This document shows positions 1 through 64,000 of a stretch of 64,000 nucleotides of DNA, in pieces. Location of the stretch: NCBI RefSeq assembly GCF_016899935.1, contig NZ_JACJJK010000004.1, positions 62,001 through 126,000 on the forward strand, in the 5' to 3' direction. The notes under the pieces are model-generated. The model did no database searches. It saw only the letters and a program-made list of their open reading frames with translations, and was not told where the DNA came from. Source of the DNA: Olsenella uli (GTDB taxonomy: Bacteria; Actinomycetota; Coriobacteriia; Coriobacteriales; Atopobiaceae). Position numbers and translations under genes: made by a program. The stretch's first letter is position 1. Each line of letters opens with the position of its first letter.

Positions 1-1
1 C

Positions 2-1669
2 ATCCGCCTGGTCATCGAGCTCAAGAAGGGCATGGTGCCGGAGGTCGTCCTCAACAACCTCTACAAGTTCACCTCGCTGCAGACCACCTTCGGCGTGAAC
101 AACCTGGCGCTCGTGGACGGCGTGCCCAAGTGCCTCTCGCTGCCTGAGATCCTGCGCCACTACGTGGACCACCAGGTTGACGTGGTGACTCGTCGCACGC
201 GCCACGACCTCAAGAAGGCCCAGGCGCGCGCCCACATCCTCGAGGGCTACCTCATGGCCCTCGACCACATCGACGAGGTCATCTCCATCATCCGCTCCTC
301 CCAGACCGACACCGAGGCCTCCCAGCGCCTGATCGAGCGCTTTGGCTTCACGCCCGAGCAGACCCAGGCCATCCTCGAGATGCGCCTGCGCCGCCTCACC
401 GGCCTCGAGCGCGACAAGATCGAGGAGGAGCTCGCGGGCCTGCGCCGCGCGATCGCCTACTACGAGGACCTTCTCGCCCACGAGGACAAGATCCTCGGCG
501 TGATTAAGGACGAGATGCGTGAGATCGCCGCCAAGTTCGGCGACAAGCGCCGCACGGAGATCGGCGGCGCCGTGAAGAGCCTCGACGTGGAGGACCTTAT
601 CGCCGACGAGGACATGGTCGTCACGATCACCCACACCGGCTACATTAAGCGCATCCCGGTGGCCACCTACCGCTCCCAGAAGCGCGGCGGCAAGGGCGTC
701 CAGGGGCTCTCCCTCAAGGACAACGACTTCGTGGAGGACCTCTTCGTCGCGAGCACCCACGACTACGTGCTCTTCTTCACCAACTTTGGCAAGGTCTACC
801 GCCTCAAGGTCCACGAGCTGCCGATCGGCAGCCGCCACGCGCGCGGCTCGGCCATCGTGAACGTGCTCTCCCTCGCCGAGGGCGAGCACCCGGCGGCCGT
901 GATCACCTGCCGCGAGTTCCCCGCCGACGAGTACCTGATGTTCGCCACCCGCGACGGCATGGTCAAGAAGACGGCCATGAGCGAGTACGACAAGAGCCGT
1001 CGCGACGGCATCATCGCCATCAACCTGCGCGAGGGCGACGAGCTGGTCAACGTCCGCCGCGTCCGCCCGTCCGACAAGGTCATCCTCGTCTCCACGGACG
1101 GCAAGGCGATCCTCTTCGACGAGTCCGAGGTCCGCTCGATGGGCCGCAACACCTCCGGCGTGCGCGGCATCACGCTCAAGGGTGACGCGCGCATGCTCGG
1201 CATGGAGATTACCAACGGCAACGGCGACCTGTTCGTCATCACTGAGAACGGCTACGGCAAGCGCACGCCCGTCTCCGAGTACCCCGAGCACAAGCGCGGC
1301 GGCCAGGGCGTCTACACGATCGCGATGACGGCCAAGAAGGGCAGCCTCGTGGCGTGCCGCGTGGTGGGTCCGCAGCACGAGCTCATGATTGTGTCCGAGG
1401 AGGGCGTGGTCATCCGCGTGAAGTCGGGCGACGTGAGCCGCCTCGGCCGCTCCACGCAGGGCGTCAAGGTCATGAACATGGTGGCCGGCGACCGCGTGAG
1501 CGCCGTGGCCCGCATGGTGGCCCGCAAGAAGAAGGCCCCCAAGCGCGACGAGAACCAGACGACGCTCGACATCGACGCTGCGGGCGCGAGCGGCCCGGAC
1601 GAGCCGGACAGCATCGACATCGGCGGCGACGAGCAGATGGACGACACGCTGCTCGACGACGAGGAGTAA
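2..1669 (+). CDS. gyrA: DNA gyrase subunit A, C-terminal part (5' end outside the window)
   Basis: The frame is open from the first bases of the window, so this is the last 555 residues of a longer protein. GyrA forms the A2B2 gyrase that introduces negative supercoils. The visible part begins in the breakage-reunion core (IRLVIELKKG, then VVLNNLYKFTSLQ), passes through the coiled-coil tower, and continues into the C-terminal beta-pinwheel that wraps DNA. The GyrA box QKRGGKG is present near nt 676-696; it distinguishes gyrase from topoisomerase IV ParC. A KRGGQGV motif occurs later in the pinwheel. The protein ends in an acidic tail (DDTLLDDEE), common in actinobacterial GyrA. A strong hairpin follows the stop. 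Confidence 0.97.
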   Translation: MRLVIELKKGMVPEVVLNNLYKFTSLQTTFGVNNLALVDGVPKCLSLPEILRHYVDHQVDVVTRRTRHDLKKAQARAHILEGYLMALDHIDEVISIIRSSQTDTEASQRLIERFGFTPEQTQAILEMRLRRLTGLERDKIEEELAGLRRAIAYYEDLLAHEDKILGVIKDEMREIAAKFGDKRRTEIGGAVKSLDVEDLIADEDMVVTITHTGYIKRIPVATYRSQKRGGKGVQGLSLKDNDFVEDLFVASTHDYVLFFTNFGKVYRLKVHELPIGSRHARGSAIVNVLSLAEGEHPAAVITCREFPADEYLMFATRDGMVKKTAMSEYDKSRRDGIIAINLREGDELVNVRRVRPSDKVILVSTDGKAILFDESEVRSMGRNTSGVRGITLKGDARMLGMEITNGNGDLFVITENGYGKRTPVSEYPEHKRGGQGVYTIAMTAKKGSLVACRVVGPQHELMIVSEEGVVIRVKSGDVSRLGRSTQGVKVMNMVAGDRVSAVARMVARKKKAPKRDENQTTLDIDAAGASGPDEPDSIDIGGDEQMDDTLLDDEE

Positions 1670-1676
1670 CGGCGAC

Positions 1677-1710
1677 GGGCGCCCGCAGATCATCCTGCGG
1701 GCGCCCGTTT
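1677..1710 (+). terminator. Intrinsic terminator after gyrA
   Basis: A perfect 12-bp GC-rich stem (arm GGGCGCCCGCAG, 1677-1688, with its complement at 1695-1706) with a 6-nt loop is followed by a short GTTT run. It starts 7 bases after the gyrA stop. Confidence 0.85.
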
Positions 1711-1718
1711 CGCCTAAC

Positions 1719-1751
1719 TTGCCTAAAAGGGGTCAGACCCCTTTTAGGCAA
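1719..1751. repeat. 33-bp palindrome, REP-like family A, copy 1
   Basis: A perfect palindrome has 16-nt arms (TTGCCTAAAAGGGGTC and its reverse complement) around a single central A. It lies between the gyrA terminator and the stop codon of the minus-strand DUF151 gene, which ends at 1752, so it directly abuts that gene. Near-identical copies lie at 33585-33617, 40562-40592 and 42080-42111. Confidence 0.95.
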
Positions 1752-2288
1752 CTATTCGGCGTCCTGATCGCCGGGCGCGACGTTGAAGTCCTCGGGCGAG
1801 AGATTCTCCACGAAGGCGTGGAACGCCTCCAGCTCGTGGGCCACCTCGTCCTTCTCGACCTGGCGGAAGTCGGGCATGGCGGCGGCGTCGAGCACCGCGT
1901 CGTCGGCGTAGACGGGTACGCCCTCGCGCACGGCCAGCGCCAGCGCGTCGGAGGGGCGGGCGTCCAGGAAGACGCGCTCGCCGTCGGCGCGGTCGAGCAC
2001 GACCTGGGCAAAGAACGTGGTGCCCCGCACGGACACCACCCGGACCTCCACGCAGGTCGCGCCGAGCGCGGAGATCGCGGAGGCGAGCAGGTCGTGCGTC
2101 ATGGGCCGCGCTCCCGGTCGGCTCAGGGTGCCCATGGTGATGGCGGTCGCCTCGAACGTCCCGATGCGGATGGGCAGCTGGCGGACGGCGCCGTCCTCGG
2201 CTCCCTCGCCCGTGCGCAGCACGACGAGCGACGCGACGGCCCCCTCGCCCACGATCACGCTCTCGATGTCCATTCTCCGCAGCGACAC
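1752..2288 (-). CDS. DUF151 / bifunctional nuclease family protein
   Basis: This 178-residue protein matches the DUF151 (bifunctional nuclease) family: VIVGEG near the N-terminus, LPIRIG.FEA, and the conserved stretch VFLDARPSDALALAVREG with the D-RPSDA-A signature. A short acidic tail follows. The family has been associated with RNase/DNase activity in plants, but its bacterial role is not established. I chose the GTG start at 2288 because GGAGG lies about 7 nt upstream on the minus strand. ATG at 2273 is an alternative but has only a poorly spaced GGAG. The gene is divergent from the tRNA promoter and its stop touches a palindromic repeat. Confidence 0.88.
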   Translation of the reverse strand: MSLRRMDIESVIVGEGAVASLVVLRTGEGAEDGAVRQLPIRIGTFEATAITMGTLSRPGARPMTHDLLASAISALGATCVEVRVVSVRGTTFFAQVVLDRADGERVFLDARPSDALALAVREGVPVYADDAVLDAAAMPDFRQVEKDEVAHELEAFHAFVENLSPEDFNVAPGDQDAE

Positions 2289-2383
2289 GCGACTCCCTCC
2301 CTGTATACGCTCGGATATCCTACCCAATCGTCGGCGTTTCGCAACCAGCGTCGCGCCCCCGTCGAGAAATTGCAAAAAAGTCG

Positions 2384-2412
2384 TTGACCGGAGCGGGGCA
2401 CCTGTGTAATAT
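2384..2412 (+). promoter_or_regulatory. Promoter of tRNA-Ile/tRNA-Ala
   Basis: A TTGACC -35 box (2384-2389) and a TAATAT -10 box (2407-2412) are 17 bp apart. The predicted start lies a few bases before the tRNA-Ile 5' end. Confidence 0.75.
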
Positions 2413-2425
2413 ATCTCCTTGCGTT

Positions 2426-2502
2426 GGGCCTGTAGCTCAGTTGGTCAGAGCGTCCGGCTGATAACCGGGAGGTCACAAGTTCGAACCTTGTCAGGCCCAC
2501 CA
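2426..2502 (+). tRNA. tRNA-Ile (GAT)
   Basis: A complete cloverleaf is visible: acceptor GGGCCTG pairs with CAGGCCC, the D arm is GCTCAGTTGGTCAGAGC, the anticodon loop CTGATAA carries GAT, and the T arm has TTCGAAC. The 3' CCA is encoded. Confidence 0.96.
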
Positions 2503-2516
2503 CTTCCTGACAATAG

Positions 2517-2561
2517 TCGCCCCAGCGTTAGCCGAGTCGCCGCTGGGGCGATTATTCTTTT
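2517..2561 (+). terminator. Hairpin with U-rich tail between tRNA-Ile and tRNA-Ala
   Basis: A perfect 11-bp stem (TCGCCCCAGCG at 2517-2527 with CGCTGGGGCGA at 2541-2551) is followed by TTATTCTTTT. It should attenuate or stop transcription before tRNA-Ala, or act as a processing spacer. Confidence 0.75.
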
Positions 2562-2563
2562 CC

Positions 2564-2636
2564 GGGGACGTAGCTCAGTTGGGAGAGCGCGGGCTTTGCA
2601 AGCCTGAGGTCGTGGGTTCGATCCCCATCGTCTCCA
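2564..2636 (+). tRNA. tRNA-Ala (TGC)
   Basis: The cloverleaf has acceptor GGGGACG pairing with CGTCTCC (one G-U), anticodon loop CTTTGCAAG with TGC, and T loop TTCGATC. CCA is not encoded. An Ile-Ala tRNA pair is often found in rRNA spacers, but here it follows gyrA and no rRNA is present. Confidence 0.95.
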
Positions 2637-2647
2637 CCCGTACCGCC

Positions 2648-2677
2648 GCCGGGGCCTGAGGGCCCCGGTTTTGTTTT
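2648..2677 (+). terminator. Intrinsic terminator after tRNA-Ala
   Basis: The stem CCGGGGCC / GGCCCCGG has a 4-nt loop and is followed by TTTTGTTTT. Confidence 0.88.
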
Positions 2678-2696
2678 GACGCGGTTCCAAAAGTCG

Positions 2697-2936
2697 CCGC
2701 CCTTGTTCCGAGGCGTTCCAGGAAATCGGTCCCTTGTCCGAGGTCCTTCTCGGATTTGGCGCCCTTGTCCGCCGAGAAGGGCCTCGGCTGGGACAAGCCC
2801 GCGATTATTCGGAAGAATTTGGTGCAAGGTCCCGCTTTCCCGGAGCCTGCGCTGACAAGGGGCGGCATTTCCGGATCGCCCTGCGACAAGGGCCCATTTT
2901 TCTAGAACACCCTGCGACAAGGTCCCGAATTCCCGG
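2697..2936. repeat. ACAAGG-type repeat array, locus 1
   Basis: This gene-free gap holds about eight degenerate copies of a (G)ACAAGGKCCC unit. Three are in one orientation (near 2700, 2731, 2762, read as CCCTTGT) and about five in the other (near 2792, 2825, 2854, 2885, 2917). The right end (GGGCCCATTTTTCTAGAAC, then ACAAGGTCCCGAATTC) closely matches one arm of the inverted repeat at 34328-34525. No coding potential is convincing here. Confidence 0.75.
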
Positions 2937-2999
2937 ACGTGCCGCCGCCCGCCGCCGGCTGCGGTATCATCGCAGCAGCAACCCGAGCGAGGAGGACGC

Positions 3000-3422
3000 A
3001 TGGCCGAGAAGAACGAGCTGCTCGAGGGCGTCTCGCCCGAGACCGACGAGCTGGCGAGCACGCTCATGGGCGACGCACTGGACCTGCTCGCCGCCGGCGA
3101 CCCGTTCTGCGTCCTTCTCGCCGTGCAGACGTCCGACGGCGCGGTCCAGAGCTACGAGTTCGAGGACGACGGCCCGGAGGCCTGCCTCGAGGCCGCCCAC
3201 GCGCGCGTGGGCCAGGTCCCGCACGCGCGCCGCTACGCGATCGTCTACGAGGGAGCCGTCGAGACGGACGGCGCCGGCTTCCTGGACGCCCTGCTGCTGG
3301 AGTTCGGCGAGCGCGGCTACCGCAGCTACTCCGCCTACTCGCTCGTGGACGGCAAGGGCGCCGGTGATGGTTTCACGTGGACCGACCCCGCGCCGGCCGG
3401 CGAGGTGCCCCCGCTGCTGTAA
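3000..3422 (+). CDS. Conserved hypothetical acidic protein
   Basis: This 140-residue soluble acidic protein has no recognised motif. A good ribosome site (GAGGAGGACGC) precedes the ATG, and a TATCAT -10 box lies at 2965-2970. The sequence looks folded rather than low-complexity (YEFEDDGPEACLEAA, RRYAIVYEGAVETDG, LLLEFGERGYRSYSAYSL) and uses the genome-typical codons. It lies 69 bp upstream of typA on the same strand. The YEGAVE stretch and small size suggest a standalone alpha/beta domain. I cannot assign a function. Confidence 0.8.
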   Translation: MAEKNELLEGVSPETDELASTLMGDALDLLAAGDPFCVLLAVQTSDGAVQSYEFEDDGPEACLEAAHARVGQVPHARRYAIVYEGAVETDGAGFLDALLLEFGERGYRSYSAYSLVDGKGAGDGFTWTDPAPAGEVPPLL

Positions 3423-3491
3423 AGTACCGTATGGCGAGAAATACGGACCGCCGGCCGAGAAGAGCCGGCTCAGCAGAACCGAGAGGGACCC

Positions 3492-5330
3492 ATGCGCCAG
3501 GAGAACATCAGGAACATCGCGATCATCGCGCACGTCGACCACGGCAAGACCACGCTCGTTGACCAGATGCTCAAGGCGACCGACGCCTTCCGCGAGAACC
3601 AGCAGGTCCAGGACCGCGTGCTGGACTCCAACGACCAGGAGCGCGAGCGCGGCATCACGATCCTGGCCAAGAACATCTCGATCGAATACCAGGGCGTGAA
3701 GATCAACGTCATCGACACGCCGGGCCACGCCGACTTCGGCGGCGAGGTGGAGCGCGTGCTGCGCATGGCCGACGGCGCGCTGCTGCTCGTGGACGCCGCC
3801 GAGGGCCCCATGCCCCAGACGCGCTTCGTCCTGCGCCACGCGATCGACGCGGGCCTGGCCATCATGATCGTGGTCAACAAGATCGACCGCGAGGGCGCGC
3901 GTCCGGAGGCCGTGGTCAACGACTCGCTCGACCTCATGGCCGACCTCGGCGCCACGGACGATCAGCTCGAGTTTGCGATGGAGCACGTGATCTACGCCTC
4001 CGCCGTGAACGGCTTCGCCCGCCTGGACCCCAATGACGGCAACCAGGACATGTTCCCGATGCTCGACATGATCGTGAACGACCTGCCCGCCCCGGACGTG
4101 GACGTGGACGGCCCGCTCGCCATGCAGTGCGTGACGATCGACCACTCCGAGTACGTGGGCCGCATCGGCATCGGCCGCATCTACTCCGGCACCATCCACG
4201 ACGGCGACAAGATCCTCGTGGTGAAAAACGACGGCTCCCGCGCCATGGGCCAGGTCAAGCAGCTCTTCACCTTTGACTACCTGGGCCGCAAGGAGTGCAC
4301 CGAGGCGCAGGCCGGCGACATCGCGGCCGTCGTGGGCATCGACTCCACCGACATCGGCGACGTCTACACCGACCCCGAGAACCCCGTGGAGCTGGAGCCC
4401 ATCGAAATCGACCCGCCGACCCTCTCCGTGGTCTTTGAGCCGTCGACCTCCCCGCTCGTGGGCCGCGAGGGCGACATCGTGGGCGGCCGCCAGCTCAAGG
4501 AGCGCCTCATGCAGGAGCGCGAGAACAACGTGACCATGCGCATCGAGGAGCTGCCGGACAAGACGGGCGTCGAGGTGGCCGGCCGCGGCATCCTGCACCT
4601 CTCGGTCCTCATGGAGACCATGCGCCGCGAGGGCTTTGAGTTCCAGGTGGGCCGCCCGCGCGTGCTCTTCAAGAAGGACGCCAACGGCGCCATGACCGAG
4701 CCCGTGGAGCAGGCCGTGGTGGAGTGCCCCGGCGAGTACTCCGGCAAGGTCATCGAGGTCTTTGGCAACGCGGGCGGCACCATGACCAGCATGGACGCCG
4801 GCACCACGCAGACCCACCTGGAGTTCAAGATCCCCACGCGCGGCATCATGGGCCTCAAGAACCGGATCCTCAACGTCACCCACGGCGAGGCCGTCTTCTA
4901 CCACACGTTCCTCGAGTACGGCCCCTACGCCGGCGAGATCGGCGTGCGCCAGAACGGCGCGATGATCTCCATGAGCACCGAGAAGGCCGTGGCCTACGCG
5001 CTCGGGACGCTGCAGGAGCGCGGCCAGCTCTTCGTGGGCCCCGGCGATGAGTGCTACGAGGGCATGCTCGTCGGTGAGCGCTCCAAGCCCGGTGACATGG
5101 TCGTCAACATTGCCCGCACCAAGAGCCTGGGCAACCAGCGCTCCTCCACCGCCGACATCGCCGTGCAGCTCACGCCGCCGCGCACCTTCACGCTGGAGGA
5201 GGCCCTCGAGTACATCATGGACGACGAGCTCGTGGAGGTCACGCCGCAGAGCGTCCGCATGCGCAAGCGCATCCTCAACGAGACCGAGCGCCGCAAGTGG
5301 GCCGTCCGCACCGGCAAGGTCAAGAAATAA
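3492..5330 (+). CDS. typA: Ribosome-associated GTPase TypA/BipA
   Basis: This 612-residue translational GTPase has full BipA length. The G domain shows AHVDHGKTT (G1), RGITI (G2), DTPGHADF (G3) and NKID (G4). Domain II, an EF-G-like domain III/V (GRGILHLSVLMETMRREGFE) and the family-typical C-terminal region (TPPRTFTLEEALEYI, then SVRMRKRILNE) follow. TypA binds the 70S ribosome and supports subunit assembly and stress or cold adaptation. The start has GAGAGGGACCC upstream. The stop codon lies inside the first arm of an inverted repeat (5329-5410). Confidence 0.96.
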   Translation: MRQENIRNIAIIAHVDHGKTTLVDQMLKATDAFRENQQVQDRVLDSNDQERERGITILAKNISIEYQGVKINVIDTPGHADFGGEVERVLRMADGALLLVDAAEGPMPQTRFVLRHAIDAGLAIMIVVNKIDREGARPEAVVNDSLDLMADLGATDDQLEFAMEHVIYASAVNGFARLDPNDGNQDMFPMLDMIVNDLPAPDVDVDGPLAMQCVTIDHSEYVGRIGIGRIYSGTIHDGDKILVVKNDGSRAMGQVKQLFTFDYLGRKECTEAQAGDIAAVVGIDSTDIGDVYTDPENPVELEPIEIDPPTLSVVFEPSTSPLVGREGDIVGGRQLKERLMQERENNVTMRIEELPDKTGVEVAGRGILHLSVLMETMRREGFEFQVGRPRVLFKKDANGAMTEPVEQAVVECPGEYSGKVIEVFGNAGGTMTSMDAGTTQTHLEFKIPTRGIMGLKNRILNVTHGEAVFYHTFLEYGPYAGEIGVRQNGAMISMSTEKAVAYALGTLQERGQLFVGPGDECYEGMLVGERSKPGDMVVNIARTKSLGNQRSSTADIAVQLTPPRTFTLEEALEYIMDDELVEVTPQSVRMRKRILNETERRKWAVRTGKVKK

Positions 5331-5410
5331 AAGGGGACGGGTTTTCTCGCTCAGAGAATTTGGGACGGGTCTGGGGCGTGTCGTGCAGCGCTCCGGGCCC
5401 GTCCCCTTTT
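5329..5410. repeat. GGGGAC-type inverted repeat between convergent typA and UPF0126
   Basis: Arm AAAAGGGGACGGG (5329-5341) is inverted at 5398-5410 with a 56-nt loop containing further GGGACGGG and GGGCCC tracts. It spans the gap between two convergent genes (stops at 5330 and 5414) and probably serves as a two-way terminator. It belongs to the GGGGAC palindrome family also seen at 6188, 47652 and 57215. Confidence 0.85.
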
Positions 5411-5413
5411 CCA

Positions 5414-6145
5414 CTACCGGCGCTTCGAGCGGCGCCGCGTGACGCGCACGAGGCGCACGGCCCGGCGCACCGGCGCGCTCACCTTGGGGCCCAGGTCAAC
5501 GTCGGCAGGCGTCCGCACGTCAAAGCGCAGCGACCAGCGACGGAGTCCCATGGTCACGGCGACGCACAGCGCGCTCGCCCAGAGCTTGTTGAGCGAGAGG
5601 AACATCACGGACACGTAGTAGGCGGCGCTGCCCGCGAGCGCGCACACCGCGTAGAGGTTGGAGCGCTGGAAGATCCGGGGCACCTCGCCGAGAAAGACGT
5701 CTCGCAGCATGCCGCCGCCGACGCCGGTCATGATGCCCATGAGCAGGCACGAGGCCGGCAGGAGGTGGTGCACCACGGCCTTGTCGGTGCCCACGAGCGC
5801 GAACAGCGCCACGGCCACGATGTCGAGCCACTCGAGCAGGCTGCCGGCGCGGTCGATGGGCCTCGGGAAGAAGAAGGCGACGAGCCCCGTGGCCACGCTC
5901 GCCGGGATCGCGAACGGCGACTCCAGCATGTAGACGCTGCCCACCTGCATCATGACGTCGCGGATGAGGCCGCCGCCGAGCCCGCAGAGCAGCGCCAGTC
6001 CCACGAAGCCCACCGCGTCGAGGTGACGGGACCGTGCGACGACGACCCCGCCGGCCGAGCCCACGATGACCGAGGCCAAATCGACCCAGGTGGGCAGCGA
6101 GACCGCAGCCAGCTCGGGGCTGTAGGTGGTGAAGATCTCCAGCAC
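5414..6145 (-). CDS. UPF0126/TRIC-like membrane protein (YicG family)
   Basis: This 243-residue polytopic membrane protein has two repeats of the family signature: GLGGGLIRDVMMQ and GVGGGMLRDVFLGEVP, each opening a three-helix bundle. Related proteins are annotated as UPF0126 or bacterial TRIC cation channels, and glycine uptake has been proposed for YicG. The C-terminus is basic (RVTRRRSKRR). I chose the GTG start at 6145 because GAGGAGGGCGC precedes it. The reading frame stays open further upstream, but that stretch reads through a palindromic repeat (6188-6218) and is unlikely to be translated. Confidence 0.88.
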   Translation of the reverse strand: MLEIFTTYSPELAAVSLPTWVDLASVIVGSAGGVVVARSRHLDAVGFVGLALLCGLGGGLIRDVMMQVGSVYMLESPFAIPASVATGLVAFFFPRPIDRAGSLLEWLDIVAVALFALVGTDKAVVHHLLPASCLLMGIMTGVGGGMLRDVFLGEVPRIFQRSNLYAVCALAGSAAYYVSVMFLSLNKLWASALCVAVTMGLRRWSLRFDVRTPADVDLGPKVSAPVRRAVRLVRVTRRRSKRR

Positions 6146-6187
6146 GCGCCCTCCTCGGGCCTCTCGTCGTTTCCGGCGTCCATTGTA

Positions 6188-6218
6188 ACGTGGAAAAGGG
6201 ACGGTCCCCTTTCCACGT
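6188..6218. repeat. GGGGAC-type palindrome upstream of UPF0126
   Basis: This 31-bp near-perfect palindrome has arms ACGTGGAAAAGGGAC and TCCCCTTTCCACGT around GG. It is the same family as 57215-57241. Confidence 0.88.
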
Positions 6219-6237
6219 CGCGGGTGAGAAATTTCCC

Positions 6238-6266
6238 TCGACCGCGCGTGCGACATACGCTATACT
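6238..6266 (+). promoter_or_regulatory. Promoter of the tRNA-Ser pair
   Basis: TCGACC (6238-6243) and TATACT (6261-6266) are 17 bp apart, about 20 bp before the first tRNA-Ser. Confidence 0.6.
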
Positions 6267-6285
6267 GACCGCTGCACCATTTCAT

Positions 6286-6376
6286 GGAGAGTTGTCCGAG
6301 TGGCCGAAGGAGCACGATTGGAAATCGTGTAGGCGCCTAAAGCGTCTCCAGGGTTCAAATCCCTGACTCTCCGCCA
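6286..6376 (+). tRNA. tRNA-Ser (GGA)
   Basis: Acceptor GGAGAGT pairs with ACTCTCC. The anticodon loop reads TTGGAAA (GGA). A long variable arm (TAGGCGCCTAAAGCGTCTC) marks a class II tRNA. The encoded end is GCCA. Confidence 0.96.
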
Positions 6377-6416
6377 GAACTTGCTCGCGGCGCCTTCGGG
6401 CGCCGCGTCACCCTTC

Positions 6417-6506
6417 GGAGGGGTGGCAGAGTGGTTGAATGCGGCGGTCTCGAAAACCGTTTACCCCTTCGGGGGTACGAGGGTTCGAATCCCTCCTCCT
6501 CCGCCA
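6417..6506 (+). tRNA. tRNA-Ser (CGA)
   Basis: The acceptor GGAGGGG pairs with the CTCCTCC end, the anticodon loop reads CTCGAAA (CGA), and a long variable arm (TTTACCCCTTCGGGGGTACG) and TTCGAAT T loop are present. The end is GCCA. Confidence 0.96.
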
Positions 6507-6518
6507 GAGCTCGTACGG

Positions 6519-6545
6519 ACCGGTCCCCCGAGGGCCGGTTTTTTG
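6519..6545 (+). terminator. Intrinsic terminator after tRNA-Ser
   Basis: The hairpin ACCGGTCCC / GGGCCGGT (one G-U pair) is followed by TTTTTTG. Confidence 0.88.
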
Positions 6546-6621
6546 TTACATGGGCCCGCCACGCCCGCGCGCCGATGGGGTACGCTACGGGAAGGCACGG
6601 CAAGCCGAGGGAGGATCCACG

Positions 6622-7626
6622 ATGAATGACGCCGAGCTCGAGGGCTTTCGTCCCACCAGGTACTTCGCGCGCTCGTGGGCCCTGCTCACCCGTGACCGGG
6701 GCTGGATCAAGCCGGTCCTCGTGATGGTTGCGGCGACGCTGGTCCCCGTCGTGGGCGTGATCGGCGTGATCGGCGCCATCGGCTACGCCGTCGAGTGGGC
6801 GCGCCTCACCGCCTGGGGCGTCACCTCGTCCCCCAAGCAGAAGAACGTGCAGGTCGGCGCCTGCATCGTGAGCGGCTGGCGCGTCTTCGTGGTCGTGCTG
6901 GTCTGGTCGCTCGCGTGCGGGCTGATCTCCGCGCTGCTCGCGGCGGTGCCGCTCCTTGGCCCGGTGCTGGCGTTCGCGTGGATGATCTTCTCGATCCTGC
7001 TCAACCTCATGGTCATGGTCGCCGCCCTGCGCGCCACGATCTACCAGCGGATCGGCGCGGGGCTGCGCGTCTCGGTCATCTGGCAGATGGTGAGAAGCGA
7101 CGTTGACGGCCTCATGAGGATCTTTGGCATGCAGGTCGTGGGCGCCGCCGTCAGCGCCGTGGCGTCCTTCGCCATCAGCCTGACCACCCTCGCCGCGCTG
7201 TTCCCGAAGATCCTCTACTACGCCGACTACGTCACCGAGTTCGACGCAATCATGTCGGACTCCATGAAGATGTCCCTCTTCTTTGAGATTCTGGGCTCGC
7301 TCTTCTCGGTCATCGGGCCCGCGCTCGTCGTGATGGCCGTGGTGGTCGACATCATCTCCGTGGTCATGATGCTGCTCGGCTACACCGCCGTCGGGCTGTG
7401 GATGCGCCAGTTCAACGTCCCCGCCTGGGGCCGCGAGGAGGATCCGCTGCCGGGCTCCGTGCCGCCTGCGGGGCCGGCGTACGGCGCGGGAGGCCCGTAC
7501 GCGGCGCCCCGGCAGCAGCCGCAGGCGCCGACGTCGGCGCCGCAGCAGACGCCGCCGGCGGGCCCCACGTCCTTCTCGCCCGCCGGCCTTCCTGGCGCGC
7601 AGGATGCCGAGAAGAACCTGCCCTAG
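6622..7626 (+). CDS. DUF4013-type membrane protein with proline-rich tail
   Basis: This 334-residue integral membrane protein has about six hydrophobic segments (for example VLVMVAATLVPVVGVIGVIG and LIMRIFGMQVVGAAVSAVAS-like stretches) between residues 30 and 270. A cytosolic or extracellular tail of about 60 residues rich in Pro, Gly, Ala and Gln follows. The Gly-Tyr-rich early loop (GAIGYAVEWAR) fits the DUF4013 family, whose function is unknown. ATG at 6622 follows GGGAGGATCCACG. Upstream in-frame codons overlap tRNA-Ser and are not translated. Confidence 0.75.
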   Translation: MNDAELEGFRPTRYFARSWALLTRDRGWIKPVLVMVAATLVPVVGVIGVIGAIGYAVEWARLTAWGVTSSPKQKNVQVGACIVSGWRVFVVVLVWSLACGLISALLAAVPLLGPVLAFAWMIFSILLNLMVMVAALRATIYQRIGAGLRVSVIWQMVRSDVDGLMRIFGMQVVGAAVSAVASFAISLTTLAALFPKILYYADYVTEFDAIMSDSMKMSLFFEILGSLFSVIGPALVVMAVVVDIISVVMMLLGYTAVGLWMRQFNVPAWGREEDPLPGSVPPAGPAYGAGGPYAAPRQQPQAPTSAPQQTPPAGPTSFSPAGLPGAQDAEKNLP

Positions 7627-7824
7627 CGGCCCGTTCGTGGAGATGCTGTGGCCCCGCGCGGTCCCGCGCGGACCGTGGCGCGCGGAAACGGTGCCTCTGA
7701 CCTCGGGCGTGCAAGCCAGCTGACGGCTGGCCGGACGACATCGGGAGGATTGGTGTCAGGTCCGCCCGCTAGCATCCCCTCCAAGGCGATGTGTGGAAGG
7801 TTTCAGCAGCTCGGAAAGATATGC

Positions 7825-7877
7825 TATGATGCTTCGCCGAACCTTTCCTGCTCCGGGCGACCTTCACGACCCGGGGC
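7825..7877 (+). promoter_or_regulatory. Promoter and leader hairpin of the rpsF operon
   Basis: A TATGAT -10 box (7825-7830) is followed by a leader. An 8-bp stem (GCTCCGGG 7850-7857 with CCCGGGGC 7870-7877, one G-U) precedes the ribosome site. Many bacteria have an S6:S18-binding autoregulatory element in this leader. The CCGG-rich stem is in the right place, but I cannot confirm the consensus. Confidence 0.4.
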
Positions 7878-7902
7878 CATGAGCCCAGAGGAGGTGAAAC
7901 AC

Positions 7903-8193
7903 ATGAAGGCCTATGAACTGCTGTATTTTGTCGACCCCACGTGCAACGAGGAGACTCGCGCCGCCGTCATGAAGCGCATCGAGGTCGCGCTCGGCGAGAC
8001 CGGTACGGTCGACAGCGTCGAGGACTGGGGCAAGCGCAAGCTCGCCTTTGAGGTCGACGATCTCACGGAGGGCGACTACACCCTCATCAACTTCCACGCA
8101 GATCCCACGGTGATCGCCGAGCTCGATCGAGTTCTGCGCATCAACGACGCCGTCAAGCGTCACATGATCGTGCGCCGCGCCGACAAGGAGTAG
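7903..8193 (+). CDS. rpsF: 30S ribosomal protein S6
   Basis: This 96-residue S6 begins MKAYELLYFVDPTCNEE and contains the family stretch WGKRKLAFEVDDLTEGDYTLINFHADP and a C-terminal RINDAVKRHMIVRRADKE. It binds the central domain of 16S rRNA with S18. ATG at 7903 follows GAGGAGGTGAAACAC. It is the first gene of rpsF-ssb-rpsR. Confidence 0.97.
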   Translation: MKAYELLYFVDPTCNEETRAAVMKRIEVALGETGTVDSVEDWGKRKLAFEVDDLTEGDYTLINFHADPTVIAELDRVLRINDAVKRHMIVRRADKE

Positions 8194-8239
8194 GCATGGA
8201 AGAGCGGGCCGCGAGGCCCGCACGAGAGGGAGTGAGACC

Positions 8240-8743
8240 ATGAGCATCAACAGGGTGAACATCTCGGGCAACCTCACGAGGGACCCGGAGCTGCGCATGA
8301 CGGGCAGCGGCACGCAGATCCTCGCGTTCGGCGTGGCCGTGAACGACCGTCGTCGCAACCCGCAGTCGGGCGAGTGGGAGGACGTTCCCAACTTCATCGA
8401 CTGCGTCGTCTTTGGCGCCCGCGCCGAACCGCTCTCCCGCTTCCTCTCCAAGGGCTCGAAGGTTGCCGTCGAGGGCAAGCTTCGCTACAGCTCCTGGGAG
8501 ACGAAGGACGGGCAGAAGCGCAGCAAGCTCGAGGTCGTCGTCGACGAGGTGGAGTTCCTCTCCTCGCGTGGCGGCCAGCAGGGCGGCGGTGCCCCCGCGT
8601 TCCAGCAGGGCCAGCAGGCGGGCGCCTATCAGCAGGCCCCCGCGTACTCCGCCCCCGCGCCCGCAGCGCCGCAGCCCTCCTACGGCGCGCCCGTCCAGAC
8701 CCCGCCGTCGACCGACGTCTACGACGAGGACATCCCGTTCTAA
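8240..8743 (+). CDS. ssb: Single-stranded DNA-binding protein
   Basis: This 167-residue SSB has an N-terminal OB fold (MSINRVNISGNLTRDPELR, then FIDCVVFGARAEPLSRFLSKG). A Gln/Ala/Pro-rich linker (about 110-155) and the acidic tip DVYDEDIPF that recruits replication and repair partners follow. The start has GAGAGGGAGTGAGACC upstream. Its position between rpsF and rpsR is the widespread arrangement. Confidence 0.97.
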   Translation: MSINRVNISGNLTRDPELRMTGSGTQILAFGVAVNDRRRNPQSGEWEDVPNFIDCVVFGARAEPLSRFLSKGSKVAVEGKLRYSSWETKDGQKRSKLEVVVDEVEFLSSRGGQQGGGAPAFQQGQQAGAYQQAPAYSAPAPAAPQPSYGAPVQTPPSTDVYDEDIPF

Positions 8744-8785
8744 CCATCCGGCGGCCCCGGGCCGCCAACAGAAAGGCAAGAAGAC

Positions 8786-9058
8786 ATGGCTCAGCAGAAG
8801 CAGGATTTTCAGCGCCAGCCGCGTCGCAAGTACTGCCAGTTCTGCAAGGAGGAGACCGAGTACATCGACTACAAGGATGTGCAGCTCCTCCGCAAGTACA
8901 TGACCGACCGCGGCAAGATCAAGCCGCGCCGCGTCACTGGCGCCTGCACGCAGCACCAGCACGACATCGCGCTTGCCATCAAGCGCGCCCGTGAGATGGC
9001 GCTTCTCCCCTACACCGTCCCCGTGGTCTCCAGCCGCGGCGGGCGCAACCGCGGCTAG
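8786..9058 (+). CDS. rpsR: 30S ribosomal protein S18
   Basis: This 90-residue S18 has the typical [19 protein letters not shown] and [11 protein letters not shown] core. The N-terminal extension carries CQFCKEE, half of a zinc-ribbon-like motif, with one further Cys in GAC. It partners with S6 on the 30S platform. Confidence 0.97.
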
Positions 9059-9085
9059 CCCGCGGCTCTGATCAGAGCGCAGGCC

Positions 9086-10147
9086 ATGGCCGGCTGGACG
9101 GACAACCGCCGACCCCCGGCGCCCCACGGCGTCGCGGGGGCAGCGCGCGAGGAGCGGGGCATCGTGCCTCGCGGCCAGGGAGGGGACGAGCGGCGCTCCG
9201 CGCTCTCGCTTCCCGCCGGGCTCTTCTTCTGCGCGCTCGGCGGCGCGGTGGCGAGCTCGACGCTCTCCTTCGTCGGGCCCGCCCTCGTGGCGTACGGGTA
9301 CCTGCTCGTCGCCCCCGAGGGCGGTCGTCGCGCCCGTCTCGGCTGCCTCGCCGCCACGCTCGTCCCCGCGGTCGCCCTGGGCCTCGCGACCGGCGTCTCG
9401 ACTGCCGCCTCGGCCGTCGTCGCCAGCCTCGTCGCCCTGGCGGTCTGCGAGATGACGGCCTCCCGCCGCCTGACCTCCGGCGCGCTCTGCGCCACGGTCG
9501 GCCTGGCTGCGGCCGCCCTTCTCGCCTCGGACGAGCTCGTCGCCCTGGCCAGCGGCTTCACGCTGTCCGACGGCGTCCGGGCCCTGCTCGACGCCTACCG
9601 GCAGCAGCTCGCCGGCATGCTCGTCGGCGCGGCCGACCAGGTCGACCTGGTCTTCGCCGCCGTCGGCCTGCTCTGGCCCGTCGCGTACGTCCTGGCGGCG
9701 CTCGCCTCGTGCGTCTCGACGCTCGTCGGCACGGCCGTCGCGGCCTCGCGGGCGGGAAGCCCCGTCGAGCGCCCGCTGCGCCTCGCGGAGTTCGACGTGC
9801 CCCTGTGGGTGGTCGCCCTCCTCGTGGCCTCGGTCGCCGGCATCGCCTTGGCGGTCTCCGTTGACGGCACGGTCTCGCAGGTCGCGCTCGCCGTCTCGGC
9901 GAACGTGGCCATGGCCGTGAGGTTTGCCCTCACGGCGCAGGGGCTCGCCGTCCTCGCGTGGCTCGTGCGGGGCAAGGGCCTCGGGACGGTCGCCTCGACG
10001 CTCGTGGGCGTCGTCGCGCTCTATCTGGAAGTACAGTTCGTCGTATTGACCGTCGTCGGCCTCGTGGACGTCTGGGCCAACTTCCGCCGCCTCCCGCGAG
10101 GCGCGCGCTCGGCCGCTGCGGACGCGGGCACGACGACGAAGGACTAG
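9086..10147 (+). CDS. DUF2232 (YybS-like) membrane protein
   Basis: The protein is up to 353 residues with about eight hydrophobic segments. The C-terminal end VVGLVDVWANFRRLPR matches the DUF2232 pattern, and the position directly upstream of rplI is where YybS-like genes are found in Firmicutes. Function is unknown. The N-terminal 26 residues are low-complexity. A GTG at 9164 with AGGAG nine nt upstream may be the real start. Codon use is GTC/CTC-rich as in the rest of the operon, and it lies 34 bp before rplI. Confidence 0.75.
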   Translation: MAGWTDNRRPPAPHGVAGAAREERGIVPRGQGGDERRSALSLPAGLFFCALGGAVASSTLSFVGPALVAYGYLLVAPEGGRRARLGCLAATLVPAVALGLATGVSTAASAVVASLVALAVCEMTASRRLTSGALCATVGLAAAALLASDELVALASGFTLSDGVRALLDAYRQQLAGMLVGAADQVDLVFAAVGLLWPVAYVLAALASCVSTLVGTAVAASRAGSPVERPLRLAEFDVPLWVVALLVASVAGIALAVSVDGTVSQVALAVSANVAMAVRFALTAQGLAVLAWLVRGKGLGTVASTLVGVVALYLEVQFVVLTVVGLVDVWANFRRLPRGARSAAADAGTTTKD

Positions 10148-10181
10148 CGGCCGGGAGACCGGCCGAACGAAGGAGTGTCTC

Positions 10182-10706
10182 ATGAAGGTCATTCTCTTGA
10201 GTGAGCTTCGGGGCAAGGGCGGCGAGGGTGACGTCGTTGACGTCGCCCAGGGCTTCGCGGAGAACTACCTGTTCCCCAACAAGATCGCCCAGCCCGCCAC
10301 CCCGGGCAACATCAAGCAGCTCGAGGAGCGTCGTCACAACATCGAGAAGCGCGAGGCCGAGCGCATCGCCGCTGCCGAGGCCACCAAGGCGGCCCTCGAC
10401 GGCAAGTCGGTGACCGTCGACGCCAAGATCGGCGAGGAGGGCCAGCTCTTCGGCTCCGTCACCCCCGCGCAGATCGCCGATGCCATCCAGGCCCAGCTCG
10501 GCCTGGAGGTCGACCGCAAGCGCGTCGGCCGCGGCAACAACATCAAGACCTCCGGCAAGCACGCCGTCGAGGTCAACCTCTACCGTGAGATCACGGCCAC
10601 GGTCAACGTCCTCGTGGGCGTGACCGAGGAGGAGACCGCCGAGGCCGAGGACGAGGCTGCCGCCGAGCCCGAGGTCGAGGAGGTCGTCGAGGAGTCCGCC
10701 GAGTAG
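10182..10706 (+). CDS. rplI: 50S ribosomal protein L9 with acidic C-terminal extension
   Basis: L9 begins MKVILLSELRGKGGEGDVVD and has the conserved GFAENYLFPNKIA motif. The long connecting helix (about residues 45-75) and the C-terminal rRNA-binding domain (GQLFGSVTPAQIADAI) are intact. The total is 174 residues against the usual ~150. The extra about 25 residues are almost entirely Glu/Ala/Val (EEETAEAEDEAAAEPEVEE). GAAGGAG precedes the ATG. A strong terminator follows about 75 bp after the stop. Confidence 0.96.
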   Translation: MKVILLSELRGKGGEGDVVDVAQGFAENYLFPNKIAQPATPGNIKQLEERRHNIEKREAERIAAAEATKAALDGKSVTVDAKIGEEGQLFGSVTPAQIADAIQAQLGLEVDRKRVGRGNNIKTSGKHAVEVNLYREITATVNVLVGVTEEETAEAEDEAAAEPEVEEVVEESAE

Positions 10707-10748
10707 CTCGGGCACTTTTCGACGCACCTGTTTCTGAGCTGCGGGTTT

Positions 10749-10862
10749 CTACAATAACCGCAGGTCAGCGCGAGGTAAGCAAACGCCCCGGTCAGCACGC
10801 GTCTGACCGGGGCGTTTCTGTGGGCCTTTGAGAGCATACCACTGTCTACCTGCGGTTTTGTA
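10749..10862. repeat. CTGCGG-type inverted repeat flanking the rplI terminator
   Basis: CTACAATAACCGCAGGT (10749-10765) is inverted as ACCTGCGGTTTTGTAG (10847-10862), enclosing the terminator hairpin. Related segments occur at 20082-20103, 21766-21785 (AACCGCA...GCAGGTCAG) and 22152-22170 (TACCTGCGGTTCTGCTACG). Confidence 0.6.
10781..10820 (+). terminator. Terminator of the rpsF-rplI operon
   Basis: A perfect 15-bp stem (AAACGCCCCGGTCAG at 10781-10795, complement at 10803-10817) has a 7-nt loop. It ends in GTTTCTG rather than a long U tract. Confidence 0.82.
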
Positions 10863-11131
10863 GCTCGCGGGGAGCGCCCGGCTGCGCCCGTCGGCTCCCT
10901 CCGCCACGTTTTCTCCGCGCGCGGAAATGTTGAAAACCAGTCGAAAACATGGCCAAAGGGCGAGAAAAAAAGTTGTTGAAAACGTTGAAAGAGAGCAAAC
11001 TCCCCGTTCAGGCCACACGGATTTGCGACGCTCAGTGTAGAAGAGCGCCCGCCGCCAAAATGACCCCTTGACAACCGCCGAGAAGACGCGTCCCGCCCAT
11101 GTCGCGTCCTTCTCGCCCGGCGCGCTAGAAT
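10863..11131 (+). other. Non-coding leader region before dnaB
   Basis: No convincing gene is present. The stretch has A-rich patches with repeated GTTGAAAAC (near 10929, 10977 and 10984) and a TAGAAT -10 candidate at 11126-11131, shortly before the dnaB ribosome site. A TTGACA hexamer at 11068-11073 has no matching -10 at normal spacing. Confidence 0.4.
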
Positions 11132-11162
11132 GGTCAGACGCGAGAGAGCAGGAGGAGAGGAC

Positions 11163-12545
11163 TTGAGCGACTACGACGTCAACCCCACGCGCATGACGGT
11201 GGAGAGCGGCGCGGCCATGCCCCAGGACGTGGAGGCCGAGGCCTCGGTCCTCTCCGCCATGATGGTCTCGGCCGACGCGCTGCAGGAGTGCCTGATCGCC
11301 CTCGAGCCGGACGACTTCTACCTGCCCTCGCACCGCACGGTCTTCACCGCCATGAGGGAGATGTTCGACAAGAACCTCCCCGTGGACACCATCTCCCTCG
11401 CCGACTACCTCAAGTCAACCGGCGAGCTCGAGCGCGTGGGCGGCCGCAGCTTCCTGCTGGGCCTGGGTAACAACTCGCTCGCGCTCGTGGGCTGGCGGCG
11501 CCACGTGGAGATGCTCCACCGCGACACCACGCTGCGACGCATGATCAACGCCTCCGCGCAGATCACCGCGCTCGCCTTTGACGCGCCGGAGGACACCAAG
11601 GAGGTCGTGGACCGCGCCGAGCGGATGCTGCTCGACGTCACCAACCGCGACGTTCGCTCGAGCGAACAGTCGCTCGAGGAGATCATGAGCGACCTCTACG
11701 AGGAGCTCGGCGCCAACGCGGCCAACAAGGACCGCGTGCTCGGCGTCTCCACCGGGTTCCCCAAGATCGACGAGTGCCTGCTCGGCCTGCGGCCGGGACA
11801 GATGGTCGTCATCGGCGCGCGCCCGGGCGTGGGCAAGACGTCGTTCGCGCTCAACCTCATGACCAACGCGGCCTTTGCCGGGGCCTCCGTGGCGTTCTTC
11901 TCGCTCGAGATGTCCAAGGTGGAGATCGCGCAGCGCCTGCTCGCGGCCAATGCGCGCGTGGGCCTGCAGGAGATCCGCTCGGCGAACATCAGAAACGAGC
12001 AGTGGCCGCAGATCCTGCAGGCCACCAACGACCTCTCCCAGCTGGACATCGTGATCGACGACACGCCCGGCACCACCGTGACGGAGATCCGCGCCAAGGC
12101 GCGCCGCATCCTGCGCGGCAAGGAGCTCGGCCTCGTGATCGTGGACTACCTGCAGCTCATCTCCCCGCCGGCCGGCCAGCGCCGGGCGGACAGCCGCGCG
12201 ACGGAGGTCTCCGAGATGAGCCGCGGCATCAAGATCATGGCCAAGGACCTCGGCGTGCCCGTCGTGGCGCTCTCGCAGCTCAACCGTACCGTGGAGAACC
12301 GCACCGGCAAGCGGCCGCAGCTCTCCGACCTGCGCGAGTCCGGCTCGATCGAGCAGGACGCGGACATCGTCGCGCTGCTCGACCGCTCGATGAACGAGGA
12401 CGAGGCCGCGCGCGAGGACCGCCCGGCCATGAACGAGACCACCTTCATCATCGCCAAGAACCGCTCGGGCGCGCTCGCGGACATCCCGCTCACGTTCCTG
12501 CCGGGCTCCACCAAGTTCGTCGAGGTCGACAGCTTCCACGACTAG
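11163..12545 (+). CDS. dnaB: Replicative DNA helicase DnaB
   Basis: This 460-residue helicase has the N-terminal DnaB domain (PQDVEAEASVLSAMMVS), linker, and RecA-type motor with Walker A PGVGKTS near residue 222. Walker B is LGLVIVDYLQLI, and the C-terminal motif is GSIEQDADIVALLDR. It unwinds DNA ahead of the fork as a hexamer. I chose the TTG start at 11163 because GGAGGAGAGGAC precedes it directly. An ATG 30 nt downstream is the alternative. The gene lies in the conserved rplI-dnaB order but is separated by a terminator. No intein is present. Confidence 0.95.
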   Translation: MSDYDVNPTRMTVESGAAMPQDVEAEASVLSAMMVSADALQECLIALEPDDFYLPSHRTVFTAMREMFDKNLPVDTISLADYLKSTGELERVGGRSFLLGLGNNSLALVGWRRHVEMLHRDTTLRRMINASAQITALAFDAPEDTKEVVDRAERMLLDVTNRDVRSSEQSLEEIMSDLYEELGANAANKDRVLGVSTGFPKIDECLLGLRPGQMVVIGARPGVGKTSFALNLMTNAAFAGASVAFFSLEMSKVEIAQRLLAANARVGLQEIRSANIRNEQWPQILQATNDLSQLDIVIDDTPGTTVTEIRAKARRILRGKELGLVIVDYLQLISPPAGQRRADSRATEVSEMSRGIKIMAKDLGVPVVALSQLNRTVENRTGKRPQLSDLRESGSIEQDADIVALLDRSMNEDEAAREDRPAMNETTFIIAKNRSGALADIPLTFLPGSTKFVEVDSFHD

Positions 12546-12564
12546 AGATTGGGCCTCGATTGTG

Positions 12565-12687
12565 TCGAGTCTGTAGTTTTTGGCGGAGGCCCCGAGTACA
12601 GACTCGACGATCGGCAGGAGATTCGCAGGTCAGAGCGTTGCTCGTCGAGTCTGTATTCGTGGGGAGCCTGCCAAACTACAGACTCGA
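12565..12687. repeat. GAGTCTGTA inverted-repeat array, orphan copy
   Basis: Two hairpin units: TCGAGTCTGTAGTTTT (12565) with TACAGACTCGA (12597-12607), then TCGAGTCTGTA (12645) with AAACTACAGACTCGA (about 12673-12687). It begins 20 bp after the dnaB stop. The second unit and the bases before it (GTTGCTCGTCGAGTCTGTA) match the array at 45125-45248. Here there is no accessory gene beside it. Confidence 0.88.
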
Positions 12688-12749
12688 TGAAAGCGCCGCC
12701 CAAGATTCTTGCGAACGCCCGCCGGCTGCGGCAAAACCGCACGTTGCCG

Positions 12750-12755
12750 TATAAT
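12750..12755 (+). promoter_or_regulatory. -10 box of purA
   Basis: A consensus TATAAT lies 35 bp before the purA ATG. No clear -35 is visible. Confidence 0.5.
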
Positions 12756-12789
12756 GAGCCCGAATGTGAATCGCGACGAAAGGGCGCAC

Positions 12790-14070
12790 ATGTCGGCATC
12801 GGTGCTCGTGGGAACTCAGTGGGGCGACGAGGGCAAGGGCAAGGTCACAGACCTCATCTCCGGCGATTTTGACGTGGTCTGCCGCTACGCCGGCGGCGCC
12901 AACGCCGGCCACACCGTCATCGCCAACGGCAAGAAGCTGGCGCTGCACCAGGTCCCCTCCGGCGTCATGTACGAGGGCACCTACCCCGTGATCGGCAACG
13001 GCTGCATCGTGGACCCGGAGATCCTGCTCCAGGAGATTGACATGCTCGCCGAGCAGGGCATCTCCGCCGACCGCCTCAAGATTTCCGGCAACGCGCACAT
13101 CGTCATGCCCTACCACAAGGACCTCGACGGCGCGCACGAGAAGAAGCTCGGCAAGAACCTCATCGGCACCACCAAGCGCGGCGTCGGCCCCTGCTACATG
13201 GACAAGATGAACCGCACCGGCCTGCGCATCCAGGACATGCTGGACGAGAAGATCTTCCGCCAGAAGCTGGAGAGCGCGCTCGCCTATACCAACCCCATCC
13301 TCGAGAAGGTCTACGAGCTGCCCACCTACACCGTCGAGCAGATCTGCGAGACCTACCTGCCCTACGCCGAGCGCATCCGCCCCTACATCGTGGAGAGCAG
13401 CCTCTTCCTGAACGAGCAGCTCGAGAGCGGCAAGAACATCCTCTTTGAGGGCGCGCAGGCCACGATGCTGGACATCGACCACGGCACCTACCCGTTCGTG
13501 ACCAGCTCCAACTGCACCGCCGGCGGCGCCGTCACCGGCTCCGGCGTGGGCCCCACCAACATCGACCGCGTGCTCGGCGTGGCCAAGGCCTACCTCACGC
13601 GCGTGGGCTCGGGCCCGTTCCCCACGGAGCTCTTCGACGAGGTGGGCGACAAGCTCGGCGAGGTCGGCCACGAGTACGGTGTGACCACCGGGCGCAAGCG
13701 CCGCTGCGGCTGGTACGACGCCGTCGTGGTGAACTACGCCGCGCGCGTGAACGGCCTCACCGACCTGGCCATCACCAAGCTCGACGTCCTCGGCTGCCTG
13801 GACGAGATCAAGGTCTGCGTGGCCTACGAGTGCGACGGCGTGGAGTACCGCACCGTGCCCGAGCACCAGAGCGTCTTCTACCACGCCAAGCCGGTCTACG
13901 AGACCCTGCCCGGCTGGAAGTGCGACATCTCCGGCATTCGCAACTTCTACCAGCTCCCGCGCGAGGCCAAGGACTACATCGACTTCCTCGAGCAGCTGGC
14001 GGGAGTGCGCGTCTCCATCATCACCGTCGGCCCGGACCGCGAGCAGACCATCGACCGCTACTGGCACTAG
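12790..14070 (+). CDS. purA: Adenylosuccinate synthetase
   Basis: This 426-residue enzyme makes adenylosuccinate from IMP, aspartate and GTP, the first step to AMP. The start MSASVLVGTQWGDEGKGKVTD carries the GDEGKGK P-loop-like motif. NAGHT (IMP/Asp binding), GTTKRGVGPCY and TGRKRRCGWYD are intact. ATG 12790 follows GAAAGGGCGCAC. It is followed 13 bp later by the DegV-like gene and then purD. Confidence 0.97.
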   Translation: MSASVLVGTQWGDEGKGKVTDLISGDFDVVCRYAGGANAGHTVIANGKKLALHQVPSGVMYEGTYPVIGNGCIVDPEILLQEIDMLAEQGISADRLKISGNAHIVMPYHKDLDGAHEKKLGKNLIGTTKRGVGPCYMDKMNRTGLRIQDMLDEKIFRQKLESALAYTNPILEKVYELPTYTVEQICETYLPYAERIRPYIVESSLFLNEQLESGKNILFEGAQATMLDIDHGTYPFVTSSNCTAGGAVTGSGVGPTNIDRVLGVAKAYLTRVGSGPFPTELFDEVGDKLGEVGHEYGVTTGRKRRCGWYDAVVVNYAARVNGLTDLAITKLDVLGCLDEIKVCVAYECDGVEYRTVPEHQSVFYHAKPVYETLPGWKCDISGIRNFYQLPREAKDYIDFLEQLAGVRVSIITVGPDREQTIDRYWH

Positions 14071-14083
14071 GCGGGAGGCCCGC

Positions 14084-14977
14084 GTGGCCGAGAAGGACTT
14101 CGCGATCGTCTGCGACGACACGTGCGACCTGTCCGAGGGGTTCCTGGGCAAGGCGCGCGTCCGGCTCGTGCGGCCAGACGGTCCTGGCGCGGCGGCCGCG
14201 CTGGAGGGCGCGTATCGCGCGCTCGCCGAGGATGGGTTCGCGCACGTGGTGTCGATCCACTCGTCCGCGTCCTTCTCGCCGGTCGTGCTGGACGCCCGTG
14301 CGGCGGCCGCGAGCTGCGAGGACGTCGTCGACGTGCGCGTGGTCGACTCCGGGGCCGCGTCGGCCGCGACCGGCATGCTGATCGACCGGGCCGCGCGCTA
14401 TCGTCACCTGGGCGTTGCCTTTGAGGACGCAGTCGCCGGGCTGGAGGCGCTCGCCTCCCACGTGCGCCTGCTCGTGGTGCCCGCTCCGTCCTCCCGGCTC
14501 GCCGCCTCGCGCCGCTCTCACCGGACGCGCGGCGGGCTGATCGGCCGTGCCGCCGCGACCCTGCGGGTGCGCATGACCGGCGAGCGCGGCCTCTACCTGC
14601 TCTCGCAGGGCAACGTCACGCAGCTCGCGCGCAACAACGACGTCGAGGTCCTCGCGCGGCGGCTGGCCCGCGCCGTCGCCGCCGTGTCCGAGAACGAGGG
14701 CTCGCTCGTCCACGCCCTCACCGCCTCCAAGAACGTCCGCGCCCTGCGCGCCGTGGAGCGCGCCCTGGCCGAGTCCGGCGCCGTGACGCGCTGTTTGGGC
14801 ACGGTGCACACGAGCGCGCTCACCGAGGAAACGTTTGGCCAGGGATCGGTGGCCGTGGCCATGGCGCCCGAGTCCGTCTACTGCCGCGACGAGGCCGCGC
14901 TGGCAGGCTTGGGCTCGCGGGACGCCGCCCCGACGGGCATCGACGAACAAAACGAACAAAATCGCAGGATCCCCTGA
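14084..14977 (+). CDS. DegV-like lipid-binding protein
   Basis: This 297-residue protein resembles DegV proteins, which bind fatty acids and can feed the fatty-acid kinase Fak system. The DegV opening 'D(S/D)TCDL' appears as IVCDDTCDLSEGF. The HVVSIHSSASFSP segment replaces the usual serine-containing loop, and VVDSGAASAATGMLI and a C-terminal HTSALTEETFG follow. The match is weaker than in typical DegV, and the middle is Arg-rich (SRLAASRRSHRTRGG). It uses a GTG start 13 bp after purA with GGGAGG upstream, so it is probably co-transcribed with purA. Confidence 0.6.
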   Translation: MAEKDFAIVCDDTCDLSEGFLGKARVRLVRPDGPGAAAALEGAYRALAEDGFAHVVSIHSSASFSPVVLDARAAAASCEDVVDVRVVDSGAASAATGMLIDRAARYRHLGVAFEDAVAGLEALASHVRLLVVPAPSSRLAASRRSHRTRGGLIGRAAATLRVRMTGERGLYLLSQGNVTQLARNNDVEVLARRLARAVAAVSENEGSLVHALTASKNVRALRAVERALAESGAVTRCLGTVHTSALTEETFGQGSVAVAMAPESVYCRDEAALAGLGSRDAAPTGIDEQNEQNRRIP

Positions 14978-15058
14978 CGCTGAGCTCCGCGCGTGAGCCC
15001 AAGCCTCACGCGCCACGACGCAAAGACGGCCCCGCAGGGCCCGAACAAGGAGGTTTTC

Positions 15059-16348
15059 ATGAACAAGAAGGTCGACATCCTGCTCCTGGGCTCCGGCGGA
15101 CGTGAGCACGCGCTTCTCGCCAAGCTGGCGGAGTCCCCGCACGCCGGACAGCTCTACGTGGCGCCGGGCAACGGCGGCATGGACGTCATGGCGCAGAAGG
15201 TCGAGGGCCTGGACGCGGAGGACCCGGTCGCCGTGGCCGAGTGGGCCCGAGCCCACCAGATCGGCCTCGTGGTCATCGGCCCGGAGGCGCCGCTCGTGGC
15301 CGGCGTGGCCGACGCCGTGCGCTCGGCGGGCATCGCGTGCTTTGGCCCCAACGGCGACGCGGCCCAGATGGAGGGCTCCAAGAAGTTCGCCAAGCAGGTC
15401 ATGAGCCGCGCCGGCGTGCCCACGGCCGCCTACCGCAGCTTCACCGACGAGGAGACCTGCGCGGACTACGTGCGCCGCGAGGGCGCGCCGATCGTGATCA
15501 AGGCCGACGGCCTGGCCGCCGGCAAGGGCGTGATCGTGGCCAAGACCACCGAGGAGGCGCTGGCAGGCGTCCACGAGTGCTTCTCGGGCGCGTTCGGCGA
15601 GGCCGGCGCTACCGTCGTGGTGGAGGAGACCCTCGACGGCCCGGAGTGCTCGCTGCTCGCGCTCACCGACGGCACGACCGTGGTGCCGCTCGCCACCGCG
15701 CAGGACCACAAGCGCGCGCTCGACGGCGACAAGGGCCCCAACACGGGCGGCATGGGCGTCTACTCGCCGGTGCCCGAGCACCTGGTCACGCCCGAGCAGC
15801 TCGCCGCGATGGTGGAGATCGAGCGCAAGGTGGTCGCCGAGCTCGCCGAGGAGGGCATCACCTACTCCGGCTGCCTCTACGGCGGCTTCATGCTCACCTC
15901 CGAGGGCCCCAAGGTCCTGGAGTTCAACGCGCGCTTCGGCGACCCGGAGACCCAGGTCGTGCTGCCGCGCATGAAGGGCGACCTCGTGGAGCTCTTTCTC
16001 GCATGCGACGCGAGGACCCTGCGCGAGGACATGGTCTCCTGGGACGACGACTGGGCGGTCTCGGTGGTGCTGACCTCGGCGGGCTACCCCGGCGCGTACG
16101 AGAAGGGCAAGGTCATCACCGGCATCGACCGCGCCGAGGCGCTCGACGGCGTGACCGTCTACCACGCCGGCACCGCGCTCACGGCGGACGGCACGCTCGT
16201 CACGGCCGGCGGTCGCGTGCTCGACGTCACGGCCGTGGCGCCCACGTTCGAGGAGGCCCGCGAGCGCGCCTACGCCGCCTGCGAGCTCATCGACTTCGAG
16301 GGTAAGACGTACCGCAGCGACATCGGCGCGCGCGCGATCAAGCGGTAG
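15059..16348 (+). CDS. purD: Phosphoribosylamine-glycine ligase
   Basis: This 429-residue ATP-grasp enzyme makes GAR from phosphoribosylamine, glycine and ATP. Visible motifs are [16 protein letters not shown] at the N-terminus, [14 protein letters not shown] (ATP-grasp loop), [12 protein letters not shown] and [15 protein letters not shown] 15059 follows a near-perfect AAGGAGG at 7-nt spacing. It is the last gene of purA-degV-purD. A 52-bp repeat begins 42 bp after the stop. Confidence 0.97.
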
Positions 16349-16389
16349 CGAGCGCACGGGTTTCTCGGCTTGTGGCGGCGATACGGGTC

Positions 16390-16441
16390 GCACGTGAATT
16401 CACGTGCGGCCCGTTTTGCGCCAGAAGCCGAGAAGAACCCC
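16390..16441. repeat. 52-bp direct repeat, left copy
   Basis: It starts with the perfect 16-bp palindrome CACGTGAATTCACGTG and contains GAGAAGAAC. It differs at only two positions from 17689-17740. The pair brackets the ATPase gene. GTGAATTCACG also occurs at 32462-32472. Confidence 0.92.
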
Positions 16442-16480
16442 TGCCCGTGAATCCGCGTGCAGCGCGTCCCCGGCCTCCTG

Positions 16481-16537
16481 TTAAACTTGACAACCTTTGT
16501 TAAACTTGACAACCTTTGTTAAACTTGACAACCTTCG
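16481..16537. repeat. Three tandem 19-bp repeats upstream of the ATPase gene
   Basis: Three head-to-tail copies of TTAAACTTGACAACCTTTG start at 16481, 16500 and 16519; the last has one change. Each contains a perfect TTGACA hexamer. The array ends 35 bp before the ATPase ATG. Confidence 0.96.
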
Positions 16538-16572
16538 CCCTGAACCAGCGGGACGTGGAGAGGAGGCAGGGG

Positions 16573-17664
16573 ATGCGAAGGATCAACCCGTTTAAGCCAA
16601 CGGCCGGCATGAATCCTCCCGAGCTCATCGGCCGAGACATGATCCTCGATGACTTCTCGGAGGCGCTCGAGAACGGTCCTGGCGCGCCCGATCGTCTGAT
16701 GCGCATCTCCGGTGTCCGCGGCGTCGGCAAGACGGTTCTCCTCAATGCGCTGGGAGACATCGCCCGCTCGAGGGGCATGACCGTGGTTGACGTGGCCTCA
16801 AACCCCGAGTTCTGTGAGCGGATCCTGCATGCGCTGCAGGAGCGGAGAAAGGTCGAGTCCCTTACGATTGCACCCTCGATCCTAGGCGTGAGCCTGGGTT
16901 CGGCAGAGCTGGCCAGGCCCTCGACGGAGCTCGGCGAGGCGATGCTCGCCGTCGCAAAGTGCGGCGGACTGCTCGTCACGCTCGACGAGATTCAGGACGC
17001 GCAAATCGACGAGCTTCGCGCGCTGGGAAACGAGGTCCAGCTGCTGATTCGCCGTGGGGCAAACGTCGCCTTTGCGTTTGCGGGGCTTCCCGCCGCAGTT
17101 GACGGGGCGGTCGGCGTGGAGACGCTGACCTTCCTCCAGAGGGCGCGGCGCGTGGAGCTGACCAAGCTCGGCACCGATGAGGTTGAGGCGTCCTTCGAGG
17201 AGACGATTCGCCAGTCTGGCGGCACGGCGGCCCCAGGTGTGTCGCGCCTTCTTGCCGACGCCGCCGTGGGGTATCCCTTCATGGTCCAGCTCGTGGGGTA
17301 CTACACGTGGCAGGCAAGCGCGCGGAGGAAATCGGACACGATCGAACTTGCGGACGCGCGCAGGGGAATCGCCGTTGCCCGCAAGAGCTTTGATGAGATG
17401 GTGATAGAGCCCGCCCTGCGGCGCCTGCCCCAGAGGCAGATCGAGTACCTTCTCGCGATGGCCGCCTGCGAGGGCGAGGTCGTCTCGAGCGGAGAGGTTG
17501 CCGCGCAGATGGGTTGCAGCGCGCGTGACGTGGGGACATACCGAAAGCGCCTGCTCGACGCCGCGCTCATCGAGCAGGTCGGCTATGGCCGCGCGACGTT
17601 TGCCATCCCCTATATGCGCGACTACCTGCGCGAGCATCACGACGAGCTGGCGTTGTCGGACTGA
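16573..17664 (+). CDS. AAA-family ATPase with C-terminal winged-helix region
   Basis: This 363-residue ATPase of the archaeal-type/STAND-like group has Walker A GVRGVGKT (residues 47-54) and Walker B GLLVTLDEIQDA near 127. A sensor-like FAFAGLPAAV follows, and a C-terminal helix-turn-helix-like region (SSGEVAAQMGCSARDVGTYR) suggests DNA contact. ATG 16573 has GAGAGGAGGCAGGGG upstream. The frame extends upstream into the tandem repeats from a TTG, but that part is repeat sequence. The gene lies between two 52-bp direct repeats, which suggests cassette-like gain. Function is unknown. Confidence 0.82.
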   Translation: MRRINPFKPTAGMNPPELIGRDMILDDFSEALENGPGAPDRLMRISGVRGVGKTVLLNALGDIARSRGMTVVDVASNPEFCERILHALQERRKVESLTIAPSILGVSLGSAELARPSTELGEAMLAVAKCGGLLVTLDEIQDAQIDELRALGNEVQLLIRRGANVAFAFAGLPAAVDGAVGVETLTFLQRARRVELTKLGTDEVEASFEETIRQSGGTAAPGVSRLLADAAVGYPFMVQLVGYYTWQASARRKSDTIELADARRGIAVARKSFDEMVIEPALRRLPQRQIEYLLAMAACEGEVVSSGEVAAQMGCSARDVGTYRKRLLDAALIEQVGYGRATFAIPYMRDYLREHHDELALSD

Positions 17665-17688
17665 GCTTCGCCTGCGCTGCGGATGCCG

Positions 17689-17740
17689 GCACGTGAATTC
17701 ACGTGCGGCCCGTTTTTCGTCAGAAGCCGAGAAGAACCCC
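17689..17740. repeat. 52-bp direct repeat, right copy
   Basis: See 16390-16441. It is followed directly by a second perfect palindrome, CTCGTGAATTCACGAG. It lies 24 bp after the ATPase stop. Confidence 0.92.
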
Positions 17741-17844
17741 CTCTCGTGAATTCACGAGTGCCGGCGCATGGGACCCGCCCCGCCGCCCGCGCGCCCCGTT
17801 GCCCTATCATGGAGCGAGAAAAGCGACAGTCCCGAGGAGGACCC

Positions 17845-18579
17845 ATGTCAGATACCAGCAAGCGCGCTGAGAAGAACACGCAGGAAGCCGCCATCGACGA
17901 CATGCGCGAGTCCGTGGCCGCCTTCACCTACGACGGCGACCGCTCCAGCCTGGACCACCTCTCCGGCGCGCCCGAGGAGCGCGACCTGGTCCTCGGCGAC
18001 GACGACCCGCGTGACGCCTCCCTTGCCGAGAAGCCCCTCACCGAGGACGTCGCCTGGACCGGCCGCATCTTCAACGTGGACCGCCTGCGCGTCGAGCTGC
18101 CGGACGGCCGCGTGGCCATTCGCGACGTGGTGCGCCACCCCGGCGCCGTCGCCATCGTCGCGCTCACCGAGGACGGCCGCATCTGCCTCGTGCGCCAGTA
18201 CCGCACCGCGCTCGGCCGCGTGACCGTGGAGATTCCCGCTGGCAAGCTCGCCCCCGGCGAGGATCCGCTCGAGTGCGCCAGCCGCGAGCTCCTCGAGGAG
18301 ACCGGCATGTCCGCCGAGAAGATCGCCTTCCTGACCACCATCGCCACCTCGGACGGCTTCTGCGACGAGCTCATCCACATCTACATGGCGACCGGCCTCG
18401 AGTTCTCTCGCTCCGAGCCGGACGCCGACGAGTTCATCAACGTGGACCTCGTGCCGCTGGACGAGCTCGTGGACGCCGTGCTGGACGGCCGCATCGAGGA
18501 CGCCAAGACCGTCGTGGGCGCGCTCATCTGCGACTCCGTCATGCACCGCCTCGCGCCGGAGCCGGAGGAGGAGGCGTAG
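17845..18579 (+). CDS. Nudix hydrolase, ADP-ribose pyrophosphatase-like
   Basis: This 244-residue protein has a complete Nudix box (G-x5-E-x7-RELLEETGM). The VRQYR strand and PAGKLAPGE typical of ADP-ribose pyrophosphatases precede or open the box. A polar N-terminal extension of about 60 residues is not part of the usual fold. Substrate is inferred. ATG 17845 follows GAGGAGGACCC. A TATCAT -10 box lies at 17805-17810 just after the 52-bp repeat. Confidence 0.88.
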   Translation: MSDTSKRAEKNTQEAAIDDMRESVAAFTYDGDRSSLDHLSGAPEERDLVLGDDDPRDASLAEKPLTEDVAWTGRIFNVDRLRVELPDGRVAIRDVVRHPGAVAIVALTEDGRICLVRQYRTALGRVTVEIPAGKLAPGEDPLECASRELLEETGMSAEKIAFLTTIATSDGFCDELIHIYMATGLEFSRSEPDADEFINVDLVPLDELVDAVLDGRIEDAKTVVGALICDSVMHRLAPEPEEEA

Positions 18580-18594
18580 CACCCCCTGTCGCCG

Positions 18595-18675
18595 CTACAT
18601 TTTCGGGCTCAACCCCACTACATTTTCGGGGAAAACTCACTACATTTTCGGGCTCAACCCCACTACATTTTCGGG
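18595..18675. repeat. Four direct repeats upstream of the DUF4143 gene
   Basis: CTACATTTTCGGG occurs four times, starting at 18595, 18618, 18640 and 18663, a 22-23 bp period of about two helical turns. Two of the spacers are the same (CTCAACCCCA). The array ends 46 bp before the ATG. Confidence 0.96.
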
Positions 18676-18721
18676 ATTCATGCTAGGATAGCTCGAAAAA
18701 CGTACTTGACGAAGGTGTAGC

Positions 18722-20014
18722 ATGGACATAGATGGCGCCCCATACATTCCCCGCTTAATCGACCAAGTTGTCGACCGGCATCTTGCTGCATTTGGTGCCG
18801 TGGAGATCACGGGCACCATGTGGTCGGGAAAAACCTGGACCTCACGCGCGCATGGCGCCAGCCGTGTGACCCTCGACAATCCCCAGGCCCGCTCGCTCGC
18901 CGAGATAGATCCCGAGGCGGTCCTACGGGGAGCCGCACCTCACATCATCGATGAGTGGCAGGAGATTCCCTCGATATGGGATCTTGTGCGGAACAAGGTT
19001 GACGCGTCCCCCTCCCAAAGAGGCCTCTTCATCCTCACGGGGTCATCTTCGCCGGCTAAGAACAAGGTGCACCATACGGGGTCTGGGCGAATATCCCGCC
19101 TGAGGATGTGGCCGATGTCCCTCGCGGAACTCGGAATGTCAAACGGGACGGTCTCTCTCAGGGGTCTGTTTGACGGCAGGTTTGAGAGCCGCCCGGTGGA
19201 GACGAGCCTCGACCAGCTTGCATCGTCTATCTGTCGGGGTGGCTGGCCTGCCTCGGTTGACCTTCCGGATGATCTGGCGACGTTGATTCCTCAGCAGTAT
19301 CTTGACGCGCTCTTTGCAAAGGACGATGTTCGTGCCCCGGGAACGGAGCGCGAGCTCCGAAGCTTCCTCCGCTCCCTTGCAAGAAATGTGGGCAGCGCCG
19401 TTACGCTCAGAGTTCTTGCCAAGGACATGGGTCTCAGTGAAAGGGCCGGGACCTCTCGTGACGCAAACGAGCGTCGCGTCCGAGCGTTCCTCGACTATTT
19501 CCTCGGACGTTACGTGGTCTGTGAGCTGCATGGGTGGGATGCTCCCATCAAATCTCCCAGTCGGCTCAGAACCAAGCCCAAGCACTGCTTTGCCGACCCG
19601 TCCCTTCCGGCGAGCTTGCTGGGCGTGGACAGAACGACGCTTCTGGACAACACGCAGCTCTTCGGGCAGCTTTTCGAGGAACTCTGTCTTCGTGACCTGC
19701 GGGTGTACGCCTCGGTGCTGGAAGGGTCCCACCCAGACTCTCTTTCGTATTACCGTGACGCGGACGGCCTTGAGGTTGACGCCGTCATCGAGCTTCGCGA
19801 CGGACGCTGGGGAGCGATCGAGATCAAGCTGGGGGCAAACAAGGTCGAGGAAGCTCAGGCCAGCCTATTGAGACTAAGAAACAAGGTCTCCGCAAACCCA
19901 GCGGCAAGGAACCCCGAGCCAAGCTTTCTCCTGGTTCTCGTGGGAAAGACCGATTATTGCTACCGCACTCCTGAAGGGGTGCTCGTGGCGCCGATTACTG
20001 AGCTCACTGCGTAG
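18722..20014 (+). CDS. DUF4143 ATPase with PD-(D/E)XK-like C-terminus
   Basis: This 430-residue protein has an AAA_14-type N-terminal ATPase with Walker A GTMWSGKT (31-38) and Walker B HIIDEWQE (74-81). A linker helix-turn-helix-like region (VTLRVLAKDMGLSERAGTS) follows. The C-terminal DUF4143 domain includes LEVDAVIELR...AIEIKLGAN; the D...E-x-K arrangement is the PD-(D/E)XK nuclease pattern. Function of this common family is unknown. Codon use is less GC-biased than in nearby housekeeping genes, which fits acquisition. ATG 18722 is preceded by GAAGG and by the four CTACATTTTCGGG repeats. Confidence 0.85.
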   Translation: MDIDGAPYIPRLIDQVVDRHLAAFGAVEITGTMWSGKTWTSRAHGASRVTLDNPQARSLAEIDPEAVLRGAAPHIIDEWQEIPSIWDLVRNKVDASPSQRGLFILTGSSSPAKNKVHHTGSGRISRLRMWPMSLAELGMSNGTVSLRGLFDGRFESRPVETSLDQLASSICRGGWPASVDLPDDLATLIPQQYLDALFAKDDVRAPGTERELRSFLRSLARNVGSAVTLRVLAKDMGLSERAGTSRDANERRVRAFLDYFLGRYVVCELHGWDAPIKSPSRLRTKPKHCFADPSLPASLLGVDRTTLLDNTQLFGQLFEELCLRDLRVYASVLEGSHPDSLSYYRDADGLEVDAVIELRDGRWGAIEIKLGANKVEEAQASLLRLRNKVSANPAARNPEPSFLLVLVGKTDYCYRTPEGVLVAPITELTA

Positions 20015-20037
20015 CGACATGCCCTTTGATATATACG

Positions 20038-20168
20038 TGATATAGAGCTGATAAAGAGAATTCAGGGCACCACGCGCGAGAAGAACCACAAAGAAGCAGG
20101 TCAGGGCCTTGCCTCTTCGTTCAACACGCTCCCGCTGACGCGAAGATGATAGTGAGTGATATAGAGAA
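20038..20168. repeat. ~130-bp direct repeat, left copy
   Basis: It begins TGATATAGAGCTGATAAAGA, passes through ACGCGCGAGAAGAACC and GCAGGTCAG, and ends GATAGTGAGTGATATAGAGA. The ends are nearly identical to 21719-21850 and the centre has diverged. It lies between the DUF4143 stop and the AlbA-type gene's 3' end. Confidence 0.88.
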
Positions 20169-20214
20169 CCACCCAGATTCACGCTCGCGCCCGCGTCCAG
20201 ACCCGCGCGCGCCC

Positions 20215-21678
20215 CTAGCTCCACGCCGGAACGTACCTCCGATAACGGCTCCCCGCGTCGGGGTCCTCGTCCTTGATGAGCCCGTGCTCACAGCACTCGC
20301 GAATGAGCCGCGACACCGCAAGCCTGCTTTTCTGCGAGTCGTCCAGCCCAAACCGCTCGCGCACGCTTTGGTTGCTGATGGACGAGCGCTGCGCGAACAT
20401 CAGGCACGCGTGCCAGTAGACGGCCGCCATGCGCTGCCGCTTGGTCATCCGGTCAAATCCTCCCCCGCAGAAGAGCGTGACGGTGGTCCCCTCGCCCTCG
20501 ACGGAGCGAATCTCCGGGGAGAGCAGGTGCGCGGCCTCGCATGCCTCGATGGTCACGTCCCAGCCCGTGCCCTCCTCCTCGCAGATGTCCATGAGCCTCA
20601 GCATGTCCACGAGCCGCCCGTTGCGCGTCTTGGGGAGCGCGTTGAGAATGCGCTCCTCCGGAACGAGCAGCGTGCCCGGGTTGGAGAACTCGAGCCGGTC
20701 CTCAAAGACATGAACCTCGGGATATTGCATCGTGTTGGAGAGATCCTGGTGAATCACCGTGTTGGCAAGCAGCTCCCTCACGGCCGCCCGAGGAAAGGCG
20801 CTTCGCACCCGTCGATACATGCCTTCAAGCTCCTCGTGCGCGGGGGTGACGGACATGAGAAACTCCTCGGCCGCGGGCAGCGCCGTCACATAGCCCTCGT
20901 CAAAGAAGCGGTCGTCGATGATCGCCAGCCTCGACGTCCCATCAAACCGCACGACCCTCAACTGACGTCGCCGCAGCCCGGGAAAGTCGGTGAGGCGTTT
21001 GGCAATGAGCAGCGCTCCGAGGTTCGAGATAGAGTACCGCCCGTTGTCCTGCGCAAGAAGAAGTTCCTGAGACACAAGGTCACCAAGAACAGCGTTGGCG
21101 TCAGAAGGGGGCCGCAGGCCAAGTGCGTCATAGTACGCCTCGAAGTTCAGAAGGTCGCCGACTTCGTCCGCGCGGACGTCCTCTTTGGCGGCGAGTCCCT
21201 CAAAGTCCCGAGTCTGCAGACGCCTCCAGAGCTCGGCCTCGCGTTCGGAGCCGCTCTCAAGACGCGTGGTGCTGGAGCCCTCCCGAATGTAGGCCACGCC
21301 CTCGTACGTCACCGGCTGGCGCACGGCGGCCCAGATGGTGAGGATGACAAGGCGCTTGCCGTCCAGATGGGTCTCGGAGAACTCATAGGTTACGTTCGAG
21401 GAAAGGACGCGCTTGAGCCAGATGGGCAGGAGCTGGTTGCCCACCTTCATGCTGAGGGGACGAAACTCCGTTCCCACAAGCTCATGCGACCCGTCGGCAA
21501 CACCCCAGATCTTATAGGCGCAGTCTCTCCCGCAATAGGCGGCGGAGTTCGCAAGAGCGGAAATGTCCCGTGCGATGGGGATGCGGTCTTGGTTGTCCGT
21601 CTTGAACTCGAGCCACTCGGTCTCCTCGGGCAGTTGTGAGAGCGAGAGAAGAAGCTCGTTCATGGTTTCGTCGCTCAT
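20215..21678 (-). CDS. AlbA/Schlafen-type ATP-binding transcriptional regulator-like protein
   Basis: This 487-residue protein has an N-terminal AlbA_2/Schlafen-like domain (EETEWLEFKTDN, then REGSSTTRL). A GHKL-like segment (RELLANTVIHQDL...VHVFEDRLEFSNPGTL) and a C-terminal winged-helix stretch (FGLDDSQKSRLAVSRLIREC) follow. Such proteins are annotated as putative DNA-binding/ATP-binding regulators; their role is unclear. ATG 21678 follows GGAGGCACC. Its promoter region on the minus strand is the right ~130-bp repeat, with CTCTATATCA repeated. The gene lies between direct repeats, like the AAA ATPase upstream. Confidence 0.85.
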   Translation of the reverse strand: MSDETMNELLLSLSQLPEETEWLEFKTDNQDRIPIARDISALANSAAYCGRDCAYKIWGVADGSHELVGTEFRPLSMKVGNQLLPIWLKRVLSSNVTYEFSETHLDGKRLVILTIWAAVRQPVTYEGVAYIREGSSTTRLESGSEREAELWRRLQTRDFEGLAAKEDVRADEVGDLLNFEAYYDALGLRPPSDANAVLGDLVSQELLLAQDNGRYSISNLGALLIAKRLTDFPGLRRRQLRVVRFDGTSRLAIIDDRFFDEGYVTALPAAEEFLMSVTPAHEELEGMYRRVRSAFPRAAVRELLANTVIHQDLSNTMQYPEVHVFEDRLEFSNPGTLLVPEERILNALPKTRNGRLVDMLRLMDICEEEGTGWDVTIEACEAAHLLSPEIRSVEGEGTTVTLFCGGGFDRMTKRQRMAAVYWHACLMFAQRSSISNQSVRERFGLDDSQKSRLAVSRLIRECCEHGLIKDEDPDAGSRYRRYVPAWS

Positions 21679-21718
21679 GGTGCCTCCGGAAGGGTCCACG
21701 ATGCGGATTGATATAGAG

Positions 21719-21850
21719 ATGATATAGAGCTGATAAAGAGAATTCAAGGCACTACGCGCGAGAAGAACCGCAAATCCGCAGGTCAGAGCTGTGTACTTCC
21801 GGCCGATCCGCCTTTGGTGACACGAGAATGATAGTGAGTGATATAGAGAA
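21719..21850. repeat. ~130-bp direct repeat, right copy (promoter side of the AlbA-type gene)
   Basis: Same ends as 20038-20168. GATATAGAG is tandem here (ATATAGAGATGATATAGAGC) and recurs at the far end. It lies 40 bp upstream of the gene's ATG. Confidence 0.88.
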
Positions 21851-22296
21851 TCGCTCCCGAGGTGCCCTTCTCGGGCCTTGACGCCCGCTATGAAGATTCT
21901 ATGTGTTTCGGAGAAGTGACGTTGAGGCACCGTTTGTCGAAGATGCAAAACGAGGCCCCTGCCCCATTTAGGGACCCTCCTGCAATCTATATAAAACCTG
22001 AATACTTAATCGCTGCTGAAAAGTATGTTCTCAAAGGTAAACGGATTGCCGATAAGAACAACGGAATTGCAGATTCCTAAGACACATTGAGATGCGCATC
22101 AGAGGTACACGAGAAGAACCCTGATGTGGGGGAGGGTATATAGCAGCTAATCTACCTGCGGTTCTGCTACGAAAGTACCACCTAGCTAACCGAAATCTAA
22201 CAGGAAACTCTCGACGGTTGGTTTAGACTGTCACGAGTCTAGTTCTGTGGGCCCTGCCATATCTGTGCGTGGGGTCGGGTGTTCGGGAGGTTCTGA
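21851..22296 (+). other. AT-richer intergenic region before the giant adhesin
   Basis: No convincing gene is present. The 21900-22090 stretch is clearly AT-richer than its surroundings. A GAGAAGAAC copy lies at 22111-22119, a TACCTGCGGTTCTGC repeat at 22153, and an inverted repeat TAGACT/AGTCTA at 22224-22241 that could be an operator. A TTGGTT hexamer (22218) is the only -35 candidate. Confidence 0.4.
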
Positions 22297-25200
22297 ATGC
22301 AGCACATGAAACACACCAACCGGGGGAGGGTTGCTTCCAGAGGACATCTGAAGCACTTCAGGACCGGGAACGGGCCTCTTTCTGAGAAGCTGAAGAAGGG
22401 CCTCGCCGGCGTCGGCGCACTGCTGGTTGCCGGTGCCGTGGTCGTGGGCGCGGTCGTCGGCTTCAACCAGGTGGCGGGTGCTGCCGGGACCACGGTGGTG
22501 GATCCCAACACCTCTGGCACGTGGGAGAACTTCACCAACCCCGGCGGCGTGACCTCCACGCAGAATGTGGGCCGCATCTGGACCGACAAGAGCGTGTTCA
22601 ACGGCAACTACACGTTCAGCGGCAGCGAGGATCTGAGCGGCCAGACGGTTAACAAGAGCAACGACTCAGACTTCTTGGTGAGTCTCTCGGCTCTCTCCTC
22701 CACCTCCAACCTCAAGACCACCACGACAACCACCACGCCGCTCGACATTGTGCTGGTTGTCGACACCTCTGGCTCGATGGATAACGGCCAGGGTGACAGC
22801 ATGGGGTCTGTTACTACCTATGAGCAGATTTACGGACAGAACCTCAATGGCAATCGCACCTATTATGTGTTGGTAGATGGCGAGTACGTTGCTGTCGAAG
22901 CCCATGGCGACTACTGGAACCGCTATTGGGCATCTGATGATGGCACGCAGTATACGCCCATCCAGAACCGCTGGGACGACGACCGATCTCACGTTCAGTT
23001 CTATCAGCGTGTGACGAAAAGCGTCAACAAGATGGAGGCGCTGCAGAACGCCGCGAATACGTTCGTCGATTCGGTTGCTGCCCTGAACGACGACATCAGC
23101 GATCCCAATCAGCAGCATCGCATCTCGCTGGTTAAGTTCGCCAGCGATGAGAGCAACACTATCGGGAACGGAACCAATTGGCAGGGGTACAACAATTCCC
23201 AGGTTGTGTCCGACCTGACTGCGTATACCAGCACTACCTCTTCGACGCTCAAGAACACCATTAATAGACTTTACGGTGAAGGTGCAACCCGCGCAGATTA
23301 TGGTTTGCATCAAGCGCAGCGTGTACTGACCGGCGAGGGCGACACCACTGGTGCGCGTTCAAACGCGAAGAAAATTGTCATTTTCTTCACTGACGGCAAC
23401 CCTACGAGCGGCAGCTCTTGGGAGGGCGATGTGGCTGCTCGGGCTATCAACTACGCGCACGATATCAAGGCGACGGGCGCGCAGATCTATAGCATCGGTG
23501 TGTTCCAAGGCGCGAATCCGAGTGACACGACTGGCAACTTCAACAGGTATATGAACGCCGTTTCCAGCAACTACAAGGATGCGGAGTGCGCTTCCAACGT
23601 AAATGTTGGCGAGTGGTGGAATCCTGAGTATGAGTGGCAACAGACCAATGATTTTAGCGACCTCAATTTGGGCGACCGCGCTGAGGGCGCTCAAGGCGAG
23701 GACGCTCCCGACTACTACTTCGCGGCGGGCGACGCTGATCAGCTGAGCCAGGTCTTCGATGACATCACCTCGTCCATTACCGAGGGCATCGGTTCTGGCT
23801 CGCCGATTGAGGAGACCACCTCGCAGGGCAACACCAATCCCGGTACGCTCACGTTCGAGGACCAGCTTGGCAACTACATGCAGGTGACGGGCACCGGTGC
23901 GGGTGCGGACAAGATTCAACTCGCCTATGGTGACCAGATTTACACTAGCGAGAGCAAGGCTACCGAAGACAACATTGACATCTATCACTTCGCCGACCAG
24001 ACGGTCGGTGGCAACGAGGTGTACGGTGAGGCTAACCTTTCCGACATCGTGGTGAGGGTCGAGCGCAGCACCGACCTTTCGGTAGGCGACAAGATCACCG
24101 TGACCCTTCCGGCGTCGCTGCTGCCCATGCGCCACTATGACGTGGACACCGACAACGGCACCATGACCGTGAAGGCGGCATACCCCGTGCGCGTGTTCTA
24201 CGGCGTGACGCTCAAGGCTGATGCAAAGACGGCTCTGGATTCCGCATCGGGCGATACCTATCAGGACATCCTGAACAACGTGGAAGTCTCCGAGGACGGC
24301 ACGCTCGACTTCTATTCCAACGCCTTTGCGGAGAACTCTGCCAGCGGCCTGACCACGGCCACGTTCACGCCCAGCGAGGGGAACAAGTTCTACTACTACA
24401 CAGAGAACACCCCGCTGTATGTGGACGAGGCCTGCCAGACGCGCGCCACGAGCAACAACATCGGCCGTTACGACACCGTCTACTACGCCGACACCTATTG
24501 GAAGACCGAGAACGGCGTCACGTCTGAGACGACGACGGGTGTGGTTGTCGATCGCAACGGCTCCGACTTCAGCAAGATTCAGTACGACTGGCAGGGCCAG
24601 GCATACATGCCTGCCCACACCCAGCGCGCCGATCGTCCCAGCACGCTGGTTTCCAACAAGGAGGATTTCGAGGGCGGCAACGCCACCGGCACCGCCAGCA
24701 GCGTGCTCGTTCCCTCGTGGAACGGCGACGGCACCGTGTCCCAGGCGCTGGGCAACAACGGCAAGCTCTCGCGTCCCGCTCCTGGCGACCTTGAGATCAA
24801 GAAGGAAGTTGACTGGGGCAACGCCTCCGACAGCACCAAGACCTCCAAGAACACCTTCACGTTCCAGGTGTCTCTTGCCACCGAGGGCGGCACGGCCCTG
24901 AGTGGTACCTACAACTACGCCGTGTACGGTGCCGGCGCTGACCCCGTTCGCACGGACACCATCTCCAACAACGGTACCGTAAGCATCACGCCCGACGAGC
25001 GCGTGCTGATCACGGGTCTGCCCGCCGGCACCACCTACACGGTGACCGAGCAGGGTGCCAACAGCAACGGCTTCACCACAACCGATAGCTCTACGGGCGA
25101 CGGTGCCAATACCACCGACGGCAAGGTCGAGGGTGCCATCGTTGCTGGCAGCCAGCAGTCGGTCTCCTTCAAGAACACGTACAACGCCGCTTCGGTGAAC

Positions 25201-28200
25201 CTCAACACCAAGGCTACGCTGCAGGTGCAGAAGAACCTGACCGGTCGCGATTGGCGCGCCACCGACGAGTTCACGTTCGAGATCGACGGCCTCGCCAACG
25301 TGGCGACGGGCGAGACCGCTCCTGAGCCTGAACAGACGACCGTCACCGTGACCGACGAGACTCCGAATCACACGGCGGCCTTCGGTGACATCACCTTCAC
25401 CAAGCCTGGCGAGTACCGGTATGCCATCACCGAGCACAACGACATCAACCCGATCGACGGCATCGACTATTCTGCCGCCCGCTATCGCGCGATTGTGACG
25501 GTGACGGACAACGGCACGGGCAACCTGGCGGTCGACTCGGTGACCATCGAGCAGCGTTTGAATGACGATGGCGAGCGACCCGATCAGCAGCCCACCATCA
25601 CCAGCAACACCGTGGTGTTCACCAACAACTACGACGTGGACAACGGCACCACCAACATCGACGGTACGAAGAACTACACCGACACCACCGGCGGCAACCC
25701 GATTGATGCCGACAAGTTCACCTTCCAGCTGAAGGCCGTGGGCGGCTTCGATACTGCCGCCGGCTCGACGAGCGGCTACACCATCGCCGCCGCCGACGTG
25801 CCGATGCCTGTGGGCGCCGACGCGAACCACGCCGTTACCACCACCAACACCGGTTACGGCTTCGGCTTCCCAACCATCAGCTATGACGGCAACGACGTGG
25901 GCAAGACCTTCGTGTACGAGGTGACCGAGCTCGCCGGCAAGGAATCCGGCATGAGCTATGACACCACGACCACGCACACGGTGCAGGTGGCTGTGACCGA
26001 GGCTGAGGATCCGGAGCACCCGGACCAGACGGTCATCGTGGCCACGCCGAACATGACGCCGGAAGAGGTCGTGTTCAACAACACCTATGACCCGACGGAC
26101 GCCACGCTTAAGGGCGAGGATGCCATCCACGGCACCAAGACTCTGACTGGCCGCGACATGCTGGAGGACGAGACCTTCTACTTCCAGCTGACCCAGACCG
26201 GTGGCCCAGCGACGGTCGACCCCGATGATGGCGACGCGTACGTGACCGTGCTGCAGAACCCGGAGACCGCAAAGGTTTCCGCCGGCGATGACGACATGGC
26301 CTTCAATTTCAGCGACCTGGCCTTCCCGCAGACCGGTGAGTACACCTTCACCGTCAACGAGGTGGCTGCCGATGGTAGCGAGCCGGAGGACGGCAGCGGT
26401 CTGACCTACGACAAGAACATCTGCACGGTTACTGTCAACGTGACCGACAACAAGCAGGGCGCTCTTGTCGCTGACGTGACCTACTCCAACCAGGGTCATG
26501 ACGAGACCGACCAGGCCGTGTTCACCAACACCTACAAGTCCAATATGGACTACGGCGCGACCGGTGCCGGCGGCATCAAGGTGACCAAGCAGATCCTGGA
26601 CCGCACGATGGCCGAGGGTGATTACACCTTCACCATCACCGGCGAGGGCGAGGCTGCTGAGCTGGTGACCGATGCCGATGCCAGCTTCACCAACACGGCC
26701 GCTGCCGTGGACGGCATCGTGACCATGGACAAGCTGCAGAGCCTGAAGTTCGATCAGGACGACGCCGGCAAGACCTTCACGTTCACCGTGGATGAGGCCG
26801 ACCCCGCCGAGGGACAGGCGATTGACGGTGTTACTTACGACAAGTCTCAGTACAAGGTCGAGATCGAGGTCGTAGACAACGGCAACGGCACCATGCACAC
26901 CGTGACCACGGTCACCAAGACCATGAAAGCCGCCGGAGAGCCGGAGAACGAGGTTGTGGTTGACCATGCCAACTCCGACGCTGACGGCTACGCCGCGCCG
27001 ACCTTCGGCTTTGTGAACGACTACAATCCCGGTTCCGTAACCATCGGTGAGGATGCGGGCAACCCGATCCAGGTCACCAAGACCGTGGCGGGTGCGCCTT
27101 CGCCTGCGGACGTGAACTACAGCTTCACGCTGAAGTTGACGAGCGACAACAAGTCCGGCATCTCCGAGGGCCTGACGCAGGAAGGTGACGCATGGGTTGC
27201 CCATGTGAGCACCAACGGCGTCATCAACCAGGATGCTGCGGACGGTACGCAGGACGACAGCCAGACGGTGACCTTCGGCAACATCACGTTCACCGAGCCC
27301 GGCACCTACACGTTCGAGGTGGCCGAGGACGCGCCTACCGCCGATGACGGCTGGACGTTCGACACTACGCCGAAGACCGTGACCGTGACGGTGAGCGACC
27401 TTAACGAGGACAACCAGTACGACGGCAACCTGCACATCGCCAGCGTTTCTGGCAGCCCCGTCCAGGTGACCAACCGCTACGAGGCGGAGCCTGTTGTCGT
27501 GGGCGGCGAGGGCGCCGAGCAGCAGATCACGGTAAAGAAGTCCGTGACAGGCGCTGATTCCACGGCCGACTTCACCTTTGACATCGCTCTGGTCGATGAG
27601 GACGATTCCAAGCGGAACAACGTCGAGGCTGTTGAGAGCCCGTATGACACTCAGACCACCATCGCCGACGGCGTGACCCAGGCGCAGTCCAAGACTGCGA
27701 CCTTCGGTGCGATCAAGTTCAAGGCCGAGGGTACCTACCAGTTCACCGTGACCGAGAACGGCGCGACCGACTTCAACGGTGGCTCCGACCGCAAGGGCTG
27801 GACCTACGACGAGCATTCCGTGACGGTGACCGTTACGGTGACCGATACCGATTACGACGGTCAGCTCGACGCCACGGTGACCTACGATAACTCCAAGGCT
27901 ACGACTGACACCGACAAGGCCGTGCAGGACGCCGCCGCCTTCACCAACAAGTACGTGCCCGCCGAGGTAACGACTGGTGATGACGCGACGACCGGCATTC
28001 AGGTGACCAAGAAGGTAACTGGCCACGACGCGATTGAGGCGTTCGACTTCTCGCTGAACCTGGCACAGGGCCAGGATGGTTCCAACGTGTTCGAGGGAAC
28101 GGGCGAGGACAAGACCCCCTTCGACGGCATGACGGTTACCACCTCTGAAGCCATCAAGAACGGCGCAACCGAGACCAAGACGTTCGACGGCATTACGTTC

Positions 28201-31200
28201 ACCGCAGCGGGCGACTACAAGTTCGTGATCGATGAGACGACCGAGACGACCCACGGTGGCTGGACGTATGACACCGACACCGCTGAGGTGACGGTCCACG
28301 TCAAGGACAGCGGCGAGGGCGCGCTCTACATCGACAGCATCGATGGCAACAACCCCGAGTTCGAGAATGTCTACAAGCTCCAGCCGGCCATGTTCCGCGC
28401 CGCCCGCTTCCAGCTCCAGGGCAACAAGGTCCTCGATGGCCGAAACTGGGAGCCAGGCGACGAGTTCACTTTCACGCTGACCCCCGGCCGTGGTGACAAC
28501 GTCGATGGCTCCGCGATGGCTGACGGTGAGGTTGCAGCAACCATGCCGACCTCAACTTCCGATACCATCCGCCCGGGCGACAACGATGGTTCCAGGGTGA
28601 CCGACAATTCTGCGCAGTTCACCTTCACTGACGAGCGCTACCCGGGTGAGGACATCGTTCCCGGACAAGATGCGGACGACACCTTCACCTACACCAAGCC
28701 GGGCACCTACCGCTATCTCATCCGCGAGACCAACCCGAACGTCTCCGAGGCCGGCTCGGGCATCCTGGGCGTGAGCTACGACCAGACCGTATACCGCCTG
28801 ACGGTTGTGGTTACCGATAACGGTGACGGCACCATGAGCGCTAAGGGCTCGTATACGAAGCGCAACGCCGACGGTACCTGGACCGAACTGACCGGTAGCA
28901 ACGAGGTCACGTTCACCAACAAGTACTCGTCCGACGAGGTCGACATCACCTTCAACGCGTTCAAGGTCCTGAAGGACCGTGAGACGAACATGGCGGACGG
29001 TGAGTTCACGTTCCACATGGAGTTTGCTGGTTGGGCTGCCAACGACGCGAACGCCGATCCTAACGTCGATGCAGATTGGACGATGGAAGACACCACGGAC
29101 GCCCCCAAGGCGGCCGAGGACACTGGCAACATCGTTCGTGGTGATGTGACCTTCGGCGAGATGCCGTTCACGAAGGACAACGTTGGCTACACCTATCGCT
29201 ACGCGATTACTGAGGTCAACGGAGGAAAAACGATCAACGGTGTGACCTACGACAACTCTACGCACTACGTGACCGCCAAGGTGACGAGTGAGCAGCAGCA
29301 GAATGCGGACGGAACCTTTACCGAGCACGTTCGCGTCGAGACGAGCGGCGAGGCCGAATGGAACGAGGAGACCGACACCGCTCCGACGACCGGCGCCATC
29401 TTCACCAACACATACGATGCCGGCTCCACGGATGTTGACACCGGTACTGCCGATGTTCAGCTGACCAAGGTGCTCGACGGTAAGGCATGGGACGGGGATA
29501 AGTTCACGTTCAAGATTGAGCCCGTCTCCAACGATGCGGGTATCGAGCTTGATCAACAGCCGATGCCCGACCCGACCGAGGTAACGGTTGACGCTGCGAC
29601 CGGCGAGGACGCGGAGGGTAACGATCAGGCGACCTTCTCGTTCGGAAACATTACCTACGACACCGAGGGCACCTATACCTATAAGGTGACCGAGGTTCCG
29701 GGCAAAAACGCTGGCATCACCTACTCGACGAACGAGGCTGAGGTCAAGGTGACGGTGGTCGACAACGATCAGGGTGGCTACACCACAGGTGTCACAGTTA
29801 CCAACAACGTCTTCACCAACGAGTACGCGAGCGAGCTCGACTACAACGGTGCAGAGGCTGGCATCAGCATCGTCAAGACCCTTGTGGGCCACGAGATGGG
29901 CGAGTTTAGCTTCACGGTGACTCCGTCTGATTCTGAGTCCGCCACCAAGCTGGGCATCGCTGAGGGTGGCGAGACCCTGACCGTCAAGAACGGCACCACC
30001 TCCGAGGACGGACTGTCTTCGGTGGGTAGTGTCGCCATGCTCGACGGCAAGGGTGAGCTGATGTTCAACCAGGGAGACGAGGGCAAGGAATACTCCTATA
30101 CGGTGCAGGAGGTTAAGCCCGACCCGGTTCCCGCTGGCTACACTTACGATGACACGGTCTACACCGTGACCATCACCACCAATGATGACGGTCAGGGCGG
30201 CATCGAGGTGTACACCAACGTCAAGGCAAACGACGGTAGCTTCGAGAAGACGTTTACCTACGACAACAATGACGACACCGAGAACGTGGCCGCATACATC
30301 CCGTTCGAGAACTCCTATAACGTCTCCGGCGAGCTCGGCGGCGAGGGTGAGACGAGAATCGTTGCCACCAAGCAACTGACCAACCGCCCGATGACGGATC
30401 GTGAGTTCCACTTCACGGTGGCCAATGTGGCCGATCCGGACAACGTTGTTTCCGACGGCTATAACGACGCCGACGGCAACATCACCTTCAGCGGCATCAG
30501 CTACAGCACGCAGCAGATGCAGAAGGACGTCCAGAACGGCCTTGCCAACCTTGGCACCGAGGACAACACCTACGTCTATCAGTACAGGGTGACCGAGGAC
30601 ACTGCGAAGCTCGCCGAGGGCGTTTCCGCGATTGACGTTAGGGGATTCCAGGTTGAGGTCACAGTGACCGATAACGGCGACGGCACGCTCGGCTTTGACG
30701 TGGCCTACCCCGATGATGCGGACGGTCTCACCTTCCGCAATACCTACGGTGAGGGCGAGCAGGGCCAGGCGACTATCCGCATCAACGGCGTCAAGGGCTA
30801 CAAGACGAACGGCCTCGCCGGCGCTCCTGACATCAACGGCAAGTTCACCTTCACGCTGACCGGCTCCGACGGCGCCCCGATGCCCGAGGGCACAACGGAC
30901 GGCAAGAAGACCGCCACCAACGACAAGGGCAACGTGGACTTTGGTGACATCACCTACACGATGGAGAACGTGTTCGGCGACACGGGCAGCCAGGACGTGG
31001 TGACCAACGCCGAGGACGGCATCGCCACCCAGTCCGCCGAGCGCATCAAGACCTTCACCTATACGGTGACCGAGACCGGCTCCGTCGAGGGTGTTGACAA
31101 CGACCCCAACTCCACGGACACCTTCACCGTCACGGTGACCGACCACGGCAACGGCAGCCTCACGGTGGAGACGAGTTCCAACCAGGATCACGGCCTCGCG

Positions 31201-32097
31201 CTCTTCGGCTTCACCAACGAGTACAACGTCGACCCGGTGACCAGCTCGCCCACGGCTGACGGCGGCCTCACCATCACCAAGGAGCTCACCGGTCGCGACA
31301 TGGCCGAGGGCGAGTTCACGGCGGTCATGGTGGACGCCAACGACGCGCAGGTCTCCCAGGGCGCCAATGACGCCTCGGGCAACATCGCGCTCGACGCGAT
31401 CGAGTTCACCAAGCCCGGCGACTACACCTACGACATCTACGAGGCGCCCGGCAGCAAGGGTGGCGTGACCTACGACACCGCCCACTACACGGCCACGGCG
31501 CACGTGAAGGACAACGGCAACGGCACCATGTCCGTGACGTGGGACTTCGCCAACGCCTCCGGCGACCCGATTGACGCCGTCACCTTCCACAACACCTACG
31601 AGGCCGCGCCCACGAGCGTTCTTCTCGGCGGCTCCAAGGTGCTCGAGGGCCGCGATCTTGCCGCGGACGAGTTTGAGTTCCAGCTGGCCGACAAGGACGG
31701 CAACGTCCTCCAGACCGTCACCAACGACGAGAACGGCAGCTTCTGCTTCGACTCGATCGCCTTTGACCAGGCCGGCACGTACGAGTACGTGATCTCCGAG
31801 GTCGCGGGCGACGCCGAGGGCGTGACCTATGACGACACGACCTACGCGGTCAAGGTTGTCGTGACCGACGGCGGCGAGGGCAAGCTCACGGTGTCCGAGC
31901 TCACCTACAACGGCGAGGCGTCGCTCCCGGTGTTCCACAACACCTACGTGGAGCCCGCTGAGCCCGCCGAGCCGGAGAAGCCGGAGCTCCCGCAGACCGG
32001 CGACGCCACCAACACGACCCTCCCGGCGGTCCTCGCCGTGGGCGGCGTGGCCCTGGTGGCCGGAACGATCGCTTGGACGCGCCGTAAGAACAGGTAG
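22297..32097 (+). CDS. Giant VWA-domain, multi-repeat LPQTG-anchored surface adhesin
   Basis: This is a 3266-residue cell-wall protein. A long basic leader (1-35) and hydrophobic segment (36-56) end near VAGA-AGTT, about residue 62. A VWA domain follows, with the metal-site motif DTSGS at 156-160 (D156, S158, S160). From about residue 830 there are about 16 pilin-type repeats of the Spy0128/FctA/Cna-B kind. Each starts with a Lys strand such as TKxLTGR and ends in F-N-Y (FTNTY, FHNTY), the Lys-Asn pair that forms isopeptide bonds in this family. The anchor is LPQTG at 3231-3235, a hydrophobic span and RRKNR. GGGAGGTTCTGA precedes the ATG. Codon use is relaxed in the VWA and middle repeats and becomes genome-like after about 30.7 kb. 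It probably mediates host or matrix binding. Confidence 0.93.
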   Translation: MQHMKHTNRGRVASRGHLKHFRTGNGPLSEKLKKGLAGVGALLVAGAVVVGAVVGFNQVAGAAGTTVVDPNTSGTWENFTNPGGVTSTQNVGRIWTDKSVFNGNYTFSGSEDLSGQTVNKSNDSDFLVSLSALSSTSNLKTTTTTTTPLDIVLVVDTSGSMDNGQGDSMGSVTTYEQIYGQNLNGNRTYYVLVDGEYVAVEAHGDYWNRYWASDDGTQYTPIQNRWDDDRSHVQFYQRVTKSVNKMEALQNAANTFVDSVAALNDDISDPNQQHRISLVKFASDESNTIGNGTNWQGYNNSQVVSDLTAYTSTTSSTLKNTINRLYGEGATRADYGLHQAQRVLTGEGDTTGARSNAKKIVIFFTDGNPTSGSSWEGDVAARAINYAHDIKATGAQIYSIGVFQGANPSDTTGNFNRYMNAVSSNYKDAECASNVNVGEWWNPEYEWQQTNDFSDLNLGDRAEGAQGEDAPDYYFAAGDADQLSQVFDDITSSITEGIGSGSPIEETTSQGNTNPGTLTFEDQLGNYMQVTGTGAGADKIQLAYGDQIYTSESKATEDNIDIYHFADQTVGGNEVYGEANLSDIVVRVERSTDLSVGDKITVTLPASLLPMRHYDVDTDNGTMTVKAAYPVRVFYGVTLKADAKTALDSASGDTYQDILNNVEVSEDGTLDFYSNAFAENSASGLTTATFTPSEGNKFYYYTENTPLYVDEACQTRATSNNIGRYDTVYYADTYWKTENGVTSETTTGVVVDRNGSDFSKIQYDWQGQAYMPAHTQRADRPSTLVSNKEDFEGGNATGTASSVLVPSWNGDGTVSQALGNNGKLSRPAPGDLEIKKEVDWGNASDSTKTSKNTFTFQVSLATEGGTALSGTYNYAVYGAGADPVRTDTISNNGTVSITPDERVLITGLPAGTTYTVTEQGANSNGFTTTDSSTGDGANTTDGKVEGAIVAGSQQSVSFKNTYNAASVNLNTKATLQVQKNLTGRDWRATDEFTFEIDGLANVATGETAPEPEQTTVTVTDETPNHTAAFGDITFTKPGEYRYAITEHNDINPIDGIDYSAARYRAIVTVTDNGTGNLAVDSVTIEQRLNDDGERPDQQPTITSNTVVFTNNYDVDNGTTNIDGTKNYTDTTGGNPIDADKFTFQLKAVGGFDTAAGSTSGYTIAAADVPMPVGADANHAVTTTNTGYGFGFPTISYDGNDVGKTFVYEVTELAGKESGMSYDTTTTHTVQVAVTEAEDPEHPDQTVIVATPNMTPEEVVFNNTYDPTDATLKGEDAIHGTKTLTGRDMLEDETFYFQLTQTGGPATVDPDDGDAYVTVLQNPETAKVSAGDDDMAFNFSDLAFPQTGEYTFTVNEVAADGSEPEDGSGLTYDKNICTVTVNVTDNKQGALVADVTYSNQGHDETDQAVFTNTYKSNMDYGATGAGGIKVTKQILDRTMAEGDYTFTITGEGEAAELVTDADASFTNTAAAVDGIVTMDKLQSLKFDQDDAGKTFTFTVDEADPAEGQAIDGVTYDKSQYKVEIEVVDNGNGTMHTVTTVTKTMKAAGEPENEVVVDHANSDADGYAAPTFGFVNDYNPGSVTIGEDAGNPIQVTKTVAGAPSPADVNYSFTLKLTSDNKSGISEGLTQEGDAWVAHVSTNGVINQDAADGTQDDSQTVTFGNITFTEPGTYTFEVAEDAPTADDGWTFDTTPKTVTVTVSDLNEDNQYDGNLHIASVSGSPVQVTNRYEAEPVVVGGEGAEQQITVKKSVTGADSTADFTFDIALVDEDDSKRNNVEAVESPYDTQTTIADGVTQAQSKTATFGAIKFKAEGTYQFTVTENGATDFNGGSDRKGWTYDEHSVTVTVTVTDTDYDGQLDATVTYDNSKATTDTDKAVQDAAAFTNKYVPAEVTTGDDATTGIQVTKKVTGHDAIEAFDFSLNLAQGQDGSNVFEGTGEDKTPFDGMTVTTSEAIKNGATETKTFDGITFTAAGDYKFVIDETTETTHGGWTYDTDTAEVTVHVKDSGEGALYIDSIDGNNPEFENVYKLQPAMFRAARFQLQGNKVLDGRNWEPGDEFTFTLTPGRGDNVDGSAMADGEVAATMPTSTSDTIRPGDNDGSRVTDNSAQFTFTDERYPGEDIVPGQDADDTFTYTKPGTYRYLIRETNPNVSEAGSGILGVSYDQTVYRLTVVVTDNGDGTMSAKGSYTKRNADGTWTELTGSNEVTFTNKYSSDEVDITFNAFKVLKDRETNMADGEFTFHMEFAGWAANDANADPNVDADWTMEDTTDAPKAAEDTGNIVRGDVTFGEMPFTKDNVGYTYRYAITEVNGGKTINGVTYDNSTHYVTAKVTSEQQQNADGTFTEHVRVETSGEAEWNEETDTAPTTGAIFTNTYDAGSTDVDTGTADVQLTKVLDGKAWDGDKFTFKIEPVSNDAGIELDQQPMPDPTEVTVDAATGEDAEGNDQATFSFGNITYDTEGTYTYKVTEVPGKNAGITYSTNEAEVKVTVVDNDQGGYTTGVTVTNNVFTNEYASELDYNGAEAGISIVKTLVGHEMGEFSFTVTPSDSESATKLGIAEGGETLTVKNGTTSEDGLSSVGSVAMLDGKGELMFNQGDEGKEYSYTVQEVKPDPVPAGYTYDDTVYTVTITTNDDGQGGIEVYTNVKANDGSFEKTFTYDNNDDTENVAAYIPFENSYNVSGELGGEGETRIVATKQLTNRPMTDREFHFTVANVADPDNVVSDGYNDADGNITFSGISYSTQQMQKDVQNGLANLGTEDNTYVYQYRVTEDTAKLAEGVSAIDVRGFQVEVTVTDNGDGTLGFDVAYPDDADGLTFRNTYGEGEQGQATIRINGVKGYKTNGLAGAPDINGKFTFTLTGSDGAPMPEGTTDGKKTATNDKGNVDFGDITYTMENVFGDTGSQDVVTNAEDGIATQSAERIKTFTYTVTETGSVEGVDNDPNSTDTFTVTVTDHGNGSLTVETSSNQDHGLALFGFTNEYNVDPVTSSPTADGGLTITKELTGRDMAEGEFTAVMVDANDAQVSQGANDASGNIALDAIEFTKPGDYTYDIYEAPGSKGGVTYDTAHYTATAHVKDNGNGTMSVTWDFANASGDPIDAVTFHNTYEAAPTSVLLGGSKVLEGRDLAADEFEFQLADKDGNVLQTVTNDENGSFCFDSIAFDQAGTYEYVISEVAGDAEGVTYDDTTYAVKVVVTDGGEGKLTVSELTYNGEASLPVFHNTYVEPAEPAEPEKPELPQTGDATNTTLPAVLAVGGVALVAGTIAWTRRKNR

Positions 32098-32118
32098 ACG
32101 GCAGTCTTGAGGTGATGA

Positions 32119-32150
32119 GCGCGGCCGACGTCCCCGGGCGTCGGCCGCGC
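32119..32150 (+). terminator. Hairpin after the giant adhesin
   Basis: A perfect 12-bp stem, GCGCGGCCGACG (32119-32130) with its complement (32139-32150), has an 8-nt loop and no U tract. Confidence 0.65.
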
Positions 32151-32170
32151 GTCACGAAGGGACGGAAAAG

Positions 32171-32431
32171 ATGGCTGACACCAGAGCGGACGCGCGCGCG
32201 GGCCACCTGACGCCGACGGAGCGCCGCATCCTCGCGTTTGTCATCGAGCACGAGGGCGAGCCCTGCTCCAAGGCCATGATCGCCGAGGCACTGGGCCGCA
32301 ACCAGAAGACGATCGACCGGCTGGTGGCCCACCTGCGCAAGGAGGGCTACCTCGTGGTCGAGCACACCTGGACCGCCGACGGCGGGCAGGGCGCCAACGC
32401 GTACCGTCTGGGCCGCGCCCCCATGGCGTGA
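32171..32431 (+). CDS. Small winged-helix DNA-binding protein
   Basis: This 86-residue protein is a single winged helix-turn-helix: LTPTERRILAFVIEHEG, recognition helix NQKTIDRLVAHLRKEGYL, and a wing (VVEHTWTADGGQ). It resembles OmpR-type or MarR-type output domains without any sensor. ATG follows ACGAAGGGACGGAAAAG. It lies 74 bp after the adhesin and could regulate it, which is inference. Confidence 0.75.
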   Translation: MADTRADARAGHLTPTERRILAFVIEHEGEPCSKAMIAEALGRNQKTIDRLVAHLRKEGYLVVEHTWTADGGQGANAYRLGRAPMA

Positions 32432-32549
32432 CGCCCGCGCGGTTCTTCTCGCCCGGCGCTTGTGAATTCACGCGCGAGAAGCGCGCCCGCAATCGCGCCC
32501 GTGGTACCCTCGTGGCCGTATGTCACGCGCCGACTCGGGAGACCGCTCC

Positions 32550-34295
32550 ATGTTCCGTCGCTTTCTCACCTACTATCGCGGCCAGCTGCACCTCTTTGTG
32601 ATCGACATCGTCGCCGCCGTCACCGTGGCGGCCGTGGACCTGGCCTTCCCGCAGATCCTGCGCGGCCTGGCGAGCGGCCTGTTCACCGAGGGGCCGGACG
32701 CCATCCTGCAGGTGCTCGCCTACGTGGCGCTGGGCCTCGTGGCCATGTACGCGCTGCGCTTCGTGTGTCGCTACTTTGTCATCTACTGGGGTCACGTTAT
32801 GGGCGCGCGCATGGAGAGCCGCATGCGCGAGGACCTCTTTGACGCGTACGTGCGCCAGAGCTTCTCGTTCTTTGACCGCAATCGCTCCGGCGACCTCATG
32901 AGCCGGCTGGTCTCCGACCTCTTTGACATCTCCGAGGCGGCGCACCACGGGCCGGAGTTCCTGCTGATAGGCATCGTGGAGATTGCTGGCAGCTTTGTGA
33001 TACTTGCGACCATCAACGCGCCTCTCACGGCCGCGCTCGCGCTCATCGCGGCGCTGCTCGTGGCCTACAACGTGTGGGCCAACGTGCGCATGCGCGAGGT
33101 CTACACCGAGAACCGCGTGCGCATCTCCGGCGTCAACTCGCGCCTGGAGGACGCGCTCGGCGGCATGCGCGTGGTCAAGGGCTTTGCCGCGGAGGACATG
33201 GAGCGCGAGAAGTTCCGTCGCTCCAACGACGCCTACCTGGACTCCAAGACGCGGATGTACCGCGCCATGGGCCGGTACCAGGCCGCCATCGCCGTCATGA
33301 TGGGCGCGCTCAACACCGTGGTGGTGGTCCTGGGCGGCTGGCTCATCGCGCAGGGGCAGATGGAGGCCGCGGACCTGGCCACCTACGCGCTCTACATCTC
33401 GCTCTTTACGGCGCCGATCACGTCCATCCTGGACTTCACCGAGACCTTCCAGAAGGCTATCGCGGGCTTCCGCCGCTTCTGCGAGGTGCTGGACGAGCAG
33501 CCGCAGATCCAGGACCGTCCGGGCGCCCGGCCGCTGCAGGTCCGCGAGGGCGCCATCCGCTACGACAACGTACATTTTTCCTACTTGCCTAAAAGGGGTC
33601 AGACCCCTTTTAGGCAAGATGAGGTGATACGGGGGCTGACGCTGGACATCCGTCCCGGCGAGACCATCGCGCTCGTGGGCCCCTCGGGCGGCGGCAAGTC
33701 CACCACGTGCGCCCTCCTGCCGCGCTTCTACGACGTGGACGCGGGCTCGGTCACGATCGACGGCCAGGACGTCCGCGACGTCACGCAGAAGAGTCTGCGC
33801 GAGGCGATCGGCCTGGTCCAGCAGGACGTCTACCTCTTTGACGGCACCATCGCGGAGAACATCGCCTACGGCTGCCCGGATGCCACGGCTGCGGAGATCC
33901 GCCTCGCCGCGCGCCGCGCCAACATCGCGGAGTTTGTGGAGAGCCTGCCGGACGGCTATGAGACGCAGGTCGGCGAGCGCGGCAGCCACCTCTCCGGCGG
34001 GCAAAAGCAGCGCATCGCCATCGCGCGCGTGTTCCTCAAGAACCCGCCGATCCTGATCTTCGACGAGGCCACGTCCGCGCTGGACAACGAGTCCGAGCAG
34101 GCGGTCCAGGAGTCGCTCGAGGAGCTCTCGCGCGGCCGCACCACGCTGGTCATCGCGCACCGGCTGTCCACGATCCGCCGCGCGGACGAGATCGCGACCA
34201 TCGAGGGTGGCCGCGTGGTCGAGCGCGGGACGCACGAGGAGCTTCTCGCCCGGGGCGGCACGTACGCGCGCTACTACGAGATGCAGTTCGCGTAG
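32550..34295 (+). CDS. ABC exporter (fused membrane and ATPase domains) with in-frame palindrome insertion
   Basis: This 581-residue half-transporter of the multidrug/lipid exporter type has an N-terminal six-helix domain, including the coupling segment EDALGGMRVVKGFAAEDMER. The ATPase has Walker A VGPSGGGKST, signature LSGGQKQR, Walker B ILIFDEATSALD and H-loop IAHRLST. Between the A-loop tyrosine (VHFSY) and DEVIRGL lie 11 extra residues, LPKRGQTPFRQ. They are encoded exactly by the 33-bp family A palindrome at 33585-33617. The frame is kept and all catalytic motifs remain. ATG 32550 has GGGAG upstream. ATG 32520 is possible but has no ribosome site. It is a single half-transporter, so probably a homodimer. 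Confidence 0.92.
   Translation: MFRRFLTYYRGQLHLFVIDIVAAVTVAAVDLAFPQILRGLASGLFTEGPDAILQVLAYVALGLVAMYALRFVCRYFVIYWGHVMGARMESRMREDLFDAYVRQSFSFFDRNRSGDLMSRLVSDLFDISEAAHHGPEFLLIGIVEIAGSFVILATINAPLTAALALIAALLVAYNVWANVRMREVYTENRVRISGVNSRLEDALGGMRVVKGFAAEDMEREKFRRSNDAYLDSKTRMYRAMGRYQAAIAVMMGALNTVVVVLGGWLIAQGQMEAADLATYALYISLFTAPITSILDFTETFQKAIAGFRRFCEVLDEQPQIQDRPGARPLQVREGAIRYDNVHFSYLPKRGQTPFRQDEVIRGLTLDIRPGETIALVGPSGGGKSTTCALLPRFYDVDAGSVTIDGQDVRDVTQKSLREAIGLVQQDVYLFDGTIAENIAYGCPDATAAEIRLAARRANIAEFVESLPDGYETQVGERGSHLSGGQKQRIAIARVFLKNPPILIFDEATSALDNESEQAVQESLEELSRGRTTLVIAHRLSTIRRADEIATIEGGRVVERGTHEELLARGGTYARYYEMQFA
33585..33617. repeat. REP-like family A palindrome inside the ABC transporter gene
   Basis: It is identical to 1719-1751 over all 33 bp and is read through in frame as LPKRGQTPFRQ. 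It lies in the loop between the first strands of the ATPase domain. Confidence 0.97.
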
Positions 34296-34327
34296 CGGGG
34301 GGCGGCCGGCCGGTTGGCTGATCCGCG

Positions 34328-34525
34328 AATCCGGGACCTTGTCCCGGCGGCGTCTAGAAAACGCGGGGGTTGCGCGGGCGCGGGTGCGCACAGGCGGCGA
34401 TTCCCGGAATCCGGCGCGGTACGGTCCCGGTTTCTTAGAATTTGAGCCGAGAAGAACGCCGTTCTTCTCGCCCTGGCGGACAAGGGCCCGTTTTTCTAGA
34501 CGCACCCGGAACAAGGTCCCGGATT
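34328..34525. repeat. ACAAGG-type repeat array, locus 2 (long inverted repeat)
   Basis: An imperfect ~40-bp inverted repeat is present. The left arm is AATCCGGGACCTTGTC... GTCTAGAAAACG (34328-34365) and the right arm is CGTTTTTCTAGACGC... ACAAGGTCCCGGATT (34488-34525). Between them lie further CCCGG/ATTCCCGG copies and a GAGAAGAAC/GTTCTTCTC pair (34449-34469). The right arm matches 2890-2936. This fills most of the 354-bp gene-free gap. Confidence 0.85.
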
Positions 34526-34649
34526 CGTGGAACCCACGCAGCCCCGTCCCGCAAACGAGCAGCTTGTGAACGTTTACGCCCCTGCGGCTGGCTCCCCGCG
34601 CCCCGCGCTATACTTGCGAATCGGAGCGAATCCGTAAGGAAGAGTGAGC

Positions 34650-35447
34650 ATGTTCAAGAGGGACGCGAAGGCCCGCCAGCAGCGCGGCGCGCTCACGGCC
34701 GACGAGGCCGAAGAGCTGTTCTCCACCGTTGACCACAGCGGCCACTCCGACGAGGAGCGCGCCCGGCGCCAGCGCGCTCGCCGCCGCGAGAAGGGCGTCT
34801 CCGTCGACGTGGACCCGCTCTCCGGCGACGACCCCTCCGGCTCCGACGTCAGCAAGGTCATCACTCGCACGGCGGTCACCTTTGTCCTGGTGTTTCTCGT
34901 CACGGTGGTGGCCGGGCAGGTCATCTTTGGCGTCGTCCGTCGCGTGAACACGGCGCACCTCGCCGACACCGCCAGCGTGCGCACCGTCGCGGACGCCCTG
35001 CGCGGCGGCGTGGAGTGGGGCGACGGCTTCACGCAGTTCCCGGCGGACTTCACCGTGCAGGAGGCCGACGAGAACACCGGCACCGTCGAGGTGAGCGTCG
35101 TGGACACCAACTCAGCCTCCGAGCTGCAGTGCTTCTCGTCCTCGCAGGTGCAGGCCACGGCGCTTGCCGTGAACGCCCTGCTCAACCCCAACATCGACAC
35201 GGTGATCTACCACGTGAGCGTCCACACGGACGCAGACGGCAACATGCAGCAGTCGAGCCTCTTTGGCTTCCTCAAGCCGACCGGCGACGTCACTTCGTTC
35301 ATGACCTTCGTCTGGCGCAAGACGCAGTCTGCCTCGGGAGTCAACTTCTCGTGTACGATCACCGGCATCGACGACTCGGTCCAGGCGGAGCTCCGCGACC
35401 AGGTGACCACGTCGTTTACCCCGGTAGAGGTGATGGGCGCCGAATAG
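34650..35447 (+). CDS. Hypothetical membrane-anchored protein
   Basis: The protein is 265 residues. A highly charged cytosolic N-terminus (DEAEELFSTVDHSGHSDEER, then ARRQRARRREKG) is followed by one membrane helix (TAVTFVLVFLVTVVAGQVIFG, about 72-92) and an extracellular domain of about 170 residues with two Cys (LQCFSS, NFSCTI). No family is recognised. ATG 34650 follows AAGGAAGAGTGAGC. A TATACT -10 box lies at 34609-34614. Confidence 0.8.
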   Translation: MFKRDAKARQQRGALTADEAEELFSTVDHSGHSDEERARRQRARRREKGVSVDVDPLSGDDPSGSDVSKVITRTAVTFVLVFLVTVVAGQVIFGVVRRVNTAHLADTASVRTVADALRGGVEWGDGFTQFPADFTVQEADENTGTVEVSVVDTNSASELQCFSSSQVQATALAVNALLNPNIDTVIYHVSVHTDADGNMQQSSLFGFLKPTGDVTSFMTFVWRKTQSASGVNFSCTITGIDDSVQAELRDQVTTSFTPVEVMGAE

Positions 35448-35552
35448 GCGCGACCCGAACCGACCGCTCAGAGAACGGTTTCACTTCTGACGCTCCCCCT
35501 GTCAGCCGCGTCATGCTACCTTGTTGACGAATACGACAGAGGAGGGCCGTCA

Positions 35553-37076
35553 ATGAGGTGCAAGAAGTGCGGGGAGGAGCTGCCGGAGCGGGCGCGCTTC
35601 TGCCTGATCTGCGGCGCGCCGGTCGAGGACGTTCCCATGCCCAAGCGCCTCGAGGAGCCGCTCGACCCGCTGGCCGCGGGCGCCGTCCCGCTGGTCCCGC
35701 TCGCGCCGCCGCCGCGCGCGTACACGCTCGAGCCCCGCGCCCGCCGCGCCGCCGCCCGGGGCGACCTCCGCTCGACGCTCCCCAGGATTCGCCAGCAGGA
35801 GCCCGTCGTGGAGGGCCCGGCCCCGGAGGCCGAGAAGGACCTGGAGCCCCGTGCCGAGGCACCGGTACGCGAGGACGCGGGCGAGAAGGACGTCGCGCCG
35901 TCGTCGACGGACGAGACCGTCGAGGCCGCCGCCGTCCCTGACGAGGGCGCGGACGCCCCCGAGCCCGCCGAACCCGCCACCGCCGCAGCCGAGAAGAACG
36001 ACGAGCTCCCCGACCGCCGCGAGCCCGCCCGACCCGCCCGCGCCGCCTCCGACCTCGTCCGCGAGGCCGGCCGTCGGCTCGCCTCGGCCGGGCGCCAGCT
36101 CCGGAAGGGCGGCCGTGTCGTCGCGGACGGCTTCGAGGGGAGCCGCGTGCACCCGGCCGCGATCGCCGGCGGCGTGGTCGCGCTCGCGATCGTGGTCATG
36201 GTGGCGCTCGTGGGCCTGGGGACCAGCTGGCTCGGCCCGTTCGCGCCGCCCGACGAGGAGCCGCCCGTCGTGCAGCCGCCCTCGGACGGCAGCATCCCGC
36301 CGATCGGCGCGGAGGACGAGGAGCAGGACGCCGAGGTCGATCAGAACACTCCCGAGGGCGCGCCCGAGGCGCGCGACGCTGTGGCCGACTACTCCTGGGA
36401 CGAGCTCGCTCAGATCTCCGCCCTCATCGCCGACGCCCCCACCGACGAGGAGGGGCTCAAGATTGCCGAGCAGTACAACCTCTGCGGGTCCGACGGTACG
36501 CTCGACGGCACGCAGACCAAGGACGTCGAGCTCTCCGACGGGACGAACGTCCCGTTTGCCGTCGCGGGCTTCCGGCAGGACCAGCGCGCCGACGGCGAGG
36601 GCACGGCCGGCATAACCTTCGTCGCGCGCGAGTCGCTGGGCACGGCCGCCTACAACCCCTCGGGTGAGGGCGTCTCCTGGGAGGACGCGCCGCTGCGCTC
36701 CTGGCTCAACGAGACCGTGCTCTCCGAGCTCCCCGACGAGCTCGCCGGCGCGATTGTCCCCGTGGACAAGACGACCAACGTCCCCGGCGGTGGTCAGTGC
36801 GAGACCTCCGACAGCCTGTGGCTGCTGTCCTTCTCGGAGCTGTGCGGATCGTCCGCCTCGGGCATGTCGGCCGAGGGGGACCAGTATCAGCTCTTCGCCG
36901 ACCAGGGCATCGGCGCGGCCACGAGCCCGCTGCTGCAGCTCTCCGACGACTACTGGTGGCAGCGCGGCGCCTCCTCGGACGAGCGCTGGCAGCTCACGGT
37001 GACCCCCGAGGGCAACCCGCAGTACGCGCGCAACCCCAGCTACGAGTTCGACGTCATTGCAGGATTCTGCCTGTAG
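35553..37076 (+). CDS. Zinc-ribbon, single-pass membrane protein with DUF6273-like extracellular domain
   Basis: This is a 507-residue protein. The N-terminal zinc ribbon MRCKKCGEELPERARFCLICG has two CxxC pairs. A Pro/Glu/Ala-rich disordered stretch (30-185) and one membrane helix (about 205-228, GGVVALAIVVMVALVGLG) follow. An extracellular acidic linker leads to a DUF6273-type domain (SWEDAPLRSWLNETVLSELP, SDSLWLLSFSELCG, WWQRGASSDERW). The domain is common in gut Gram-positive surface proteins and its ligand is unknown. GAGGAGGGCCGTCA precedes the ATG. Confidence 0.78.
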   Translation: MRCKKCGEELPERARFCLICGAPVEDVPMPKRLEEPLDPLAAGAVPLVPLAPPPRAYTLEPRARRAAARGDLRSTLPRIRQQEPVVEGPAPEAEKDLEPRAEAPVREDAGEKDVAPSSTDETVEAAAVPDEGADAPEPAEPATAAAEKNDELPDRREPARPARAASDLVREAGRRLASAGRQLRKGGRVVADGFEGSRVHPAAIAGGVVALAIVVMVALVGLGTSWLGPFAPPDEEPPVVQPPSDGSIPPIGAEDEEQDAEVDQNTPEGAPEARDAVADYSWDELAQISALIADAPTDEEGLKIAEQYNLCGSDGTLDGTQTKDVELSDGTNVPFAVAGFRQDQRADGEGTAGITFVARESLGTAAYNPSGEGVSWEDAPLRSWLNETVLSELPDELAGAIVPVDKTTNVPGGGQCETSDSLWLLSFSELCGSSASGMSAEGDQYQLFADQGIGAATSPLLQLSDDYWWQRGASSDERWQLTVTPEGNPQYARNPSYEFDVIAGFCL

Positions 37077-37123
37077 GCTGCCTGCTGTCTTTCTCGTCAG
37101 CGCCTTTCTTGCACCTAACGAAC

Positions 37124-37157
37124 GGGGGACGGACGGCTCGCTGCCGCTCCGTCCCCC
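37124..37157. terminator. Terminator hairpin between convergent genes
   Basis: GGGGGACGGA (37124-37133) pairs with TCCGTCCCCC (37148-37157). It lies between the convergent DUF6273 and pyridoxal kinase genes. Confidence 0.7.
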
Positions 37158-37179
37158 GCTTGCGTCGAGTCGCTAATCC

Positions 37180-38061
37180 CTAGGAGAGAAGCGCCGTCAC
37201 GTCCCCGAGCGTGCTTTCAAAGCTCACGCCGCGCACCTGGTAGTCGGGCTGCTCGGGCGTGATCTGCATGGCGTGGCGCACGAGCTCGCTCGCAAAGCGA
37301 ACGGCGGAGAGCAGGTTCTCGCCGGCGTAGACCGCCGCCACCAGGCCCGAGGCAAAGAGGTCGCCCGTGCCGTGCAGCATGTAGGGGAGCAGCTCGCCGG
37401 AGACCTCCTCGACCTCGCCCGCGCCGTCGGCCACCGCCACGTAGTTGCGGATGGTCTTCTCGCCCGCGTGGACCACGCCCTTGAGCACGACGGACTTGGC
37501 GCCCATGGCGAGGAGCGCGTCCGTCATGCGGCGCACGTATGCTTCGTCCACGTCCTGGCCCTCGTAGGCGATGCCGGTGAGGATGGAGGCCTCGGTGAGG
37601 TTGGGCGTGAGCACGTCCGCGCCGTCCACCAGGCCCTTCATGGCCTCGCACATCTCGTCGGTGTAGGTGGGGTACTTGGCTCCGCCGTCGCCCATGACCG
37701 GGTCAACAAGACGCAGCGCGCTCGGGTACTCGCGATAGAGGCGCAGGATCGCGTCGACCTGCTCGGCCGAGCCCAAAAATCCCGAGTAGACGCCGTCGAG
37801 CTCGATGCCCTCCTCGCGCCAGGCGTCGAGGTACTCGGTGAGCATGGGCGTGGTGTCGTGCATGTAGAACTTGGGGAAGCGCGTGTGGGCCGAGAAGAGC
37901 GACGTGGGGACCGGGCACACGTCGATGCCGGCGGCCGAGAGCACCGGGATCGCGATTCCGAGCGAGCACTTGCCGTAGCCGCACAGGTCGTGGACGGCCG
38001 CGACGCGCGGCAGGTAGCCGCCCTCGCGTTGGTAGAGGTGCAGATTGCTGGCGTCGTTCAT
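37180..38061 (-). CDS. pdxY: Pyridoxal/pyridoxamine kinase
   Basis: This 293-residue ribokinase-like kinase phosphorylates vitamin B6 vitamers to PLP precursors. Visible motifs are the N-terminal VHDLCGYGKCSLG (substrate loop), VDPVMGDGG, LTPNLTEASILTG, and the anion-hole/catalytic motif LHGTGDLFASG with its Asp. Length and motifs fit PdxY/PdxK. GGAGAACCCC precedes the ATG on the minus strand. It stands alone. Confidence 0.88.
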   Translation of the reverse strand: MNDASNLHLYQREGGYLPRVAAVHDLCGYGKCSLGIAIPVLSAAGIDVCPVPTSLFSAHTRFPKFYMHDTTPMLTEYLDAWREEGIELDGVYSGFLGSAEQVDAILRLYREYPSALRLVDPVMGDGGAKYPTYTDEMCEAMKGLVDGADVLTPNLTEASILTGIAYEGQDVDEAYVRRMTDALLAMGAKSVVLKGVVHAGEKTIRNYVAVADGAGEVEEVSGELLPYMLHGTGDLFASGLVAAVYAGENLLSAVRFASELVRHAMQITPEQPDYQVRGVSFESTLGDVTALLS

Positions 38062-38282
38062 GGGGTTCTCCTTTGTCCGCGGACTGATGGACCAGCGTAC
38101 AAGGGCACAGCATAGACCTTCTGGGCGTTGTGTGGAGGCTCGTAACGCGCCGTTTGCCGTGGCTCAGGAAAACGCCGCGCCCGACCTGCGGCGTGTACGC
38201 CCCGTGCCAGTCCCGTGCGCGCCATCGGTCAGCGGGCGGGAAGGTCCCCCGCCTACGCTGTTCTTGTCGGCTGGCTGAGTTT

Positions 38283-38317
38283 AGGTATTGAAACAATATG
38301 TATTCCATACCTATACT
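38283..38317 (+). promoter_or_regulatory. Promoter/operator of brnTA
   Basis: TTGAAA (38288-38293) and TATACT (38312-38317) are 18 bp apart. An inverted repeat AGGTAT (38283-38288) / ATACCT (38307-38312) overlaps both boxes, as expected for autorepression by the BrnT-BrnA complex. Confidence 0.65.
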
Positions 38318-38328
38318 GGGAGGGAGAC

Positions 38329-38637
38329 ATGCAAGGATACGACTGGGACCCAAACAAGGAGAGGATCAACGCCCAGAAGCACGGCATCGACTTCCTGACG
38401 GCGCTCGAGCTGTGGAGCGGGGACTACCTTGAGCTGGAGACCTATCCCGGCAACGACACCAACAGGCATCTCGTGATCGGGGACGTCGGCGGCTGGGTCT
38501 GGACGGCGGTCATAACGTATCGCGGGGACACGATACGAATCATCTCCGTGCGGCGGGCCAGGGACTACGAGAGGGAGGCACTCCATGAGTATCGAAGGGG
38601 CAGACAGGGTGACGGGGGCGACGGCGGAGGAGATTGA
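38329..38637 (+). CDS. brnT: BrnT family toxin (type II toxin-antitoxin)
   Basis: This 102-residue protein has the BrnT opening YDWDPNKERINAQKHGIDF and the RIISVRRARDYERE strand. BrnT is an RNase-like toxin. The last about 18 residues (RRGRQGDGGDGGGD) are a Gly/Asp tail overlapping the start of brnA by 53 nt. GGGAGGGAGAC precedes the ATG. Confidence 0.9.
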   Translation: MQGYDWDPNKERINAQKHGIDFLTALELWSGDYLELETYPGNDTNRHLVIGDVGGWVWTAVITYRGDTIRIISVRRARDYEREALHEYRRGRQGDGGDGGGD

Positions 38638-38914
38638 CACCGCCTTTGACCAGGGCGAGGACATGCGACGGTACTTCGACTTCGAGCATGGCAAGCTGCG
38701 GGGCCCCGTCACGTTCAAGGAGGTGCGCACCTACCGGAAGGTGAACGTGGACTTCCCGAGCGAGGTGGTCGAGCTGCTGGACGCCTACGCGGCCCGGACG
38801 GGCGTCGCGCGCCAGGCGCTCGTTAAGACGTGGATCTGGGAGCGGCTGCGGGAGGAGCAGGAGCGCGACGTGCGCCTCGGGGTGGCGCCCGTTTCCGTGG
38901 AGGAGCGCAAGTAG
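38585..38914 (+). CDS. brnA: BrnA family antitoxin
   Basis: This 109-residue ribbon-helix-helix antitoxin has the core YRKVNVDFPSEVVELLDAYA and RTGVARQALVKTWIWERL. The N-terminal half (acidic) would bind and inhibit BrnT. Its ATG lies inside brnT in another frame, which couples translation. BrnA is expected to repress the shared promoter. Confidence 0.88.
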   Translation: MSIEGADRVTGATAEEIDTAFDQGEDMRRYFDFEHGKLRGPVTFKEVRTYRKVNVDFPSEVVELLDAYAARTGVARQALVKTWIWERLREEQERDVRLGVAPVSVEERK

Positions 38915-38940
38915 AAGGTTCTTCTCGGCCGCTTTGTACC

Positions 38941-38946
38941 TATACT
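38941..38946 (+). promoter_or_regulatory. -10 box of purE
   Basis: TATACT in the context GTACCTATACTGG lies 35 bp before the purE ATG. A GTTCTTCTC motif (38918-38926) lies where the -35 would be. Confidence 0.45.
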
Positions 38947-38980
38947 GGAAAAGCATATGCAGCGACAGAGGAGGGTCAAC

Positions 38981-39442
38981 ATGGCAGATCAGCCGCTCGT
39001 GGGAATCATCATGGGCTCCAAGTCCGACATGCCCGTCATGGAGGCGTGCACCGCGCAGCTCGACGAGCTGGGCGTCCCGTACGAGCTGGTCATCGCCAGC
39101 GCGCACCGCAACCCGGACAAGGTCCACGAGTGGGCCGGCTCCGCGGCCGAGCGCGGGCTCAAGGTGATCGTTGCCGCCGCCGGCAAGGCCGCGCATCTCG
39201 GCGGCGTGGTGGCCGCCTTCACGCCGCTGCCCATCATCGGCGTGCCCATGAAGACGTCCGACCTCGGCGGCATGGACTCGCTGCTCTCCATGGTCCAGAT
39301 GCCCTCCGGCGTGCCCGTGGCCTGCGTGGCCATCAACGGGGCCAAGAACGCCGCCATCTACGCCACGCAGATCCTCGGCGCCACCATGCCGGAGTATCGC
39401 GAGAAGATCGTGGACTTCAAGCGTCAGATGGCGGAGGCCTAG
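38981..39442 (+). CDS. purE: N5-carboxyaminoimidazole ribonucleotide mutase
   Basis: This 153-residue class I PurE has [13 protein letters not shown] at the N-terminus, [12 protein letters not shown] with the catalytic His, and [14 protein letters not shown]. It converts N5-CAIR to CAIR in purine synthesis. ATG 38981 follows AGAGGAGGGTCAAC. No purK is seen in the window. Confidence 0.96.
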
Positions 39443-39484
39443 GTCCCGGCGCGGCCGGGGTCGTAGCCGGAGCGAGGAGGGTCG

Positions 39485-40558
39485 ATGGCTTCGCACTTCA
39501 AGCAGCCCGATGAGGGCGACGAGCGCCGGGGCGCCTCGCGGCGCGGCACGTCGCGGCGCGTCGGCGGCAACCCGCGCACGCGTCTCACCACGCATCGCGG
39601 CGGGGACGAGTCCTATCACGCGCCCGAGGGCAACCCCCACGCGGCCGGGACCCCCCGGAGCGACAGCGCCCACTACATCCCGGTCGTGTCCGGCACGCCG
39701 GTCGACGGCCGGCGCCGCCGCTCCCACTTTGCCGAGACCGACCCCTACGACCTCTCCGGCCGTCGCAGCCGCGACCCCAAGAAGCGCGCGGGCCGGGTCG
39801 TCTCCGTCGTGCTCTTCGTGGTGGGCATCGCGCTCATCGCCACGGCGGCGGGCATGTGGATCTACAACCAGTGGCGCTACCACGAGCAGGACGTGCTCAA
39901 CGAGAAGCTGGCCACCTTCGCCGACGTCTCCGACAACGGCACCACGCCGCCGCAGGTGGACTGGGAGGGCCTCAAGGCGATCAACCCCGAGGTCGTCGGC
40001 TGGGTGCAGATTCCCGGGACCGTGGTCAACTTCCCCGTCTACCAGGCGGACGACAACGAGAAGTACCTCGACGCCGGTGCCGATGGCAGCTACGCGATCG
40101 GCGGCCAGATCTTCATGGACTGCGACAACACCGCGCCGGGCATGGTCGACGGGCAGACGCTCATCTACGGCCACCACATGCGCAACGGCACCATGTTCAA
40201 GACGGTCTCCGACATGACCAACCAGGAGATGTTCGACAGCGTCTCCACCATCTGGTACGTGACGGAGGACGCGACCTACGAGCTCGAGCCGCTGCTCGTC
40301 TACGAGACGGACGCCAACGACGAGAACGCCCGCCAGTTCACCTTTGACTCGCCGGACGCGCTGCACGCCTACCTCACCGATCTTCTCGGCAAGGCGGTCT
40401 CCAAGAGCTCCGACGCCGAGGCGCTGATCGACCAGACGAGCAACGCGCTGACGCTGTGCACCTGCAACTACACCCACGGCGACGACGGGCGCACGCTGCT
40501 CGTCTGCGTGCCCAAGCCCGCCGAGGCCGACGGCGAGAGCGAGGGCACGGGCGCCTAA
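39485..40558 (+). CDS. Class B-like sortase
   Basis: This is a 357-residue transpeptidase. A long Arg-rich cytosolic tail (1-100) is followed by a membrane helix (VVSVVLFVVGIALIATAAGM, about 104-123) and the catalytic domain. Visible are VVGWVQIPGT, the catalytic His in TLIYGHHMRNGTMF, the Cys in LTLCTCNY and the Arg in GRTLLVCV. The layout matches class B sortases. It could attach the two LPQTG/IPQTG proteins in this window, but class B enzymes often use other motifs, so that is uncertain. It sits between purE and purF, with a palindrome 3 bp after its stop. Confidence 0.87.
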   Translation: MASHFKQPDEGDERRGASRRGTSRRVGGNPRTRLTTHRGGDESYHAPEGNPHAAGTPRSDSAHYIPVVSGTPVDGRRRRSHFAETDPYDLSGRRSRDPKKRAGRVVSVVLFVVGIALIATAAGMWIYNQWRYHEQDVLNEKLATFADVSDNGTTPPQVDWEGLKAINPEVVGWVQIPGTVVNFPVYQADDNEKYLDAGADGSYAIGGQIFMDCDNTAPGMVDGQTLIYGHHMRNGTMFKTVSDMTNQEMFDSVSTIWYVTEDATYELEPLLVYETDANDENARQFTFDSPDALHAYLTDLLGKAVSKSSDAEALIDQTSNALTLCTCNYTHGDDGRTLLVCVPKPAEADGESEGTGA

Positions 40559-40561
40559 AAC

Positions 40562-40592
40562 TTGCCTAAAAGGGGTCAGACCCCTTTTAGGC
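40562..40592. repeat. REP-like family A palindrome, copy 3
   Basis: It matches 31 of 33 bp of 1719-1751 (the last two bases differ). It starts 4 bp after the sortase stop and 18 bp before the purF start. Confidence 0.95.
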
Positions 40593-40609
40593 GACACGAG
40601 GGGGAGGCA

Positions 40610-42079
40610 TTGGACGAGAAGATTCACGAGGAGTGCGGCGTCTTTGGCGTGTGGGCGCCCGGGCGCGACGTCGCGCGCCTGACCTACTTTGCCCTGCGCG
40701 CGCTGCAGCACCGCGGGCAGGAGTCGGCCGGCATCGCCGTGGGCGACGGGCGCACCGTGCTCGTGCGCAAGGACCTGGGCCTGGTGACGCAGGTCTTCAC
40801 CGACGCCGACCTCTCCGCCATGCCGGGCAAGGTCGCCTGCGGGCACTGCCGCTACGGGACCGCCGGCGCCAAGGGCTGGGAGTCAGCGCAGCCGCACCTC
40901 TCCACCGTGGGGGACGTGATCATCGCGCTGGCGCACAACGGCACGCTCGTCAACTTTGACGCGCTGCGCCGCGAGCTCATCGAAATGGGGATCCCCTTCC
41001 GCTCCAACACGGACTCCGAGGTCGCGGCCAAGCTCATCGGCTACTTCACCCAGCGCGCGGGGCGCCTGCGCTCCGGCATCGCGCACACGATGCGCATGCT
41101 CGAGGGCGGCTACGCGATGGTGCTCGTGCGCGAGAACGCGCTCTACGCCTTCCGCGACCCGCACGGCATCCGGCCGCTGGTGCTCGGCCGGCTCGGCGAC
41201 GACGGCTGGGTCGTGGCGAGCGAGACCTGCGCGCTGGACATCTCCGGCGCCACCTTCGTGCGCGAGATCGAGCCCGGGGAGATCGTGCGCGTCTCCGACG
41301 ACGGCATCCGCTCGGAGCGCGGCTGCGCGCCGGCGGCGCGGGCCAACTGCATCTTCGAGCACGTGTACTTCTCGCGCCCGGACTCGATGGTGCGCGGGTC
41401 GAGCTTCTACCTCATGCGCCACAACATGGGCCGCCGCCTCGCGCGCGAGACGCCCGTTGACGCCGACCTCGTGATCTCCGTGCCGGACTCCGGCACGCCC
41501 GCCGCCGAGGGCTTTGCCCAGGAGCTGGGGATTCCCTTCGGGACCGGCCTCATCAAGAACCGCTACGTCGCGCGCACCTTCATCCAGCCCACGCAGGAGC
41601 TGCGGCAGATGGGCGTGCGCCTCAAGCTCAACGCCCTGCCCGACGTGGTGCGCGGCAAGCGTCTCGTGATGGTGGACGACTCGGTCGTCCGCGGCACCAC
41701 GAGCCGCCAGATCGTGCGCCTGCTCAAGGCCGCCGGTGCCACCGAGGTCCACGTGCGCTCCGCCTCGCCGATGGTCACGTGGCCGTGCTTCTACGGGATC
41801 GACACCGGCAGCCAGGACCAGCTCATCGCCGCCAACATGTCGCTCGATGAGATTCGCGCGCACATCGAGGCGGACTCCGTGGGCTTCCTCTCCATCGAGG
41901 GGCTTCTCTCCTGCGTGCCCGAGGACGGCTACTGCACGGCGTGCTTCACCGGCGACTACCCGGTGGAGATCCCGCGCGCGTACTGGGAGGAGCGCTTCCT
42001 GCCCGGCCGCGAGCCCAACAACCTCGAGCGGGCCTCGGACGCCTCCCGCACGCCCCTCGCGCAGGTTCCCGTAGAATGA
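40610..42079 (+). CDS. purF: Amidophosphoribosyltransferase
   Basis: This 489-residue enzyme catalyses the committing step PRPP + Gln to phosphoribosylamine. A short propeptide (MDEKIHEE) precedes the nucleophile Cys in CGVFGVW. The glutaminase domain shows LQHRGQESAGI and AHNGTLVN, and the PRTase loop is VMVDDSVVRGTTS. The C-terminal CTACFTGDYPVEIP is typical of the Bacillus-type Fe-S enzyme. The start is TTG 40610, preceded by GAGGGGGAGG. The frame stays open upstream only through the palindrome. The stop directly abuts another palindrome. Confidence 0.95.
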   Translation: MDEKIHEECGVFGVWAPGRDVARLTYFALRALQHRGQESAGIAVGDGRTVLVRKDLGLVTQVFTDADLSAMPGKVACGHCRYGTAGAKGWESAQPHLSTVGDVIIALAHNGTLVNFDALRRELIEMGIPFRSNTDSEVAAKLIGYFTQRAGRLRSGIAHTMRMLEGGYAMVLVRENALYAFRDPHGIRPLVLGRLGDDGWVVASETCALDISGATFVREIEPGEIVRVSDDGIRSERGCAPAARANCIFEHVYFSRPDSMVRGSSFYLMRHNMGRRLARETPVDADLVISVPDSGTPAAEGFAQELGIPFGTGLIKNRYVARTFIQPTQELRQMGVRLKLNALPDVVRGKRLVMVDDSVVRGTTSRQIVRLLKAAGATEVHVRSASPMVTWPCFYGIDTGSQDQLIAANMSLDEIRAHIEADSVGFLSIEGLLSCVPEDGYCTACFTGDYPVEIPRAYWEERFLPGREPNNLERASDASRTPLAQVPVE

Positions 42080-42111
42080 TGCCTAAAAGGGGTCAGACCC
42101 CTTTTAGGCAA
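42080..42111. repeat. REP-like family A palindrome, copy 4
   Basis: It differs from 1719-1751 only at the first base. It starts at the base after the purF stop and ends 20 bp before purM. Confidence 0.95.
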
Positions 42112-42131
42112 GTTTCGCAGAAAGGACCGAG

Positions 42132-43211
42132 ATGGCCGAGAACACCAAGCACGTGAGCTACGCCGACGCCGGCGTCGACACCGCCGAGGGCGCCCGCGCC
42201 GTGGACGCGATCAAGGCGGCCGTGGCCAGCACCAGCCGCCCCGAGGTCATCGGCGGGCTTGGCGGCTTCGGGTCGTGCTTCTCGGCCGCCGCGCTCAAGG
42301 GCATGGAGGACCCGATCCTGGTCTCCGGCACCGACGGCGTGGGCACCAAGCTGGCCATCGCGCAGCTGCTCGACCGCCACGACACCGTGGGCGAGGACCT
42401 CGTGGCCATGTGCGTGGACGACATCGTCCCCATGGGCGCCGAGCCGCTGTTCTTCCTGGACTACGTGGCCATCGGCAAGCTGCGCGCCGAGCACGTGGCC
42501 AAGATCGTGGGCGGCATCGCCGAGGGCTGCCGCAAGTCCGGCTGCGCGCTCGTGGGCGGCGAGATGGCCGAGCACCCCGGCGTTATGGCCGAGAATGACT
42601 ATGACCTCGCCGGCTTTGTCGTGGGCGTGGTGGACCGGCCCAAGCTCCTGGGGCCGGAGCTCGTCCGTGAGGGCGACGTCATCCTCGGCCTGCCGAGCTC
42701 GGGCATCCACTCCAACGGCTACTCGCTCGTTCGCAAGGTCGCGATCGAGGGGCGCAGCGTGGAGGAGCTGGAGACGCCGCTCGACGAGCTGGGCGGCGAG
42801 TCGCTCGCCGACGCCGTGATGCGCCCGACCAAGATCTACGCGGGCCAGCTGCTCGCCGCGCTGCGCGCCGGGGCGCCCGTGCACGCGATGGCGCACATCA
42901 CCGGCGGCGGCATCACCGAGAACCTGGACCGCGCCATGCCCGAGGGCCTCGACGCGCTCGTCTATCGCGGTGGCGAGAAGGGCCCCGCGTGGGACGTGCC
43001 GCCCGTCATCACCTACATGATTCGCGAGGCCGGTCTCACGCCGGAGGAGGCGTACCGCACCTTCAACATGGGCGTCGGCATGAGCGTGATCTGCGCGCCG
43101 GAGGACGCCGAGCGCGTGCGGGCGCTTCTCGCCGAGCAGGGGCTCGAGTCCTTTGTGATGGGCGAGGTCGTGGCCGGCACCGGAAAGGTGGTCTACGACG
43201 ATGAGCGATAA
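42132..43211 (+). CDS. purM: Phosphoribosylformylglycinamidine cyclo-ligase
   Basis: This 359-residue AIR synthetase starts VSYADAGVDTAEG and has GTDGVGTKL, the MCVDDIVPMGAEPLFFLDY motif and GLPSSGIHSNGYSLVR. It ring-closes FGAM with ATP. GCAGAAAGGACCGAG precedes the ATG. Its 3' end overlaps purN by 11 nt, indicating translational coupling. Confidence 0.97.
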   Translation: MAENTKHVSYADAGVDTAEGARAVDAIKAAVASTSRPEVIGGLGGFGSCFSAAALKGMEDPILVSGTDGVGTKLAIAQLLDRHDTVGEDLVAMCVDDIVPMGAEPLFFLDYVAIGKLRAEHVAKIVGGIAEGCRKSGCALVGGEMAEHPGVMAENDYDLAGFVVGVVDRPKLLGPELVREGDVILGLPSSGIHSNGYSLVRKVAIEGRSVEELETPLDELGGESLADAVMRPTKIYAGQLLAALRAGAPVHAMAHITGGGITENLDRAMPEGLDALVYRGGEKGPAWDVPPVITYMIREAGLTPEEAYRTFNMGVGMSVICAPEDAERVRALLAEQGLESFVMGEVVAGTGKVVYDDER

Positions 43212-43833
43212 GAACCGCGCGGCCGTCAAGCTGGGCGTTCTCATCTCCGGCAGCGGGACCAACCTGCAGGCCATCATCGACCGCATCGCCGATGGCACGC
43301 TCAATGCCTCGATTGAGCTCGTGGTAAGCTCGCGGCCGAGCGCGTTTGGCCTCAAGCGCGCGGAGGCCGCCGGGCTGCAGACGCTCACGCTCTCCAAGGA
43401 GATCTACGCGGACCCGGAGCAGGCCGATGAGATCATCGCCGCCGAGCTGGTCCGGCGTGGCGTGGACTACGTGATCATGGCGGGCTACATGCGCAAGGTG
43501 CACGACCCGATCCTGGCGGCGTTCCCCAACCGCGTGGTCAACCTGCACCCGGCGCTGCTGCCGAGCTTCCCGGGCGCCCACGCGATCGCCGACGCCTACG
43601 AGCGTGGCGTCAAGGTGACGGGCGTGACGGTGCACTTTGCCAACGCCGACTACGACGCGGGCCCGATCATCGCCCAGCGCGCGCTGCCGGTCGAGGAGGG
43701 CTGGACCGTCGAGGAGCTCGAGGAGCACATCCACGAGATCGAGCACGAGCTGTACCCCGAGGTCGTGGGGCTGCTCGCCGCCGGCCGCGTGCACGTGCGG
43801 CCCAATCTGACGGTGGCGGTCGACCCGGCCTAG
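43201..43833 (+). CDS. purN: Phosphoribosylglycinamide formyltransferase
   Basis: This 210-residue folate-dependent GAR transformylase has VLISGSGTNLQAI at the N-terminus, AGYMRKVHDPIL, the catalytic VNLHPALLPSFPGAHAI (Asn and His) and VHFANADYDAGPII (Asp). It overlaps purM and runs into the convergent methyltransferase gene by 4 bp. Confidence 0.97.
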   Translation: MSDKNRAAVKLGVLISGSGTNLQAIIDRIADGTLNASIELVVSSRPSAFGLKRAEAAGLQTLTLSKEIYADPEQADEIIAAELVRRGVDYVIMAGYMRKVHDPILAAFPNRVVNLHPALLPSFPGAHAIADAYERGVKVTGVTVHFANADYDAGPIIAQRALPVEEGWTVEELEEHIHEIEHELYPEVVGLLAAGRVHVRPNLTVAVDPA

Positions 43834-44996
43834 GCGCGCTCGAGCGTGACGACCGACTCCACGTGCTTGGTGTGCGGGAACATGTCGACGGGCGTCGCGC
43901 GCGTCAGGCGGTAGCCGTGGGCGCGCAGGACCTCGAGGTCGCGGGCCTGTGTGACGACGTTGCAGCTGACGTAGACCACGCGCTGCGGCGCGAGCGCGGC
44001 TACGCCCGCGAGGAACTCGGGCGTGCTGCCGGCGCGCGGCGGGTCCATGATCACGACGTCAAAGTGCTGGTCGCGGCCCTCGTGCGCCATCCATGACGTG
44101 GCGTCCGCCGCGACGAAGCGGCAGCGGTCGGCGAGGCCGTTGGCCTCGGCGTTGCGCCGCGCGCACGCGACGGCGCCGCCCACCTGCTCGACGCCGGTCA
44201 CCCGCAGCTCGGGATGGCGGGCCGCCGCGCAGATGCCGATCGTCCCGGTCCCGCAGTAGGCGTCCAGCGCCGTCCGCGCGTCGCCGACGCCCTCGAGCGC
44301 GAGCTCGTAGAGGACCTCGGTCTGGGCGGGGTTGGTCTGATAGAAGCTCGTGGGCCCGATCTCGAAGCGACATCCGAGCAGCTCGTCGTGCATGTGGCCG
44401 GGCCCGTGGAGGGTGCGGCAGCGTCGGCTCAGGATCGCGTTGGTGCGCCGGTCGTTGACATTGAGGACGATGCTCGTGACCTCGGGGCAGGTCGTAAGCA
44501 GCTCGTCGACCACGCGGCGCTCGTTGCGCAGCTCCGGCACGCGCGAGACCAGCGTGAGCAGCACGTCGTCCGTCTTCCAGCCGCAGCGCACGACTGCGTG
44601 GCGCAGCACGCCCGTGCCTCGGTCCTCGTCGTAGGGCGGGATGTGCAGGCGTTCGGCGACGCGGGCCACCCCGTTCAGGATGCGTCGCGCGCGCGGGTCC
44701 TCCACGAGGCACGTGTCGCATGGCACGATGCGGTGCGTTCCCGCCGCGTAGAATCCGCAGAGCACGCGCCCGCCGCGCGCATGGGCAAACGGCGTCGCCG
44801 CCTTGTAGCGGTAGCGCGTCGGCTCCCCCATACCCCGAATGGGCTCGACCTCGGCGCGGTCCTGCCGCGCCATCTCGCCGAGCAGCCGCTCCACCTGCTC
44901 CTGCTTGCGGCGCAGCTGGATGGGATAGGGCACCGCGAGCCACTCGCAGCCCCCGCAGTCCCGCGCGATCGGGCAGGTGTAGGTCTTGTATCCCAT
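43830..44996 (-). CDS. RlmD/TrmA-family RNA (uracil-5-)-methyltransferase
   Basis: This 388-residue SAM-dependent enzyme methylates U at C5 in rRNA or tRNA. It has iron-sulfur-type cysteines at the N-terminus (CPIARDCGGCEW, and a later PCDTCL), RYRYKAATPFA, YQTNPAQTE, the SAM motif DAYCGTGTIGI, MDPPRAG and the catalytic Cys in VYVSCNVVTQARDL. There is no N-terminal TRAM domain. ATG 44996 follows GAAGGAGGCGTC. Which RNA is the target cannot be told from sequence. Confidence 0.92.
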   Translation of the reverse strand: MGYKTYTCPIARDCGGCEWLAVPYPIQLRRKQEQVERLLGEMARQDRAEVEPIRGMGEPTRYRYKAATPFAHARGGRVLCGFYAAGTHRIVPCDTCLVEDPRARRILNGVARVAERLHIPPYDEDRGTGVLRHAVVRCGWKTDDVLLTLVSRVPELRNERRVVDELLTTCPEVTSIVLNVNDRRTNAILSRRCRTLHGPGHMHDELLGCRFEIGPTSFYQTNPAQTEVLYELALEGVGDARTALDAYCGTGTIGICAAARHPELRVTGVEQVGGAVACARRNAEANGLADRCRFVAADATSWMAHEGRDQHFDVVIMDPPRAGSTPEFLAGVAALAPQRVVYVSCNVVTQARDLEVLRAHGYRLTRATPVDMFPHTKHVESVVTLERA

Positions 44997-45124
44997 GACG
45001 CCTCCTTCGCAGCAAGCATACCCGACCGCCGCTCCAAGCAGGCCCCGGATCATGCGCGCGGGCCTCCGCCTGCTGAAAACCCTGCGCGCCGTGGCCTCTT
45101 GGGCCGCGTCGCCCCTTCGATTCA

Positions 45125-45248
45125 CCGAGTCTGTATTTTTTCGGCGCACCTCAAAGTACAGACTCGGTTTCTGAGAAAGAACCCGCTGGTAGATGAGTTG
45201 CTCATCGAGTCTGTATTTTGCGATAGCGCGAAAAACTACAGACTCGAT
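45125..45248. repeat. GAGTCTGTA inverted-repeat array next to a DUF559-like gene
   Basis: Two hairpin units: CCGAGTCTGTATTTTT (45125) with GTACAGACTCGG (45156-45167), and ATCGAGTCTGTATTTT (45204) with CTACAGACTCGAT (45236-45248). It ends 11 bp after the stop of the minus-strand gene at 45260. It is the same family as 12565-12687. Confidence 0.93.
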
Positions 45249-45259
45249 GAATGGGCGAC

Positions 45260-46228
45260 TCAGAACAGCCGGCCTACGGGAGAAAGAAGGGTGTCGTAGA
45301 GCTCCATTTGCGCGCGGCGCTCCTCGAGCGAGTATTCGGGCTGGTCGATTCCAAGCCTCTTCCGGAGCATCCAGGTGAAGTTCTCGAACTTTGCGAAGGC
45401 GTTTATCTGGCCATAGGTTGCCGAGATGGTCTTGATGCCCATGGCCTCTATCGCGTTTCTTCGTGCCTGCGTGTGGTCGAGACGATATTGTCCGGTATGG
45501 AACCTGCGGCTGTCGTATTCGAGGTCGGCGCCAAACTCGGGCAGATAGAGATCGCCCTTGAGGAACCGGGAGCCGAGGAGCTCCTGTATTCTCTCGTCGA
45601 TTTCAATCCTCTGGTTGGCGTGCATGACAAAGGGCCCCATCCCTCCCCGGTCTGGCGGCATCCCGTACGCCATCCCAAGGAAGACCTCCGTCGGCGACGC
45701 CAATCCGTCAATGACGTATGCGAGCGCCTCGCGGGCCCGTCGCACGCCTCGGGTTCCCGGAGGGAGGCGGTCAACGTAGGCGCGCAGGGCCTCCGCCGTG
45801 GTGAGCTGTCTCCGCTCACCGGTGTAGTCGCGCCCGTCGTCGCCTATGGAGAAGGTTGAGCAGAGATAGCACCCCACGCGCACGGTTTCGAGGAGGGGCT
45901 CGGATGCGGCCGCCTGTGCGTAGGTGAGCTCGGGCGAGGCTATCGTGTTATCCCCCGAGAGATGGCAGAGGGACCCCTCCGGCAGAGGGCGGCTCACCAC
46001 GTGGGCAACCGCGCCGTCCATCCTGTGCCCCAGCCGACGGTCGGGAACGAGCAGGTGAAGAGGCCGTCGCTCGTCCGGGCCGAACGGCAGCGACTCCTCC
46101 CGCGCCTCCCGAAGCCCGGCGGTCGCGCGCACGATGGCCGCGCTGCTGGCGGGCTCCGGCAGAGCCTCGTCCCCCGTCTTGGTGAGCCAGTACCGCAGCG
46201 CCGACTCGTACCCGATGCACATCCCCAT
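45260..46228 (-). CDS. Vsr/DUF559-like putative PD-(D/E)XK protein, paralogue 1
   Basis: The protein is 322 residues. The N-terminus is IGYESALRYW. A middle part (LHLLVPDRRLGHRMDGAVAH... SPELTYAQAA) resembles the non-nuclease part of actinobacterial AbiEi/DUF559 proteins. The C-terminal PEFGADLEYDSRRFH followed by D-x3-R and GIKTISAT resembles Vsr/DUF559 endonuclease folds. It is clearly paralogous to 58633-59643. Catalytic competence is inferred only. GGGGAGGTGCCTC precedes the ATG. An inverted-repeat array follows the stop at 11 bp. Confidence 0.72.
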   Translation of the reverse strand: MGMCIGYESALRYWLTKTGDEALPEPASSAAIVRATAGLREAREESLPFGPDERRPLHLLVPDRRLGHRMDGAVAHVVSRPLPEGSLCHLSGDNTIASPELTYAQAAASEPLLETVRVGCYLCSTFSIGDDGRDYTGERRQLTTAEALRAYVDRLPPGTRGVRRAREALAYVIDGLASPTEVFLGMAYGMPPDRGGMGPFVMHANQRIEIDERIQELLGSRFLKGDLYLPEFGADLEYDSRRFHTGQYRLDHTQARRNAIEAMGIKTISATYGQINAFAKFENFTWMLRKRLGIDQPEYSLEERRAQMELYDTLLSPVGRLF

Positions 46229-46362
46229 GAGGCACCTCCCCGCTCGAAGAGCCCCCCATCATACGGATCGGACCTTGCACGAATCTCCCAAGGCCACGCT
46301 CACCCGCCCCATCCCGCCGTTCGGCGCCGCCTCGACGAATTCTCCATTTGCAAAGAGACCAA

Positions 46363-46374
46363 TGTGATATCACA
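46363..46374. promoter_or_regulatory. Palindromic operator candidate before the SPFH-RHH operon
   Basis: TGTGATATCACA is a perfect 12-bp palindrome 58 bp before the SPFH start. The small ribbon-helix-helix protein downstream is the obvious candidate to bind it. Confidence 0.55.
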
Positions 46375-46432
46375 ATGACCTCAGCCGAGGCGGGCCACCC
46401 CGGGATCGCACGGCACCAGGAAAGGATCAACC

Positions 46433-47452
46433 ATGACCGTAGAGAAGCAGGCTCGCGCCGCGTCCGGCTGGCCCATGCTCTTCGTCACCCTCGCCGCGTA
46501 CGCCGCCTCCATCTGGGGCATGATCCAGGGCATCGTCATCCTGGCCACGGCCGAGGACGCCGGCGTCCCCGCGCCCGTCACGGGCCCGGCGCTGCTCGTC
46601 AGCGGCATCGTGCTGCTCATCGCAGCCATTATCGTCACCTGCGGCTTCTTCTCGCTGCAGCCGGGCCAGGCCCGCGTGCTCGTGCTCTTTGGCAACTACG
46701 TCGGCACCGTCCGCGAGTCCGGCTTCTACTGGGTCAACCCCTTCTACTCCCACAGCCTGGGCTCGGACGGCACCGGAGCCTCCATCGACGTCAGCCTGGA
46801 GGAGGGCGCCCCGTCCGTGAAGGCGGCCGCGGCCGCCAAGGCGCTCTCCACCAAGGTCTCCCTGCGCGCCCGCACCCTCAACGGCGACCGCCTCAAGGTC
46901 AACGACAAGATGGGCAACCCCATCGAGATCGCGACCGTCGTGGTCTGGCACGTGGCCGACACCGCCAAGGCCCTCTTCGACGTGGACCACTATCCCAGCT
47001 ACGTGGCCATGCAGACGGAGACGGCCCTGCGCCACGTGGCGAGCGTCTACGCCTACGACCACATGGAGGACGACGATGCCTCCAACCAGTCCATCACGCT
47101 GCGCTCCAACATCGAGGAGGTCTCCCAGTCCCTGCGTGACGAGCTCGACCGTCGCCTCGCCCCGGCCGGCGTCTCCGTGGACGACGCCCGCCTCACCCAC
47201 CTCGCCTACGCGCCGGAGATCGCCCAGGCGATGCTGCGCCGCCAGCAGGCCGAGGCCATCATCGCCGCGCGCAAGAAGATCGTGGAGGGCGCGGTCTCCA
47301 TGGTGGACATGGCGCTCAAGGAGCTCTCCGACGGCGGCGTGGTGGAGTTCGACGAGGACCGCAAGGCCGTGATGGCCTCCAACCTGATGGTCGTGCTCTG
47401 CGGCGAGTCCGAGGCCCAGCCCGTCCTCAACACCGGCTCCCTCTATCAGTAA
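46433..47452 (+). CDS. SPFH/Band 7 domain membrane protein
   Basis: The protein is 339 residues. Two membrane helices (about 14-38 and 51-73) are followed by an SPFH domain ([46 protein letters not shown]) and a C-terminal coiled-coil-like helix ([24 protein letters not shown]). SPFH proteins form membrane-microdomain scaffolds. GGAAAGGATCAACC precedes the ATG. It is followed 15 bp later by a small RHH protein, a pairing seen in other Actinobacteria. Confidence 0.9.
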
Positions 47453-47467
47453 GCGGGCGAGAAGAAC

Positions 47468-47653
47468 GTGGCCGCGCGCAAGCAATACCCGCTCCGCATA
47501 GACCCCGAGGTCTGGGCCGCAGTGGAGCGCTGGGCTGCGGACGACATGCGCAGCGCCAACGGCCAGGTGGAGTGGATCCTGCGCGACGCCCTGCGCCGCG
47601 CAGGCCGCCTGCCCAAGAAGGGCGGCCCGGCCGAGAAGAACGACAAGCGGTGA
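47468..47653 (+). CDS. Small Arc-like ribbon-helix-helix protein
   Basis: This 61-residue basic protein has KQYPLRIDPEVWAAVERWA and SANGQVEWILRDALRRAG, an Arc/MetJ-type fold. The GTG start directly follows a GAGAAGAAC motif (47459-47467) and lies 15 bp after the SPFH gene. It probably regulates the operon. A GGGGAC-type inverted repeat begins at its stop codon. Confidence 0.78.
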   Translation: MAARKQYPLRIDPEVWAAVERWAADDMRSANGQVEWILRDALRRAGRLPKKGGPAEKNDKR

Positions 47654-47695
47654 GACAGGGGACGGGTGAGACAAACGAGCCCGTCCCCTTGTCTC
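47652..47695. repeat. GGGGAC-type inverted repeat after the RHH gene
   Basis: GAGACAGGGGACGGG (47652-47666) is inverted as CCCGTCCCCTTGTCTC (47680-47695), with a 13-nt loop that holds another GAGACAA. It overlaps the stop codon and can serve as a terminator. Confidence 0.85.
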
Positions 47696-47768
47696 AAACG
47701 GCGAAGTTGCGTACAGCCGAGAAGCGCGATGCGGGCGTGACTTGTGTTGGTCGCGCGGCTTCCTGCGG

Positions 47769-47843
47769 AAACCTTGGTTTTGAAGGCGGAAAAACCAAGG
47801 TTATCTAATAACCTTGGTTTTCTGCTACGGTAGAGCAAGGTTA
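47769..47843. repeat. AACCTTGG repeats in the fic promoter region
   Basis: AACCTTGGTTTT occurs at 47770 and 47810, the inverse AAAACCAAGGTTAT at 47791-47804, and a partial GCAAGGTTA at 47835-47843. They end 12 bp before the fic ATG, so a bound protein would block its transcription or translation. Confidence 0.85.
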
Positions 47844-47855
47844 CGAGGAGGTGCC

Positions 47856-49136
47856 ATGGGAGCATACGAGACCGCATACTGGCTCACGGATACGTGGGGG
47901 ATGAGCCGTCGAGAGCCCCGAAGCGGCGCGTACCACCCCTACCGTCCCGACCTGATCGGCGGGTTCGCCCCGTCCTTCTCGGCCGCCGCCGTTGCGTCCA
48001 TCTCCCGCGCGGAGTCGGCGATTCGTGCCCTCAACGAGACGTCCTCGCATCTGACGGATACCGAGCCGCTCGCCCGGCTGATCATGCGCGCGGAGGCGCT
48101 GGCCTCGTCTCGCATCGAGGGGCTCGAGATGCCCGCGGGAAGGCTCCTTGAGTTTGAGGCGCTCGACGAACTCGGCGTGCCCCATCGTGTCGACGGCGCC
48201 GAGGCGGCAGTTATCGGCAACATAGCGGCGATGCAGCGGGGAGTCGAGCGCGCGGCGTCGTCATCGAAGCTCACGGTCGACTTGCTGTGCGACATCAACG
48301 CTGCCCTCCTCGAGGGCACCGGGGCGGCCGGATACGCCGGCGTTCTGAGGACCGAGCAGAACTGGGTTGGCGGCAACCGGGTCAACCCGCTGGGGGCGGC
48401 GTATGTTCCTCCGCGCCCGGAGCTCGTTCCGGGTCTCGTGGACGACCTGGTTTTGTTCTGCAACTCCTCGGAGCTTCCTTCCGTTGCGGTGGCGGCGATT
48501 GCTCATGCACAGTTTGAGACGATTCACCCCTTTGCGGACGGGAACGGTCGCACCGGACGGGCCCTGGTCCACATCATTCTCCGTCGGACGGGGCTGGCTC
48601 CCCGCGTGGTCCCCCCGGTGTCCCTGGTGCTGGCCACTGACCGCGAGCGCTACATCGACAACCTTGCCGCATATCGGGCGGACTCTGCCGCAGACGAGGC
48701 CAGCGCCGACGAGGCGGCAAGCGACTGGGTCGAATACTTCTCCAACGCGTGCGTCGTCGCCTGCGAGCGTGCCGCCTTCTTCGAGGCGTCCGTCGGGCGC
48801 ATCCAGGACCGCTGGAGGGAGCGCGTTCGTCCCCGAGGGAACTCTGCGGCCGATCTGCTGCTGAGTGCTCTTCCCAGCTCCCCGGTCATAAGCATCGAGT
48901 CCGGGGCGCGCCTCACGGGAAGAAGCCGTGAGGCTGTCAGGCAGGCGGTGGCGACCTTGGTGGATGCCGGCGTGCTCTACCAGAGCGCCAAGAACCGCAA
49001 GAGCAACATTTATGCAGCCCGAGACATACTTGACGCATTTACGGCCTACGAGCGGGCACTTGCCGTTCCCGGGGGAGACACTGCGGTCGAGAAGAGCGCG
49101 CGGCACGTGCCCCAACGCCCCGCGCATCGGAGATAG
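47856..49136 (+). CDS. Fic family protein (putative AMPylase)
   Basis: This 426-residue Fic protein has a complete active motif HPFADGNGRTGR (224-235), with catalytic His224. An N-terminal inhibitory-helix motif of the [ST]xxxE[GN] type, S84-S-R-I-E88-G89, indicates a class II self-inhibited enzyme. The C-terminus is a winged helix (GARLTGRSREAVRQAVATLVDAGVLYQ). Fic enzymes transfer AMP to Tyr, Ser or Thr of targets such as gyrase. ATG 47856 follows ACGAGGAGGTGCC. Distinct repeat sets lie directly before (AACCTTGG) and after (GGTTATGCGC) the gene. Confidence 0.92.
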   Translation: MGAYETAYWLTDTWGMSRREPRSGAYHPYRPDLIGGFAPSFSAAAVASISRAESAIRALNETSSHLTDTEPLARLIMRAEALASSRIEGLEMPAGRLLEFEALDELGVPHRVDGAEAAVIGNIAAMQRGVERAASSSKLTVDLLCDINAALLEGTGAAGYAGVLRTEQNWVGGNRVNPLGAAYVPPRPELVPGLVDDLVLFCNSSELPSVAVAAIAHAQFETIHPFADGNGRTGRALVHIILRRTGLAPRVVPPVSLVLATDRERYIDNLAAYRADSAADEASADEAASDWVEYFSNACVVACERAAFFEASVGRIQDRWRERVRPRGNSAADLLLSALPSSPVISIESGARLTGRSREAVRQAVATLVDAGVLYQSAKNRKSNIYAARDILDAFTAYERALAVPGGDTAVEKSARHVPQRPAHRR

Positions 49137-49151
49137 GCGCCTCGCCGGCGA

Positions 49152-49292
49152 GGTTATGCGCAGCGCCGGAGGTTATGCGCGGCGCGGCGAGGGGGCGTTC
49201 TTCTCGCCGTGCGGTCTAGCTGCGGATATAGAAGACTGACCTGTGCGCACAACCTCTGCTGGTGCGCATAACCTACGCCAGTGCGCATAACC
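49152..49292. repeat. GGTTATGCGC inverted-repeat array after fic
   Basis: GGTTATGCGC occurs at 49152 and 49171, and in inverse form at 49245 (GCGCACAACC, one change), 49264 and 49283. The array starts 15 bp after the fic stop and contains GTTCTTCTC (49197) and is followed by GAGAAGAAC (49293). Confidence 0.92.
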
Positions 49293-49467
49293 GAGAAGAA
49301 CGGCGTGCCCGAGACTTGTGTTGGTCACGTTAAATCTGGTCGCACGTGGGACAAAATCGGAATCGTTTTCCGGTGGGCCCTCCCGCTTTTTTGCTAGAGT
49401 TTGCGTGATACTCCGCATCAACGCATTTCAAACATACCGGAGTCCAAAGTCGAAGGTGAGGTCTTCA

Positions 49468-52400
49468 ATGCGCAAATTCAGAATGGGGGGGGGGTTCCTC
49501 TAGAAGGGGAACAAGCGCCCGCCTGAGGAAGTCGCGGGTGGTCGGCGCGCTCGTCGCCGTGCTCGCGGTCTCCGGAGCCGTCTTTGGCGTGGTTTCCTCC
49601 GCCCAGGCAGCGATCGGCGACGCCGACCACACGGTCACCGGCGTCAGCCCCCGTGGCACGACGATCAATCTGTTTGATTACTGGATTCAAAGCCGCGACG
49701 CAAGCGATCAGACCAACGGTGACGACTACCAGAACCGTGGAATTAACGCTGGCCATGTGCTCAAGTTCGGTGCAGGTATGGGTACGCAGGCGGACGAAAC
49801 TGTCGTCAATACCAGCGCGGTGAACCACTGGACGAGTAGCGCCGCGCCGCGTCAGGGTATCGTAGCCGAAGGGCTCGGCGATGATGGCTATCCGGTTCTT
49901 TCCGGTACCGGTGGCATTGGCACGGATTCGCTCGGTTATCTTTTTGACTCCACTGAGTTTGAGGGCAAGGCTGCCTATATGGATGTTGACGGCCTGCTCC
50001 AAGTGGACGATCAGGGCTATTACTACTACAACAGCCAGCAGAACTTTGCCCAGTTCAATGAAGATACGGATAACTTTACGCTTTACAGAGCATGGGGCGT
50101 AAAGGCAGCAGGTTCCTCTCCGAACGGTCAGTTCTTCCCCTTCAACAACGCGGCGGGGAATGATCAGGGCGATGGTGCCATCCTGAGGGAGCAGGGCTCC
50201 GGCATAACCCAGACGGACATTACGTCGACTAATGCGGCGATTAACCACTACTTCGGCCTCAACATGTCTACGCGTTTTGTCCAGCAGGACGGTGGCTATA
50301 CCGCTCCGCAGGATCAGGGCGGCGTGCCGGTTACGTATGAGTTTTCCGGCGACGACGACGTGTGGATTTACATCGACGGCGTGCTTGTTGGCGACCTTGG
50401 CGGCATTCACGATGCTTCGTCCATCTCGATTAACTTCGCGACGGGCGATGTTGTGATCAACGAGGGCAAGACCAAGCAGGTTGATGCCTCCCAGGGACAG
50501 TCGGGTGCATACTGGAACGGGCAAAAATGGGTCCGTGACGTCTCTATTGAGCAGCACACTACGCTCGGCGACATCATGCGCGGTGCTGGTGTGGCCAATG
50601 GCCTTGCCGGCAACACCTTCGCTGACGACACCTACCACACCCTCGACTTCTTCTACCTTGAGCGCGGCAACACCGACTCCAACATGTCGCTCAAGTACAA
50701 CCTCGTGAACATCCCCGAGTCCGGCATCGTGAAGGTTGACCAGTACGGTACCGAACGTTCGGGCGTGCAGTTCACGCTCAGGCAGGCGAATGCCCAGTAC
50801 GAGCCCGTTGCGGATGCGACGACCGTTTCTGGTCGTACCGACGCTAACGGCGAGATGATCTTCACCTACAAGAACAGCGCCGGGCAGGATATGCCAATCA
50901 CGCTCGAACAGATGGGCGAGCGCAGCGCATACTGGATTCTCGAAGAGACAGAGAGCGATGCGACTGCCGGTTACCGTAACCCTGGTACGGTTGAACTGCG
51001 CTTCTCGACCATAAACAGGGACGGCACGGGCGATGGCGTGCTGCTCTCCAGCAACCGGTGGGAGACGGGCGCGTACTCGCAGGCTCATGTGACCGCTACA
51101 GCGCCGACGTACGTGACCGATGTCAACAACGGAACGCATGGATCCGCCAACGGTCTGATGTTTGCTGTGGTTGCCCAGATTGACGATCAGGGCAATTACC
51201 ACCCCGTGACGGGAGATGCGTTTACTGGCTGGAATGTGGCAGATGCCACCATTGATAACGCCGCTACGAGCAAGGAGGCCATTGTTACGGCTGCCAAGGC
51301 CTCTGGCTATCAGTTCTTGCTCGGCTCTGGTGGTGCGTATCAGACGACGATCGAGGACCTGCCGGGCGACATCAACACGTATGAGTACATGCTGACTCAG
51401 AGCGGCGGCAATCCGGATGACGCTCAGTATGCCGTCAAGTACTACTGGTCCAACGCGACGTCGTTCGACGACCTGACCGCTAATAGCGATATATATGAGA
51501 TTAACCCCAACGCGGGTGACGGCTTTGAGCGCATCTTCTCGGTGACGCTTTCGGTGCCTAACATCAAGAACGAGCTCTCGCTGGTGAAGACGGACGTAAC
51601 CGACGCTGCAAGCCCTGCAGCGATGCAGGGCGTCGAATTCAAGCTGTATGCCGACGATGACCATAACGGCGTGGCAGACGGCCAGACCGCTCTCAGCACG
51701 CTGACCACCGACGAGAACGGTGAGCTTCAGGTCTACTCCAACATGGATGAGCAGATCCTCGCCAACGGCAGCTACGTGCTCGCGGAGACTACGCCTGCGG
51801 ACTATCAGGAGGAGACTGAGCCCATCCAGATCGTCGTCGATGACGATGGCGTGCACGTGAACGCGGGCGAGGATGACGACAACGTGACCGTGGAGACGGG
51901 CATTGGCAACCTCGTCTACAGCATGCGCGGCTTTGCGGCTGACGACAAGGTCGATTCCACGCTGCACGAGGTCAAGGCTCAGCCGCAGACCTCTGATACG
52001 TATCCTGTGGCTGGCACGGATTGGACGAACCAGGGCACCGAGCTGCACTTCCAGTATCAGGATCGTGGAGATAGCAACGCGCTGACCTACCAGCCCTCGC
52101 AGGGCAACGACGCCACGTATACGGCCGACGCCGGTTGGTCGCGCTTCAACGTGACGCAGTGCATGGATTCCACCCACGCGACCGGCAACGGCACCGATTA
52201 CAAGCAGAACCTTGGCGACCAGAGTCTCAACGCCCTCTTCACGGGTGACGTGACCATCCATGTGACCAACAAGCAGATTCCCACCACGAGCTCGCTCACT
52301 ATCAGCAAGACCGTGACGGGAGAGGGCGCTTCCACGAGCAGGGAGTTCACCTACACGCTGGGACTCACCGATGACGACAGTCAGCCACTGACGGATTCTT

Positions 52401-54967
52401 ACACCATCACGAAGTACGATGAGAACAACGATGCGATCGGTTTGTCGGAGACCATTACCAACGATGGAACCTTCACCCTCACGCATAACCAGCACGCCGT
52501 TATCGACGGCCTGCCCATTGGAGCCACCTACTCGGTGACCGAGACTGCGACCGCCTACTACGATCCGAGCGTTACGCCGGCCGGTACGATTGATGAAACC
52601 ACCGGGAATCTGACGACTACGGGCACCATCGATGAGACTGCAGCCAATAACACCGTTGCTTTCACCAATACCTTCTGGGGTGGCTCGGTCGATTACGATT
52701 ACGCGACTGACGTCAACATAGCCAAGACCTTCAACGGCCGTGACATGAAGCAGGGCGAGACGTTCACCGTCAACGTTCAGCCGAAGGATGACCAGTCGGC
52801 TCAGCTGTTTGGCCTCACGGATGCGTCCGAGAAGCTGACCATTCCGTTCACCAACTTGGACGACGGCGTAAAGGGCTCGGTCAATCTGCTCGCCAACAAG
52901 GACATTAAGCTTACGGCAGGCAACGTCGGAACGTATGAATACACGGTGTCCGAGGAGCGTCCTGCCGACAATCCGAGCGACGGAATTGCGTACGACGAGA
53001 CTTCCTACACGCTGACCATTACGGTCTCGGCAGATAATGACGGCGTAGTCACGGTGAAAACGAGTGCTACGGACGGCAAGGATTTCAACAAGGAAGTTTC
53101 CATAACTGGCGACAAGCACGTTAGTACGGGCATCGAGCTGCCGTTTACCAACACCTACAACGCTACGGGCGAGCTTGGTGGCGACGCCGAGGGCGCCACG
53201 GCCATCGAGGCCCACAAGACGCTCAACAACGACACGCTCAAGGGCGACGACTTCACGTTCAGCGTATGGACGGTGAACAGCGCGAATGAGACGGTCGACA
53301 AGGTTTCCGAGGCCAAGAACGACGCCGACGGCGACATCATGTTCCCGGCCATCGAGTACACGACCGAGTCGCTCAAGGCGGACGTCGCCGACGGTGTGGC
53401 GCAGAAGGGCGTTGATGACAGCGGTAAAGCTACCTACACCTATGTCTACCGTGTCATGGAGGACACGGCAGACTTTGCCGAGAACGGCCTGAGCACGGCA
53501 CAGGCGTCGTTTGACGTGACGGTCGTAGTGACCGACAACGGCAACGGCACGCTCGGCTTTACTGTCACCTATCCTCAGGGCTCCGAGGACGGCCTCGAGT
53601 TCGTGAACACCTACGGCGCCTCCGCCAAGGCTCAGCTCAATGTGGCCGGCACCAAGATCTACGAGACCAATGGTCTCGAGAACGCGCCGAACATCGAGGG
53701 CAAGTACACCTTCACGCTGAAGGGCGTGGACGAGAAGGGCGATCCCGCCCCGCTGCCCGCGACTACCACGGCCCAGAACCAGGCCAACGGTACCGTTGAC
53801 TTTGGCACCATCAACTACGACATCGCCGACCTGGACGGCGCCGACTCCAAGACCTTCACTTATAAGGTGACGGAGAGCGGCGTGGTCGCGGGCGTCGACA
53901 ACGACGCGGCGGCCTCCGAGGGCAAGACCTTCTCGGTGACGCTCATCGACAACCAGGACGGAACCATCAGCGTGGATGCCGCTGCACAGCAGGCGGCGGG
54001 CAGCCAGTTCAGCTTCACGAACACCTATGATGCGGATCCGACCGTTCCCACCAACCCGACCGACCCGACGACCGGCAACCTGATCATCACCAAGACGCTT
54101 GACGGCCGCACGCTCAACGAGGGCGAGTTCAGCTTTACCATGGCCGCCGCTGGCGGCTACGGCGATGCGGTGAGCCCCGCCTCAATCACTGCAACCAACA
54201 CGGTGAACGAGGACGGCACGGGCAGCGTGGTCTTTGGTGACGGCTTCACCTTCGCGAAGCCGGGCGACTACGCCTTCGCCATCAGCGAGGACAACAACGA
54301 CCTCGGCGGCGTGTCCTACGACGGAGCCGTGTACACCGCCGTGGCGCACGTCGAGGACGACGGTGCAGGCGCGCTGACGGCGACGTGGACCGTGACGGAC
54401 GCCGAGGGTCAGCAGCTCGATCACATCACGTTCGCCAACAACTACGAGGCGGCGCCGACCACGGCGACCCTGAGCGTCATCAAGGAGCTCAAGGGCGGCG
54501 CGCTCGCGGCGGGGCAGTTCTCCTTCGAACTGACCGGCTCCGAGGGGGCGCCCATGCCCGAGGCCACCACGGCGACCAACGCCGCTGACGGCACGGTCAG
54601 CTTTGGCGCGGTGGCCTTCGACAAGGCGGGCGAGTACGACTACACCGTCACCGAGGTCAACGACGGCCAGGACGGCGTCACCTACGACGAGAACGCCGAC
54701 CGCACCATCCACGTGAGCGTGACGGACAACGGCGAGGGCAGCCTCGTCGCCGAGGTCAGCTACGGTGAGGACGGCTCGCACTTCGTCAACACCTTCGCCG
54801 GCACCGGCTCCGGGACCACCGACGGCACGTCCGGCAACGGCGGCCCGCAGGACGTCATTCCCCAGACGGGCGACCAGTCGTTTGCCTACGTGCCGGTGGT
54901 CGCGCTTCTCGGCGTGGCCGTCATCGCGGGCGGCGTCCTTGTCCGCAGGTACTTGAGGCGCGAGTAA
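49468..54967 (+). CDS. Fibro-slime/pilin-repeat IPQTG surface protein, start out of frame across a poly-G tract
   Basis: The long frame is open from GTG 49538 (1809 residues), but that start cuts into a signal peptide and has no ribosome site. ATG 49468 has AAGGTGAGG upstream and reads MRKFRMGGGFL then stops, because ten G (49485-49494) lie between. With nine or twelve G the two frames join to give MRKFRMGGGSSRRGTSARLR and a full signal peptide ending SSAQA, about 1832 residues. The mature protein has a fibro-slime domain (FSGDDDVWIYIDGVLVGDLG near 270), two SpaA/Cna-B-like domains and about six FctA/Spy0128-like repeats. The anchor is IPQTG at 1774-1778 (numbered from 49538), a membrane span and RRYLRRE. 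It is OFF as sequenced, or the tract was miscounted. Confidence 0.85.
49485..49494 (+). repeat. Homopolymeric G10 tract in the adhesin start region
   Basis: Ten G in a row follow AGAAT, inside codons 6-9 of the frame starting at ATG 49468. The downstream frame is joined only if the tract length changes by -1 or +2. Confidence 0.95.
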
Positions 54968-54991
54968 CCAAGAGCTCATAGGCTCAAGCAC

Positions 54992-55024
54992 GGGGCGGCT
55001 CCGGCAACGGGGCCGCCCCTTTGT
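54992..55024 (+). terminator. Terminator after the second surface protein
   Basis: The stem GGGGCGGC (54992-54999) / GCCGCCCC (55012-55019) is followed by TTTGTCTC. Confidence 0.8.
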
Positions 55025-55137
55025 CTCACCCGCCCCCACCGTTCTTCTCGCCCGCTGCCCGATATGTCCGCAACACAGCGCCCTCCCGTGGGTAAGGTGA
55101 ATGACATCGTGCACACACCCCGTTCGAGGGAGGCATC

Positions 55138-57213
55138 ATGGCAGCTAAGGGAAGCGAGAAGGTCAAGAACGTGGTCCTTGTGGGCCAAGGCGGCGTGGGC
55201 AAGACCATGCTGGCCGAGGCCATGCTCCACCTGACGGGGCGTACCACCCGTCTCGGCGGCCACGCCGGCACCAAGCCCACGCTTGACTACGACGGCGAGG
55301 AGGGCGAGCGCGGCTTCTCCATCTCCACCTCCATCGCCCCGATCACCTGGGAGGGTACGCGCCTGAACGTGCTCGACGCCCCGTGCTACCCGGACTTTGT
55401 CGGTGACGCCTACGCCGCCATGAGCGCGTGCGAGACGGCCGTCTTTGTGGTGGACGCGGCGAGCGGCCCGGGCACCATCACCACTCGCCTCTGGTACGCG
55501 GCCGAGGAGCTCAGCCTCGCCCGCGCCCTCTTCATCAACCGCCTGGACCGCCCGGACGCGGACTTTGACGTGGCCATGGCCGCGCTGCAGGAGCGCTTTG
55601 GCTCCAACCTGGGTGCCGTGACCATTCCGATGGGCTCCGGCGAGGCGTTCTCCGGCATCATCGACGTCGTGCACATGACGGCGCGCCACCTCGAGGGCGG
55701 CAAGCCCGTGGTCACGGACGTCCCCGCCGAGTACGCCGACGCCGCCGAGGCTGCCCGCGCGCAGCTCACCGAGCTCGTCGTTGAGGCGGACGACGAGATC
55801 ATGATGAAGTACCTCGAGGGCGAGGAGGTCACGCAGGAGGAGCTCGAGGGGCTTCTCGCAAAGGCCATCCGCGAGCGCGTCTTTGTGCCCGTGTTCTCCG
55901 GCAGCTGCGTGCGCGAGGAGGGCGTCATCTCCTTCATGGACGCCGCCGTGGCCTGGTTCCCCACGATGGCCGACTTTGGCCGCATCCCGCTGGTCAACGG
56001 CGAGCAGCTTGACATCTCCGAGGACGACGAGCGCCCCGTGGTCTTTGCCTTCAAGTCACTCAACGACCCGCAGAACGGCCGCCTCTCCTTCCTCAAGGTG
56101 CTGGCCGGCACCATCACGCCGGGCATCGAGCTCACCAACGCGCGCACGCGCAAGACCGAGCGCCTGGGCCACCTCTACCAGATGTGCGGCCGCGAGACAA
56201 CGGACGTGCAGAGCGCCGCGGCCGGCGACATCGTGGTGGTGCCCAAGCTCGAGGCCATGACCGGCGACACGCTCTCCGTGACCGGCAAGGTGGAGGCCGC
56301 CGAGTTCCGCTTCCCCAACTCGCTCTACCGCATCGCAATCGAGCCGGACGCGCGCGGCACCGAGGGCAAGCTCTACGCCTTCCTCGAGAAGTCCGCGGAC
56401 GCCGACCCCACCCTCAAGGTGGAGCGCGACGAGGACACCGGCCAGACCGTCATCTCCGCCATCGGCGAGGCGCAGGTCAGCGTGCTGCTTGACCGGCTCG
56501 AGGACCGCGCGGGCATCACCGCCCACACCGTGGCGCTCAAGATCCCGTATCGCGAGACCATCCGTCGCGTGGCCTCCGCCCAGGGTCGCCACAAGAAGCA
56601 GACCGGCGGCGCCGGCCAGTACGGAGACTGCTGGCTGCGCATCGAGCCCAACCCGGGCGCTGGCTACGAGTTCGTGGACGAGGTCGTGGGCGGCCACATC
56701 CCGCGCGGCTTCATCCCGGCGATCGACAAGGGCGTCCAGGAGACCATGCGCGAGGGCGTGCTCGCCGGTTACCCGATGATCGACGTCAAGTGCGCCGTCT
56801 ACGAGGGGTCCTACCACCCCGTGGACTCCAACGAGATGGCGTTCAAGACCGCCGCGCGCATCGGCTTCCAGAAGGCCGTGGCGCAGGCCGAGCCCGTGCT
56901 GCTGGAGCCGATGGCGCACCTGCGCATCACCGTGCCGGAGAGCTACGCCGGCTCCGTGATGGGCGACGTCTCCGCGAGCCGCGGCCGCGTTGAGGGCATG
57001 GAGGCCGGCACCGGCGCGCAGGCCGGCGAGACCACCGTCGTGGCCACCATCCCGTATGCCGAGGTCACCGACTACGCCACCCGCCTGCGCTCGCTCTCGC
57101 GCGGCACCGGCGAGTTTGAGATGGAGGTCAGCGGCTACGAGCAGGTGCCGCACGACATCCAGCAGCGTCTGGCGGACGACTACGCCGCCCGCCGCGCCGC
57201 CGGCGAGAAGTAA
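55138..57213 (+). CDS. Elongation factor G-like protein (EF-G2/FusA2 type) with altered G motifs
   Basis: This 691-residue protein keeps all EF-G domains, including domain IV (GGAGQYGDCWLRIEP, GGHIPRGFIPAIDKGVQE) and a C-terminal domain V (GDVSASRGRVEGME). The G domain is unusual. G1 is GQGGVGKT (16-23), lacking the usual Asp. G3 is DAPCYPDF (80-87) in place of DTPGHVDF, so the catalytic His is Tyr. G4 is NRLD (134-137). Actinobacterial EF-G2 proteins are reported, from memory, to bind GTP but lack ribosome-stimulated hydrolysis, and these changes fit. It is not the main EF-G. A palindrome begins 2 bp after the stop. Confidence 0.88.
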   Translation: MAAKGSEKVKNVVLVGQGGVGKTMLAEAMLHLTGRTTRLGGHAGTKPTLDYDGEEGERGFSISTSIAPITWEGTRLNVLDAPCYPDFVGDAYAAMSACETAVFVVDAASGPGTITTRLWYAAEELSLARALFINRLDRPDADFDVAMAALQERFGSNLGAVTIPMGSGEAFSGIIDVVHMTARHLEGGKPVVTDVPAEYADAAEAARAQLTELVVEADDEIMMKYLEGEEVTQEELEGLLAKAIRERVFVPVFSGSCVREEGVISFMDAAVAWFPTMADFGRIPLVNGEQLDISEDDERPVVFAFKSLNDPQNGRLSFLKVLAGTITPGIELTNARTRKTERLGHLYQMCGRETTDVQSAAAGDIVVVPKLEAMTGDTLSVTGKVEAAEFRFPNSLYRIAIEPDARGTEGKLYAFLEKSADADPTLKVERDEDTGQTVISAIGEAQVSVLLDRLEDRAGITAHTVALKIPYRETIRRVASAQGRHKKQTGGAGQYGDCWLRIEPNPGAGYEFVDEVVGGHIPRGFIPAIDKGVQETMREGVLAGYPMIDVKCAVYEGSYHPVDSNEMAFKTAARIGFQKAVAQAEPVLLEPMAHLRITVPESYAGSVMGDVSASRGRVEGMEAGTGAQAGETTVVATIPYAEVTDYATRLRSLSRGTGEFEMEVSGYEQVPHDIQQRLADDYAARRAAGEK

Positions 57214-57214
57214 C

Positions 57215-57241
57215 GTGGAAAGGGGACAGTCCCTTTTCCAC
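57215..57241. repeat. GGGGAC-type palindrome after the EF-G-like gene
   Basis: GTGGAAAGGGGAC and TCCCTTTTCCAC surround AG (one G-U pair), 2 bp after the stop. It is almost the same as 6188-6218. Confidence 0.88.
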
Positions 57242-57345
57242 ATGTGAGCCCCCCACGCGGGCGGTCGGCATTTGGGCCGGCCGCCCGTTCTTCTCGCCGG
57301 GGTGCTACACTGCGAGCAGGTATCCCACACTTCCAAGGAGGGCCC

Positions 57346-58530
57346 ATGCTTTCCGCAGTTCAGATCAAGCCGGACGTCTACTGGGTCGGCGCGCTCGACT
57401 GGAACGCGCGCGAGTTCCACGGCTACACCACCGAGGCCGGCATCACCTACAACGCCTACCTCATCCTGGACGAGAAGGTCACGCTGATCGACACGGCCAA
57501 GATCACCTTCACCGACGAGCTGCTCGAGCGCATCTCCTCGGTGATCGACCCGTCCAAGATCGACGTGCTCATCGCCAACCACGTGGAGATGGACCACTCC
57601 GGCAACACGCCCACGATCAAGCGCCTGGCGCCCAACTGCCAGATCTACTGCTCCGCGCCGCAGGGCGTGAAGAACATGACTGCGCACTTTGGCGACCTGG
57701 GCTACAACGGCGTCAAGACCGGCGATACCCTCTGCATCGGCAAGCGCACGCTGGCGTTTGTCCAGACGCCGATGGTCCACTGGCCGGACAACATGGTCAC
57801 CTACGACGCCTACGACAAGATTCTCTTCTCCAACGACGCGTTTGGCCAGCACTTTGCCAGCTCGGCGCGCTTTGACGACGAGAACGACATGTGCGAGGTC
57901 ATGCACCAGGCGCACAAGTACTACGCCAACATCGTGCAGCCGTACCGCATGCAGGCGGCGGCGGCCGTGAAGGCGGTGCGCGGGCTCGGCCCGGACGCGC
58001 TCGACATGATCTGCCCGGCGCACGGCGTCATCTGGCGCTCCCACGTGGAGGACATCCTCAAGGCGTACGAGGGCTTCGTGTCCGGTGAGGTGCAGGAGCG
58101 CGCCGTGGTGGTCTACGACTCCATGTGGCACTCCACCGAGAAGATCGCCCGCGCGCTGGTGGACGGCTTCCTTGCCGCCGGTGTTCCCGCGCAGCTCATG
58201 GACCTCAAGGAGAACCACGTCTCCAACGTGATGGATGTGTTCATGGACTGCAAGTACGTGTGCGTGGGCTCGCCGACGCTCAACAGCCAGATGCTGCCGA
58301 CCGTCGCCGGCTTCCTCACGTACATGAAGGGCCTCTCGCCCAAGAACGACAACCGCGTGGGCCTGGCCTTTGGCAGCTACGGCTGGGCGCCGGCTGGCCC
58401 CAAGAACGTCGCCGCCGAGCTGGAGGCCGCCGGGTTCCGGATGCCGGTCGACACGCTGGCGATCAATTGGATCCCCAGCGAGGAGCAGCTCGTTGCCGCG
58501 CGCGACTCGGTTGCCAAGCTGATGGCGTAG
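57346..58530 (+). CDS. Flavodiiron protein (A-type flavoprotein, FprA)
   Basis: This 394-residue protein has an N-terminal metallo-beta-lactamase-like diiron domain with the ligand motif HVEMDHSGN and further His residues (MVHWPDNM, CPAHGVIW). A flavodoxin domain follows (VVVYDSMWHSTEKIARAL, GSPTLNSQMLP). It reduces O2 to water or NO to N2O and protects anaerobes. No rubredoxin domain is fused. ATG 57346 follows AAGGAGGGCCC. A TACACT -10 box lies at 57306-57311. Confidence 0.95.
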   Translation: MLSAVQIKPDVYWVGALDWNAREFHGYTTEAGITYNAYLILDEKVTLIDTAKITFTDELLERISSVIDPSKIDVLIANHVEMDHSGNTPTIKRLAPNCQIYCSAPQGVKNMTAHFGDLGYNGVKTGDTLCIGKRTLAFVQTPMVHWPDNMVTYDAYDKILFSNDAFGQHFASSARFDDENDMCEVMHQAHKYYANIVQPYRMQAAAAVKAVRGLGPDALDMICPAHGVIWRSHVEDILKAYEGFVSGEVQERAVVVYDSMWHSTEKIARALVDGFLAAGVPAQLMDLKENHVSNVMDVFMDCKYVCVGSPTLNSQMLPTVAGFLTYMKGLSPKNDNRVGLAFGSYGWAPAGPKNVAAELEAAGFRMPVDTLAINWIPSEEQLVAARDSVAKLMA

Positions 58531-58552
58531 CGCACACGCCCAGAGCAAAGGG

Positions 58553-58586
58553 AAGGGGTCGTCCTCACGGGCGGCCCCTTTTTTGC
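58553..58586 (+). terminator. Terminator after fprA
   Basis: The stem AAGGGGTCG (58553-58561) / CGGCCCCTT (58572-58580) is followed by TTTTGC. Confidence 0.85.
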
Positions 58587-58632
58587 TATAGTACATAACG
58601 TACAAACTTAATAGTATTAGTGTAAGGACGGC

Positions 58633-59643
58633 ATGATGAAAGCTCTGCGCATAGGATTTGAATCCGCGCTCTCCTTCTGGCGTGCCGTCCGCGTTGCGGC
58701 CCAGCCCCTTTGGGACGACGAGCCTGAGGGAAAGGTCTACGGCACGCGCGAGCTCACCTTCGGCGAGCAGGTCGGACGGGCGCTCGACCTGTGTTCCGCC
58801 GACGGCCCGCTGGACGTCGTGGTTCCCGACACGTCGGCACGGCTTGGACGTCGTGGGGACGTCCGCAGCAGGGTGTGGGCGGGGCCGCTTCTTGAGCGAC
58901 ATCTGTTCTCGGTGGGGGACGGAATCTCGATCTGCCGGCCGGCGGTGACGTTTGTCCAGCTTGCAACTACCATGGACGAGATCTCACTTGCGGAGGTCGG
59001 TTACGAACTGGCGGGGAGCTACGCGCTGGCGACGGATTCGCCGCGCGGCTTCGAGAGCGACGTGGAGCCGCTTGCGACGGTGGAGGAGCTGCGCACCTAC
59101 GCGAACGCGGCCCGAGCCCTTGGCGTGCGCGGGGCCGCGCGGGCCATCAAGGCCCTCGCGCTCGTGGCCGACAACTCGAACTCGCCGCAGGAGAGCTGCG
59201 TTGGCGTGCTGCTGGCATTGCCTCGGGTGCAGGGCGGGGCGGGCGCGCCGGGGTTCAAGATGAACGTGGCGGTTCGCCTCCCCGGGGAGTTCGCCGACGC
59301 GTTGGGCCAGAAGACCCTCATTCCCGACTTTTCCTGGCCTAACGGTACCGTCGGGGAGTACGACAGCGACCAGGAGCACCTCTCGCCCGAGGCCCGTGCC
59401 CGTGACGAACGGAAGCGGCGGGCGTTTAGGGCCGTGGGCATGGACTGCATAACCATGACAAAAGGAACCTTCCGCAGCAACGTCGAGCTCAACCTGTTCG
59501 TGAGCGATCTCGAGGGCAGCCTCGGCCTGCAGCGGAGGCCTCCGACTGCGCGAATTCTTGAGGCGCGGGCCCGGCTCCGGGAGCGGCTCTTCGGGCCGGA
59601 GTCAGAGGAGGCGGCCCTCGGGGCGTTGCGCGGCAGGGAGTGA
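58633..59643 (+). CDS. Vsr/DUF559-like putative PD-(D/E)XK protein, paralogue 2
   Basis: The protein is 336 residues, with the same layout as 45260-46228: IGFESALSFW at the N-terminus, LDVVVPDTSARLGRRGDVRS, and VGVLLALPRVQGGAGAPGFK. The C-terminal nuclease-like region is PDFSWPNGTVGEYDS with D-E-R-KRRAFRAVGMDCITMT (about residues 230-280). Paralogues are widely diverged but align along their length by eye. The promoter region is AT-rich (TAATAGTATTAG, GTACATAACGTAC). A four-copy inverted-repeat array begins 11 bp after the stop. Confidence 0.72.
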   Translation: MMKALRIGFESALSFWRAVRVAAQPLWDDEPEGKVYGTRELTFGEQVGRALDLCSADGPLDVVVPDTSARLGRRGDVRSRVWAGPLLERHLFSVGDGISICRPAVTFVQLATTMDEISLAEVGYELAGSYALATDSPRGFESDVEPLATVEELRTYANAARALGVRGAARAIKALALVADNSNSPQESCVGVLLALPRVQGGAGAPGFKMNVAVRLPGEFADALGQKTLIPDFSWPNGTVGEYDSDQEHLSPEARARDERKRRAFRAVGMDCITMTKGTFRSNVELNLFVSDLEGSLGLQRRPPTARILEARARLRERLFGPESEEAALGALRGRE

Positions 59644-59654
59644 CGGCCGATTCC

Positions 59655-59890
59655 GCTGCAAAACGGCCGCTCGTGTGATGAATCGGCGTGGTTCGCTGCA
59701 AAAGTGACCTTCGTGTGATAGAGAATCGAGGCCGCTACGGAAACTGATTTGACTAATGATTTTGCCAACTGGGGAAACGCGGATTGAGGCAGGCCAAAGG
59801 ACGCCGGCGGGCCGAAAAAGCCATCACACGAGAGGCTGTTTTGCAGTGCGGACGAGCATTTCATCACACGAACGGTCGTTTTGCAGATGC
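59655..59890. repeat. TGCAAAA...TGTGATG inverted-repeat array after paralogue 2
   Basis: Two forward copies, GCTGCAAAACGG...TCGTGTGATGA (59655-59681) and GCTGCAAAAGTG...TCGTGTGATAG (59695-59721), are followed by two inverse copies, CATCACACGAGAG...TTTTGCAG (59822-59846) and CATCACACGAACG...TTTTGCAG (about 59862-59886). Each unit is about 25 bp: TGCAAAA, ten variable bases, TCGTGTGATG. The array fills most of the 389-bp gap, and nothing else is seen there except a poor promoter region. Confidence 0.93.
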
Positions 59891-60032
59891 GGCGCCGCCA
59901 TCCATAAACTAAGACGCTACCGAATGCGCCCGCCCGCCCGACCTGCTAAAATCAATCCATTGTGCCAGCGGCGTCGGCGTTTGCGCCGCAGCACGCATCT
60001 GTCTTCCGACCAAGGAGGTTGCGCACGAGCGC

Positions 60033-61379
60033 ATGGACGTAGCGATATCTATTGTGGTCACGTTCCTGCTCACCCTGGCCAACGGCTACTTCTCGATGTC
60101 AGAGCTGGCAGTGGTGAGCGCCAAGAGGGCCGTTCTCGAGCCGGAGGCGGAGGAGGGTGACCGCAAGGCGCGCGCCGCCCTTGACCTGGGATCCAACTCC
60201 GAGCAGTTCCTCGCCACCATTCAGGTTGCCATCACGCTCGTGGGCTTTGCGTCCTCCGCGTTCGCGAGCACCAGCCTCTCCGACCCGCTGGGCGGCTGGT
60301 TCATGAGCCTCGGCATGCCCGAGGGCGTCGCCGTCCCGCTGGCTCCCATCCTCATCACGCTCGCGGTCTCCTACCTCTCCATCGTCGTGGGCGAGCTCGT
60401 CCCCAAGCGCATCGCGCTCTCCGACGCCGAGCGCATGGCCAAGTCCGTCGCCGGCCCCATTCGCGGCTTCATGCACGTCGCCCGACCGCTGGTCTGGCTC
60501 ACCGCCAAGTCCGCCAACGGCCTGTCCGCCGTGCTCGGCATCAAGTCCGCCGACGAGCGCGACAGCGTCTCCGAGGAGGAGATCAAGTACATGGTCGCCG
60601 ACGCCGACGAGCTCTCCGACCAGGAGAAGTCCATGATTCACGAGGTCATCGAGCTCGGCGACACCATCGCCCGCGAGGTCATGGTCCCGCGCGTGGACAT
60701 GACCGCCGTCGAGGACACGGCCACGCTCTCCGAGGTCCTGGCCATCATGCGCCGAACCGGCTACTCGCGCATCCCCGTCTACCACGAGTCCGTCGACCGC
60801 ATCGTGGGCATCGCGCACATCAAGGACATCATCAGCCCCATCCTCGACGAGGGCCGCGGCAGCGACCCCGTCGCCCGCCAAGCCCGCACGGCGGACTTCG
60901 TCCCCGACACCAAGGACATCATCCCCCTGCTCTCCGAGATGCAGTCCAGCCACGACCAGATGGTCATCGTCGTGGACGAGTACGGCGGCACGGCCGGCGT
61001 CATCACGATCGAGGATATCGTCGAGGAGGTCGTCGGAGAGATCGAGGACGAGTTCGACCCAGACAACAAGTACCTCACCCAGCTCTCCGAGCGCGAGTGG
61101 CTCGTGGACGGCCGCTTCTCCATCGACGACGCCATCGAGCTCGGCTGGCCCGTCGAGGACTCCGAGGAGTTCGAGACCATCGCCGGCTTCGTCCTCGACC
61201 AGGCCGACAAGCTGCCCCATCCCGGCGACGTCTTCGTCAAGGATGGGTATCAGTTCCGTGTGCAGTCCATGCGCGGCCGCAGGCTCTCCATGCTGCGCGT
61301 CATCGCCCCCGAGCCCCCTGCGGAGGACGGCGAGGGCGACGCTGACGGAGAGAAGCAGCCGGATCCGGCGAAGGAGTAG
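60033..61379 (+). CDS. CNNM/CorC-HlyC family membrane transporter-like protein
   Basis: This 448-residue protein has an N-terminal DUF21/CNNM membrane domain (about 1-150, LTLANGYFSMSELAVVSAKR and VGELVPKRIALSDAERMA). A pair of CBS domains (MVPRVDMTAVEDTATLSEVL, MVIVVDEYGGTAGVITIEDI) and a C-terminal CorC_HlyC domain (LVDGRFSIDDAIELGWPV) follow. The family is linked to Mg2+ or Na+/Mg2+ transport. It is often labelled hemolysin, which is misleading. AAGGAGG lies 15 nt before the ATG, a long spacing. Confidence 0.93.
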   Translation: MDVAISIVVTFLLTLANGYFSMSELAVVSAKRAVLEPEAEEGDRKARAALDLGSNSEQFLATIQVAITLVGFASSAFASTSLSDPLGGWFMSLGMPEGVAVPLAPILITLAVSYLSIVVGELVPKRIALSDAERMAKSVAGPIRGFMHVARPLVWLTAKSANGLSAVLGIKSADERDSVSEEEIKYMVADADELSDQEKSMIHEVIELGDTIAREVMVPRVDMTAVEDTATLSEVLAIMRRTGYSRIPVYHESVDRIVGIAHIKDIISPILDEGRGSDPVARQARTADFVPDTKDIIPLLSEMQSSHDQMVIVVDEYGGTAGVITIEDIVEEVVGEIEDEFDPDNKYLTQLSEREWLVDGRFSIDDAIELGWPVEDSEEFETIAGFVLDQADKLPHPGDVFVKDGYQFRVQSMRGRRLSMLRVIAPEPPAEDGEGDADGEKQPDPAKE

Positions 61380-61454
61380 GCCCGCGCAGCGAGTTTAACT
61401 ACAATGGGGGAAGGGTAGGTCCGGCCACGGGCCGCGATTGAGAGGGAGCCCCGG

Positions 61455-62225
61455 ATGGCTCAGCTGTTCGATTTCAAGAAGGTCACCGTCGGGCCGCGCG
61501 CCCTTGTCGCCACGGTGGAGCTCGCGCCGAGCGCCCCGCTCATGACGGGCGACGACCCCGCCGCCACCGACCTCGTCCTTGACCTCCTGCCCGGCCTGCT
61601 CGACCATGTCTGCCTGGGCGACGTCGCGCCGACCTTCGGCGAGGTCGCTCAGGACACCGAGCTCGCGCACCTACTCGAGCACGTCACGGTGGAGCTGCTC
61701 GCTCAGACCAACCTCGGTGACGAGGTCTCGTGCGGCCAGACCGCCGAGGTCGGCGAGCGCACCTACGAGGTCACGCTCGGCTGCCCGGACGACGTCCTCG
61801 TCGTCGGCGCGCTCTCGAGCGCGGCATGGATTCTGCAGTGGGCCTTCTCGGGTGGCGGCGAGCCGAAGCCCGACGTGCCCGCCATCGTCTCGGGGCTCGT
61901 GAGCCTTGTGGAGAGCGTCTCCGACCAGGCAGCCGAGAAGGACGTGGAGTCCGAGGCCGAGTTTGCTCCGGAGTTTGTGCCGGAAGTCGCGCCCGAGCCG
62001 GAGGTCGTCCTCGAGCCGGAGCCCGAGGTTATCGTCGACGCCGCGCCGGAGCCAGAGCCCGCCGAGCCCGAGCCCCAGCCCGCGCTTGAGTTCCAGCCCG
62101 AGTCGGAGCCCGAGCCCGAGCCGGCGGTCCCGGAGCCTGAGCCTGAGCCCGCCCCGGCGGAGTCCGTTCCCGCCCCCAGCCCGTGGGACATGGACGACGT
62201 CCCGCGTCCGCACCTCGTTCGTTAG
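61455..62225 (+). CDS. Standalone cyanophycin-synthetase N-domain-like protein with Pro/Glu tail
   Basis: The protein is 256 residues. Residues 1-150 resemble the N-terminal domain of cyanophycin synthetase (PTFGEVAQDTELAHLLEHVTVELLAQ, like the family's LaHvvEHvalELq), but no ATP-grasp or Mur ligase domain follows. Residues 155-250 are Pro-Glu repeats (PEPEPEPAPAE) ending in a short SPWDMDDVPRPHLVR. Its role is unknown. GAGAGGGAGCCCCGG precedes the ATG. It is followed 46 bp later by the YtxH gene and then the PRC-barrel-like gene, probably one operon. Confidence 0.7.
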   Translation: MAQLFDFKKVTVGPRALVATVELAPSAPLMTGDDPAATDLVLDLLPGLLDHVCLGDVAPTFGEVAQDTELAHLLEHVTVELLAQTNLGDEVSCGQTAEVGERTYEVTLGCPDDVLVVGALSSAAWILQWAFSGGGEPKPDVPAIVSGLVSLVESVSDQAAEKDVESEAEFAPEFVPEVAPEPEVVLEPEPEVIVDAAPEPEPAEPEPQPALEFQPESEPEPEPAVPEPEPEPAPAESVPAPSPWDMDDVPRPHLVR

Positions 62226-62271
62226 TGCGCGCCACCCGCGCCCGTACAGTCCGCATCGACAGGAGGTACCA

Positions 62272-62718
62272 ATGAACAAGAAGACGGTTGGCTTCATCTG
62301 TGGAAGCATCGTCGGCGCTGCCGCCGGCGTCGTTGCGGGCATCATGCTCGCCCCGCGCTCCGGCGCCGAGAGCCGCGCGATGGCCGCCGACGCCATGAAC
62401 GACGCCTGGGACTCCGCCGTCGACACCTACGAGCGCGGCGCCAGCGTCGTGACCGACAAGTTCAACGCCGTCCGTCCCACCGTCGACGCCAAGACCGACG
62501 AGCTCCGTGCCAAGGTCGACCTCGCCCGCGAGCGCATGGACCAGCTCCGCGACTCCCTCTCCGAGGCCGTGGCCAACGCCTCCGACCAGGTCAAGGGTGC
62601 CGCTAGCGCCGTCGCCGACCGCGTCTCCGCGATGACCGACCCCGCTCCCGCCGGCGAGAAGGCCGCCGAGGCCGTGCACGTCGAGGTCGTCGACGACGAC
62701 GAGACCCCCGAGGCCTAG
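62272..62718 (+). CDS. YtxH-like membrane-anchored protein
   Basis: The protein is 148 residues: MNKKTVGFICGSIVGAAAGV with a Gly/Ala-rich membrane segment and GIMLAPRSGAESR, the YtxH signature. A long amphipathic helix (SVVTDKFNAVRPTVDAKTDE onward) and an acidic C-terminus follow. It is stress-related in other bacteria. AGGAGGTACCA precedes the ATG. It ends 3 bp before the next start. Confidence 0.85.
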   Translation: MNKKTVGFICGSIVGAAAGVVAGIMLAPRSGAESRAMAADAMNDAWDSAVDTYERGASVVTDKFNAVRPTVDAKTDELRAKVDLARERMDQLRDSLSEAVANASDQVKGAASAVADRVSAMTDPAPAGEKAAEAVHVEVVDDDETPEA

Positions 62719-62721
62719 CGC

Positions 62722-63732
62722 GTGCTTAGAATAGGTTCGCTCACGGGCCAGCGCGTTCTTCTCCACAAGAAGTCGACCAAGGCCAAGGACGGCACCATCA
62801 CGGACAAGTACCAGAAGTTCGGCAAGGTGCGCACTGCGGTCTTCTCGCCCGACGGGAAGCACGTCGCTGGCTTCGTGATCAAGCGCCCGGACGTGGCGGG
62901 CATGGTCAAGCGCGCCGACGCCTTTGTGGCTTGGGATTCCCTCGAGCGCATGGACGAGAAGACCCTCCTCGTCTCGCGTCCCAAGGACGGGCTGGACGAC
63001 GCCGCGCTGCGTCGCCTCGAGCTGGACTGGGACCGCTGCATCATGTGGTCGGGCATGGACGCCAAGACCACGGAGGGCAAGGCGCTCGGCTACGTCTCCG
63101 ACGCGGAGTACGACGAGAAGACCGGCGAGGTCACGCGCTTCTTCACTGCCGACGGCGGGATGGCGCGCGCCCTCATCGGCTCCTTCGTGATCACGGCCGA
63201 CATGGTGCGCGGCTATCGCGACGGCTTCATGATCGTGGACGCGCGGGGCAGAAACGTCGCACTCGACGGCGGTCTGGCCGGGGCGGCCGGCGAAGGCTAC
63301 GCGCGGGCCAAGGCCGGTGCGTCCGAGGTGGGCAAGAAGGTCGGCGCCGCCGCCGGCGAGGCGGTGGACAAGGGATCGTTCGCGCTGGGCCGCGCCCTCG
63401 GCAAGGCCAAGCGCGCTATCGCCGGCGCCGCGACGCCCGAGGACGAACCGCCCGCCGTGCCCGAGGTGCCTGCGGCCGACGTCCGCGTGGAGAAGCCCGT
63501 GGCCCGCATCGCCGAGAAGGGCGTCGATCCGGCGGACGCCCCCAAGAAGCCCAAGCCCAAGACCTACGCGCCTGCCGCCGCGAAGAAGCCCGCGCCCAAG
63601 ACGGCCAAGAAGAAGCCCGCGCCCTCGACGAGCGACAAGGTCGCCCGCGCCGCCGGCAAGCAGCTCAGCGGCCTCGGCAAGATGTTCGGATCCTTCAAGG
63701 ACGAGTTCGACAAAGCCAGCAAGGGCAAGTAG
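62722..63732 (+). CDS. PRC-barrel-like protein with Ala/Lys/Pro-rich C-terminus
   Basis: The protein is 336 residues. The start MLRIGSLTGQRVLLHKKSTK and the FGKVRTAVFSPDGKHVAGFVI segment fit a PRC-barrel, with a second one plausible around 115-170 (GKALGYVSDAEYDEKTGEV... VDARGRNVALDGG). A Gly/Ala helical region and a histone-like Lys/Ala/Pro tail (KKPAPKTAKKKPAPSTSDK) follow. GTG 62722 lies 3 bp after the YtxH stop. It may be tied to the cell envelope or RNA, which is not determinable here. Confidence 0.75.
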   Translation: MLRIGSLTGQRVLLHKKSTKAKDGTITDKYQKFGKVRTAVFSPDGKHVAGFVIKRPDVAGMVKRADAFVAWDSLERMDEKTLLVSRPKDGLDDAALRRLELDWDRCIMWSGMDAKTTEGKALGYVSDAEYDEKTGEVTRFFTADGGMARALIGSFVITADMVRGYRDGFMIVDARGRNVALDGGLAGAAGEGYARAKAGASEVGKKVGAAAGEAVDKGSFALGRALGKAKRAIAGAATPEDEPPAVPEVPAADVRVEKPVARIAEKGVDPADAPKKPKPKTYAPAAAKKPAPKTAKKKPAPSTSDKVARAAGKQLSGLGKMFGSFKDEFDKASKGK

Positions 63733-63752
63733 CGACAACGTGGCACACCCGC

Positions 63753-64000
63753 TTTCCGAATGTATTCGGAATACTTGGAATACATTCCGATGCAATCGGA
63801 ATGATTCGGAATGGGATTCCTAATACAGCGCGGTTATCGCATTTTGCATACAATTAAGAAAACTTTGCATATATCTGCAAAGTTTTTTGCATACATATAC
63901 AAAACTGCAGCGAGTTGGCGTGAATGTCGGCAATCTCCCCATGTTGAGACTCCGTTATTCCAGTCGTATTCCGATAATTCGGAATAGATTCCGATACATT
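63753..64000. repeat. ATTCCGAAT and TTTGCATA repeat clusters at the window end
   Basis: ATTCGGAAT/ATTCCGAT units recur between 63753 and 63820 (about six) and again at 63957-64000 (about three). Between them TTTGCATA appears at 63843, 63864 and 63887 with an inverse TGCAAAG at 63876. The region is AT-rich and holds no gene. It continues beyond the window. Confidence 0.8.

Follow-up and report, generated by a model that had tools for sequence, protein, structure and literature searches.

In the window, which is the whole stretch of 64,000 nucleotides from Olsenella uli that was analysed, a Schlafen-type gene is the sole gene between two direct repeats. A repeat scan of the window found this pair (R) at 20019-20168 and 21701-21850, with a length of 150 bp, 78% ungapped identity and a spacing of 1682. 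A second bracketed gene encodes an AAA_16 ATPase, and a DUF4143/AAA_14 ATPase gene locates between the two brackets. The features are listed below.

16390..16457, no strand: left repeat of the ATPase bracket, 68 bp (palindrome GCACGTGAATTCACGTGC, CGAGAAGAACC)
16479..16535, plus strand: three tandem copies of TGTTAAACTTGACAACCTT preceding the ATPase gene, outside the ATPase direct repeat
16573..17664, plus strand: AAA_16 ATPase gene (ORF list, Pfam)
17689..17756, no strand: right repeat of the ATPase bracket, 68 bp, 90% identical to the left one
18722..20014, plus strand: DUF4143/AAA_14 ATPase gene (Pfam, PADLOC)
20019..20168, minus strand: R_dn, the downstream repeat past the 3' end of the Schlafen gene (repeat scan, alignment)
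20027, 20038, 20049 and 20157, minus strand: iterons of R_dn
20077..20086, plus strand: CGAGAAGAAC in R_dn, a copy of a genome-wide motif
20215..21678, minus strand: Schlafen-type gene, 487 amino acids (ORF list, Pfam, alignment)
21701..21850, minus strand: R_up, the upstream repeat and promoter region of the Schlafen gene (repeat scan, alignment)
21709, 21720, 21731 and 21839, minus strand: iterons of R_up
21759..21768, plus strand: CGAGAAGAAC in R_up, a copy of the same motif

The start of the Schlafen gene was set at MSDETMNE by alignment with relatives. Its product belongs to the Schlafen AlbA_2 family, with an SLFN_AlbA_2 domain (Pfam E 2e-13, 51.3 bits against a cut-off of 25.3) and, C-terminal to it, a HATPase_c_4 domain (E 2e-16, 60.1 bits against a cut-off of 26). 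By analogy, the C-terminus of the protein is assumed to bind DNA. No NCBIfam family matched the protein, no relative was found among the viral contigs searched, and none of the PADLOC families of known anti-phage defence matched at E ≤ 0.01. A profile search of solved structures returned one relative, 3lmm (E 1.2e-4), and an AlphaFold model built from 6 sequences was poor (pLDDT 61, pTM 0.46). Relatives are present in 68 plasmid records at E ≤ 1e-20 and in 5 records of phages or satellite phages at E ≤ 1e-10, 4 of the latter covering at least 95% of the query. Among the matches listed, which are 12 of these 73 records (8 of them plasmids), identity is 33-40% over most of the length. Four of five such relatives examined have no bracket, and the fifth, on a Pseudosulfitobacter plasmid, has a weak direct repeat of 97 bp and 68% identity. 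We also notice two short fragments resembling the Schlafen C-terminus in G005 (contig C1, L098) at 10782-10865 and ~12396-12452 (57-63%, E 2e-7 and 8e-4), which look like a degraded remnant interrupted by other sequence. The gene of a 3266-amino-acid LPXTG-type surface protein (assigned by eye, 22297-32097) adjoins the Schlafen cassette, and the cassette of G009 too adjoins the apparent end of such a gene.

Each R is composed of two iteron clusters, one at either end, in the same orientation and with an 11-bp period, and ~85 bp in between. The iterons are of the 11-bp type TCTCTATATCA; on the minus strand, CTCTATATCA occurs at 21709, 21720 and 21839 in R_up and at 20038 and 20157 in R_dn. The cluster distal to the gene start is TTCTCTATATCACTCACTATCAT and the proximal one is TTCTCTTTATCAGCTCTATATCATCTCTATATCA. 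The centre contains CTGACCTGCGGATTTG and GTTCTTCTCG, and in R_up CGAGAAGAAC reads on the plus strand and CTGACCTGCGGATTTG on the minus strand. Matches between R_up and R_dn per 10-bp bin are 7,7,10,10,9,9,9,7,8,4,5,5,7,10,10. The original prediction, which had described direct repeats of about 130 bp with similar ends and diverged centres, is thereby borne out in its pattern (9-10 matches near the ends, 4-5 in mid-repeat), and the length is corrected to about 150 bp. In an alignment of five R copies (own genome and G009), 41 of the 46 columns in iterons do not vary, compared with 26 of 85 columns in the centre (Fisher p 4e-11); this value is indicative, because the iteron blocks were picked post hoc from the alignment and the copies are related.

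R_up carries a sigma-70-like site, TTGAAT-17-TATCAT (minus strand, 21747..21719), which overlaps the iterons and is the sole such site in 19900-22300. Taken alone it is weak evidence, because shuffled sequences expect 0.8 by chance. R_dn reads CTGAAT where R_up has the -35 hexamer. We find, as had been proposed, that one copy is the promoter region and the other lies beyond the 3' end of the gene. A DNA search of the 2.1-Mb genome hit two places (E 1.4e-90, the query itself, and 3.6e-29) and no third copy of R. With 2 genome copies, this R was rejected as a dispersed element; G009 holds 3 copies, and each genome has them at one locus.

Family members with at least 56% identity over most of the length are present in 5 of 31 genus genomes (own genome G000, G009, G019, G015 and G025). 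All five are bracketed by R under a strict test (at least 90 bp and at least 75% identity).

Own genome: 150 bp, 78%
G009: 158 bp, 90%
G019: 111 bp, 96%
G015: 135 bp, 86%
G025: 140 bp, 94%

The same strict test gives no bracket at 30 NUDIX loci or 29 arsC loci. A looser test (at least 40 bp and at least 70%) gives 5 of 5 for the Schlafen gene, 0 of 30 for NUDIX and 1 of 29 for arsC, where the controls are neighbours of such elements and no random sample; the one arsC locus is that of G024, which carries another repeat type there. When 334 predicted own genes were scanned gene by gene with loose settings, 5 were flagged; the scan used a longer ORF for the Schlafen gene, which is therefore not among them. 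A 39% Schlafen relative in G021 is not bracketed. Among more distant SLFN loci, 2 of 24 pass the strict and 6 of 24 the looser test, with tRNA-Met overlap in one of the two strict passes (L027) and three of the six looser ones. We rejected the brackets at L020, L025, L027 and L095 because their repeats overlap tRNA genes, and that at L112 because its repeat pair is partly inside a predicted gene.

The iteron letters follow the lineage of the gene: TCTCTATATCA in the own genome and G009, TTCTAGTTGCC/TTCTAGTTATC in G015 and G025, and TTCTACTTATC in G019. The 11-bp period is kept across these lineages although the letters differ. R copies of one locus are more alike (77-95%) than copies of one R type from different genomes (69-79%), a pattern suggestive of concerted evolution. 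In G015, each R has a terminator-like hairpin with a T-run (1.6 expected by chance), R_up alone has two promoter-like TTGCCT-17-TATCAT sites (0.6 by chance), and R_dn holds fewer iterons than R_up. A stretch like the G015 hairpin was read by eye in G025.

To compare the same site with and without the gene, we examined the 3' side of arsC in 29 loci obtained from the 31 genus genomes. Repeat, Schlafen gene and repeat stand there in two of them (G015 and G025); the gene beyond the cassette is cutC or a pentapeptide-repeat gene (by eye), so that only the arsC side is constant. Nine loci (G030, G018, G029, G008, G026, G017, G028, G004 and G016) have one R of the Schlafen type and no gene, and in these nine genomes, several of which are incomplete, no long match above 50% to the Schlafen protein was found. 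Two further loci have a single R of other iteron types, namely one R of the GGTTATGCGCA type in G024 and, in G003, one R with other iterons yet the shared ACCTGCGGTTCTTCTCGG core. G020 has another gene at the site, and at the 15 loci of 29 without R a script found no iteron pair with at most 3 mismatches in 600 bp. Hence one repeat without the gene, which the original prediction had asked for, does occur in this comparison between species of the genus, and the identical organisation in all relatives that would have spoken against it is not what the genus genomes show.

The iteron-pair pattern has 19 matches in 11 of the 31 genomes and none for its reversed control. It fits seven of the nine single copies at arsC with 0, 1, 1, 2, 2, 2 and 2 mismatches, and the arsC copy of G008 and that of G028 with more than 2, so the single-copy iterons are partly decayed. 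G008 has an extra single R of the G019 type behind the NUDIX gene. Along the single copies the letters change from R_up-like to R_dn-like, a switch that is in part a trivial result of orthologous flanks and of the counting of gaps.

In a tree of arsC and NUDIX DNA from 28 genomes (midpoint root, several nodes weakly supported), the gene carriers G015 and G025 fall in distant clades, each next to single-R genomes. Parsimony prefers 2 gains, into one-R sites, over 12 losses, and 6 of the 12 losses would fall in subtrees holding a single R of the Schlafen type; the tree labels and the count treat G003 as without R, which leaves the 6 subtrees unaffected. The divergence of the Schlafen gene tracks the site and not the species, since the own genome and G025 are 89.5% identical in two core genes and 61.5% in the Schlafen gene, whereas G015 and G025 are 81.9% and 79.2% identical, respectively.

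The AAA ATPase had been proposed to share the layout of the Schlafen cassette. The bracket itself is present, and the tandem TGTTAAACTTGACAACCTT copies turned out to lie outside the direct repeat, unlike those of the Schlafen gene. The two bracketed genes had also been called adjacent; they are not, as the NUDIX gene and the DUF4143 ATPase gene stand between them. The latter matches the PADLOC candidate PDC-S01 (E 2e-59) and has no bracket in the window-wide repeat scan; four tandem CTACATTTTCGGG copies are located upstream of it at 18595-18675. At the purD-NUDIX site, 4 of the 30 NUDIX loci (G004, G014, G016 and G029) have the two-palindrome repeat once and no ATPase, and G003 has this repeat and a longer interval with another gene. 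In G025 the ATPase is present (83%) and that repeat is missing, and in G015 the ATPase is 76% identical over the part seen, on a stretch too short to cover the repeat position. It may be that the repeat at this site is simply purD's own terminator, which was copied along with the insertion.

The earlier note had also asked for the same repeats around other genes, and G018 provides them: copies of one further repeat type, whose iteron is GGTGTACATACCCTC, flank a Fic gene, a nuclease-like gene and a HicB-containing pair. The Fic gene is bracketed at L117:2765-4485 (G018:C6; PADLOC SoFic, 3e-73). At L117:8498-10739 of the same contig, three copies of one repeat separate the HicB-containing pair and the nuclease-like gene in an array-like order. 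The nuclease-like gene represents a restriction-endonuclease-like family of 315 amino acids (L090:4654-5598, that is G000:C49:64654-65598, with orthologs L243-L260). No Pfam family is above the cut-off for it, REase_MTES_1575 appears below the cut-off in 8 of 19, and nothing credible was found among solved structures. Its orthologs are bracketed in 16 of 19 cases at 40 bp/70% or more and in 12 of 19 at 90 bp/75% or more, often by a dispersed inverted-iteron type; among weaker relatives the looser test passes 3 of 11 and the strict test none of 11.

This dispersed type has tens of copies with genome-specific letters, the iteron of the nuclease-like gene being GGTTATGCGCAC/GGTGTACATACCC. Exact GGTTATGCGCAC occurs 21 times in the own genome and 17-32 times in four others (controls 0). 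The 21 own copies are distributed over 13 places, comprising 12 single elements and one pair around the nuclease-like gene. With at most one mismatch, GGTGTACATACCCTC occurs 93, 75, 77 and 122 times in G012, G017, G018 and G022 (reversed controls 0, and 1 in one other genome). A single intergenic element of the GGTTATGCGCAC type, with inverted iterons around a core, is found in the window at 49152-49292. We tried YTASCTGCGGA as a genome-wide signal and rejected it (4 exact copies against 3 for the reversed control; 31 against 91 with one mismatch). The term 'shared core' is accordingly used on the basis of repeat comparison only, because this string did not beat its reversed control. Separately, CCTAAAAGGGG has 37 copies in a 464-kb sample of the own genome where ~0 are expected, and repeats with AAAGGGG and GGACGTGTTTT are found at L115:12630-17784 (G009:C30); perhaps these are one family.

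The sequence GAGAAGAAC, found in both R_up (21760) and R_dn (20078), had been taken as a part of the cassette. Its presence stands, and we rejected it as a cassette marker because genomes throughout the genus contain the motif hundreds of times. The own genome has 568 copies of CGAGAAGAAC and 11 of the reversed pattern. Each of the 25 genus genomes counted shows an excess of CGAGAAGAAC, with 257-698 copies (control 8-21); 15 genomes of other families have 2-126 copies (control 8-39), and a few of these are mildly enriched, e.g., 126 against 39 and 65 against 18. The 464-kb sample contains 111 CGAGAAGAAC and 136 CGAGAAGGAC, where 10.5 and 12.4 are expected, and 48 of the 111 are intergenic, with intergenic DNA being ~9% of the sequence according to a crude gene caller. 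CGAGAAGRAC is found on both strands, for example at 7608, 16429, 22110, 34448/34461 and 47458 of the window, and 34448/34461 is a close inverted pair. Being genome-wide, the motif is not special to R, and the R copies of G009 have no exact CGAGAAGAAC. From its distribution, CGAGAAGRAC may serve in these Actinobacteria as a DNA uptake sequence or a signal of that kind, and we speculate that CGAGAAGAAC in R helps uptake of cassette DNA. ComEC (PF03772) is present in 31 of 31 genus genomes, and also in 10 of 14 control genomes including E. coli. A narrow look at the literature, in partial text, gave no prior report of an uptake-like motif in Actinobacteria.

We consider it probable that the Schlafen locus is a cassette of one autoregulated gene, which can be lost and gained by homologous recombination through its duplicated control region R. 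The bracket, the iterons, the homogeneity within loci and the single R at the orthologous site are read directly from the DNA. R, as promoter and operator, flanks the gene on both sides in the same orientation; in its centre, several lineages carry the genus-wide CGAGAAGAAC, and G015 has a putative terminator. We infer that the regulator-like AlbA_2/HATPase_c_4 product is an iteron-binding protein that regulates its own promoter. Recombination between the two R, most simply of the RecA type, would delete the gene and leave one R, and the best reading of a single R is a scar or docking site. In the reverse direction, a molecule with the gene and R would recombine with a single R, thus inserting the gene, and delivery is perhaps by natural transformation. 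The R copies would be kept alike by gene conversion and selection on the iterons, and any benefit, such as defence, is presumed.

A different account makes R_dn a second operator with a standing role in looping, insulation or stopping read-through, mobility being incidental. It would explain why conservation is much stronger in the iterons than in the centre, R_dn included, and why each G015 R has a terminator-like hairpin. We regard it as rather unlikely, since it does not predict that a single R is kept at the orthologous site of nine gene-less genomes, and R_dn has fewer iterons in G015 and no -35 match in the own genome. Less likely still is that R is primarily an intergenic repeat of the REPIN or Correia kind, moved in trans, with brackets arising from two nearby landings or around a cognate gene. 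In its favour, the inverted-iteron type is dispersed, with 13 places in the own genome and 75-122 GGTGTACATACCCTC copies per genome in four genomes (reversed controls 0-1), and the nuclease-like gene is bracketed in 16 of 19 orthologs, often by this type; the Schlafen R, however, has direct iterons and is confined to one locus with two copies in the own genome and three in G009.

The third copy in G009 leads to the last account. It stands 638 bp past the second, in a duplicated stretch of 322 bp (77%), as might be expected if the bracket were a neutral leftover of a tandem duplication of repeat and gene, with one gene copy lost and no continuing exchange. Such an event must recur, each time with a different R, in every bracketed lineage and across several gene families, and it leaves the nine genomes with a single R and no gene unexplained, so we hold it to be very improbable. 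The recombining one-gene cassette is the reading that we prefer.

A broader form of this preferred reading is tentative, and we think it more doubtful than the cassette itself. Integrase-free cassettes bracketed by iteron elements might form a genus-wide system, in which a gene docks at a single element, the iteron dialect and the encoded protein evolve together, and exchange proceeds by DNA uptake that the motif within the element signals. It would carry unrelated genes (Schlafen, AAA ATPase, Fic, the HicB-containing pair and the restriction-endonuclease-like gene), some of kinds linked to phage defence, and several elements would share a core (ACCTGCGG-like plus CGAGAAGRAC). If the cassette reading is right, single genes, including candidate defence genes, can be gained and dropped via a duplicated control region alone. 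The single repeat that stays behind would then be a legible trace, comparable to the solo LTRs of lost retroelements, and gene turnover could be followed by sequence in a gut genus that has been little studied. The result also points to an uptake-like motif in Actinobacteria.

Compared with known systems, the cassette is not classed as an insertion sequence, a REPIN or a known defence system, because its gene has no transposase domain, its repeats are direct and PADLOC gives no match. Transposons and IS elements differ from it in that its repeats are direct and the bracketed gene has no Pfam transposase domain. REPIN/RAYT systems are described, in the abstract of PMC3116915, as extragenic repeats that differ between genomes and have a gene beside some of them. 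The GGTTATGCGCA/GGTGTACATACCC type resembles them, being inverted, extragenic and genome-specific with a gene beside some copies. In contrast, the 11-bp iterons of the Schlafen R are direct, this R has 2-3 copies and it encloses a whole gene, and the Schlafen gene is no tyrosine transposase by Pfam; the dispersed inverted doublet of a REPIN is not seen in it, and the separate GGTTATGCGCA type fits better. Correia repeat enclosed elements, according to excerpts of PMC2649163, are ~100-155 bp long with terminal repeats around a core and can carry promoters. R is similar in size, terminal repeats and promoter, but differs in bracketing a gene.

Neisserial DNA uptake sequences are 10-mers with hundreds of copies on both strands, intergenic enrichment and some close inverted pairs (excerpts of PMC2397512). 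CGAGAAGRAC resembles them in count, strands and intergenic bias, a likeness that concerns only the motif inside R; it differs in its letters and in belonging to an actinobacterial genus. The protein resembles Schlafen AlbA_2 ATP-binding proteins (PF04326 and PF13749) in having both domains in the same order, and differs from them in its bracket, which four of the five relatives examined lack. In the open literature, nothing was found under the words Schlafen/AlbA with direct repeats or Coriobacteriia intergenic repeats, and repeat-bracketed gene cassettes gave, in the partial texts returned, only work judged unrelated.

In the minimal mobile elements of Neisseria, different genes or none stand between the same conserved host genes, genome by genome. 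The 3' side of arsC has this kind of alternative content by a conserved flank: a Schlafen cassette in some genomes, one R with any of three iteron types in others, a different gene in one, and no R in the rest. Variable content at a conserved site, an over-represented uptake-like motif in the bacteria and no integrase seen are common to both systems. Unlike minimal mobile elements, which are named in excerpts of PMC2649163, the Schlafen gene has its own control region on both sides as a direct repeat, and one copy persists where the gene is missing. The Schlafen cassette would thus operate as a minimal mobile element does, but with its own bracket for recombination.
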